38,831 nt of DNA, taken from Ignavibacteria bacterium (GTDB taxonomy: Bacteria > Bacteroidota > Ignavibacteria > UBA10030). A model generated the notes under the pieces. That model did no database searches, was not told where the DNA came from, and was given only the letters and a program-made list of their open reading frames with translations. The position numbers and the translations under genes are program-made. The stretch covers positions 1 through 38,831 of the forward strand of contig VGWB01000010.1 in assembly GCA_016873755.1 (NCBI GenBank). The letters run 5' to 3'. Positions 1-38,831 of this stretch are shown here, piece by piece (position 1 is the first letter of the stretch; the number at the start of each line of letters is the position of its first letter).

Positions 1-1189
1 GCTCCTTCAATGTCGGCGAGGCGACCCCGCTGAGGTGCAACGTGATCGCGGGAATAAGAGAGAGGTACCGCTCGAGCTGCCTCAATTCGCGCGGATTGGC
101 CCGACCTGTCGCAACCTTTGCGACGAGGCGCTCAAGGTCGCCGACCCTGCCCAGCTCTTCGCGAATCGTTCCCCGCAAGCCGTCATTGCCAAACAGCTCC
201 CTGACGGCAGCCAGTCGCTCTTGAATCGGCGCCAGCTTCTTGAGGGGCCGGTTGACCCACGCCTTGAGCAACCTGCCACCCATCGGTGTCTGCGTGCGAT
301 CGATGACCGAGAACAATGTGCCGTCAGACTGCCCCGTCATTGAGGAGGTAATCTCGAGGTTCCGCTTCGTTGAAGCGTCGAGAACCATGTAGTCACTCGT
401 ATCGAAGGGGGCGATCTTCTTGATATGCGGCAGGTTGGCTTTCTGGGTTTCCTGCAAGTAGTTCATGACCGCGCCCGAAGCCACGATTCCGATCCGGAGT
501 TCCTCGACACCAAAGCCCTTCAAAGTCTGCGTCTTGAAGTGGTTAACGAGCAGCTCATACGCGTAGTCGACATTGAATACCCAGTCTTCCACTTTCGTAT
601 AGAGCCCGCGGAACTTTTCCTTCAGTAGACTCTGGACGGTCTCTACGTCCCGTTTTTGCACGAGAAGCTCGGCCGGCTGAAGTATGCTGATCTGTTCCTG
701 GAGATTTTTCAGCGGGAACTCGGCTACGCCGAATTCTGCCGTCGACACATCGATGAACGCAAAGCCGATCGACTGCTCGCCGGTTGCCAGCGGAGACTGG
801 AGGGCGAGGGCGGCGAGGTAGTTGTTCTGCTTTTGCTCCAGGACCTTCTCAGAAAACGCGACACCTGGCGTCACGACTTCGATGACATCTCTCTTCACGA
901 TGCCCTTCGCGAGCTTTGGATCTTCCAATTGCTCGCAGATGGCTACCCGGTGCCCTGCCCTGAGCAGTTTCGGCAAGTACGCGTCGAGAGCGTGATACGG
1001 AAAACCCGCGAGCGGGACTTCTCCGGCTGCTCCGTTTCCTCGCTTGGTGAGCGTTATGCCCAGCACGCTCGCGGCAATCTTGGCATCCTCTTCGAACGTC
1101 TCATAGAAATCCCCCATGCGAAAGAGAAGGATCGTGTCAGGATGCTTCGCCTTCACCTGCTGGTATTGTCGCATAAGGGGCGTGGACAT
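1..1189 (-). CDS. mutS: DNA mismatch repair protein MutS, N-terminal part (cut by window edge)
   Basis: An open minus-strand frame starts at ATG 1189 and runs off the left edge with no stop, giving 396 N-terminal residues of a protein that is normally about 850-900. The start reads MSTPLMRQYQQVKAKHPDTI and is followed by FRMGDFYETFEEDA, which holds the Phe-x-Glu mismatch-reading motif of MutS domain I. The ICEQLEDP segment and the connector and lever regions follow. The ATPase domain would lie outside the window. MutS recognises base mismatches and small loops and recruits MutL. A purine-rich AGAGGAAG lies about 10 nt before the ATG as ribosome binding site. The family call is firm; the rest of the gene cannot be seen. 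Several plus-strand frames over this stretch are antisense shadows. Confidence 0.96.
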   Translation of the reverse strand, partial: MSTPLMRQYQQVKAKHPDTILLFRMGDFYETFEEDAKIAASVLGITLTKRGNGAAGEVPLAGFPYHALDAYLPKLLRAGHRVAICEQLEDPKLAKGIVKRDVIEVVTPGVAFSEKVLEQKQNNYLAALALQSPLATGEQSIGFAFIDVSTAEFGVAEFPLKNLQEQISILQPAELLVQKRDVETVQSLLKEKFRGLYTKVEDWVFNVDYAYELLVNHFKTQTLKGFGVEELRIGIVASGAVMNYLQETQKANLPHIKKIAPFDTSDYMVLDASTKRNLEITSSMTGQSDGTLFSVIDRTQTPMGGRLLKAWVNRPLKKLAPIQERLAAVRELFGNDGLRGTIREELGRVGDLERLVAKVATGRANPRELRQLERYLSLIPAITLHLSGVASPTLKE

Positions 1190-1223
1190 GAGAGAAAACT
1201 TCCTCTGCGATCAGAGCACACCT

Positions 1224-1247
1224 GATGCCCGCAACGGAGGGGGCATC
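1224..1247. other. Hairpin in the mutS upstream region
   Basis: GATGCCC at 1224-1230 pairs perfectly with GGGCATC at 1241-1247 across a 10-nt loop. It lies 35 nt before the mutS start, so it would be in the 5' leader if transcription begins upstream. No T-run follows on either strand, so it does not look like an intrinsic terminator. No clear mutS promoter could be placed. Function unknown. Confidence 0.35.
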
Positions 1248-1253
1248 GGAATC

Positions 1254-2048
1254 TCACGTACAAGATTCTTTCAGTGTTGAATATACAGAAACATCAACTC
1301 GGAGACAAATGGGACCTCGTCCTTTATCCGGGATAGAATCGAACCCGGACACGGATTGAGACGCGTTCGCGCTGAATCTATGGAAGAACCTCTCGGGGGC
1401 TCTTCGCGGATGTCGGGCTGCCGCCGGTTCCGGCGTCTTTCTGCGACCAAGCGCAAATCCCGCGATCCTTCTGAGCGTCTGAGAAAACGTTAGTCCGGCC
1501 TTCCCTGCGCTCTCCATCACTGCCACCCCCTCCGTCATATCCGGATTTGGATTCACCTCAAGCACGTAAACCCGTTTCTCTTTGAGCCGGATCCTACCTG
1601 GCTTGCAGCCGATAATTCGAGGGCATTCCGCGTGCAGCTCGGGGAAATCATGCTCAAGGATCGGGAGCACTTGCGGTTTGGCGTTGCCGAGAGCGGACAC
1701 GCGCAGTGTTCGTGGCTCGAGTCATCCCGTAAATGTTCCCCGCGAAGGAAGACCACATCTTGGGGGTCTCTCCGCGAGACCTGCAGTAGGGATAGAAGCT
1801 GATCCTGGCTATTGACGACTATGACGCGAAAACCCTCGGAGCGCGGAGCCTTGGCAATTGCTTCGTAGTCCTCCGTCACCGTCGTGACGCGGATATCGTA
1901 TTCCGGCTTGAGATCGAGTGTGGACCGATCCACAGACCGTAACTTCTCGTATTCGTGCGGCTCCCACGTCGTTCAAAATGACTGCAACCGAGAGCTTCTT
2001 TCGACCTATAGGCACTCTTAGAATTGCCAATGATCTCGACAGCGGCAA
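1254..2048 (-). pseudogene. Decayed D-Ala-D-Ala ligase-like ATP-grasp gene
   Basis: Pieces of one ATP-grasp protein lie in order on the minus strand but in different frames. The N-terminal strand (KKLSVAVILNDVGA) is near 2010-1960. The next segment (HEYEKLRSVDRSTLDLKPEY and on to DVVFLRG) is in another frame near 1965-1760. The last (ALGNAKPQVLPILEHDFPEL, then RVYVLEVNPNPDMTEG and MESAGKAGLTFSQTLRRIAG) is in a third frame near 1695-1450. The VLEVNPNPD segment is the C-terminal metal/ATP-binding strand of the D-alanine-D-alanine ligase family. The central ATP-binding region between CPRIIG and RVYVLEVN is missing, and the remains are well short of an intact enzyme of about 300 residues. At least two frameshifts plus internal deletion mean no functional product. 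Everything past about 1440 is probably not native coding. It diverges from the C39-like gene. Confidence 0.8.
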
Positions 2049-2062
2049 CAGGAAAAAGGGTG

Positions 2063-2091
2063 TTGAAATTCCTGCAAAGTTTGGGTAGAAT
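2063..2091 (+). promoter_or_regulatory. Promoter for the C39-like peptidase gene
   Basis: TTGAAA at 2063-2068 and TAGAAT at 2086-2091 are separated by exactly 17 nt, a good sigma-70-type match. It lies 35 nt upstream of ATG 2126, with AAGGAG at 2108-2113 between. The position also argues against an upstream in-frame start at 2024, which would precede the promoter. Confidence 0.55.
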
Positions 2092-2125
2092 CTGCTGGTT
2101 CCTCAGTAAGGAGTCATCGAATACT

Positions 2126-3004
2126 ATGGCTTTCTATCCTCAACCGAATCTCTGGCAGTGCGGTCCGTTTGCCCTGAAGCACGCTCTTGTCACTCTCGGG
2201 ATATCCGCTGACGAGGACCACATCTCCGACTTCGCCGGCACGCGATGGTGGTCAGGCACCGATGAACTTCAACTGGCGAAGGCGGCGCGCCAGTTTGACT
2301 GTGATCTTCTGATGACCCGCCGATACGATGCCCAGACCGCGCGCCGCGAACTGACAAGTTATCTGCGTCGCGGAATCCCCGCATTGCTGTGCGTGCATGA
2401 ATGGACGCACTGGGTAACCACCGTCAAACAAGAGCAGGGGAAATTCATCATTCTGGACAGCAGGGACAAAGCAGTTTTGACCATCTTGTCATGGCGTGAT
2501 TTGCGTGAGCAGTGGGCATATCACGAGCGTGACGAACAGGATAGAACGGCGGTGCAAACGATCTTCGATTTCCACCCGGTGGTTCCCCGCTTCCGCGTGC
2601 GAACCAAAGCGAAGTTCTCGCTCGCCCGCGCACACTTCCTGCGAAAGCGGTCGAACCGCGAATTCTCGAGATTGTGGGATCAATACCTCGCCGACCTTCT
2701 GAACATGTGCAAACCACGCACACCGCTCAGCGCAAAGGTCATTTCACTCGGAGAGTTCATGCGCCGCCACCAGACAATGATTGTCGACCAGGTCGATCTG
2801 TGGCACGGGTGGATTGAGCGGAGTCAAGCGAAGCGTATCCTCAACCAGCTACACTTCGTAGCCGATACGTACGGCCTGGTTGTTCCGGCGCAGGACGAAA
2901 AGCGGACAATCGCAGGAATCACGGCGCTCCTCACCCTCTGGGCCGCCAGCCAGTACGGCGTCCTTCCCGTCTATCAAGCCCCGCACAAAAGAAAACGACG
3001 CTAA
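2126..3004 (+). CDS. C39-like papain-fold cysteine peptidase, stand-alone
   Basis: 292 residues from ATG 2126, preceded by a good ribosome binding site (AAGGAG, 12 nt upstream). The N-terminus has the QCGPFALKHAL motif with a catalytic Cys at about residue 12 and the Gln just before it. A histidine follows in CVHEWTHWV and an aspartate in ILDSRD, giving the Cys-His-Asp order of the Peptidase_C39-like group. There is no signal peptide and no ABC transporter domain, so it is not a bacteriocin exporter and probably acts in the cytoplasm. About 150 C-terminal residues, rich in Arg and Lys and ending in HKRKRR, match nothing I recognise. Its divergent neighbour is a dead ATP-grasp ligase gene; the two may once have worked as a ligase/peptidase pair, which is inference. 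Substrate unknown. Confidence 0.72.
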   Translation: MAFYPQPNLWQCGPFALKHALVTLGISADEDHISDFAGTRWWSGTDELQLAKAARQFDCDLLMTRRYDAQTARRELTSYLRRGIPALLCVHEWTHWVTTVKQEQGKFIILDSRDKAVLTILSWRDLREQWAYHERDEQDRTAVQTIFDFHPVVPRFRVRTKAKFSLARAHFLRKRSNREFSRLWDQYLADLLNMCKPRTPLSAKVISLGEFMRRHQTMIVDQVDLWHGWIERSQAKRILNQLHFVADTYGLVVPAQDEKRTIAGITALLTLWAASQYGVLPVYQAPHKRKRR

Positions 3005-3202
3005 GATCCCGCCTCGCTTCACGTCGAGTCACGGAAGAAGCGACACAGAAAAGGCCGCGAGCTTGTCGGCTCCGACACGTTTCTTTTCGCGCACAAGCCT
3101 CCATGCGCCACCTGTCAGAGGTCTCCCACCCAGCTTCGTTGGATTGGGATCCTCCGCAGTTTCTTGTCTCTGTCACGTACCGCGAAACCATTCGTGAACA
3201 CG

Positions 3203-3230
3203 AAAAAAAATCCCGCCCAGCAGCGGGATT
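3203..3230 (-). terminator. Rho-independent terminator of the surE-pfp unit
   Basis: AATCCCGC (3209-3216) and GCGGGATT (3223-3230) form a perfect 8-bp stem with a 6-nt loop. The A-run at 3203-3210 becomes a T-run after the stem on the minus strand. It lies about 35 nt past the stop of the phosphofructokinase gene. From 3005 to 3202 I see no gene. Confidence 0.85.
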
Positions 3231-3263
3231 GTCAAATTGGCTACATCAATGGAGCGTGTGTGC

Positions 3264-4424
3264 TCAATAAAGGAACATTGGTTTGCCCAACAGGTGGGCA
3301 ACCTTCGGGCGGTAGTTTTCCACGTCGTACAGTTCAGGTACATCGACTCGTTTCACACCTTGAGTCAGAGTCTCGATCGGCACGGTGGTGTACTTGCCTT
3401 CGCGGAGCGCCACCATTATCCCGGTGTCTCTCTTCATTGCCAGGTCCGTCGCAAGGCTCGCATAGCTGATCGCTACCATCCGGTCAAGGGCATCCGGTTC
3501 ACCACTGCGCATCAGATAAGCGACCTGCTGATACACGATATGCACACCGAGAATCTTCTTCAATGCTTGCTCTGTGACAGCGCCGATTCCACCAAGCTTC
3601 CGGTGACCGTACGCGTCGGCTTCACCGTATTCGACAACCTGCCCGCCGATGAGATGGGCGCCTTCTGAGATCGTGACTATTGCGTAACTGCTTGGATTGT
3701 TTGCCTTGTCCTGTGCGACATATCTCGCGAGTTTCTCCACATCGAAGGGTACTTCAGAAATGAGCGCGCGATCGACACCGGCAAGATATGCCGAAATCAG
3801 CGATGTCTCACCGGAGTTACGGCCGAAGAGCTCCACAACAGCCACACGCTCGTGCGAGCCCGCCACCGTCCGAAGCGACGTGATGAAGTCAACGCTTCGC
3901 GTAACCGCCGTCGAAAAGCCGATGCAGTAGTCGGTGCCGAACACATCGTTGTCCATGGTCTTCGGGATAGCGATTACCGGGAGTCCCTCCTTGTGCATTC
4001 GGACTCCATAGCTCTGCGTGTCGTCACCACCGATCGTAATGAGCACGTCGATCTTGAGGTGCTCAATGACTTTGAGGATATGGGGCGTGAAGTCGAGTCC
4101 CTTTTCTTTGTCCGCCTTGTCATGCTCAGGGGTTTTCAAGAACGCTGGGACATCACTTGGTTTCACTTTTCCCGGATTCGTTCGCGAGGTATGGAGGACC
4201 GTTCCCCCCGAACGATCGATCGTCCGCGTATTCAGCTTGTTAAGAACGATGTAGTTCTTCCCTTCGTTGTCCGTTCGATTGGGATCATAATTGAAAAGAC
4301 CGCCCCAACCTCTCCGGATTCCAATGACTTCTGCTCCATTGTCGATTGCCCGGTACACAATCGCCTTGATGCAGGGATTCAGCCCCGGCACATCACCACC
4401 GCCAGTCAAAATGCCAATTCTCAT
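3264..4424 (-). CDS. pfp: 6-phosphofructokinase, probably pyrophosphate-dependent
   Basis: 386 residues, full-length PFK fold starting [17 protein letters not shown]. It phosphorylates fructose 6-phosphate to fructose 1,6-bisphosphate in glycolysis. Two diagnostic positions decide the phosphoryl donor. The IGGDD motif (about residues 131-135) has Asp where ATP enzymes such as E. coli PfkA have Gly104. The PKTMDND motif (154-160) has Lys where ATP enzymes have Gly124. Both are the residues of PPi-dependent enzymes, whose reaction is reversible. The catalytic TMDND aspartates and the [11 protein letters not shown] region are intact. The gene follows surE by 23 nt and ends at a terminator, so it is the last gene of its unit. 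The PFK family is certain; PPi use is inferred from residues and could be mixed specificity. Confidence 0.93.
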
Positions 4425-4447
4425 TGTTCATTTCCCCCTGTTCGTTA

Positions 4448-5242
4448 CTATTTGAGTTTGTGGATACCCCAGCGCTTCATCGTTTCGAGCATGGGATAAT
4501 CGGTGAGATCGTAATGAATTGGGGTGACCGAGACATACTGATTCCGAACTGCAGCCTGGTCAAAATGCAAGCCGGTATCGCTGTCCTCCAGTGCGCCCGT
4601 CAACCAGTAGTATTCCTTGTTCGCGGGGTCGCGACGAAGCTCAAACACATCATTCCATATTGCCCGTCCCTGCCGGGTCACGACAACGCCCCGAATCTCA
4701 TCCTCGGGTATGGCCGGAACGTTGACGTTGAGCAGTGTTCCTTCCGGCAATCCCTTGCGAGCCACAATCAGCGCAAGTTTGCGGGCAAACCTTGCAGCGT
4801 AGCGGAAATCTGCCGGCCCGTAGGTCGTTAGCGAGACAGCGATCGAAGGAATTCCCAGGATGGTACCTTCGGTCGCTGCAGAGACGGTTCCTGAGTAGAT
4901 GATACTGATCGCCGTGTTAGCTCCGTGGTTCACACCGGAAACGAGCAGGTCCGGCTTTTCCTTCAAGAGCGCCTTCACAGCGAGCTTGACACTGTCCGCA
5001 GGTGTTCCTTCAACAGCGTAGCCGAAGAAGACCCCGTCCTTCTTGAACTCCTTGGCCCGGAGCGGATAGTTCATGGTGATCGCATGGCCGATTGCGCTCT
5101 GCTGCTTGTCGGGCGCCACCGCGAAGACAGAGCCAATTCTCCTTAGCTCTTGCACGAGGGCATAGAGGCCCGGGGCGTCGATACCGTCATCGTTCGAAAC
5201 AAGGATCCGGAGTCTCTTCTTGTTGGCTGCCACTTTCACCAT
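4448..5242 (-). CDS. surE: 5'/3'-nucleotidase SurE
   Basis: 264 residues from ATG 5242. SurE is a metal-dependent phosphatase that dephosphorylates nucleoside monophosphates in the cytoplasm. The metal site is visible: ILVSNDDG with paired Asp at 18-19, the Ser of DKQQSAIGH, and the Asn of SGVNHGAN. AVEGTPADSVKLA is also typical. The frame could open two codons earlier at TTG 5248, but ATG is preferred. A Bacteroidota-type promoter lies so close (TTTG ends 4 nt before the ATG) that transcription might begin at the start codon itself, giving a leaderless mRNA; no clear Shine-Dalgarno is present. It is 116 nt downstream of panB and 23 nt upstream of pfp, so surE-pfp may be a sub-operon. Confidence 0.95.
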   Translation of the reverse strand: MVKVAANKKRLRILVSNDDGIDAPGLYALVQELRRIGSVFAVAPDKQQSAIGHAITMNYPLRAKEFKKDGVFFGYAVEGTPADSVKLAVKALLKEKPDLLVSGVNHGANTAISIIYSGTVSAATEGTILGIPSIAVSLTTYGPADFRYAARFARKLALIVARKGLPEGTLLNVNVPAIPEDEIRGVVVTRQGRAIWNDVFELRRDPANKEYYWLTGALEDSDTGLHFDQAAVRNQYVSVTPIHYDLTDYPMLETMKRWGIHKLK

Positions 5243-5245
5243 AAG

Positions 5246-5276
5246 CAAAGGTATCCAGAATTCATGTTCGGCACAA
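5246..5276 (-). promoter_or_regulatory. Bacteroidota-type promoter abutting the surE start
   Basis: On the minus strand, TTG (5276-5274), 20 nt, then TACCTTTG (5253-5246) match the TTG/TAnnTTTG consensus. With the usual placement of the TAnnTTTG box, the first transcribed base would be near 5242, the A of the surE ATG. The same spacing is seen in the clpC promoter of this window. Confidence 0.5.
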
Positions 5277-5358
5277 TGTCATGCGCCAAATGCCCCATGT
5301 CCGTCTCGCCCCACCTCCGCTCGCGCCGGAGTGCGTGGTGAACAGAGAAGAAAACCGA

Positions 5359-6183
5359 CTAGTAGCTCTCATCTTTCGACGGGAAGGCGTGTTGTTTCAC
5401 ATCGCGGACATAGTTCCGAACGGACTCCCGGATCGTCGTCGCAAGGGTTGCATATTGACGAACAAATCGGGGTCTGAAATCTTCGTAGAGACCGAGCATA
5501 TCTGAAACAACAAGTACCTGACCGTCGCAGTGTGCTCCGGCGCCTATTCCAATCGTGGGGACGTCGAGCGATCGTGTCACCTGCCCCGCGAGCCGAGCAG
5601 GGATCTTCTCCAGAACGAGAGCGAACGCTCCAGCCTGCTCAAGGATTTTCGCCTCTTTGAGAATCCCTTTGGCCTCGGAGGGACTGACCCCTCGGGGCTG
5701 ATAGCCGCCAAACTGGTGGATAGATTGCGGCGTCAGCCCCAAATGCGCCATCACGGGTATGCCCGCTTGAGACGTCCTCTGGATCAGGTCAGCCACGCGC
5801 TCACCCCCTTCGAACTTCACGCCCCCCGCACCTGTCTCCTTCATGACCCTCCCGGCGTTTCGAAACCCTTCCTCCGCACTCGGCTGGTAACTCATGAAGG
5901 GCATATCCACGATGACCATAGCCCGATCGACTCCGCGCACAACAGCCTTCGCATGATAGATCATCTCTTCCAGGGTTACAGGAATGGTCGTCTCATGCCC
6001 TTGGAAAACCATCCCGAGCGAATCGCCGACCAGAATAATATCGACGCCGACTTCGTCAAGGATCCGCGCTGTGACGAAATCGTAAGCTGTGAGGCACGCG
6101 ATGCTTGTTCCTTCTTGCTTCATTGAAGCGATCACCCGCGTCGTGACCCGCTTCGGACCCGATATGATAGGAGTATCCTTCAT
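5359..6183 (-). CDS. panB: 3-methyl-2-oxobutanoate hydroxymethyltransferase PanB
   Basis: 274 residues from ATG 6183. PanB transfers a hydroxymethyl group from 5,10-methylene-tetrahydrofolate to 2-oxoisovalerate, making ketopantoate for pantothenate and CoA. Family marks are [33 protein letters not shown] (metal-binding Asp), [31 protein letters not shown] and the catalytic-Glu segment ALVLEKIP. The frame stays open upstream to 6276, but those residues overlap lipM and look unlike PanB. The start at 6183 has GGTGGAG directly before it and overlaps the lipM stop by 4 nt (ATGA), implying translational coupling. It is a metabolic gene at the end of an otherwise lipid A/envelope operon. Confidence 0.95.
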
Positions 6184-6998
6184 GACTCCACCGCCGCAGA
6201 CGTGTATCGCGAGGGCTGAGTGTCGATTCGGGAATCCCGCGGGCGCATCTCCGCATCCTCGAACCTGATTCCCCAAGAATCCTCGAAGCCGCGCCGGACC
6301 GCTTGGGCTACATCGTCAAATGCGACCCTTCTCTCCAATATTGTAAAGATGTCGATCGTTTTCTCCTCGAGCTCCCGGCGAAGGGCTCGTCGGCCTCCCT
6401 CATCAACCATCCTGAAGAAATCAACGATCCGCAGATGATCAGGACCGAGAAGGATCGACCCGTGTTGGAGCACTACCTCCTCCCCTGATCCTGAGGTATG
6501 TGCGAACCGCCGCTGCGCACTCCCCACAAGCTTCCTGCCGTTGACGTGGATTTCATAGCGTGCCGCGCTGGAGAAGCAAGCTGCGGAGGAGGAGAGCCTG
6601 TAGAGTGATGGAAAATGATGCTGCGATTTTTCGAGGCGAGCATCGATGCCGATGGTGCGCAGACCATGCACAAGGGCCTTGCTGATTCTTTGGTAGGCGT
6701 CCAGGACACTCGCCCGCTCGGCGATCATGATGACGCTGTACGTCAGCTCCTCAGAATGGAGAATTGCCCGACCACCTGTCGGCCGCCGGACAACATCGAT
6801 CCCGGCCTCAGCACATTTCTGAACGTCGATCTCGTCCAACGATTGATGCCACCCCAAGGAAATGGCCGGTGGTTTCCAGCCGTAGACGCGAAGGGTACAG
6901 GGCCCGTCCGCCGCGCAGAGCGCGCGGGCGCGACTCTCATCGTACTCCATATTGAATGCCCCGTCGCGGCATCCGGTATGTTCAAATCGCCAAACCAT
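6180..6998 (-). CDS. lipM: Octanoyltransferase LipM-like (biotin/lipoate protein ligase fold)
   Basis: 272 residues of the BPL/LplA/LipB fold. The [11 protein letters not shown] motif (about 71-81) is the substrate loop. [20 protein letters not shown] places a Cys at about 141 and the conserved Lys at about 156. That Cys is the catalytic residue of LipM-type octanoyl-ACP:protein N-octanoyltransferases and is absent from typical LplA lipoate ligases, so endogenous lipoate synthesis is the preferred role. GSAQRRF and LQHGSILL follow as expected. It starts 3 nt after the lpxA stop and its stop overlaps panB. The C-terminal 60 residues are poorly conserved. Lipoate-protein ligase A is the main alternative. 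No lipA is visible in the window. Confidence 0.8.
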
Positions 6999-7001
6999 TA
7001 T

Positions 7002-7790
7002 TCAATGGGCATAGCCCGAGACGATCCCCCGTTTGCTCTTCGCGATGAAGTCCAAAAGGTTTTGCACCTCAGGGATCGGTTCGATTTCCTGTCTGATACG
7101 TGCAACGGCTTGGGAGACATTGAGATTGGAACGATACAGCAAGCGGAATGCTCTGTCCAGAAGCTCGATGGTGTGCGGAGCGAATCCTCGCCGCCGAAGG
7201 CCGATAATGTTCAGCCCTTCGCAGATCAGCGGCTCGTTCGCCGCCAGGACGTATGGGGGCACATCCTTCACAACGCGGAATCCTCCACCGATCATGGCGT
7301 GGTCGCCAACCATGCAGAACTGATGGATGGGCGTCAGTCCGCCGATGATGACCCAATCTCCAAGCGTGACATGCCCTCCCAAGGCAACACAGTTCGCAAG
7401 AATCACGTTGTCTCCGACGACGCAGTCGTGAGCCACATGCGCATACGCCATGAACAGAGAGTTGCTGCCAATCGTAGTCTTTCCGCTGCTGACTGTTCCC
7501 CGGTTCAGCGTAACAAACTCTCGCACGACAGCCCTGTCGCCGAGCTCCAGGATGGTGGGTTCTCCCTTGTATTTCAGATCCTGCGGAGGACCGCCCACCG
7601 CGGCAAAGGAGTGAATCCTGCACTCACGACCAACACGGGCTCCGCTGTGGATGACGGCATGAGCCCCTACCCACGTCCCATCTCCTATCGCTGCGTCATC
7701 CTCAACAACCGTGAAGGGACCTATGTGAACATTTTCTCCAAGAATGGCTTTCGGACTGACAACGGCGTGGGGATCGAGACGGACTGGCAT
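7002..7790 (-). CDS. lpxA: Acyl-ACP--UDP-N-acetylglucosamine O-acyltransferase LpxA
   Basis: 262 residues. LpxA attaches an R-3-hydroxyacyl chain to the 3-OH of UDP-GlcNAc, the first step of lipid A synthesis. The N-terminal two-thirds is a hexapeptide-repeat left-handed beta-helix (ILGENVHIGPFTVVEDDAAI and so on). GGPPQDLKYKGEPT and the AYAHVAHDC segment, whose second His (about 121) matches catalytic His125 of E. coli, are present, as is PIHQFCMVGDHAMIGG. The C-terminal helical domain (IIGLRRRGF onward) completes the chain. Its ATG overlaps the stop of lpxC/fabZ by one base (TAATG), a translational coupling arrangement. The usual E. coli neighbour lpxB is not here. Confidence 0.96.
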   Translation of the reverse strand: MPVRLDPHAVVSPKAILGENVHIGPFTVVEDDAAIGDGTWVGAHAVIHSGARVGRECRIHSFAAVGGPPQDLKYKGEPTILELGDRAVVREFVTLNRGTVSSGKTTIGSNSLFMAYAHVAHDCVVGDNVILANCVALGGHVTLGDWVIIGGLTPIHQFCMVGDHAMIGGGFRVVKDVPPYVLAANEPLICEGLNIIGLRRRGFAPHTIELLDRAFRLLYRSNLNVSQAVARIRQEIEPIPEVQNLLDFIAKSKRGIVSGYAH

Positions 7791-9262
7791 TAGGATGAGG
7801 AAGAGTTCTGATTGATGGATGACACTTGATAGGTTTCCGAATGGCTTTCGGCCCTCGCCTGGCTATCCTCACGGTCAACGATCGCTGCCGAGAACTCCCC
7901 CTCCGCCGCGAGATTGCCGTCCACGTAGGCCTTTCCGCTTATCTGGATGAACTTGGACCGGCGACTGACCATTTCCACATCGAGGATCAGTTGATCGCCG
8001 GGCACGACAGGCCTCCGGAATTTCACATTGTTGATCGACATGAAGTAGACGAGTTTCTTGCCGGGGTTCTCGAGACCATTCAACATCAGCACACCGCCGG
8101 CTTGCGCCAGAGCTTCAATGATGAGCACGCCGGGCATCACCGGCTGGCCGGGGAAATGCCCTTGGAAAAACGGTTCGTCCAGCGTCACATTCTTCACACC
8201 GACAACCCGCTCATCCAACTTGAAATCAATGATCTTGTCGACAAGAAGGAACGGGTAGCGATGCGGCAGGATCCGCTGGATAGCATTCACGTCGAAGATG
8301 ACGCCTTCCTTCTTGACGTGCATGTATTTCCTCACCAGCTTCTTCTGCTGATACAGCTTGCGCACTTTTCTCGCGAACTCGATGTTGCTCGCGTGCCCCG
8401 GCCTCGCCGCCAGGATCTGCGCCTTCAACGGCACGCCGATGAGTGCAAGGTCTCCAATCAGATCGACAAGTTTGTGCCGGGCTGGCTCGTTCTTGAAGTG
8501 AAGTTTCTTGTCGTTCAGAATTCCGGACTTGCCCAGGATAAGGGAGTGGTCGATCTCGAGTTTGCGGGCAAGATTTCTTAAATCCTCATCACTCAGCTCC
8601 CGATCGACAATGACGATAGCGTTGTCGAGATTGCCTCCCTTGATCAATCCCTGGTCGTGAAGAACTTCCACCTCGTGGAGAAAACAAAACGTCCGTGCGG
8701 GTGCGAATTCAGTGATGAATTCTCTTTCGAGATTAAACAATCCGGTGTGCTGGCTACCGAGTGCCGGGTTGTTGTAATCAACCAGCACCGTCACGCGAAA
8801 ATCATCCGTCGGCAACGCTACGATGTCCACGCCTTTTTCTTCATTCTGGTACCGGATCGTCTGGTCGATGATCAGATAGTCTTTCGGTGCCTCCTGCTCC
8901 TGAACGCCGGCCTCGAGCAACATCTCCACAAACGGTTTGACGCTGCCATCGACGATCGGTGGCTCAATGTTGTCGAGTTCGATAACGATATTGTCGACCT
9001 GAAGACCGACGATAGCAGCCAGAACGTGCTCCACGGTGTGCACGCGGACATCTCCAATCCCGATCGTCGTTCCACGGGCAACGTCGATCACATGGTCAAC
9101 ATCGGCGGGGATCTCTGGCGTACCGCCGAGATCGACGCGACGAAACCGGATACCGAAATGTTCGGGCGCCGGTCTGAATGTTATCCTCGTCTGTACGCCG
9201 GTGTGCAATCCGACACCCGTCAAGGTCACCGGCTTTTTGATCGTATGTTGCTGAACAAGCAT
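7790..9262 (-). CDS. lpxC/fabZ: Bifunctional LpxC-FabZ: UDP-3-O-acyl-GlcNAc deacetylase / hydroxyacyl-ACP dehydratase
   Basis: 490 residues, a fusion of two enzymes. Residues 1-305 are LpxC, the zinc deacetylase that commits the pathway to lipid A. Zinc ligands are His79 (HTVEHVLAA), His263 and Asp267 (ARHKLVDLIGD), with catalytic His290 (RPGHASN). Residues 320-465 are FabZ, the dehydratase of fatty acid synthesis. LPHRYPFLLVDK, catalytic His369 (FFQGHFPG) and Glu383 (GVLIIEALAQ) are all intact. The two compete for or share hydroxyacyl-ACP pools, so fusion can balance lipid A and phospholipid. This fusion is known in the Bacteroidota/Chlorobiota lineage and is a taxonomic marker. ATG 9262 lies 2 nt past the lpxD stop; an upstream TTG at 9268 is less likely. 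The last 25 residues are a Ser-rich tail. Confidence 0.97.
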   Translation of the reverse strand: MLVQQHTIKKPVTLTGVGLHTGVQTRITFRPAPEHFGIRFRRVDLGGTPEIPADVDHVIDVARGTTIGIGDVRVHTVEHVLAAIVGLQVDNIVIELDNIEPPIVDGSVKPFVEMLLEAGVQEQEAPKDYLIIDQTIRYQNEEKGVDIVALPTDDFRVTVLVDYNNPALGSQHTGLFNLEREFITEFAPARTFCFLHEVEVLHDQGLIKGGNLDNAIVIVDRELSDEDLRNLARKLEIDHSLILGKSGILNDKKLHFKNEPARHKLVDLIGDLALIGVPLKAQILAARPGHASNIEFARKVRKLYQQKKLVRKYMHVKKEGVIFDVNAIQRILPHRYPFLLVDKIIDFKLDERVVGVKNVTLDEPFFQGHFPGQPVMPGVLIIEALAQAGGVLMLNGLENPGKKLVYFMSINNVKFRRPVVPGDQLILDVEMVSRRSKFIQISGKAYVDGNLAAEGEFSAAIVDREDSQARAESHSETYQVSSINQNSSSS

Positions 9263-9264
9263 GG

Positions 9265-10350
9265 TCAACCTGCAGAAGTGGTTGTGCGTTGGCTGGTTTT
9301 CTGTTCAAAGGTCTTCTGAAGATCCTCTACCTTCCGCTGAAGCTCCTGGAGTTCCTGCGCCAGTTCCGGCAACGAGCGCAGCACCGCCTCGATTCGCATG
9401 GCCCTCCGATGCTCCTTTGCCGGATAGCCGAAGTAGGTCTTCCCCGGGTCCACGAGGGACTTCGAGATGCCGGACTGAGCCAGGATGACGGTCTTATCCG
9501 CGATCTCGATATGGCCGACTAAACCGACCTGTCCGGCGATGACGACATTCTTGCCGATCTTTGTGCTTCCGCTGATACCTGTCTGTGCCGCGATGACCGT
9601 GTGTTCACCAACCGTCACATTGTGGGCGATGTGCACCAGGTTGTCGAGCTTGACGCCCCGCTGGATCGTGGTTTGCCCCATCGTCGCGCGGTCGACGGTG
9701 CAATTCGCCCCAATCTCGACATCATCCTCGATAACCACAATCCCGAGCTGTGGAATCTTCTCGTACGAGCCGTCCGGCTTGGGTGCGAATCCAAACCCAT
9801 CGCTGCCGATGACTGCTCCGGCGTGGATGATCACGCGATTTCCAACCCTGCACTGATGATAGAGCGTCACGTTTGGATAGAAGAAGCAGTCTTCACCGAT
9901 AACGGCCCCATCTCCAATGACACAACCGTGCGAGAGCCTCGCATTGTCGCCAACGACAGCCTGTTTGCCGATCACCACGTTTGCCCCGAGAGCAACGTTC
10001 CGGCCGATGCGCGCCCTCTCATCAACGACGGCCGAAGGGTGAACGCCAGTTGGGAAAGGATCGATGGTGGGCGTCAACCGCTTAAGGACTTGAAGAAATG
10101 CAACGTACGGATCGGGGACCCTGATGAACGTCAGCGTCGACTTCGCCCGATGATGCTCGAGGTCAAGTTTCGCGGAAACCAGAACTGCTGAGGCCCGTGT
10201 GGTAGCGAGAAACCTCTCGTACTTCGGATTGGACAAGAACGTCAGGTCGCCGATGCCCGCCTCCTCAATCTTCGCCACCCGGACGATTTCCGCGCCTTGA
10301 TCACCGACGACCTCTCCACCAACCAGCGATGCGATCTCTCGGACGTTCAT
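9265..10350 (-). CDS. lpxD: UDP-3-O-(3-hydroxyacyl)glucosamine N-acyltransferase LpxD
   Basis: 361 residues. LpxD adds the second hydroxyacyl chain, to the 2-amino group, after LpxC. Domains in order: an N-terminal uridine-binding domain (IASLVGGEVVGD, LTFLSNPKY), a long hexapeptide beta-helix (about 105-310) with IGSDGFGFAP and the catalytic NLVHIAHNV histidine, and a C-terminal helix (QELQELQRKVEDLQ) that looks coiled-coil. Together with the downstream lpxC/fabZ and lpxA it provides the first three lipid A steps, transcribed in the order D-C-A. It starts 14 nt after the first skp-like stop, with no room for a separate promoter. Confidence 0.96.
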   Translation of the reverse strand: MNVREIASLVGGEVVGDQGAEIVRVAKIEEAGIGDLTFLSNPKYERFLATTRASAVLVSAKLDLEHHRAKSTLTFIRVPDPYVAFLQVLKRLTPTIDPFPTGVHPSAVVDERARIGRNVALGANVVIGKQAVVGDNARLSHGCVIGDGAVIGEDCFFYPNVTLYHQCRVGNRVIIHAGAVIGSDGFGFAPKPDGSYEKIPQLGIVVIEDDVEIGANCTVDRATMGQTTIQRGVKLDNLVHIAHNVTVGEHTVIAAQTGISGSTKIGKNVVIAGQVGLVGHIEIADKTVILAQSGISKSLVDPGKTYFGYPAKEHRRAMRIEAVLRSLPELAQELQELQRKVEDLQKTFEQKTSQRTTTSAG

Positions 10351-10364
10351 GCAGGATCCAGACG

Positions 10365-10901
10365 TTATTTGCCCCCCGAGGGCACAACGTTGAGCTTGGC
10401 AAGGACTCGGGGGGTCAGGTCGTACTTCGCGTTCGCATACATGAGCAGGATCTCACCGCTCTTGTCGAAGACGTAATCATAGCCATCCTCGACCGCAACA
10501 TCCTGGATCACTTTGAACACTCGATCCTGGACAGGCTTCATCAACTCGTTCTGCTTTGTGAACAGCTCGCCATTCTGACCGAATTTCCTGCTGCGAAATT
10601 CGAGCATCCTTTGATCGAGATCGCGCAGCTCCCGCTCAGCTTCGGCACGGCGTTGCTCGGTCATGATGAGCTTCCGCTTGTCGTACTCACCCAATTTCTT
10701 CTGCCATTCCTGCTGCATGGTGTTCAGCTCACCCTGCCACTGCACGACGAGAGCATCCAGCTGTTTCTGCGCGTCCTGGGCATCCGGCAGTTGTTTCATG
10801 ATGGCTTCAGTGCTCACGAACCCGATCTTCACCTGGCCAAAGGCTGCCGCGGCAAAGCCCAGCCAGATCACACCGCCAAACACCACGACTCTGTTCATCA
10901 T
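10365..10901 (-). CDS. Skp/OmpH-family periplasmic chaperone (copy 1)
   Basis: 178 residues with an N-terminal signal peptide (VVVFGGVIWLGFAAAAFGQ) and likely cleavage after FGQ. The mature protein starts VKIGFVSTEAIMKQLPDAQ, the usual Skp strand, followed by a long charged helical arm (about 45-125, many Gln, Glu, Arg) and a C-terminal strand with DGYDYVFDKSGEILLMY. Skp/OmpH proteins trimerise and hold unfolded outer-membrane proteins on the way to BamA. It is the second of two adjacent copies; the copies share the layout but are clearly diverged. Two start codons are adjacent (ATG ATG); the first is used here, with GGGGAAG upstream. Confidence 0.9.
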   Translation of the reverse strand: MMNRVVVFGGVIWLGFAAAAFGQVKIGFVSTEAIMKQLPDAQDAQKQLDALVVQWQGELNTMQQEWQKKLGEYDKRKLIMTEQRRAEAERELRDLDQRMLEFRSRKFGQNGELFTKQNELMKPVQDRVFKVIQDVAVEDGYDYVFDKSGEILLMYANAKYDLTPRVLAKLNVVPSGGK

Positions 10902-10980
10902 AGTGGCTTCCCCTCTCTGATTCCCCTATCTGTTCGTTTGGACAAACTGCTGCCCGCCGAGGTGAAAAGCGACGGCCCGC

Positions 10981-11520
10981 TCATTTCCCTCGCGTTGTCG
11001 TGCCCCTCTTCAGGCGATCGATGACCTTATAGGTGAGATCAACTCTGACATCAGCGTAGAGGACGTTTGCGCGGTCGAAGACGAATGTAAATCCATCTTC
11101 CTTCGCGACCGCCTCGATGGTTCTCAAGACTCGTTCACGAATCGGGGCGAGTCGCTTCTCGCGCTCTGTGGCAGCCTCACCTGTTCTCGCATCGAGCTTC
11201 CGGGCTGCATATTCCCGACGTTTCTGATCCAGTTCCGCAAGTCGCCTTTGCTCCGCCTCTTTGCGCGCAGGAGCCATAACCGATTCCTGCCTCTGATAGT
11301 CTTCGAGCTGCTTTTGGAGATCAGCACTCATCTTGTCCAGTGAGTCCTGCCAGGCTGTCATGAGAGCTTCGAGCTCCTTTGACGCTGCCTGGGCCTCCGG
11401 TAACTCTGCCAATATCTTTTCCGAATCGACAAACGCTGCTTTGGTCGTTTGAGCCACGGAAACGAGAGAGCCGAAAACGAGCGCCACAACTAGGCCGATG
11501 ATGAGATGAGATATCTTCAC
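10981..11520 (-). CDS. Skp/OmpH-family periplasmic chaperone (copy 2)
   Basis: 179 residues from GTG 11520. A TTG at 11535 also opens the frame, but GAGG lies 5 nt before the GTG, and starting there gives a clean signal peptide (ISHLIIGLVVALVFGSLVSVAQ). The mature chain begins TTKAAFVDSEKILAELPEAQ, followed by a charged helical arm to about residue 130, then DGFTFVFDRANVLYADVRVDLT as the closing strands. Role as for the neighbouring copy: holding outer-membrane proteins in the periplasm. It lies 51 nt after bamA and 79 nt before the other copy. Two Skp-like genes beside BamA are common in Bacteroidota; whether they form homo- or heterotrimers cannot be read here. Confidence 0.9.
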   Translation of the reverse strand: MKISHLIIGLVVALVFGSLVSVAQTTKAAFVDSEKILAELPEAQAASKELEALMTAWQDSLDKMSADLQKQLEDYQRQESVMAPARKEAEQRRLAELDQKRREYAARKLDARTGEAATEREKRLAPIRERVLRTIEAVAKEDGFTFVFDRANVLYADVRVDLTYKVIDRLKRGTTTRGK

Positions 11521-11571
11521 GGTTTCCTCAAGCAAGTGTGATGGTTACGGTGTGTCAATACAATCGTGTCG

Positions 11572-13944
11572 TCAGAACGTTCTGCCAAACTGGAAGTGGA
11601 ATCGCCAGCCAGGGCGCGGTGCCCCGGGCGTTGTCGGGTCGAAACCGAACGCGTAGTCGAATCCAACCAACCCGATCGGATTGATCAAGAGGCGGACACC
11701 GACACCGGCAGATCGCTTCAAGTCGAGCGGATCCTGCACCGTGTTGTCAAGCCAAACATTACCCGCTTCCGCAAACGCCAGCGTGTAGATCGGGATTGGA
11801 TTGATCGACAATGCAAAGCGTAGTTCCGCAGTGTGCTTGATCAACGATTTGCCGGGAAGAACCGTACCGCGTGCTGTTCGCGGACCAACGCTGCGATCCT
11901 CGTACCCGCGCAATGGCGTCGTAGCAAATTGACCGAGACCCGTTCCACCCATATAGAAGAGATCCTGTGGAGGAATGAGAGCATCCTTCTCGAAGCCGAA
12001 GATCATGCCGAAGGTGCTTTGGGCTGTAAAGGCAATCCGACCGCTTCCGGCAATCGGAACATACCATTCCGCGTTGAAGACATGCTTGTGATAGCGGGAA
12101 TTCCCGGGAAGAAATGGGCCACCGGAAATCTCGGTCAATAGTGAGAAACTTGATCCTCGCGTCGGAAATATGGGACTGTCAGTGCTATTGCGCGAGATGA
12201 CCTGTGACAGGCCAACTTGGGTGGTAACGCCCTCCGGGAAATAGTCCCCACCGACCTTGACGTCGTTTCGCTGAAAACGCAGCGTCCAGTCGCCCCGGAA
12301 GAAATAATCGGGCCATTTGAACCGACGCCCGACACGAATCGAACCGCCCGTCAGTCGCAGGTCGTAGAAGAAGATCTGGCGGGTGTCAAAAAGGCTGACC
12401 CCGAACAACGTGGGGGTGTCAAACATCCAAGGCTCCTGGAACCCGATGCTGAAAGTCCGGAACCTGTTCCCCTCTCCAAACTGCCAGTCAAACGTAAGGA
12501 CTTGGCCGGCTCCGCCGCGGAAAGGTTCGGTCAGCGAGAAGTTGTTGAATGCAAGCCCGAACGCGCCGTTGAACCCAAATACTCCACTGTAGCCGACCGA
12601 CATGTTGAAAGTATCGCTCGACTTCTCTTCCACGGAGTACTCAAGGTCAACCGTGCCCTTGTCTGGGTCCACATTCCTTGTGTCCGGCTTGATCTTCTCC
12701 GGGTTGAAATAGTTCAGCTGCGCGAGCTGCCGAGCACTCCGAATGATCGCTTGCCGGCTGAAGTAGTCCCCCGGGCGCGTGAAGAGCTCCCGGCGTATGA
12801 CCTTTTCATAGGTCTTGGTGTTGCCCGTGACGAGGACCTGACCGATACGAAACTGGTTTCGCTCACGAACGTGAATCGTGATGTCGATACTGTCCCCGGG
12901 AACACGGGCCTCTTCCGGTTCTGCCTGAAACATCAGGTATCCGTTATCCATGTAGAGCGAGTAGACATCGTTTTCATCTTCGCTCCGGTAGAAATTCTTC
13001 TCGAATTTCTCCATGTCATAGATGTCCCCCGTTTGAAACCCTAGCCGGGCCGTGAGGATCTCAGACGGATAGACAGTGTTTCCCTCCCAGGTGATGTTTC
13101 GAATCCGGTATTGCGGGCCTTCGAAGACATACATAACGATGGTGAGATACTTCTTGGATTGGTCGTACTGAAGAGAATCCGCAAGGATCTCTGCATCGCG
13201 GAAACCGTTCTTGCGATAGTAATTCAGGATGAGCTTCTTATCCTCGCCGTACTTCTTCTTATCGAATTTGTTGCTTGCCCAGAATTTCCACCATGCCCGC
13301 TCTGATGTTTCTTTCATTTCACTCTTCAAGTCGCCGTCGTCGAAATGCTTGTTCCCAAAGAACCGAATCTTGTCAACCTTCACCTTGGGACCCTCATCGA
13401 CATCGACCTGCAGAACAACCCTATTGCCAGTCGTATCGCCCGTGGGAATTAGTTTCGGCCTGACAGCGGCATTCAGATAGCCGTCCTCATCGTATTTCAA
13501 CTTCAACAAGCGGACAATCAACGAGAGATCCTGGCTCGTCACAATTTGGCCCTTGACCAGATTGATCCTCTTCAAGACCTCGTCATCGCTGAGCTCATCG
13601 TTCCCCTTCAACTCAATGTTCTCGAGACGCGGGTTCTCTCGCACCCGAATCAGCAGATACACGCCTTCCGGCGTACGATTCTCAATGAGGATCTGGATAT
13701 CCTCAAACAGTCGAAGGCCGTAGAGCCGTTCGATCGCGGCCTGGGTCTGGTCGCCCGGAACTGAGATCTCGTCTCCGATCTTCAGTCCCGTATTGGCGAT
13801 GATAGCGGCTGGGTCAGAGGAGTGCTGCCCATCGACAGAGATACCGAGTATCTTGTATACCTCGGAGCGCTGCTGACTATGCAGCGCCGAGAACGCGAGA
13901 AGACAACCGAGCAAGAGAAGAACAAATTCAGAGTTTCGACGCAC
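11572..13944 (-). CDS. bamA: Outer membrane protein assembly factor BamA
   Basis: 790 residues from GTG 13944. BamA inserts beta-barrel proteins into the outer membrane. A signal peptide (EFVLLLLGCLLAFSALHSQ) is followed by POTRA repeats over about residues 25-430, seen as recurring patterns such as RVRENPRLENIELKGNDELS, VDKIRFFGNKHF, YRIRNITWEGNTVY and FRIGQVLVTGNTKT. The barrel follows to the C-terminus, with the LRGYEDRSVGP loop corresponding to the VRGF/Y motif of Omp85 proteins. The chain ends in a Phe (FHFQFGRTF), the usual barrel signature. It overlaps uppS by 17 nt, so it is translated from the same message. Length is normal. Confidence 0.96.
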   Translation of the reverse strand: MRRNSEFVLLLLGCLLAFSALHSQQRSEVYKILGISVDGQHSSDPAAIIANTGLKIGDEISVPGDQTQAAIERLYGLRLFEDIQILIENRTPEGVYLLIRVRENPRLENIELKGNDELSDDEVLKRINLVKGQIVTSQDLSLIVRLLKLKYDEDGYLNAAVRPKLIPTGDTTGNRVVLQVDVDEGPKVKVDKIRFFGNKHFDDGDLKSEMKETSERAWWKFWASNKFDKKKYGEDKKLILNYYRKNGFRDAEILADSLQYDQSKKYLTIVMYVFEGPQYRIRNITWEGNTVYPSEILTARLGFQTGDIYDMEKFEKNFYRSEDENDVYSLYMDNGYLMFQAEPEEARVPGDSIDITIHVRERNQFRIGQVLVTGNTKTYEKVIRRELFTRPGDYFSRQAIIRSARQLAQLNYFNPEKIKPDTRNVDPDKGTVDLEYSVEEKSSDTFNMSVGYSGVFGFNGAFGLAFNNFSLTEPFRGGAGQVLTFDWQFGEGNRFRTFSIGFQEPWMFDTPTLFGVSLFDTRQIFFYDLRLTGGSIRVGRRFKWPDYFFRGDWTLRFQRNDVKVGGDYFPEGVTTQVGLSQVISRNSTDSPIFPTRGSSFSLLTEISGGPFLPGNSRYHKHVFNAEWYVPIAGSGRIAFTAQSTFGMIFGFEKDALIPPQDLFYMGGTGLGQFATTPLRGYEDRSVGPRTARGTVLPGKSLIKHTAELRFALSINPIPIYTLAFAEAGNVWLDNTVQDPLDLKRSAGVGVRLLINPIGLVGFDYAFGFDPTTPGAPRPGWRFHFQFGRTF

Positions 13945-14770
13945 TTTTCAGAAACCTTTCCATCCCACGCAGCGGGACCAGGCGTCCCGGTTCGTTCTGT
14001 GGAAGTTGTTCACTCACCATCCCAAACCTTCTCTCGCGGCGCTGAAAGTCCGCAATCGCGGCATACAAGTCCTTGCGGCGAAACGCCGGCCAATAGCTTT
14101 GGGATATGTACAGTTCACTGTAGGCAATCTGCCAAATCAAGAAGTTGCTGATGCGCAACTCTCCACTCGTGCGAATCAACAGGTCCGGATCCGGAATTTC
14201 GCTCGTCGCGAGGTAACTGGAGACGAGCTCCTGCGTGATTTCATCCCTTTTGATCGCCCCCGACCGCATATCATCCCATATCCCCTTGATGGCGTTTGTG
14301 ATGTCCCAACGTCCGCTGTAGCTGAGCGCGAGGACCAGGGTAAGACCGGCGTTCTTCTTCATCTTTTCCATGCCATCCAGCAACTCGTCCTGTACATCCT
14401 GTGGCAGCGCAGCAATATCTCCGATTGCCTTCAACCGAACTTCATTTTGATGCAGGCGATCCTTTTCGTCCCGAAGCGCCTTGAGGAGGAGACGCATGAG
14501 CAAAGAGACCTCCTCCTGAGGACGCTTCCAGTTCTCCGTCGAGAACGCATATAGCGTCAGATATTTCACCCCCAATTGACCGCATGCCTCGACGATGTCG
14601 CGCACCGAGTTAACACCCTCGTGGTGTCCTGCGATTCTTGGAAGACCCCTTCGCTGTGCCCATCGCCCGTTGCCGTCCATTATAATGGCGATGTGCCGGG
14701 GAACCTCTCCGGACTGGAGCAAACGCTCCTGATGTTTCCTGTCGTGACCCGTTGGTTTCTCGAGAGCCAA
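13928..14770 (-). CDS. uppS: Isoprenyl transferase (undecaprenyl diphosphate synthase)
   Basis: 280 residues, the first gene of the envelope operon. It condenses isopentenyl diphosphates onto farnesyl diphosphate to make the undecaprenyl carrier for peptidoglycan and O-antigen. HIAIIMDGNGRWAQRRG holds the catalytic Asp (about 32). TLYAFSTENWKRP, ALSYSGRWDI and DLLIRTSGELRISNFLIWQ are the other cis-prenyltransferase motifs. The start codon is TTG at 14770; no ATG or GTG upstream stays in frame. A GGAGG lies 10 nt before it and a matched promoter 40 nt upstream, so TTG is well supported. A weak start on the first gene of the operon may limit its output relative to bamA. Confidence 0.95.
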   Translation of the reverse strand: MALEKPTGHDRKHQERLLQSGEVPRHIAIIMDGNGRWAQRRGLPRIAGHHEGVNSVRDIVEACGQLGVKYLTLYAFSTENWKRPQEEVSLLMRLLLKALRDEKDRLHQNEVRLKAIGDIAALPQDVQDELLDGMEKMKKNAGLTLVLALSYSGRWDITNAIKGIWDDMRSGAIKRDEITQELVSSYLATSEIPDPDLLIRTSGELRISNFLIWQIAYSELYISQSYWPAFRRKDLYAAIADFQRRERRFGMVSEQLPQNEPGRLVPLRGMERFLKSASKL

Positions 14771-14809
14771 GCGACTTCTACCTCCGCAGAATGTGTCTTG
14801 ACGCGATAA

Positions 14810-14840
14810 AAAATTTAACCCTTTTTGCCTAGAAAGTCAA
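14810..14840 (-). promoter_or_regulatory. Promoter of the uppS-bamA-lpx operon
   Basis: On the minus strand TTGACT (14840-14835), 17 nt, then TAAATT (14817-14812). The longer TAAATTTT (14817-14810) matches 7 of 8 positions of the Bacteroidota TAnnTTTG box. Predicted start near 14806 gives a leader of about 36 nt to TTG 14770. It is back to back with the clpC promoter. Confidence 0.65.
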
Positions 14841-14917
14841 AAAAATCCTCCGAGACCTCAAAAGGTTGTCGCTAGGATTTAAAGAAACATGAAAACCAAA
14901 CCCCCAAATTCGTCGCC

Positions 14918-14948
14918 TTGACTGCACTTCCAAATTTGGTTATATTTG
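14918..14948 (+). promoter_or_regulatory. clpC promoter with a palindrome in the spacer
   Basis: TTGACT (14918-14923), 17 nt, TATATT (14941-14946). TATATTTG (14941-14948) is also a perfect TAnnTTTG box, 20 nt after TTG. The spacer contains the perfect palindrome CCAAATTTGG (14930-14939), a possible operator. Predicted transcription start is near 14952. No CIRCE or CtsR-type repeat is visible. Confidence 0.7.
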
Positions 14949-14962
14949 CTTCGGAAACTCAT

Positions 14963-14990
14963 TAGGGGTCCCCTACGTTATTAGACGTAG
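14963..14990 (+). other. Overlapping hairpins in the clpC 5' leader
   Basis: TAGGGG (14963-14968) pairs with CCCCTA (14970-14975), and CTACGT (14973-14978) pairs with ACGTAG (14985-14990) across a 6-nt loop. The two share bases 14973-14975 so cannot both form completely. The first has a loop too small as drawn, so it would open at its tip in RNA; as DNA it is a near-perfect dyad. It lies in the predicted 81-nt leader of clpC and could be a regulatory fold or a repressor site. Function unknown. Confidence 0.4.
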
Positions 14991-15032
14991 CGGAAAGCCG
15001 AATTGCTCTCGACAGACTAATGAAGAATCCCA

Positions 15033-17534
15033 ATGGAAGGTAATTTCTCAAACAGGGTGCAAGACGTCATACGGCTGAGCCGCGAGGAAGCGTTGCGCCT
15101 TGGACACGACTACATCGGCACCGAACACCTACTTCTGGGGATAATCCGGGAGGGTGAAGGGATTGCGGTCAAAATACTTCGGAATCTCGGCGTCGACCTG
15201 TACAAGCTCAAGAAGGCCATCGAGGACACCGTTCGCACCTCGGGTGGGACTCTGACCATTGGTAATATTCCGCTCACCAAACAGGCCGAGAAGGTACTGA
15301 AAATCACGTACCTTGAGGCAAAGCTTTACAAATCAGATGTTATCGGGACAGAGCATCTCCTGCTCTCCCTTCTCCGTGACGACGATAATATCGCCGCGCA
15401 GATTCTGCATCAGTTCAACGTCCACTACGACGTCGTCCGAAACGAGCTGGATAACATTATCTCAGGCAAACCCTCCACTCCTCCAACACCACATGTCGCG
15501 GAGAAGAAACAGGACAAATCCAAAACCCCCGTTCTCGACAATTTCGGCCGTGATCTGACAAAACTCGCGGCTGAAGACAAACTCGATCCCATCGTCGGAA
15601 GAGAGAAGGAAATCGAACGGGTGGCCCAGGTCCTCAGCCGCCGGAAGAAGAACAACCCCGTCCTGATCGGTGAGCCGGGGGTTGGGAAGTCGGCAATAGC
15701 CGAGGGGCTCGCCCTTCGCATTGTGCTGAAGAAAGTCTCCCGTGTCCTCCACGACAAGCGGGTCGTAACCCTCGATCTCGCGGCCCTGGTGGCCGGCACC
15801 AAATATCGAGGCCAGTTTGAGGAGCGCATGAAGGCCGTCATGAACGAGCTCGAGAAGGCCAAAGATGTAATTCTCTTCATCGATGAGTTACATACCATCG
15901 TAGGAGCCGGCGGCGCAAGCGGGTCGCTCGATGCGTCGAACATGTTCAAGCCGGCGCTCGCTCGCGGCGAGCTCCAGTGCATTGGTGCCACGACCCTCGA
16001 TGAGTACCGGCAGTACATCGAGAAAGACGGTGCACTCGACCGGCGCTTTCAGAAGATCATGGTCGACCCCACAAGCGTTGAGGAAACCATCAAGATCCTT
16101 GAGAATATCAAACACAAGTACGAGGAACATCACGGCGTTCGATACACCGAGAAGGCTATCGACTCCGCTGTCCGACTGAGCGACCGTTACATAACCGACC
16201 GCTACTTACCGGACAAGGCAATCGACGTGATGGACGAGGCCGGTTCGCGGGTTCACCTAGCGAACATCGTTGTGCCGAAGGAGATCCTGCAGCTCGAAGA
16301 AGAGATCGAGAAGATCAAACAAGCGAAGAACCAGGTGGTAAAGAACCAGAACTTCGAAGAGGCGGCACGGCTTCGCGATCTCGAAAAGAAATTACTCAGT
16401 GATCTGGAAATTGCCAAGCGGGAATGGGAGCTGAAAGCACAGGAACTCGTCTTTGAAGTGAACGACGAGAATTGCGCTGAGGTCGTATCGATGATGACCG
16501 GCATCCCGGTGAACAGGGTTGCGCAAAGCGAGTCGGAAAAACTGCTCAACATGGGGGAGGCGCTGAAGGCCGTCATCGTCGGCCAAGATGAAGCGATTAT
16601 GAAGCTTACCCGCGCCATCCGGCGAACTCGCGCGGGGCTGAAGGATCCCAAACGACCCATCGGTTCGTTCATCTTCCTCGGTCCCACGGGGGTCGGCAAG
16701 ACCGAAATGGCGAAGGCCCTTGCCCGTTATCTTTTCGACTCGGAAGAGGCCCTCATCCGAATCGACATGAGCGAGTACATGGAGAAATTCTCCGTTTCTC
16801 GCCTTGTTGGCGCCCCACCGGGATATGTCGGCTACGAGGAAGGCGGACAGCTGACGGAGAAGGTGCGCCGTAAACCGTATTCTGTGGTTCTCCTGGACGA
16901 GATTGAGAAAGCCCATCCGGATGTCTTCAACATCCTTCTTCAGGTGCTTGACGACGGAATCCTGACGGACAGCCTAGGCCGCCGCGTGGATTTCAAGAAC
17001 ACGATCCTGATTATGACCTCCAACATCGGCTCGCGCGACATCAAGGTCACGGGCGGATTCGGGTTTGGAACGCAAACGCACGAGGACAAATACACTGCGA
17101 TGAAGGGCCATATCGAAGATGCCCTCAAACGCGTCTTCAACCCGGAATTCCTCAACCGCGTCGACGATACCCTCGTGTTTCATAATCTCGAACGGGAGCA
17201 TATCCTTCTCATCATTGATATCGCCTCACAGGAGCTTGTCAAGCGGATGGAGGGCATGGGCATCACGGTAGAGTTGACAAAGGCAGCCAAGGAGTTCCTG
17301 GCCGACAAGGGCTTCGACCCCGCATTTGGAGCACGTCCGCTTCGGCGCGCCCTCCAGAAATATGTCGAGGATCCCCTCGCCGAAGAGATCCTCAAGTGCA
17401 GGTTCGCGACAGGGAGCAAGATCAGAGTGAAATTCAACAAGAAGACTGAGGAGCTCACGTTCGTTGATTCTTCCAAGGATAAGGGAGGAGACGAGTTGAA
17501 GGAGCACGATGAAGAAGTGGCTGACGCCACATAG
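15033..17534 (+). CDS. clpC: ATP-dependent Clp protease ATP-binding subunit ClpC
   Basis: 833 residues. ClpC is a hexameric AAA+ unfoldase that feeds proteins to ClpP and helps protein quality control in the cytoplasm. Two Clp_N repeats (about 5-140, each with IGTEHLLL) are followed by AAA domain 1 with Walker A GEPGVGKS (213-220) and Walker [13 protein letters not shown]-like middle motif (about 435-460, [15 protein letters not shown]) separates ClpC from ClpA and ClpB. AAA domain 2 has Walker A GPTGVGKT (about 550-557), [13 protein letters not shown] and the [13 protein letters not shown] pore loop. The C-terminal D2-small domain and an acidic tail follow. Ribosome binding is weak (GAAGAAT). 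It has its own promoter and terminator, so it is monocistronic. No mcsA/mcsB or ctsR lies beside it. Confidence 0.96.
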
Positions 17535-17560
17535 TTGCGGACTTGAAACGATCTGATGAG

Positions 17561-17590
17561 ATCCCCCGTAACAGTCGGGGGATTTTTTTT
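17561..17590 (+). terminator. Rho-independent terminator of clpC
   Basis: ATCCCCCG (17561-17568) pairs perfectly with CGGGGGAT (17576-17583) across a 7-nt loop and is followed by eight T (17583-17590). It lies 26 nt after the clpC stop. Confidence 0.92.
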
Positions 17591-17616
17591 CACCCCGGAG
17601 GGCCCCCCAACCGACG

Positions 17617-18216
17617 ATGAAACCTCCACGCCCACGCTACATCTTGTTCAACAAGCCATACGGCGTCCTCTCCCAGTTCACGGATCCGTGGGGAAGGCAA
17701 ACCCTCGCCGACTTCGGTCCTTTTCCCAAAGATGTTTACCCGGTTGGAAGGCTTGATGCGGACACTGAGGGGCTCCTGTTGCTGACAAACGACAACGAGA
17801 TGAAGCATCGATTACTCGACCCGCGCTTCGAGCATCCTCGCACGTATCTCGCGCTGGTCGAACGTATGCCCTCAGGCGAAGCGTTAGAGAAACTCCGCAG
17901 GGGGGTAACAATCGAACGAAGAAAAACAAAACCCGCCGCAGTGATGCTGTGCCGAGAGGAACCCGCACTCTGGGATCGACCAGTGCCGATTCGATTCAGG
18001 AAGAGCGTGCCGACGGCGTGGCTCGAGATAACCCTGATGGAGGGGCGCAACAGGCAGGTTCGAAAGATGACGGCCTCCATCGGGCATCCGACTCTGCGCC
18101 TCGTGAGAATCGCTTTTGGGCCTCTGACGATTCAGGGGATCCGGCCGGGAGAATTCCGCGATCTTCGGTCCGGAGAGGTGCGGGATCTCCTCCGATCAGT
18201 GAACCGTTCTGCGTGA
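17617..18216 (+). CDS. rluE: RluE/RsuA-family rRNA pseudouridine synthase
   Basis: 199 residues. It isomerises a uridine in ribosomal RNA to pseudouridine. The catalytic motif VGRLDADTEGLLLLTND holds Asp at about 47. ILFNKPYGVLSQF at the N-terminus and LMEGRNRQVRKMTASIGHPT followed by LRLVRIAFGPL near the C-terminus are the family's other motifs. There is no S4 RNA-binding domain in front, as in RluE (which modifies U2457 of 23S rRNA in E. coli) and unlike RsuA or RluB. The call to RluE rather than another member rests on this layout. It begins 26 nt after the clpC terminator and I could not place a promoter. A GGAGGG lies 14 nt before the ATG, a little far. Confidence 0.9.
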   Translation: MKPPRPRYILFNKPYGVLSQFTDPWGRQTLADFGPFPKDVYPVGRLDADTEGLLLLTNDNEMKHRLLDPRFEHPRTYLALVERMPSGEALEKLRRGVTIERRKTKPAAVMLCREEPALWDRPVPIRFRKSVPTAWLEITLMEGRNRQVRKMTASIGHPTLRLVRIAFGPLTIQGIRPGEFRDLRSGEVRDLLRSVNRSA

Positions 18217-18256
18217 TTAGATACGTTATGTGCCATTTTGCCAATGAGGATTACAT

Positions 18257-19150
18257 ATGAAACGAATCACGATGACACTACTCGGAGTCCTGTTCTTGTT
18301 TACCGGGAATGAGATGTTCGCACATCCAGGCTCTGGCATATTCGTAGATCGGCAAGGCACCATCTACTTCGTTGATACAGGCGCTGGCATATGGAAACTT
18401 GAGCGAAGTGGCACGCTCACAAAACTCACAGCCCCAGCCTATCATTGGATGGCATTTGATGTCTACAATAAACGTGCAAACACTTCATCGTCGCGTTTCG
18501 CCCTTGGGAATGGAACGATCATTCGCGATTCCGGTGAGCCTAGGATTTTCGTCTCGAGTGATTTTCCTATCACCATTGGAAGCAATGGGGACTTCTACTA
18601 TCCAGCAATCGGATCCACCGGACAACTGCAGATCAACCGCCTTGATACTTCAGGCCACAATACGGTCGTAAAGAATCTACCTGAACACACGGAGAGTGGT
18701 CCTCTCCGCTGGCTGAACGGCATTGTTGTTTCAGCCGATGGCTCGATATATTATTCTGAAGACAAAGCAATCAGAAGGATTACACCTGAGGGGGAGCTTG
18801 CCACGCTCTTCCTGCACCCTACTACTCCCCGTTGTGACTCTGTGCCAGGTGTTGAGTCCGAACAAGGCCCATACCTGCGCGGCATCGATGTCGACAAACA
18901 AGGGAATGTGTATGCCGCGGTCACGGGCTGCGGATCAGTAGTAAAGATCACGCCACAAAAGGAAGCGAAGACCATTCTTCGAACTCAAAGCCCCTGGTCC
19001 CCTACAGCGGTTGCAGTCTCGGGTGATACCGTCTATGTGCTTGAATACCTTCATACAGCCAGCCACAACCGACAGGAATGGTTACCGAGAATCCGGAAGG
19101 TCAGTTCGGATGGCCAAGTCGTCACACTTACATCGGTAGAGAGGCGATAG
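18257..19150 (+). CDS. Exported NHL/SMP-30-like beta-propeller protein, function unknown
   Basis: 297 residues with an N-terminal signal peptide (ITMTLLGVLFLFTGNEMFA, cleaved near AHP). The mature chain has repeated blades of the form GIFVDRQGTIYFVDTGAGIW, GIVVSADGSIYYSEDKAIRR and GIDVDKQGNVYAAVTGCGSV, each an NHL- or SMP-30-type strand set with Asp-x-x-Gly turns. This predicts a six-bladed propeller in the periplasm or outside the cell. Two Cys in the second half (PRCDS and VTGCGS) may form a disulfide. No catalytic residue pattern is clear, so lactonase activity is not claimed. GAGG is 8 nt before the ATG. Upstream is rluE (40 nt away) and no promoter is obvious. It is convergent with nrfHA across an inverted-repeat region. 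Confidence 0.72.
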   Translation: MKRITMTLLGVLFLFTGNEMFAHPGSGIFVDRQGTIYFVDTGAGIWKLERSGTLTKLTAPAYHWMAFDVYNKRANTSSSRFALGNGTIIRDSGEPRIFVSSDFPITIGSNGDFYYPAIGSTGQLQINRLDTSGHNTVVKNLPEHTESGPLRWLNGIVVSADGSIYYSEDKAIRRITPEGELATLFLHPTTPRCDSVPGVESEQGPYLRGIDVDKQGNVYAAVTGCGSVVKITPQKEAKTILRTQSPWSPTAVAVSGDTVYVLEYLHTASHNRQEWLPRIRKVSSDGQVVTLTSVERR

Positions 19151-19184
19151 CCAACGAAGACACGGTGGGCAAAACGGCACATAA

Positions 19185-19302
19185 GAGCAGGCATTACGAC
19201 GCTCCCTCATTTGATGAGAGTACTATTGTGGTCGCTCCATTTGTTTTGCCGCAGAACAATTGGTCATTTGATAGCGGCAAAACAAACGGCGTAATGCCTG
19301 CA
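19185..19302. repeat. Nested inverted repeats, possible three-way junction
   Basis: Outer arms GCAGGCATTACG (19187-19198) and CGTAATGCCTGC (19290-19301) are perfect complements. Inside, TTTGTTTTGCCGC (19240-19252) and GCGGCAAAACAAA (19274-19286) form a perfect 13-bp stem with a 21-nt loop. A third small stem, CTCAT-TTG-ATGAG (19206-19218), fits between. No T-run follows on either strand. The rest of 19151-19525 holds a terminator and two more repeats but no gene. It could be a small non-autonomous mobile element or a structured RNA. Confidence 0.6.
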
Positions 19303-19329
19303 CTCGAATCCCGCAAACACGCCCGGTAG

Positions 19330-19364
19330 AAAAAAACCCCGACGCGCACCGTAAGCGTCGGGGT
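19330..19364 (-). terminator. Rho-independent terminator of the nrf unit
   Basis: ACCCCGACGC (19336-19345) pairs with GCGTCGGGGT (19355-19364) over a 9-nt loop. The seven A at 19330-19336 give a T-run after the stem on the minus strand. It is the likely end of the nrfHA message, about 160 nt past the nrfA stop. Confidence 0.82.
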
Positions 19365-19377
19365 CAGGGAGGTTGTT

Positions 19378-19415
19378 ATGAGACCCGCCCTAGGTAGGAT
19401 AACAGGCGGGCTCAT
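19378..19415. repeat. Inverted repeat downstream of nrfA
   Basis: ATGAGACCCGCC (19378-19389) pairs with GGCGGGCTCAT (19405-19415), an 11-bp stem with one bulged A and a 15-nt loop. No T-run follows. It would be in the 3' tail of the nrfA message. Confidence 0.5.
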
Positions 19416-19428
19416 GAATTGTAACAGC

Positions 19429-19479
19429 CGAGGCCTTCACAATGTTCCGCGCGAGGGCAGAAAACGGGAGAAGGCCTCG
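19429..19479. repeat. Second inverted repeat downstream of nrfA
   Basis: CGAGGCCTTC (19429-19438) and GAAGGCCTCG (19470-19479) are perfect 10-bp complements with a 31-nt loop. It lies 47 nt past the nrfA stop. It may stabilise the 3' end of the nrf mRNA; this is inference. Confidence 0.5.
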
Positions 19480-19525
19480 AACTGCATCACACTCAATCAC
19501 TTAGGCAGCATCACTGTCGGTGCAT

Positions 19526-21004
19526 TCAATACGTCAAAGGCCTACCCTGACGAGCCTCGGCGGCTCTGTCCCAACGTGGCAAAACAGTTCTCACAAAGTC
19601 TTCCTTCTTTGCTTCGATTTCGGCCATTTTCAGCCCTATGAACGCCTGTGCCTTCGCCTTCGATGACAGGTCAGGCAAACGAATTGTTTCGAGGAAGCCC
19701 TGCTTGGCAAGGATTCGTACGAGCATGATCCGTGCTTCCTCGGCCTTCTGGATTGCCGATCCCAGGATTCGAGCAGCCTCCACAGGCGAGTGAAATCCCA
19801 AGCCGTTCGAGGCGGCAACCCAGTCCCAACGCCACTGCGCGTGACGAATACGCTGAAGCACCAGCTTCATCTCCTGCTCCGTTGCGCCCTTCTCCCACGC
19901 AGCCCTCGCTTCGATGTGGGCATGGACCAACGCTCGCTCAGCCTGCATGCGCAACTCGAGTATCTTGTCCTGGCGGTCGGTTACATTCTTGATCAACACA
20001 GTTTCACTTTCACGATGACATACTTGACAGGCACTAGCCACGTCGTTCAGAGGGCTCTGAATCTTGTGGTTCGTGAATTTCACTCCCCCTTCGCTCCTGT
20101 ACGGCATATGGCAATCCGCGCACGCGACGCCGCGGTCGGCATGAATTCCTGTTTTGTATAGCTCATAGTCCGGATGTTGCGCCTTGAGCATAGGTGTTCT
20201 GCTCAAGGCGTGAACCCAGTCAACATGCTCTATCTCATCGTAGTACGCTTCCATACTATCGGCGGTGAACCCATTGTCCCAAGGGAAAGTGAGATAGGTA
20301 TCCAACTTCCCTTTGAAATAGTACTCTACGTGACATTGTGCACACACAAGGGACCTCATCTCCTGGTGGCTTGCCTGCTTGATGTCTCTTCCCTGCCTCT
20401 GAAATGCCTCAGCCAAGGCGGGGCGGGTAATGCGTAAGTTCATGCTGAAGGGATCGTGGCAATCCTGGCAGCCGATGTTGTTCACGATCTCCGGGCCCAG
20501 GCTATCCCAGCTCGACCTGTAGAAATCTGCAGGCCCCATCGTGCTCATGACACGCGGCACATCGGTGCTCTTGCACGTCCAGCATGTCGCGGGCTGAGGA
20601 ACTCCTGTGCGAAGCGTCTTGCGGATGTCTTCCACCGCATGGTAGTGACCCCGTGCTTGCGCGTAGTCACGAGAGAAGGCGTAGCCGGCCCACAGTACCA
20701 CAAGATAGGGATCTTCCTGGAGGTAGTCTCGCCACGACGAACCGGCATACTTGCTCCTGAAGCTTGTATCCAAGGTGCTTCGATAGGTTTCGAATTCTCG
20801 CGGGAAGTTCTCTCCCCAAACCTCGTTGCGAGGCTCCCACTCTCCGATTGGCTTCACGAGCTGGAAGGCCAGCCTAGCTTCCTGACGTCGCTCCATGATT
20901 GATGCACCGAAAAGGCCGATCAGGAAAACAAGCGCAACGGTGGAAAAGAAGAGGACCCATGCCAACCAAGGCTTTCCCTCAATGAGGCTCACGACGCTCT
21001 TCAT
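19526..21004 (-). CDS. nrfA: Ammonia-forming cytochrome c nitrite reductase NrfA
   Basis: 492 residues from ATG 21004, which overlaps the nrfH stop by 4 nt (ATGA). NrfA reduces nitrite to ammonium with six electrons in the periplasm (DNRA). Five haem sites are visible: CWTCK (141-145), the Lys-ligated catalytic haem motif diagnostic of NrfA, then CQDCH (179-183), CAQCH (221-225), CADCH (295-299) and CQVCH (326-330). CAQCHVEYYF carries the active-site Tyr. LKAQHPD places the Ca ligands Lys274 and Gln276 and active-site His277, matching Wolinella numbering. GLGFHSP supplies a distal haem His. An uncleaved-looking N-terminal helix (about 12-33) may anchor it in the membrane. The frame opens earlier at 21148 but that part lies within nrfH. 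Confidence 0.97.
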   Translation of the reverse strand: MKSVVSLIEGKPWLAWVLFFSTVALVFLIGLFGASIMERRQEARLAFQLVKPIGEWEPRNEVWGENFPREFETYRSTLDTSFRSKYAGSSWRDYLQEDPYLVVLWAGYAFSRDYAQARGHYHAVEDIRKTLRTGVPQPATCWTCKSTDVPRVMSTMGPADFYRSSWDSLGPEIVNNIGCQDCHDPFSMNLRITRPALAEAFQRQGRDIKQASHQEMRSLVCAQCHVEYYFKGKLDTYLTFPWDNGFTADSMEAYYDEIEHVDWVHALSRTPMLKAQHPDYELYKTGIHADRGVACADCHMPYRSEGGVKFTNHKIQSPLNDVASACQVCHRESETVLIKNVTDRQDKILELRMQAERALVHAHIEARAAWEKGATEQEMKLVLQRIRHAQWRWDWVAASNGLGFHSPVEAARILGSAIQKAEEARIMLVRILAKQGFLETIRLPDLSSKAKAQAFIGLKMAEIEAKKEDFVRTVLPRWDRAAEARQGRPLTY

Positions 21005-21645
21005 GGTCCATCCTGATGTTGTGAAGGTTTTGACAGAATTCGTTCGATCCACGCCGGTACCACCGGAGAAAGCCGAGGGACGCGGGCATAGGGGACCGAC
21101 GCCAGACTGCTCACAGAACCGTGCGGTGTCTCGCGATGACATTCCCAACAGAGCTTTCCCTCACCATGCTGCGCGCTTTCCCCACCTACATTGTAGAGAG
21201 CAACGCGATCGACAAGGGGACTGTGACAACGTTTGCAATTCTCCTGGATCACGGCGATACCTGCTTCTTTGACACGAATGACCTGCGGCTCGAGCCGAAA
21301 CGTGAACACGAATGAGTGGCGGAGTCCATCCTTTGTTTTGAAGGCGAGCTTGCTTATCACATTGTCGTGCGGCACGTGGCAATCGTTACAGACAGTGGCC
21401 CGACCGTGGCTTCCGCGCTGCCAGGTGGCATATTGCGGTGCCATCACGTGGCAGTTCATGCAGGCCTCAGGCCTGTCCGAGAGATAGGACGTCGCGTTGG
21501 CCACACGCAGTACCAGAATTCCGAGACCGCAGAGAATCCCAATGAGAAGAGTCACAGGGACTTGCCAGCGTCCCGGTGGAGCCAGCAGTGCAATGATGCT
21601 GAACGCGACGTGGATGACAAACTGTCGTCTACCTTCCCCCTTCAC
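21001..21645 (-). CDS. nrfH: Cytochrome c nitrite reductase membrane subunit NrfH (NapC/NirT family)
   Basis: 214 residues from GTG 21645. NrfH is the membrane-anchored tetrahaem quinol dehydrogenase that passes electrons from menaquinol to NrfA. A transmembrane anchor (about 29-48, VPVTLLIGILCGLGILVLRV) precedes four CxxCH sites: CMNCH (62-66, in a CxxCHxM motif), CNDCH (86-90), CKRCH (137-141) and CWECH (166-170). An in-frame TAG four codons upstream limits the start, and GGAGGGG lies just before the GTG. A hydrophobic stretch at 9-22 is unusual. The stop overlaps nrfA by 4 nt. The 124 nt between it and the kinase upstream show no clear promoter, so it may be co-transcribed with the kinase or use a promoter I cannot see. 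Confidence 0.95.
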   Translation of the reverse strand: MKGEGRRQFVIHVAFSIIALLAPPGRWQVPVTLLIGILCGLGILVLRVANATSYLSDRPEACMNCHVMAPQYATWQRGSHGRATVCNDCHVPHDNVISKLAFKTKDGLRHSFVFTFRLEPQVIRVKEAGIAVIQENCKRCHSPLVDRVALYNVGGESAQHGEGKLCWECHRETPHGSVSSLASVPYARVPRLSPVVPAWIERILSKPSQHQDGP

Positions 21646-21769
21646 CTGCCCCTCCTACTGAGTTGCACATCTGTGAGTTTGACCTAAACGGCCACAGTCC
21701 GTGAATCACTGGCAGATCCCTGCAAAGAAAGCGTGATGGCCCCATTCTCATCCAGCAGAGCATGCTCAT

Positions 21770-24700
21770 CTACCTCGGCCGGGAATCGAGTGTGTCACGT
21801 ACCATCTTGAGCATTTCTTCCGGCCTGCAGGGTTTTTGAATGAATCCGCGCACGCCGGAATCCAGAATCTTCGTTTTGACCTGGCATTCCAGATATCCGC
21901 TCGCCATGATCAGTGAGACACCGGGTTCCACCGCTTTGATCCTTTTGAACAGCTCCCAGCCATTGAACTTGGGCAGGCCCATGTCACAGACTACTATGTC
22001 GATTTCCTTTCTGTGCCTGCGGTAGAGGTCAACACCGTCCTGTCCGTCGGCCGCCGGGATTACAGTATACCCCTTCTCGCGCAAGATGTCAACAACCAGG
22101 TTACGTAGCACGTCTTCATCCTCGACGACAAGGATTGTCTCACTACCGCCGCGAACGTCCTGGCTTCTTCCCTGCTGGGAATCCCCTTGAACCTCCGCTT
22201 CCGGTGGGACCGGGAGATAGATCCTGAAGGTTGCACCCCAACCTTTTTCGCTCTCGACGTCGATAAGCCCTTGATGAGCTTGGACAACTCCGAAGACAAC
22301 CGCGAGGCCGAGTCCCGTCCCCTTTCCTTTTTCCTTTGTGGTGAAGAAGGGATCGAATATCCTTGCTTTGGTCGTTTCGTCCATACCCTTTCCGGTGTCG
22401 CTCACGGCGATCATGACGTATTGCCTTCCCTCCGCAACTGGGAAACGAGCGGAAATTTCCTCTCCTTGAACGAGCCTCGTGGCAATCGTGAGAGATCCGT
22501 GGTCGCTCATGGCATCTCGTGCATTCAAACAGAGATTCAGAAGAGCCTGATGAAGCTGCGTATGATCCATCGAGATGATCGGTATGTCTTTTTCAAGCTG
22601 GAGCGAGAGCCGTATGGTCTTAGGGAAGGTTTCCCCCAGCATCCGTGCCAACTCGCCGATGACGGAATTGACGTTCAAGGACTCAAGGTTGAATTCTGTT
22701 TTACGGGCGAACGTAAGGATCTGGCGGACAAGGCCCGCGCCTCGTTCGACCGATTTTACGATCGCCTCGACCCCGGACGCAATCCTCTTTGAATCACCTA
22801 CTGAGTGTTCCAACATCGAGGCGTATCCAAGGATGATGGCGAGGATGTTATTGAAGTCGTGCGCGATGCCAGCGGCAAGAGTCCCTATGCTTTCCATTTT
22901 CTGTACCTGAACGAGCTGCTGGCTAAGCTTCTTCCGTTCCGTGATGTCGCGGAAGATGGTCAGTACAGCCGGACGACCACGCTCAATTTCGAGGAACGTG
23001 TTCGACAACTCCAGCCACACCTTCCGTCCATCCCAGAAGACCGTATCGGCTTCGAGATGAGCAGGAACCGTCCGAGCGGCAAACCGCTGCTTCAAGATCT
23101 GAGTACCCCTTTCGATCTCGTCGGTCGATTCCATTTTGTAAATTATGTGGAACGGCTTCCCGATCAATTCATCACGCGGCTTACCCGTTAGCCGGCAAAA
23201 TGCCTCATTCACCGCCACGATCGTTCCCGATTCATCAATGATGCGCATACCGTCCATCGTGTTCTCCCATACCCGGCGGAAGCGGAGTTCAGAGAGCTTC
23301 AATTCTTCTTCGGCCTTCTTGCGCTCCGTGATATCGCGAAAGATACTGAGAACTTGGGGTGCCTGGCCCGGAACCTCAAGAATCGAGTTGGAAAGTTCGA
23401 CCGGTTTGGGCTCGCCGCTGTGGAGAGGGATCTCAACATCCATCCGTGGCGTGATTGCCCGCTCGGCAACGCGCCGCCTGAACTTTTCGAGATCTTCCTC
23501 ATTTTCCTTAGGGGATGCTTGATACGCAACCGTAAACGGCTTTTCCATCAATTCGTCACGTGACATGCCCACCAGGCGGCAGTATGCATCGTTGACCATG
23601 ACGATTGTTCCGTCTTGATCAAGAATCCTCATACCGTCTACGGCACTCTCCCACACCTGACGGAATTGGGCTTCGGACTTCCTTAAGGCCTCCTCCGTCT
23701 GTTTCCTATGCGTGATGTTGCGCAGAATCCCCCGATAGCCGAGAACCTCGCCCTTCTCATCCCGAATGGCTGTCGATGACTCAAGGCAAATCAATTTCTG
23801 ACCATCCCTGGTTTTCAGCTCGACCTCGTAGTCTTTGAGGAATCCATCTTTCGAGACCAGACGCTGACTCTTGTCGCGATCGTTCGGGTTGAAGTACAGA
23901 TCATGCGCGATATCGACCTTCAACAACTCCTCTTTCGACGAGAACCCAAACATCTCAACACCGGCAGGATTGATATCCAGCAACCGCCCTTCGACGGTAC
24001 TGCTGAATATCGCGTCTTTCGATTCTTCAATGATCGTGCGGTATTTCTGTTCCGACTGGCGCAGTTGTTCCTCGGCCCGTTTCCGCTCGGTGACATCTTG
24101 CATGATGCCAATCATCCGTACGGCCTTACCGTTCTCATCGGGGATGAAAATGCCGCGGTCATGCATCTGAACATAGTGACCGTCCCGATGCCGATACCGG
24201 TATTCAACGTCATAGGGGGTGAGGCTATGCTCCGCCACCTCAAGCAGCCGTAGGGCCTCGGCGCGATCTTCCGGATGGATAAGCTCTTCCCACTGAGCGA
24301 TACCGCCCTGCATTTCAGCCGGTCCGTATCCCAACACCTGTTCAACACTCCCACTCCACACAATTCCGCCGCTCTGCACATCGTAGTCGTAGACCACTTG
24401 TCCGGATGCCACCGCAACAAGTTCATACCGCCGTTTCCACTCGGCAATCTCTCTCTCGGCCTGTCTTCGCGCACTGATGTCGCGCGCGATCACCTGCATG
24501 GCCGGCTTCCCCCGGTAGGTAATCGGCACAGACACGGTCTCGACATCGATGATCGACCCGTCGAATCGAACAAACTTCTCCTCGGCACGAGAGGCTCCCC
24601 TCTCCTCTCCGGGTGTCTGCTGGGCGCGTGCCCTCACTGCATCTTGATACTCTTGGTGGACGAGATCCAGAAACGGTTTGCCGATCAGTTCTTCGGCATA

Positions 24701-27448
24701 CTTTGCGCCGATCATCTCAGCACATGCCCGGTTGACGAACACCAGTTTCCCCTCCGAATGAACAGTGACCGCGTCGGGTGAAGATTCAACAAGCCGCTTA
24801 TACCGTTCTTCGCTCTCTTTCAAGGCCGCCTCGGCTCTCTTTTGCTCCGTAACATCCCCCACAAGCGCCATGGCGCCGCAGACTTCACCACGTGGATCGC
24901 GTATCGGTGCCGCGAATAGCCGCATATCGATCGAGCTGCCGTCTTTCCTTGTTCGTCGAATGTCAATCCCGTTGAGCTGTTCGCCATGGATGAGTTGACC
25001 GAAGATCTGCCAAAACTCCGAGTGATTCCCGGGTGAGATGAACGGCAGCGGCCGCCCCAGCACCTCCGCTGCTTTCCATCCGAACATCCTTTCTGCCGCG
25101 GGATTCCAGACTTTCCGTACATTGCCGTGCTCATCAAGGTCATAGATCGACAACGGCGATGATGAGATGATGGCATTCAGCGTCTCATTTGTCTCCCGCA
25201 ATGTCTCTCGATCTTTACGACGAGATTCTTCAATGCCGATCGCCGAAGCGAGAATCCCCATGAGTTTCTCATCACCTGGGTCGGCGCGACGATCCCTGTC
25301 ATAAAGAACACAGAGGGAGCCGATCGTCTCCTCACCAAATTTCACCCCGTGTCCAATGTACGTTTTCAGGCCGTACTTCTTCACATTCGGATCAGTCTTC
25401 GAATAGTCCGTGTCGCCCAGGTTGCGGATAACCAACGTCCCACTTTCCGCCTTTTCAATAAGGTCAGCACAGATACGACCTTGCGCGGCAGTGCGCTCAT
25501 CGGAGTCGGCTGGTACCCTCCACCGCCCCACCGAGAGCAGCATGCCCCCCTCCAGCCGATTGTACATCGCGCACGTCGCCCCCATCAACTCTCCACAGTG
25601 TGCAACGAGACGGTTGATATTGACAAGCGGATCCGGACCGAATTCGAGAAAGTATTCATTGAGTTTTGCCAACCGTTCCTCCATCCGCTTTCGCTCGGTG
25701 ATATCCTCATAAGTCCCCAGGACACCGATGACGTTGCCGTCCTCGTCGTGCAGCGGAACCTTGCTCGTGCGCAACCAGAGCGTTTCCCCATTTGGCCTGC
25801 TCTGCGGTTCCTCAAATCCGAGCTTGGGCGTGTCCGTTTCCATGACAAGACGATCATCACCCCTGTACAGTTCTGCCGTTCCTCTCCAAGACAGCTCGAA
25901 ATCATGTTTTCCAAGGATTTGGCAAGGATCAGTCAAGCCGGCGTCGAGAGCAAACGGCTTGTTACAGCCGAGGTAGCGGAAATCTCTATCCTTCCAGAAA
26001 ATCCGCTGGGGGATATGATCAAGGACGAACTCGAGCATTTGCTTCGACTGGAAGAGCGCCTTCTCGGCACGTTTCCGCTCGGTGATATCACGGATAATTG
26101 CCTGGAAATACTTCTTGCCGCTCGTCTCGATCACACGGGCGCTTGTTTCAACGTGTATCCGCCTGCCATCCTTCCGCTGATGGACCGTCTCGAAAACCGA
26201 CCCCCCTCCCTCGGCAATCTCTGCAATCTGTGTATCAAGCTGGTCAAGTGCCTCCGGGGCGCGGATGTCTCGAATATTCAATCGAAGGATCTCTTCAAGT
26301 GAATATCCGTAGATCCTGAGTGCCTGGTCGTTTGCATCAAGGATGTTTCCCTCGGGTGTAATCAACAAAATGATATCATTTGCATACTTCGTCAGGCTGT
26401 CACGATGCTCAGCCAATGCCTTGCGCCCAAGCTCTGCTTCATACTGGCGTTTGTAGAACTGTGACTGTTTGTGACGCCACAGCACGACGATCGAACTACC
26501 AGCAAGGAGGGTCGTGAGCCCAACGACGAAAAATGCCAGGACCGCTCGTTCCCGAATGGGCATGTAGATTTCATCCTGGTCCACCTTCGCGACAAGAATC
26601 CAGGTGCTATTTCTGACGGGTTGAATAGCAGCAAGAACAGCGATACCGCGATAGTCGGTGCCTTCAAAGACTCCCTGAACCCCGCGCGCACCAGCAGCGG
26701 CAGGCAGCCGTTCAGCGCTCACCGGCAATCGCAATCTGAGCGCGGTGTTTTTCCTGTGCCGCAGCTCGTTCAAATAGACAACCTCATCACCTTCACGCCG
26801 AATCAGCAAGCTTTCGGACGTTCTGCTGGGCGCCGGCCACATCTGGAGCATCGGATAAAGGGACTCCCCCACCCTCACCCGGAAAAGGACCGCGCCGAAG
26901 TGCCGCATCGGTTTCTGCTCCAGGTCCCGCAGCGGCGTGATGATATCTATATGGGCCCCGTCTTCGGTCTGTGCCCGGTGCAGATCGGACATCACCACCC
27001 TGTCGCTGCTGAGTGCCTCCCCGACCAGTCGACGCGTGGTTGCGTCGAGCTCCACTTTGCCCTCCGGAACCGAGATCCGGACGTTTCCCTCTCTGTCCAA
27101 GAGATAGACAGTTGAAAATCCATAGTTGCGACGAAGCAATTCCATCCAGTCGAGCAAGGCGCTTGTTGAAGTGGGTTCGCCGACCTGCATCAGGTGAAGC
27201 TTCATTCGGCTCGTGAAGGGGTTCTCATGAATCACTCTCGCATCAGCCAGACGCTCGCCGAGCCATTGCGTGATCTGTCGGGTCTTGAGCTCCGCGATCG
27301 CCATGAGCTCTGTCTTCTTCTCAAGCTTCATCTGTCGTACTTGATCGTCGAAATAGAGGTACCCGGTCACTGTAATTGCCACGGTCAGCAAGAACAGGAT
27401 CGCGGCCAGGTTCCAGGGTATCTTTCCCGTAACGGTTCTCAGCACCAT
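21770..27448 (-). CDS. Giant hybrid sensor histidine kinase with eight PAS and one GAF domain
   Basis: 1892 residues from ATG 27448, with AAGGAGG 9 nt upstream. Order by residue: transmembrane helix 12-31; extracytoplasmic sensor (about 35-300, Cache-like); second helix about 302-324; PAS1 345-463; PAS2 468-590; GAF-like 595-745; PAS3 747-875; PAS4 877-1000; PAS5 1003-1127; PAS6 1130-1255; PAS7 1257-1383; PAS8 1384-1510. Most PAS units end in a (R/E)DITERK-type linker. HisKA has GIAHDFNN with phospho-accepting His1530. The ATPase has NLCLNARDAM, DTGKGMD and GTGLGL. A receiver at about 1770-1890 has Asp1822 (VVCDMGLP). PAS7 and PAS8 are so alike that they look like a recent duplication. There is no DNA-binding output domain and no partner regulator beside it. 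It sits between nos and nrf on the same strand; a role in sensing their substrates or redox state is inferred from position. Confidence 0.93.
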   Translation of the reverse strand: MVLRTVTGKIPWNLAAILFLLTVAITVTGYLYFDDQVRQMKLEKKTELMAIAELKTRQITQWLGERLADARVIHENPFTSRMKLHLMQVGEPTSTSALLDWMELLRRNYGFSTVYLLDREGNVRISVPEGKVELDATTRRLVGEALSSDRVVMSDLHRAQTEDGAHIDIITPLRDLEQKPMRHFGAVLFRVRVGESLYPMLQMWPAPSRTSESLLIRREGDEVVYLNELRHRKNTALRLRLPVSAERLPAAAGARGVQGVFEGTDYRGIAVLAAIQPVRNSTWILVAKVDQDEIYMPIRERAVLAFFVVGLTTLLAGSSIVVLWRHKQSQFYKRQYEAELGRKALAEHRDSLTKYANDIILLITPEGNILDANDQALRIYGYSLEEILRLNIRDIRAPEALDQLDTQIAEIAEGGGSVFETVHQRKDGRRIHVETSARVIETSGKKYFQAIIRDITERKRAEKALFQSKQMLEFVLDHIPQRIFWKDRDFRYLGCNKPFALDAGLTDPCQILGKHDFELSWRGTAELYRGDDRLVMETDTPKLGFEEPQSRPNGETLWLRTSKVPLHDEDGNVIGVLGTYEDITERKRMEERLAKLNEYFLEFGPDPLVNINRLVAHCGELMGATCAMYNRLEGGMLLSVGRWRVPADSDERTAAQGRICADLIEKAESGTLVIRNLGDTDYSKTDPNVKKYGLKTYIGHGVKFGEETIGSLCVLYDRDRRADPGDEKLMGILASAIGIEESRRKDRETLRETNETLNAIISSSPLSIYDLDEHGNVRKVWNPAAERMFGWKAAEVLGRPLPFISPGNHSEFWQIFGQLIHGEQLNGIDIRRTRKDGSSIDMRLFAAPIRDPRGEVCGAMALVGDVTEQKRAEAALKESEERYKRLVESSPDAVTVHSEGKLVFVNRACAEMIGAKYAEELIGKPFLDLVHQEYQDAVRARAQQTPGEERGASRAEEKFVRFDGSIIDVETVSVPITYRGKPAMQVIARDISARRQAEREIAEWKRRYELVAVASGQVVYDYDVQSGGIVWSGSVEQVLGYGPAEMQGGIAQWEELIHPEDRAEALRLLEVAEHSLTPYDVEYRYRHRDGHYVQMHDRGIFIPDENGKAVRMIGIMQDVTERKRAEEQLRQSEQKYRTIIEESKDAIFSSTVEGRLLDINPAGVEMFGFSSKEELLKVDIAHDLYFNPNDRDKSQRLVSKDGFLKDYEVELKTRDGQKLICLESSTAIRDEKGEVLGYRGILRNITHRKQTEEALRKSEAQFRQVWESAVDGMRILDQDGTIVMVNDAYCRLVGMSRDELMEKPFTVAYQASPKENEEDLEKFRRRVAERAITPRMDVEIPLHSGEPKPVELSNSILEVPGQAPQVLSIFRDITERKKAEEELKLSELRFRRVWENTMDGMRIIDESGTIVAVNEAFCRLTGKPRDELIGKPFHIIYKMESTDEIERGTQILKQRFAARTVPAHLEADTVFWDGRKVWLELSNTFLEIERGRPAVLTIFRDITERKKLSQQLVQVQKMESIGTLAAGIAHDFNNILAIILGYASMLEHSVGDSKRIASGVEAIVKSVERGAGLVRQILTFARKTEFNLESLNVNSVIGELARMLGETFPKTIRLSLQLEKDIPIISMDHTQLHQALLNLCLNARDAMSDHGSLTIATRLVQGEEISARFPVAEGRQYVMIAVSDTGKGMDETTKARIFDPFFTTKEKGKGTGLGLAVVFGVVQAHQGLIDVESEKGWGATFRIYLPVPPEAEVQGDSQQGRSQDVRGGSETILVVEDEDVLRNLVVDILREKGYTVIPAADGQDGVDLYRRHRKEIDIVVCDMGLPKFNGWELFKRIKAVEPGVSLIMASGYLECQVKTKILDSGVRGFIQKPCRPEEMLKMVRDTLDSRPR

Positions 27449-27767
27449 GATCTAAAACCTCCTTAACACCCACGTGATGAGAAATCTGGTGGATCAGTGG
27501 GAACACCGAGCCAGATAGGCTAAAGACAAAGGAAAGAGATTTTTGATAGGAGTCAAGAATTTTTGCGATTACAGTTTACGACCAGTCAAGAAATCGGCCA
27601 AATCTATTGAGTTTCGGGGTTTTGGACAAGAATTTCGAGGGAAGGGGCCGACTGGCCGGGGGAGAAACCGGACCGCCAAATTCCTGACCGTCGGGGCCAA
27701 AAAGCCGATGGGCCTACTCGTCCGATGCCCTTGTCTATCAGCGGATGATCCCCGCGATACGTTGCGA
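27449..27767. other. Gene-free stretch between nosY and the sensor kinase
   Basis: No credible coding frame is seen in these 319 nt. It holds the kinase ribosome binding site and a candidate promoter. The sequence AGTCAAGAA occurs twice, at 27551-27559 and 27584-27592, 33 nt apart (about three helical turns), which on the minus strand reads TTCTTGACT twice and could bind a dimeric regulator or polymerase. No clear terminator for nosY was found, so read-through from the nos operon into the kinase is possible. Confidence 0.5.
27527..27556 (-). promoter_or_regulatory. Candidate promoter of the sensor kinase
   Basis: On the minus strand TTG (27556-27554), 19 nt, then TTCCTTTG (27534-27527), one mismatch from TAnnTTTG. 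It sits about 80 nt before the kinase ATG, with a strong AAGGAGG between. Weaker than the clpC and surE promoters. Confidence 0.4.
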
Positions 27768-28598
27768 TCAGATATCCTGCCTCTCCAGAACTCTACGTGA
27801 TATACGGAGGGGGAGGATAATCCATGCCGTAAGGCCACCAACGAGAAGGACCACACCGAGCGTCGAGCCGCCGAGAAACCTCAGCAACGCTGCCCCTGAC
27901 GCCCCGAAAATCGTGACATCGTCAAGAATGATGAGCGAGGCCACGCGGACCATATCGACTGGATTTCCAAACAGCGAGACAAAGAGAAATGTGTTTGCTG
28001 GCCGACCTCTGAAGAGAAGCGTACCCCCCAGAGTGAGCAAATCATAGAAAAGCACGAAGAAGAACCACACAAAGAGCGAGAGCCCAAAGGCTTTTGACTT
28101 CCTTCCACTGGCAACCGAGACGAGTGCCGCGAGACTCAGGAAGGTCAAGGAGAGACCAAGGGTAAGCGCCACAAAAAGGCCGTAGGAGACGATACCTTGA
28201 GAGCCTGTCTGAAGAAAGATGATGCCTCCGGAAAGGACAAAACCAAGGAGAGTCGAGATCGCGAGGGACAAAAAGACCCCGATGAGTTTTCCGAGCAGGA
28301 CCTCAGTGCGCGACACCGGTTGGGAATACAGCAGCTCGGCTGCTCCCCTATCACCTGTGAAGCTTAATGTCCCCATCGTCAGAGCGACGAGCGGCACGAT
28401 GTACAACACAAGGTTCAGGATGCTTGCAGACGTACGCGTGAAGCTCTGCATTCCGGAGAATCCTTCTACCATCATCCCAACGTACGCGATACTTACAACA
28501 AGGAGGCCGAAGATGATCGCAAAGATAATCGTCCACTTGTTGCGGATATTGACTGTGAGCTCCTGCCTCGCGATATGAAGAACGCTACGCATGTCCAT
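27768..28598 (-). CDS. nosY: Nitrous oxide reductase maturation ABC transporter permease NosY
   Basis: 276 residues, ABC-2 type permease with about six membrane helices (for example WTIIFAIIFGLLVVSIAYVGMM near 22-43 and the last near 245-262). The DRGAAELLYSQPVSRTEVLLGK segment is characteristic of the NosY/ABC-2 family. With NosF as ATPase and NosD as periplasmic partner it delivers a sulfur or copper cargo needed to build the CuZ centre of NosZ. It starts 69 nt after nosL and is the last gene of the nos operon. ATG 28598 is used; a second Met two codons in is possible. Function is inferred from family and context rather than from unique residues. Confidence 0.9.
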   Translation of the reverse strand: MDMRSVLHIARQELTVNIRNKWTIIFAIIFGLLVVSIAYVGMMVEGFSGMQSFTRTSASILNLVLYIVPLVALTMGTLSFTGDRGAAELLYSQPVSRTEVLLGKLIGVFLSLAISTLLGFVLSGGIIFLQTGSQGIVSYGLFVALTLGLSLTFLSLAALVSVASGRKSKAFGLSLFVWFFFVLFYDLLTLGGTLLFRGRPANTFLFVSLFGNPVDMVRVASLIILDDVTIFGASGAALLRFLGGSTLGVVLLVGGLTAWIILPLRISRRVLERQDI

Positions 28599-28667
28599 CG
28601 TACAACGGCCATTCTGGATTCACTCTTCTCTAACGGGCCTCGAATTTCCGGACCCTGAAATCGAATT

Positions 28668-29132
28668 CTACTTGTCGTGCTCCGGACAACACTCGTCTTC
28701 CGCGCGAGTCGCGTTCTCGGTCGGAGGAAATCGTTCCACTAACGAGCTCGCCCGCTGAGAATCCGCGACGGCAACGTTTCCCGATCCCATCGGCGTGGCC
28801 AGGCCGGTTCTCACGACGATGCTTTTCGCATACGGCAGCCATTCCATCGTTTCGTAATCCGTCACAAAGATCGTTCCGATCTTCAAGCTTGGATTGCTCT
28901 TGCGGTATGCGGCGAGGCAACTGAGGTCATCGAACTTGAAGACCTCCCCTTCTTCTGTGATGATCTCTGAGGAAAAGGCCTTGTCGGACACAGCCATGCG
29001 GCAATTGGAGCAATTGTCCTCGGGGTAGATATCGACCGGTTTTACCTGCGACGGTCCACACGAAACAGAAAGAGACACCATCCAGGCACCAATCAGTGCG
29101 CGTATCAACCTGTTATTCTTTTTCACGCTCAT
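28668..29132 (-). CDS. nosL: Copper chaperone lipoprotein NosL
   Basis: 154 residues. The N-terminus is a lipoprotein signal (RALIGAWMVSLSVSC) with lipidated Cys25. The mature protein has the NosL copper motif CSNCRMAVSDKAF (Cys41, Cys44, Met46) and FDDLSCLAAY. NosL binds Cu(I) and supplies copper to apo-NosZ. The C-terminus carries an extra EDECCPEHDK, with adjacent Cys and a His that could bind metal; I do not know this as standard for the family. Its start overlaps the nosF stop by 20 nt. It sits in the order nosF-nosL-nosY rather than at the end of the cluster. Confidence 0.93.
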   Translation of the reverse strand: MSVKKNNRLIRALIGAWMVSLSVSCGPSQVKPVDIYPEDNCSNCRMAVSDKAFSSEIITEEGEVFKFDDLSCLAAYRKSNPSLKIGTIFVTDYETMEWLPYAKSIVVRTGLATPMGSGNVAVADSQRASSLVERFPPTENATRAEDECCPEHDK

Positions 29133-29838
29133 ATTCCTCCACGTAGTGCAGATACAGATCCTCGATTGTACCCTCGACTACTAATGTCGAACGAAGGTCT
29201 TGTATAGACTCCAGCGCAACGAGCCGTCCGCCGACGAAGATACCCACACGGTCGGCAAGTTGCCTAGCTTCGTCCAACAAATGGGTGGAAAACACGATGG
29301 TTTTTCCCTCTTGCTTTTGCGCGATGACAAACTCGCGGAACCGTTTGACACCCTGAGGGTCCAGGTTCGCGGTCGGTTCATCAAGCAGAAGAATCGGTGC
29401 ATCCGGCAAAGACAGTACCGCAAGCCCGAGTCGCTGAATCATACCGCCCGAGAACTCACTCACGGTTCTGTCGGCGAATCCGTCGAAGTGTGCCCTGGCG
29501 AGAATCTCATCTGCGTGCTCGGACGTTAGCTTTCGGATACGGCCGTAAAACCGCATGACTTCTCGCGCCGTGAGGTTCTCAGGAAAAACGACCCGCTGCG
29601 GCAGATAGCTCACGAATCCCCTCGCTTCCTTGGGGCACTTCTGAACATCCTGACCGTTTATGATGACGCGACCCGAAGTCGGAATACACAATCCGACCAT
29701 GGACTTTAACGTCGTGGTCTTGCCACTCCCGTTCGGCCCAAGGAAGGCAAACACTTCGCCCATTCGAACATGAAATGACACGTCGTCCACGGCGGTAAAG
29801 CGCCCAAATCGCTTTGTCAGATGGTCAACTGCGATCAC
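29113..29838 (-). CDS. nosF: Nitrous oxide reductase maturation ABC transporter ATPase NosF
   Basis: 241 residues from GTG 29838, which overlaps the nosD stop (GTGA). The frame is open further upstream but those residues lie within nosD and do not resemble ABC proteins. It has Walker A LGPNGSGKTTTLKS, the Q-loop YLPQ, the signature SEFSGGMIQRLGLA, Walker B ILLLDEPTANLDP and the switch His in FSTHLLDEA. It powers the NosY permease for CuZ assembly in the periplasm. Its C-terminus overlaps nosL by 20 nt. The order D-F-L-Y with overlaps shows tight co-translation. Confidence 0.95.
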   Translation of the reverse strand: MIAVDHLTKRFGRFTAVDDVSFHVRMGEVFAFLGPNGSGKTTTLKSMVGLCIPTSGRVIINGQDVQKCPKEARGFVSYLPQRVVFPENLTAREVMRFYGRIRKLTSEHADEILARAHFDGFADRTVSEFSGGMIQRLGLAVLSLPDAPILLLDEPTANLDPQGVKRFREFVIAQKQEGKTIVFSTHLLDEARQLADRVGIFVGGRLVALESIQDLRSTLVVEGTIEDLYLHYVEEYEREKE

Positions 29839-31211
29839 CGCGCACCCCGCTTTGAGTTTCGTAGATAGAAAATCCCCAGAGAGGCAGCTACAGCGAGAGG
29901 AACGACAAACCACACGCCTTTGCTCGTGCCCGTGGACCCACCCACTTCCTCCGAGGTCTTCCCGTACTCATTCGCTCCAAGGACATACAGATCCACGGGC
30001 CGAACGAGTGGTTTCTCATCCACCTCCTCGTTGATGGGAATGATTGGGAAGGCTTTTGCAGCAACGGCAAGAGCCTGCGAGGCCGGACTATACAAATAGA
30101 GACGCAGATTGGGGTACCTTCCCTCAAGATATGAGAAGACGTTCTGAATCTTCATCGGGACATCACCGATCCCGTCAGCGTCGATATCATAACCATCGTA
30201 CGAACTCCAGTAGTTGCCGCGCCCATTCTCGCTCCAGTGTGACTCGGTTCTCTTCCCGACAATTGTCAAAGGGCTCAGGTTATCGATGAAGTTGTTTCCC
30301 GAGAACGTATTTCTGACCGAATTCTGAAACACTTGAAGGGCCACATCGTTCTGTGCGATGATGTTGTGGCGGAAACTGTTACCTGTGGACCCTTCAAAGA
30401 ATATCCCTACGACGTTGTCAACAACTACGTTTGAGTCGGCTCGTATACCGTGACAGTCCTGAAAGAGGATGCCGTACGATGCAAATCCGCGGTTGTGGGC
30501 GAACACGTTGTGCCGCATGAGAATCCCCTTCGAATACATCACCGCCGCGCCGGCGACGTTGTCGTAAAACCTGTTGCCGAGAAAGACGTTGGAGTCCGCA
30601 TACATATAATGCAGTCCGTAGCGGACCCTGAACACCTTGCTCTTCTCGATGAATGTGTGATGCGCGTACTGGATGTAGAATCCGTCCCGGACGTCGGTGA
30701 TCGTGTTCCCGCTGAAGAAGTTGCCGTGGGAATTCCAGATGTGAATCCCACTCCCCCGCTGCCCAACCTCCAGCTCACGCCGTCCGACGATCAAATTGTT
30801 CATAATCCTGTTCGAGTCCACGCCAAAGAGGTAGATCCCAAAGAGGACATTCCGAATCTCGTTGTCCTCAATGATGTTCCGGCCCAATTTCAGGAGTATG
30901 CCAGCATCCTCCCTCATGAGCTCCCCTCCGCTCCGCTCGATCAGAAAGCCCCTTACGAGACAGGAATCTGCGAGAATCGTGATGCAGCTTCCAGACCCAT
31001 CTCCGCGGATTACCGGCTTTCCTTTTCCCACGAGAGCCAGCCGTTTCTGGAGCAAGAGGTTCCCCTCGTGCACACCTTGGTCTACAATGATTGTATCTCC
31101 GGACTTTGCAGCGTCAATTCGCCTCTGCAGACTTGAATTCTGGGCAGCCGATTGTCCCAACAGAAGGGAAGCGGCAACAGCGAGGCCTGCCACAGACCAA
31201 AGTCGGTTCAT
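29835..31211 (-). CDS. nosD: Periplasmic CuZ-maturation protein NosD
   Basis: 458 residues. A signal peptide (LWSVAGLAVAASLLLGQSAAQ) leads to a right-handed beta-helix of CASH repeats (about 40-335), seen as recurring patterns such as SGIHIWNSHGNFFSGNTITD, YADSNVFLGNRFYDN and GIFFEGSTGNSFRHNIIAQN. GNYWSSYDGYDIDADGIGDV is the usual NosD end-cap and may bind Ca. The C-terminal part has a low-complexity linker and a final hydrophobic helix (VWFVVPLAVAASLGIFYL) that should hold it in the membrane. NosD works with NosFY in building the CuZ centre of NosZ. It starts 12 nt after the ywiC-like stop, with GGAAG ahead of the ATG. Confidence 0.93.
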   Translation of the reverse strand: MNRLWSVAGLAVAASLLLGQSAAQNSSLQRRIDAAKSGDTIIVDQGVHEGNLLLQKRLALVGKGKPVIRGDGSGSCITILADSCLVRGFLIERSGGELMREDAGILLKLGRNIIEDNEIRNVLFGIYLFGVDSNRIMNNLIVGRRELEVGQRGSGIHIWNSHGNFFSGNTITDVRDGFYIQYAHHTFIEKSKVFRVRYGLHYMYADSNVFLGNRFYDNVAGAAVMYSKGILMRHNVFAHNRGFASYGILFQDCHGIRADSNVVVDNVVGIFFEGSTGNSFRHNIIAQNDVALQVFQNSVRNTFSGNNFIDNLSPLTIVGKRTESHWSENGRGNYWSSYDGYDIDADGIGDVPMKIQNVFSYLEGRYPNLRLYLYSPASQALAVAAKAFPIIPINEEVDEKPLVRPVDLYVLGANEYGKTSEEVGGSTGTSKGVWFVVPLAVAASLGIFYLRNSKRGAR

Positions 31212-31223
31212 ACAATTCTTCCG

Positions 31224-32030
31224 CTAAAATCCGGCGTGGGTGAGCACAACGGCAAAAAGGATACTTTGACCGACCAGAATGATTCCGAGGCGCTTGTACC
31301 GCACCTTATCGGACAACCTGACCGTCCCGTAGATCGAGTGGATTGTCATCGGCACGAATGCGACAATGGCGAGCCGCGGGGTGTAATGTACGGCGACGAG
31401 AAAAATCACAAGCGAAAGCGCGAGAACGTGATAGAGCACATTCAACGTTCCCAGCCGGGCCTTGTCGCTCCAGGCGAGCCTGGGGTTTCTTGCCGCCGAC
31501 GCACGGATCTTCAGATGTACGTACACCACAGTGCCACCGAAGAAAAGCGCGTTCAGAATCCATAGCGTCACCGCGGTTCGATCGAACGATCCTGAAGTGA
31601 CGACGTAGGCTGCGGGAGCACTCACTGTTAGCCCAAGAACAGCAATTTGATCGACGAGGAACTTCCCGGGGATCCTGCTTCGCAGGGAAACAGTAAGCAG
31701 AAACGCGGCAACACCGACCGCTCCGAGCGGGACAATCATCCAATAGCCGCTTAGCAACAACGGAACGAGGAAGATCGTCCCCACCCCGAGATAGATGCCG
31801 GCCCAGAGCATCGATGCCCGCACGACGACAGCATCCCGCAATCCTTCCAGCCGTCTTCGCAGCAGGGTCTGCAACGGCACGTGACTCAAGAAAAAGCCCA
31901 ACATCGACCCGGCGAGGAGAATCACCCTCGGCGAGAACGATTCGGTTACGCTTGCTCCTATCACCAGCGGAACAAAGATCACTGCCCAGGCGCCGTGCTC
32001 TGTTGGAATGATGGGATTCAATCTCGTCAT
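31224..32030 (-). CDS. YwiC-like polytopic membrane protein
   Basis: 268 residues with about eight predicted membrane helices and no signal peptide. The N-terminal PIIPTEHGAWAVIFVP motif marks the YwiC-like family, named after a Bacillus gene near the nitrate respiration genes. Charged loops include LLRRRLEGLRDAVVVRA and KIRASAARNPRLAWSDKARL. Its biochemical role is unknown to me. Here it is bound into the nos operon (13 nt after the preceding gene, 12 nt before nosD), which fits a link to anaerobic respiration. Family assignment comes mainly from the N-terminal motif and the helix layout. Confidence 0.75.
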   Translation of the reverse strand: MTRLNPIIPTEHGAWAVIFVPLVIGASVTESFSPRVILLAGSMLGFFLSHVPLQTLLRRRLEGLRDAVVVRASMLWAGIYLGVGTIFLVPLLLSGYWMIVPLGAVGVAAFLLTVSLRSRIPGKFLVDQIAVLGLTVSAPAAYVVTSGSFDRTAVTLWILNALFFGGTVVYVHLKIRASAARNPRLAWSDKARLGTLNVLYHVLALSLVIFLVAVHYTPRLAIVAFVPMTIHSIYGTVRLSDKVRYKRLGIILVGQSILFAVVLTHAGF

Positions 32031-32043
32031 TTACACTACGCCC

Positions 32044-32682
32044 TCAGAGAGTCTTCTGCCTCAGCACCGATCCTCTGGAGACCCACATTGCGATGAGAAA
32101 CAGCAACGGCACAACCGCCATAACGTAGGAACCGACACCGGGGTAGCTGTACACTTCAAAGTTCGCCATGGTCCCATGCCCAAATAGCGGAGGCGTGAAC
32201 GGCGGTACCTTGACTGCAGCAGTCGGAGCAAGATCGTGTCCGTACGCGTAAAGCTTGTGGTAGAAGCTCCAGAGCGAAAAGAGGCAGAAATAGGTGAACA
32301 AGACGAAGAGATCAACAAGCTTTGACATTTTGCCGAGTACGACGACGCGAAATGCAAGAAGAATCGATCCGCCGATGACGAACGGTATCCATTTGAATTC
32401 CGTGAAGTCCTCCTCTACCAGCGGACGCATACCGATGTAGTGATTGAGTGCGTTGATCTCCTTCAGGTCGTCCCGATACTGGGTCTTCCCCCCTTCAAGT
32501 TTGTGGGAATAGATGTGGAGCGCCAGACCCTCCGGGAATTGATTGGAATAGAGCGTCATGTTCCACAGCGGGAAGAAGAATGTCGGCACGAGCAGGAGCC
32601 CGGCCGCAAGCACGAATATGCGTCCCCGCACGTCAAGTGGGTTCTCGAAGAAAGATGACGCCTTTTCCAGAAGCCGTCGCAT
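32044..32682 (-). CDS. Membrane protein following nosZ (NosB-position), function unknown
   Basis: 212 residues from ATG 32682, chosen because AAAGGA lies 9 nt before it and the protein then begins MRRLLEKASSFFENPLDVRG; the frame also opens at ATG 32727, adding 15 residues. About five membrane helices. The first (RIFVLAAGLLLVPTFFFPLW) is followed by a conserved-looking outer loop: MTLYSNQFPEGLALHIYSHK, DLKEINALNHYIGMRP and FTEFKWIPF. The second loop, PPLFGHGTMANFEVYSYPG, also holds His. It lies directly after nosZ, the place where clade II clusters such as Wolinella's carry nosB, an uncharacterised membrane gene. Homology to NosB was not tested. His and Met residues in the outer loops would suit metal handling, which is speculation. 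Confidence 0.7.
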   Translation of the reverse strand: MRRLLEKASSFFENPLDVRGRIFVLAAGLLLVPTFFFPLWNMTLYSNQFPEGLALHIYSHKLEGGKTQYRDDLKEINALNHYIGMRPLVEEDFTEFKWIPFVIGGSILLAFRVVVLGKMSKLVDLFVLFTYFCLFSLWSFYHKLYAYGHDLAPTAAVKVPPFTPPLFGHGTMANFEVYSYPGVGSYVMAVVPLLFLIAMWVSRGSVLRQKTL

Positions 32683-32784
32683 TACACTCGATCCTTTCAC
32701 CTCGCCCCACACTTCAAACCGTATCATTCTGCCGCATCCTGCCCCCGCCGCGAGGAGAGGCAGGCAGGAACACCAGGAGCCGCT

Positions 32785-34617
32785 CTATGGCCTCACAAGA
32801 AGATAGCCCTGCATTTCCTGATGCAGGGCGGAGCAAAAGTTCGTGCAGTAGAAGGGGAAAACGCCTTGCTTGTCTGCCACAAACTCTATTGTCTTTGTCT
32901 CGCCGGGATCAGCCACGATGTTCAGGTTGTACTCATTCAATCCGAATCCGTGCAATTCGTCGGTCGTCTGCTCGATGTTCGTCAAATAGATGGTCACTCT
33001 ATCCCCTTTGTTCACCTCGATCTTCCACGGCTCGAAGCTTGACCGAACGGCGATCATATAGACTTCGACGTTCCTCCCGTTGCGTACTATTCTTGCATCC
33101 TTGATATCCCAGATCGCCTTCGGATTCTTGTTCTCCTCCTTCGGATACACTTCGATCGGTTTCAGCTTGTCTGCCTTGATAATCTGGGCATAGTGAGGCT
33201 CCGGTTCGGTGAATGCATCGAGAAGCAGTGACATCTTCTCGCCACTGATATCAATGAGCTGGGAGGATTCCGGCTGAGAAGGTCCGACGCTCAGATGCCG
33301 GCCGTGTGAGAGCTTGTTGAGCGCGATGAGGTACCTGCCCGCGGGATGTTTCGTGTCTCCTTCCGCCGCCGCGAGGTGACCGATATTGTACGAGACTGGA
33401 ATCTTGTCCAGAACCTCCCACGTTCCAAGCTTCCACTTCGCCACGGCGCTCTCGACGAAGAGGGAAGTGTAGGCATGCCCTTGGTCGTCGAACTGTGTGT
33501 GAAGCGGTCCCAGGCCGACACCCACCTCCGCGTCTTTGACGGCGTCATAGTTCAGGACGGGAATCCCGTCTTCGTTGCCGGTGAAATCCTTCTTTTCGAT
33601 CGCCATCAACATCTTCTCGAAGTTGAAAACCGATGTAATCCCTTGAAGCTTACCGCTCGCGATAATGTGTTTCCCGTCCGGACTCACATCCACGCCGTGG
33701 GGCGATTTCGCAGCCGGGATGAGATATACGACGCCGGAAACGTCTCTGGGATCAATGACCTTGGCACCGCCGATCATCTTGAACTTCCCGTCCTTCAGAG
33801 CTTTCTCAGCCGCACGCCAGTTTACGGCCGCCACGTAGTCCCTATCCTTCTGAGACGCTGTCTCCTCCAGTCTCCCAATCGCTCGTTCCGAGTTATAGCA
33901 CGTCCAGAATCCCCATTCCTTGCTTGGACCCTTTCCCGCGTCTCCCAGGTCGTAGTTGAACGGAGGCATCAGTACCTCCCATCCGAGGGACATCTTCCCG
34001 CTCTTTGCGTCAACCGCGATACCCGCAACGACACCTTTGTATTTCGTCGCATAATCCTCGATCTTCTCGTATGTGCCGCGGGGCAAGGGAATCGAGAATC
34101 GTGAGCCGGCGAGGACATACTCGGTATTCTCTGTGACAAACGACGAACAGTGGTTGCCTGAGACATTAGGGATGGGACCGAGGATCTCCTTAGTTTTGAA
34201 ATCCCTCAAGTCGATGCGCGCCATACGATTGTTGGCATTGTCGGAAATGAAGAGCCACCGGCCATCGTAATCGCCGTCCGTCTCACTAAGGGATGGGTGG
34301 TGAGCATCGCCCCAAACGAATCCCCCAAGCATCTCCTTGCTCTCCTTGTCGAATCCGTACCCGGTTGCAGGATACGGTGTGAAGACGGGAATCGTGGCGA
34401 TATGTCGCATCGACGGGATACCATAGATGTACACCTGCCCGGAGTGGCCACCCGATTTGAAGACATAGAACTCGTCGAGGTCACCCGGAGCGACATAGAC
34501 CTTTTGGGCAGCTTCCTGGACATCCGAGCGCACCCCTACTCGTCCGCGTTCGCCGCCGCAGCCTGCCAGGGCGAGAATGACTGCAAAGACCGCGGGGACA
34601 GCAAGTTTGTTGGTCAT
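32785..34617 (-). CDS. nosZ: Nitrous oxide reductase NosZ, clade II, with lipoprotein signal
   Basis: 610 residues. It reduces N2O to N2 in the periplasm. The N-terminus is a Sec lipoprotein signal, not a Tat one: AVFAVILALAGC with lipid-modified Cys20. Clade II form is supported by this and by GDAHHPSLSETDGDYDGR. CuZ histidines visible are 106, 107, 156 (SGNHCSS), 307 (SPHGVD), 373 (GPLHTQF), 414 (IGHLAA) and 475 (PEPHYAQ). The C-terminal cupredoxin has the CuA site: His556 (ELHGFGL), then FYCTNFCSALHQEM with Cys591, Cys595, His599 and Met602. All ligands are present, so it should be active. GGAGG lies 7 nt before the ATG. It is in one operon with a bc complex and its maturation genes. Confidence 0.97.
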   Translation of the reverse strand: MTNKLAVPAVFAVILALAGCGGERGRVGVRSDVQEAAQKVYVAPGDLDEFYVFKSGGHSGQVYIYGIPSMRHIATIPVFTPYPATGYGFDKESKEMLGGFVWGDAHHPSLSETDGDYDGRWLFISDNANNRMARIDLRDFKTKEILGPIPNVSGNHCSSFVTENTEYVLAGSRFSIPLPRGTYEKIEDYATKYKGVVAGIAVDAKSGKMSLGWEVLMPPFNYDLGDAGKGPSKEWGFWTCYNSERAIGRLEETASQKDRDYVAAVNWRAAEKALKDGKFKMIGGAKVIDPRDVSGVVYLIPAAKSPHGVDVSPDGKHIIASGKLQGITSVFNFEKMLMAIEKKDFTGNEDGIPVLNYDAVKDAEVGVGLGPLHTQFDDQGHAYTSLFVESAVAKWKLGTWEVLDKIPVSYNIGHLAAAEGDTKHPAGRYLIALNKLSHGRHLSVGPSQPESSQLIDISGEKMSLLLDAFTEPEPHYAQIIKADKLKPIEVYPKEENKNPKAIWDIKDARIVRNGRNVEVYMIAVRSSFEPWKIEVNKGDRVTIYLTNIEQTTDELHGFGLNEYNLNIVADPGETKTIEFVADKQGVFPFYCTNFCSALHQEMQGYLLVRP

Positions 34618-34695
34618 CGATGTTCCTCCATAGTGAAGTGATGATTTCTTCTCCGCGAGGCCGCAGAGGAGATGAGGTTTGTTAGATACCTCTAC

Positions 34696-35916
34696 CTATC
34701 TCTTTTCGCTCTCTTTCCGTTCTTGCTTCTTTAGCTCGTACGCATAGCGGATTTTCTCTACTGCCTCCGCTCGCTCTTCAGGAGTCAGGATGATCATCGT
34801 GGAGAGAACGACATCCATTGTACCGGTCGGGCGTGCAAGGAAGTCATCGAGTGTCCGGCCAAAGCGCGATTGCACATCCTCAACGGCGAGAGCGAGATCA
34901 GGTCCGATCTGCGCTGCAGCATCGATGCCGAGAGTTGAAACAGAGTGACACACGAAGCAGTTCTTCTTCACGAAGAAGGAGCCCGGACCCTTCAACATCC
35001 GCTCCTCTTTCTCGATTTCTTCTTTCGATGGTACATCCTTGAAATTGTGGCCGGGCACGTACTCAACAGGCGGTGCGGCTTTCTTCCAGCTCATCACCAA
35101 CATCGCCAGGGCTTGTGCATCGGAGCTTGAGAAGTTGAAATTCGGCATCACGGATTCCGGAACGATCTCCTTCGGATTCTTCAGGTGAGCCACTTGCCAG
35201 CTAAACTCAGTGGCCAGTCCCTTGACACGTTCATAGCTGAATTGCTCGGGGGCCTTGTCACCTTCGTAGGTCAGGTCCGGTCCGACAGTGCCACCTCGTC
35301 CATTGATGACGTGACAGGCACGACAGCCCTTTTCAGTCACCAGGTGTTTCGCACGATTGATGTAGGATGCACCCTTGGTCTCCCTTTCGTACCGATGGCA
35401 GGAATTGCAGTTGATCTGCATCAGCGCTTTCCTGTCGCTCACAACATAGAAATCACCGAGCTCTCTTCCCAGAAGCGGCTGCTCCCAATGCTCGACAAAT
35501 CCGTGGGCAGCATGGGTTTGGGTCGCGTAACCCTGGCCTCCGTGACACGGCGTGCAGCCGTATTTCTGAATCGGATGCTTCTCCAGAATCTCCCTTGGAT
35601 GAGCCTTGTGTGGATTCACGGCGCTCTCCATCCCTTTCCACTCAATGCCCTGGTGGCATGTTACGCACCGATCCGTGATCCCAAGGTCACCGACAAATAT
35701 CTGCTGCAGTCCTCTGGGTATAGGAGCAACACGTTCTTCACCGAACTTCTCTGCAATCACCTCTCTGAATTCAGACTGATATGCTTCCCACTCAGGCATC
35801 AGATAGATGTAGAACAAGAAGCCGGTGGTCACGAGAAGAAGGATGCTCGCGACGCTGAGAATGAGCGAGTCGTACTTCGTACCAACCAATCTCTCTTTTG
35901 ATTTCTTGTGATTCAT
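34696..35916 (-). CDS. Membrane-anchored pentahaem cytochrome c of the nos operon
   Basis: 406 residues. One N-terminal helix (about 18-39, LILSVASILLLVTTGFLFYIYL) anchors it; the rest is periplasmic. Five CxxCH haem sites: CVTCH (84-88), CTPCH (121-125), CNSCH (170-174), CRACH (198-202) and CFVCH (320-324). The last two lie in regions with VGPDLTYEGD and IGPDLA, like class I cytochrome c domains; each could have a distal Met. It follows qcrA and qcrB with a 10-nt gap, the place of cytochrome c1 in other bc operons, and precedes nosZ. The best reading is a quinol-cytochrome c subunit that accepts electrons from Rieske and gives them to NosZ. The middle residues (about 210-310) match nothing I recognise. 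Confidence 0.87.
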   Translation of the reverse strand: MNHKKSKERLVGTKYDSLILSVASILLLVTTGFLFYIYLMPEWEAYQSEFREVIAEKFGEERVAPIPRGLQQIFVGDLGITDRCVTCHQGIEWKGMESAVNPHKAHPREILEKHPIQKYGCTPCHGGQGYATQTHAAHGFVEHWEQPLLGRELGDFYVVSDRKALMQINCNSCHRYERETKGASYINRAKHLVTEKGCRACHVINGRGGTVGPDLTYEGDKAPEQFSYERVKGLATEFSWQVAHLKNPKEIVPESVMPNFNFSSSDAQALAMLVMSWKKAAPPVEYVPGHNFKDVPSKEEIEKEERMLKGPGSFFVKKNCFVCHSVSTLGIDAAAQIGPDLALAVEDVQSRFGRTLDDFLARPTGTMDVVLSTMIILTPEERAEAVEKIRYAYELKKQERKESEKR

Positions 35917-35926
35917 AGCTCTAAAG

Positions 35927-37252
35927 TCAAAAGCGAATCGGGGTCGTTGGCCACGCTTCCCACGGCCAGTAGAAATCCCAATACGGTCCCCGAAGGAACG
36001 TTCCGACGATCGTCAGCAATATGACAAACAAACAGAGAGCAAGGAAAATGAGATTCTGCCGCTTTCGCTCTGGGGCGAACCACACACCTGTGGCGTTGAT
36101 GCTCGAGCGATCGCGATACGGCCACCAGATCGCAAGAACCAAGAGTATCCCCGGCAGCAAGATGCCTCCTACAAGCGCCCCATTGAGCGTGAAGGAACCC
36201 AGCTTAATCGTCGTGTCTGTGACGATCTCCTGCAGCCACAAAAAGTACCATGGGGCCTTGGCAGGATTCGGCGTCACCGACGGGTTGGCAGGAGCCTCCA
36301 GTGGCGTCGGTACGATGATCGACGAGACCATCACCAAGAGCATCGTAACAAGCGTGACAAGCCATATCCGCCTTGAGAGATTCGGGACCGATGGGAGTGA
36401 ATTCTCTTCTTCATTCACCATCCTTGTCTGAACATGAACGGTCGTTCCGTTCGTGATACCGAGGAGGGAATAGGTTTTGGATTTGACAGGGGCAACCTGT
36501 TCCGGTTTTTGGCTGAGCGCCTCACGGTCAACCACAGCAAGACCCCCATCCTTGCGAATCCTCCACATGTGCCACGCGAACAAAGACACGAGGATCACGG
36601 GAAGGAAGAAGACGTGCAGAACGTAGAAGCGTATCAGGGTTCCCTGGTCAATCGTGTTTCCACCCAGGAGGAAATACCGGATCTTTTCCCCAACAATCGG
36701 CGCTGCACTTGCAATGTTCGTACCGACGGTTATCGCCCAATACGCCAGTTGATCCCATGGGAGCAGGTAACCCGTGAAGGAAAGCAGGAGCGTGCAGATG
36801 AGAAGAGCGAGGCCGATGATCCAATTCAGCGGACGGTTCGTTCCGACGGACCTGCCATTCTTGTATGCCCCCGTAACAAACACTCGAACCATGTGCAGGA
36901 ATACCGTGGCCACCATCAGGTGAGCGGACATTCTATGCATCGCTCGAAGAAACCATCCGAACGAAACAACGTATTCGATGTCTTTGACCGAGGCGTAGGC
37001 TCTCTCGACTGACGGCACATACAGAAACATCAGAACGATCCCGGTCACCGTCAGGATCACAAAGAGTACGAACGACATGGTTCCGAGCCAGAGGGAGTAC
37101 CACCACGAGATGCTCCCTTTAGAAACCTTGTGGGGGAACCAGTGGAGCAAGATATTCTTGACGATCGCATCTCCTGCCTCCTTGTCACTTCTTGGAATCC
37201 ATGACCAGGTGAGGCGACGATAGAGCTTCTTTGTTGATTGCACGATTTGCAT
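35927..37252 (-). CDS. qcrB: Cytochrome b subunit (b6/subunit IV-type fusion) of a bc complex
   Basis: 441 residues. Haem b ligands are His106/His120 (first helix pair) and His213/His228. Fourteen residues lie between His213 and His228, as in cytochrome b6 rather than bc1. The quinol site motif is APWYFLWLQE (about 333-342), in place of the PEWY of the bc1 complex, so the Glu is missing. The C-terminal portion resembles subunit IV in the same chain, joined by a loop of about 65 residues (235-295). It oxidises menaquinol and sends one electron to Rieske and one to haem b. It is 24 nt after qcrA and 10 nt before the cytochrome c gene. About eight helices in all. Confidence 0.92.
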   Translation of the reverse strand: MQIVQSTKKLYRRLTWSWIPRSDKEAGDAIVKNILLHWFPHKVSKGSISWWYSLWLGTMSFVLFVILTVTGIVLMFLYVPSVERAYASVKDIEYVVSFGWFLRAMHRMSAHLMVATVFLHMVRVFVTGAYKNGRSVGTNRPLNWIIGLALLICTLLLSFTGYLLPWDQLAYWAITVGTNIASAAPIVGEKIRYFLLGGNTIDQGTLIRFYVLHVFFLPVILVSLFAWHMWRIRKDGGLAVVDREALSQKPEQVAPVKSKTYSLLGITNGTTVHVQTRMVNEEENSLPSVPNLSRRIWLVTLVTMLLVMVSSIIVPTPLEAPANPSVTPNPAKAPWYFLWLQEIVTDTTIKLGSFTLNGALVGGILLPGILLVLAIWWPYRDRSSINATGVWFAPERKRQNLIFLALCLFVILLTIVGTFLRGPYWDFYWPWEAWPTTPIRF

Positions 37253-37276
37253 TGCGATTTCCCCGAGAACGCCGGA

Positions 37277-37834
37277 TCACACCGTGAGACGGAAGTTTTG
37301 CTCAACTTCTTGGCCCATGTTGACTACAAGCTGTCCGTCATCAGGCGCGATGTGGAGCCTGAACCAACGCAGCGGACGCGGAGCTGGCCCGGCGAAGTTG
37401 GTGCCATCTCCATAGAACTTGGATCCGTGGCATGGACAGTTGAATTCACCGGTGACAGTCTTCCTCTCACCGTCGATCTCAACCTGTTTGACCTGGTTAA
37501 GCTTGGTGTATTTCACCGTGCAGCCCAGGTGGGTGCAGGCGCCGGAGATCGCGTAGTACGATTCGCCTTCCCTGAAGACATACAGGCGTTTATCCTCCAG
37601 AAACGTCACACCTTCGGCGAGTTGCTGGGGGAGGCCGAGTTTGAAAACCTGAGGCGGCTCATACAGGACGTTCGGCACCAGCGAACGAATCGATTGATAT
37701 CCTAAGCCCGCGATTGCTGCGAGCACGCTTCCTACTCCGAATTTCTGAAGAAACGCCCGGCGACTTCCTGGTCGGTCCGACGCCGACGGTACAACTACAG
37801 GAGCGTTTGCATGATGCTTCCGAAAGAGCTTCAT
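37277..37834 (-). CDS. qcrA: Rieske iron-sulfur protein of a bc complex
   Basis: 185 residues. The N-terminus has a Tat-like signal (SRRAFLQKF at 24-32, then GVGSVLAAIAGLGY), the usual membrane anchor for Rieske proteins. The 2Fe-2S ligands are in CTHLGC (Cys100, His102) and CPCHGS (Cys133, His136), with Cys105 and Cys135 as the disulfide pair. APRPLRWFRL follows as the family's Pro loop. It passes electrons from quinol oxidised at cytochrome b to the cytochrome c acceptor. It is the first gene of the nos operon. The ATG at 37834 has no clear Shine-Dalgarno (an A-rich leader instead). No promoter could be placed with confidence. Confidence 0.93.
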   Translation of the reverse strand: MKLFRKHHANAPVVVPSASDRPGSRRAFLQKFGVGSVLAAIAGLGYQSIRSLVPNVLYEPPQVFKLGLPQQLAEGVTFLEDKRLYVFREGESYYAISGACTHLGCTVKYTKLNQVKQVEIDGERKTVTGEFNCPCHGSKFYGDGTNFAGPAPRPLRWFRLHIAPDDGQLVVNMGQEVEQNFRLTV

Positions 37835-37947
37835 GGCACCAGTGTTTTGTTGTGGAAAGAGTGAACATGTTGCCGGTGGAACGTAGACCGAGAGCAGGCA
37901 CCGTTTGGCAGCGCAACGCAGTGGTTTTGCGAACTCTTGAATGATGA

Positions 37948-37992
37948 GCCAACCACCACTTTCAGCAAATCAATTTTCTTGTGGCGGTTGGC
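37948..37992. repeat. Inverted repeat upstream of qcrA (stretch 37835-38135)
   Basis: GCCAACCACCAC (37948-37959) and GTGGCGGTTGGC (37981-37992) form a 12-bp stem with one G-U pair on the minus strand and a 21-nt loop. It is 114 nt before the nos operon start. There is no T-run on either side. The rest of the 301-nt gap holds TTGGCCAA (37988-37995), TCAATTGA (38042-38049), and a motif sharing AACTCTTGA (37929 and 38110), but no gene. Confidence 0.5.
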
Positions 37993-38135
37993 CAAAACCA
38001 AATCTGTGAGCAAAACCATTGAGCGACCACAATAATTCTTATCAATTGAGGGAACGGCGTGGTTACCTGATATGCGCCGATGTTTTGCGTTTCAAGGGCC
38101 CTCAACACAACTCTTGAGTGATTTGCGGCGGCAGA

Positions 38136-38831
38136 CTATTTTAGCAACAGTGCCTTTTGTACGGCGGCCTTGCCTCCAGATTCGAGTCGCAGAAAGTACA
38201 TGCCTGAGCCCAAACCGGCCGCATCGAACACAACTTGGTGTCTTACACCCGCCTGGACTTCACTGTCATACAACGTCCGCAACTCTCGCCCCAGTATATC
38301 AAATACTTGCACGACTGCCCGTCCGGTTTTTTCAACTGAGAAGCGGACCGTTGTGCTCGGGTTGAAGGGATTGGGATAGTTCTGATCCAACTCAAACTTG
38401 TATGGAATGGCTGTGAGACTCGATGCGGCGACACTCGTTGGCACCCCTGTTCTCGCGTCGATGTGATAGACGACAGCTCCCCACCCTGGAACGGTAAAGC
38501 TCACCTGATTCAATTGCGCTTGGGAGATTGTGTTCTGCGTCTCTGAGAGTACATCCAAGAAGCTGTAGGAAGTCTGAGGAGCGAGCGGCAGGGCGGAGAA
38601 ATCGACAGAGGTGGAAACTGATCCCCCGGTGAAGTTTAGAACACCGATGACAAGATTGTCCCCTGATTTGCTGTAGTATGAATACGCTGTGGTCGGTGTT
38701 GAGTTTGTCAGACGCCCCATCTGAGCGCTATTTGTCAGGTATTTTTTTCTTGCCGCGACAAGCTTCTTGACTCGTTCACGGAAACCGGCGTTGTCAACTC
38801 TTTGATATGGGGTGTAATCATACGCGGCGCC
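38136..38831 (-). CDS. C-terminus of a T9SS-secreted protein, probably a GH13 amylase-like enzyme (cut by window edge)
   Basis: 231 residues visible; the N-terminus is off the right edge, and the frame is open at 38831 in phase. The last 80 residues are a Por/T9SS type A sorting domain: YPNPFNPSTTVRFSVEKTGR, VFDILGRELRTLYD and GSGMYFLRLESGGKAAVQKALLLK. This directs outer-membrane export by the type IX system and surface attachment. In front is a beta domain (SGDNLVIGVLNFTGGSVSTS to VPGWGAVVYHI) of the kind closing alpha-amylases. The first visible residues (YTPYQRVDNAGFRERVKKLV, ARKKYL) look like the end of a GH13 barrel. The catalytic residues are outside the window, so the enzyme call is tentative while the sorting domain is certain. 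Confidence 0.68.
   Translation of the reverse strand, partial: GAAYDYTPYQRVDNAGFRERVKKLVAARKKYLTNSAQMGRLTNSTPTTAYSYYSKSGDNLVIGVLNFTGGSVSTSVDFSALPLAPQTSYSFLDVLSETQNTISQAQLNQVSFTVPGWGAVVYHIDARTGVPTSVAASSLTAIPYKFELDQNYPNPFNPSTTVRFSVEKTGRAVVQVFDILGRELRTLYDSEVQAGVRHQVVFDAAGLGSGMYFLRLESGGKAAVQKALLLK

Follow-up and report, generated by a model that had tools for sequence, protein, structure and literature searches.

How the clade II nitrous-oxide reductase NosZ receives its electrons has apparently been little studied outside Wolinella, and the ten genes at 27768–37834 of the window (the whole 38,831-nucleotide stretch of DNA analysed) raise the question of whether a single operon might encode the entire route from membrane quinol to N2O. 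As originally predicted, all ten were confirmed to lie on the minus strand, with spacings of −20 to about 100 bp, in the order Rieske, cytochrome b, pentahaem cytochrome c, clade II nosZ, NosB-like gene, YwiC-like gene, nosD, nosF, nosL and nosY; a scan of the locus for promoter- and terminator-like sites returned none giving a useful operon boundary. The reading favoured here is that the operon probably constitutes a complete quinol-to-N2O chain, in which the pentahaem protein joins the bc complex to NosZ, together with the machinery for NosZ maturation.

The product of nosZ (32785..34617) scored 907 bits with TIGR04246 against a cut-off of 625, which places it in clade II (Sec-type), and stayed below the thresholds set for the Tat-type and clade III NosZ models. 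Its N-terminus, MTNKLAVPAVFAVILALAGCGG, read by eye, is lipoprotein-like and without a twin-arginine signal, while at residue 591 the segment CTNFCSALHQEM fits CxxxCxxxHxxM, which we take to be the CuA motif of NosZ. The gene directly downstream (32044..32682), for which two ATG codons, at 32682 and 32727, are the more likely candidate starts, encodes a protein with four predicted membrane helices that matched no Pfam or NCBIfam model. With no NosB model at hand to score against, we infer its NosB-like identity from its position after nosZ, from a helix number within the four or six looked for in a protein adjoining nosZ, and from homology to the four-helix protein directly after nosZ in further clade II clusters within the phylum; NosB itself is described in PMC11388526. 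There follow a gene for a YwiC-like membrane protein (31224..32030; PF14256), found in 5 of the 25 nosZ-linked loci having at least 6.2 kb after nosZ, then nosD (29835..31211; TIGR04247, 407 bits), the ABC ATPase gene nosF (29113..29838; PF00005), which would more likely start at the GTG at 29838 that overlaps the nosD stop, the copper chaperone gene nosL (28668..29132; PF05573), and the ABC-2 permease gene nosY (27768..28598; PF12679).

On the upstream side of nosZ, the Rieske iron-sulphur protein (37277..37834; PF00355, 44.8 bits) possesses an N-terminal anchor with RR and the cluster motifs CTHLGC and CPCHGSKF, and the cytochrome b (35927..37252; PF00033 and PF13631), of the b6 type with its C-terminal part fused, carries the histidine pairs 106/120 and 213/228 at spacings of 14 and 15; the Rieske cluster ligands and two cytochrome b histidine pairs by which a bc complex was recognised are thus both present. 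The PEWY motif of the quinol-oxidising site was not found, the Qo region reading AKAPWYF with the glutamate missing, and [AST]K[AS]PWYF was recorded in every relative of this cytochrome b family in which the Qo site was located; variation of PEWY by lineage is noted in PMC9162462. The complex is not a strict cytochrome bc1, no c1 model being among the Pfam and NCBIfam matches of the pentahaem protein and its haems numbering five. Nor were components of alternative complex III (ACIII) detected, the ten genes including no NrfD-like or large iron-sulphur subunit and the pentahaem protein matching no ACIII chain up to E = 1.

The gene in the cytochrome c1 position (34696..35916) encodes a membrane cytochrome c with exactly five CxxCH motifs, at residues 84, 121, 170, 198 and 320, and one predicted membrane helix, at the N-terminus; it comprises a tetrahaem core (about residues 14–288) and a fifth-haem domain (about 295–406). 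When this protein was sought in other nosZ clusters, as the original prediction had proposed, nosZ was found to adjoin it in 41 of the best 80 named relatives, being absent nearby in 34 and cut off by a contig end in 5. The 41 loci span Ignavibacteria, KSB1, Acidobacteriota, Gemmatimonadota and Myxococcota, and Rieske and cytochrome b genes were also present in 37 of them; three of the remaining four were cut upstream, and one locus (L086) has the pentahaem gene and nosZ with no Rieske or cytochrome b gene within 9.9 kb upstream.

Samples of whole genomes gave a similar picture. Of 247 Acidobacteriota genomes, 11 encode a homologue over its full length (440 bits or more); ten of these genes lie no more than about 415 bp from nosZ, and the contig of the eleventh ends inside the nosZ directly following. 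The protein adjoined nosZ in every genome in which it was detected in the window's own phylum (5/296), Myxococcota (2/198) and Gemmatimonadota (1/200), and no relative was present in plasmid records. All five genomes of the window's order that have nosZ also carry the pentahaem protein; such a cytochrome, initially described as less usual, is therefore the rule in this lineage rather than a local oddity. It had also been supposed that the chain would be called into question if the protein were found mainly without nosZ: the full-length form occurs almost only with nosZ, the tetrahaem core also without it. Pairwise distances of the pentahaem protein and NosZ, compared over 31 rows with complete genes, were correlated (r = 0.84, rising to 0.91 without L113), and none of 2000 permutations reached 0.84 in a test that ignores shared ancestry. 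The nosZ of L113 is of a divergent type, and the pair is therefore not strictly co-inherited. As regards the trees, the first one of cytochrome b gave L064 an extremely long branch and entered L121, which is truncated by the end of its contig, as a 'no'; truncated loci were set aside for the core tree.

It is the fifth-haem domain that distinguishes the nosZ-linked proteins. A profile of the domain scored 136.8 bits or more in every one of the 41 nosZ-adjacent loci, whereas none of the 39 others exceeded 17.7 bits, so that among the 80 loci profiled the domain is confined to nosZ neighbourhoods. In an alignment of the window protein with 38 of the 41 nosZ-adjacent loci (L103, L110 and L126 being left out), Met 257 was kept in 97%, and the haem-ligand residues His 106, 114, 138 and 244 and Met 367 were invariant in 39/39 aligned proteins. 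The structure model had a mean pLDDT of 71.8 and was weak around haems 1–3; a fold search with it yielded class I cytochrome c matches, mostly over residues 160–284 and with Z at most 7.6, and nothing on haems 1–3 or the fifth-haem domain, while Foldseek gave no match at E ≤ 0.001.

The possibility that the domain is simply an ordinary NosC fused onto the core was rejected, since a NosC profile built from 29 clusters gave the fifth haem of five-haem proteins a median of 4.8 bits, with no recognisable sequence relation between the two. That it would instead be a NosZ-specific carrier of another lineage was retained because one Gemmatimonadota genome (G759) encodes the domain by itself, in a lipoprotein-like protein of 146 residues whose gene immediately precedes nosZ. 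In the WOR-3 version of the complex the fifth domain instead resembles NosC (100–116 bits by the NosC profile, compared with up to 169 bits for stand-alone NosC adjoining nosZ).

The tetrahaem core, by way of contrast, is common to many Rieske/cytochrome b clusters with no nosZ nearby, and 25 of the 36 genomes tested from the 39 non-adjacent loci (L152, L156 and L160 being left out) had no nosZ match anywhere. Such homologous complexes, together with a cytochrome c oxidase in the window genome and nrfHA genes 6 kb from the operon, would suit a general Rieske/cytochrome b complex serving several periplasmic acceptors (oxidase, nitrite reductase and NosZ), with nosZ a mere neighbour in this lineage. 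This seems rather unlikely, given the confinement of the fifth-haem domain described above and the retention by genome SRVP_31 of a nosZ-linked pentahaem copy (L130) alongside a separate hexahaem copy without nosZ (L145). Moreover, a further Rieske/cytochrome b pair is available in the window genome for other uses. A second complete bc operon employed in N2O respiration had been envisaged as evidence against a dedicated chain; this pair (on C38) has no nos gene beside it and lies among other multihaem genes. The second pair and the oxidase gene do indicate that other electron routes exist in the genome.

Multihaem proteins often serve as electron stores or outward conduits, and a role of this kind for the pentahaem protein, with NosZ fed by another carrier, was also considered. 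It is scarcely credible at this locus, where the cluster has no porin or outer-membrane cytochrome gene and lacks the single-haem carrier gene found ahead of nosZ in other parts of the phylum, the pentahaem gene occupying its place.

A further feature of the nosZ-linked family is a GltD/Nfn-like flavin/iron-sulphur gene of ~640 residues directly before the Rieske gene in 36 of the 41 loci, and in 30/30 of those with at least 2 kb upstream; the best solved relatives of its product include NfnA and Nfn subunits. It accompanies an insert with KTYxLL on the cytoplasmic side of cytochrome b (about residues 230–300), which occurs in 48 of 53 loci with the gene and 1 of 11 without it, the window locus being the sole insert carrier among those 11 informative loci. 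The association (Fisher p = 2e-7) reduced, when ancestry was allowed for, to four independent pairs and nothing significant. These observations could signify that the main role of the complex is to connect the cytoplasmic enzyme with the periplasm, in which case electrons would enter or leave on the cytoplasmic side and not come from quinol alone, a proposal made highly improbable by the absence of the flavin gene from the window locus, by the outcome of the ancestry correction, and by the fact that gene neighbourhood by itself does not show protein contact. For the family, as distinct from the window locus with its missing inner partner, one may conceive of a two-sided hub, fused haem by haem on the outside to the NosZ carrier and docking the Nfn/GltD-like enzyme inside via the insert. 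Oxidation of quinol at the expense of N2O might then be linked, perhaps through bifurcation, with NAD(P)H or ferredoxin; this arrangement we regard as unlikely.

There is thus good support for a supply of electrons dedicated to NosZ, from conserved cross-phylum linkage, a NosZ-specific fifth-haem domain and correlated protein divergence. In the proposed chain, the Rieske protein and cytochrome b would oxidise membrane quinol, the Rieske electron would pass to the tetrahaem core of the membrane-anchored cytochrome standing in for cytochrome c1, and the fifth-haem domain would hand it to the CuA centre of a NosZ matured by machinery that the operon also encodes. If a carrier specific to NosZ has in this way been fused to the c1 substitute, a diffusible cytochrome would not be needed. 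Direct docking and the order of transfer are inferred, and two elements of the original prediction are less secure: proton pumping at the bc step, where the PEWY glutamate is absent, and menaquinol as the donor, the MenA-like match in the genome falling under its cut-off. Were the chain to operate as proposed, these bacteria would conserve energy at the bc step of N2O respiration, and genomes having such a chain would be marked by the fifth-haem domain; for several phyla the locus offers a specific answer, in which one five-haem protein ties a bc complex to NosZ. The open-access papers searched yielded no description of nos operons with a Rieske/cytochrome b module of the pentahaem kind, and subscription papers may hold one.

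Among known systems, the Bacteroidota clade II nos clusters share with the window the NosZ type, the NosB-like protein, NosLDFY and nearby nrfHA; in Melioribacter roseus, according to PMC3534657, genes for a cytochrome c, NosZ, NosL, NosD, NosF and NosY adjoin nrfHA. They differ in having a single-haem cytochrome before nosZ (9 of 11 examined outside the window's order) and attached Rieske/cytochrome b genes in none of the 11. The Wolinella-type system resembles the window in that both NosB and a Rieske/cytochrome bc complex are required for N2O respiration; at the window, however, the bc genes lie inside the nos operon, and none of its ten genes matched NosG, NosH, NosC1 or NosC2 of the Wolinella-type NosGC1C2H module. 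The bc cytochrome has five haems, compared with the dihaem cytochrome of Epsilonproteobacteria (PMC6195509). With the Ext (selenite/tellurite) cytochromes the likeness is that of a best match, ExtP being the top NCBIfam hit of cytochrome b at 248 bits and the ExtP, ExtQ and ExtS matches all falling under their cut-offs (290, 150 and 100 bits), so that no Ext operon was recognised. Complexes of Rieske/cytochrome b with multihaem cytochromes, an idea credited to Dibrova 2013 in PMC5317091, where the Nap cluster of Caldithrix abyssi is also recorded as containing a Rieske/cytochrome b pair, likewise have a multihaem cytochrome as the presumed Rieske acceptor and are attached to a terminal reductase operon; at the window that reductase is NosZ, and the fifth-haem domain that the cytochrome carries was observed with nosZ alone.

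Gene and family matches bore out the original prediction of a ten-gene, same-strand nos operon at 27768–37834 (−) of the window, which is contig C10 from a genome 3.97 Mb in size and 96.9% complete. The genes run in the order Rieske, cytochrome b, pentahaem cytochrome c, nosZ, 4-helix protein, YwiC-like, nosD, nosF, nosL and nosY with intergenic gaps of −20 to ~100 bp, and the NosZ belongs to clade II (TIGR04246: 907 bits vs. a cut-off of 625). Some 6 kb downstream on the same strand are nrfA (19526–21148) and nrfH (21001–21645; product over its cut-off), coding for an ammonia-forming nitrite reductase, and on that basis the organism would seem to be a nitrite ammonifier that also has an N2O sink. 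Between nrfHA and the operon sits a gene (21770–27448, −) for a very large histidine kinase-like protein of 1892 residues, in which many PAS-like repeats plus a receiver domain were recognised by eye.

The nos-linked Rieske/cytochrome b/pentahaem set is a real, conserved module. The search of other nosZ clusters proposed with the original prediction located the pentahaem gene directly before nosZ in 41 of its best 80 named relatives, the remainder comprising 34 with no nosZ nearby and five cut by a contig end. Rieske and cytochrome b genes were also present at 37 of the 41 nosZ-linked loci. The contig start truncates three of the other four; the last, L086, has neither gene within 9.9 kb upstream despite having both the pentahaem gene and nosZ. 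Far from occurring mainly without nosZ, full-length homologues in the four phyla searched all adjoin it. In the window's phylum, where nosZ exceeded its cut-off in 99 of 296 genomes, such homologues (>450 bits; next best match 141 bits) were confined to five genomes, each belonging to the window's order and carrying the gene next to nosZ; these five are also all the nosZ-positive genomes of that order. Close relatives bear mostly the names Ignavibacteria or Bacteroidetes. Equivalent searches yielded one homologue in 200 Gemmatimonadota genomes and two in 198 Myxococcota genomes, each beside nosZ, and 11 in 247 Acidobacteriota genomes, ten of them within ~415 bp of nosZ and the eleventh (genome G487) directly followed by a nosZ inside which the contig ends. 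In 12 of the 21 Acidobacteriota genomes with nosZ over cut-off, nosZ adjoins the pentahaem gene or a piece of it truncated by a contig end; the other nine lack this arrangement, and in the five of these examined no Rieske/cytochrome b was found in the 16–20 kb around nosZ.

Elsewhere in the window's phylum, outside its order, the nosZ neighbourhoods examined in 11 genomes featured a single-haem cytochrome before nosZ in nine and an attached Rieske/cytochrome b in none, one genome (G224) having a Rieske/cytochrome b/tetrahaem cluster ~13 kb away. One Ignavibacteria genome (L113/L068) combines the pentahaem bc module with a divergent nosZ scoring like other Bacteroidota nosZ, which suggests that nosZ was replaced in place. 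In Acidobacteriota (L141–L160, Bryobacterales and relatives) this Rieske/cytochrome b complex also occurs with a hexahaem cytochrome and no nosZ; genome SRVP_31 carries one such copy (L145) alongside a nosZ-linked pentahaem one (L130).

The pentahaem protein consists of a tetrahaem core (~residues 14–288) and a fifth-haem domain (~295–406), and the latter, a point beyond the original prediction, is the NosZ-specific part. When the other three phyla were searched, scores dropped from >400 to ≤231 bits, the weaker matches spanning only residues ~6–341, mostly 20–288; the exceptions are G525 and G759, in each of which a fifth-domain piece adjoins nosZ. The core itself is common to clusters with 4–10 haems and no nosZ. 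A fifth-domain profile built from 38 of the 41 nosZ-adjacent loci plus the window scored at least 136.8 bits at 41/41 of those loci, a figure therefore partly true by construction, and ≤17.7 bits at the 39 other loci, a figure which is not. In G759 (Gemmatimonadota), the domain is encoded on its own by a lipoprotein-like gene of 146 residues immediately preceding nosZ, with 50% identity across the matching stretch. WOR-3 relatives join the same core to a different fifth domain matching the ordinary NosC carrier (100–116 bits), with the nos cluster on other contigs, and two NosZ-type carriers would appear to have been fused independently to one tetrahaem core. At L128, L129, L131, L136 and L137, which are from WOR-3 apart from one record labelled Thermotogota, the Rieske/cytochrome b complex has a multihaem cytochrome with a NosC-like domain at its end, and a separate contig bears a nos cluster that includes a NosC of its own.

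With the fifth domain removed, the core gave a tree requiring three changes of nosZ label vs. a shuffled mean of 25.6. Nested among its nosZ-linked rows is L123, a 302-residue four-haem protein in a genome with no nosZ match, a single, weakly supported branch that hints at joint loss of domain and nosZ. Pentahaem and NosZ distances correlated over 31 loci (r = 0.84; r = 0.91 without L113, its NosZ being of divergent kind) in a test uncorrected for shared ancestry. Besides the CxxCH histidines, His 106, 114, 138 and 244 and Met 367 were invariant in 39/39 pentahaem sequences and Met 257 was kept in 97%, a pattern pointing to three putative bis-His haems followed by two His/Met haems; the predicted structure was confident at ~180–284 and 300–406, and poor around haems 1–3.

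A gene for a ~640-residue GltD/Nfn-like cytoplasmic flavin/iron-sulphur enzyme directly precedes Rieske at 36 of the 41 nosZ-linked loci (L065:13053–14948, for example), including every one of the 30 whose upstream sequence extends to 2 kb or more. It also adjoins many relatives without nosZ, and was absent from the WOR-3 and Omnitrophota loci read. The window locus lacks it upstream of Rieske, having in its place a secreted, sorting domain-bearing protein (38136–38831), and retains the insert in cytochrome b usually found alongside the flavin/iron-sulphur gene.

The window cytochrome b has His pair spacings of 14 and 15, as in b6, and in the window and relatives, with and without nosZ, AKAPWYF replaces PEWY as the Qo motif. 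According to PMC9162462, the residue at the second position of PEWY differs between lineages and is correlated with redox potentials and the type of quinone, which makes proton pumping by the nos-linked complex plausible despite AKAPWYF. Menaquinol, the donor originally predicted, would fit general knowledge of the group and a MenA-like match below its cut-off. The nos-linked pair is not the genome's only one: contig C38 (L064:8021–19755) has a second Rieske with a PEWY-type cytochrome b, amid multihaem genes, one of them for an 11-haem protein, and near a cytochrome c assembly gene. A second bc operon serving N2O respiration had been named as a challenge to the original prediction; the pair exists, although the 20 kb read at this locus yielded no nos match.

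The dedicated chain to NosZ is well supported by the conserved linkage and the NosZ-specific fifth-haem domain. The module was not found described in open-access papers, most subscription journals lying outside the search scope. Clade II N2O respiration in Wolinella reportedly depends on NosB and on a Rieske/cytochrome bc complex (work attributed to Hein et al., 2017). In other published work, a Qcr-dependent and electrogenic periplasmic respiration is reported for Campylobacter (PMC6195509), a nap cluster contains a Rieske/cytochrome b pair and multihaem cytochromes are cited as Rieske acceptors (PMC5317091), NosZ in ammonifiers is discussed (PMC10653820), and in Melioribacter nrfHA adjoins a nos cluster that includes a gene for cytochrome c (PMC3534657).
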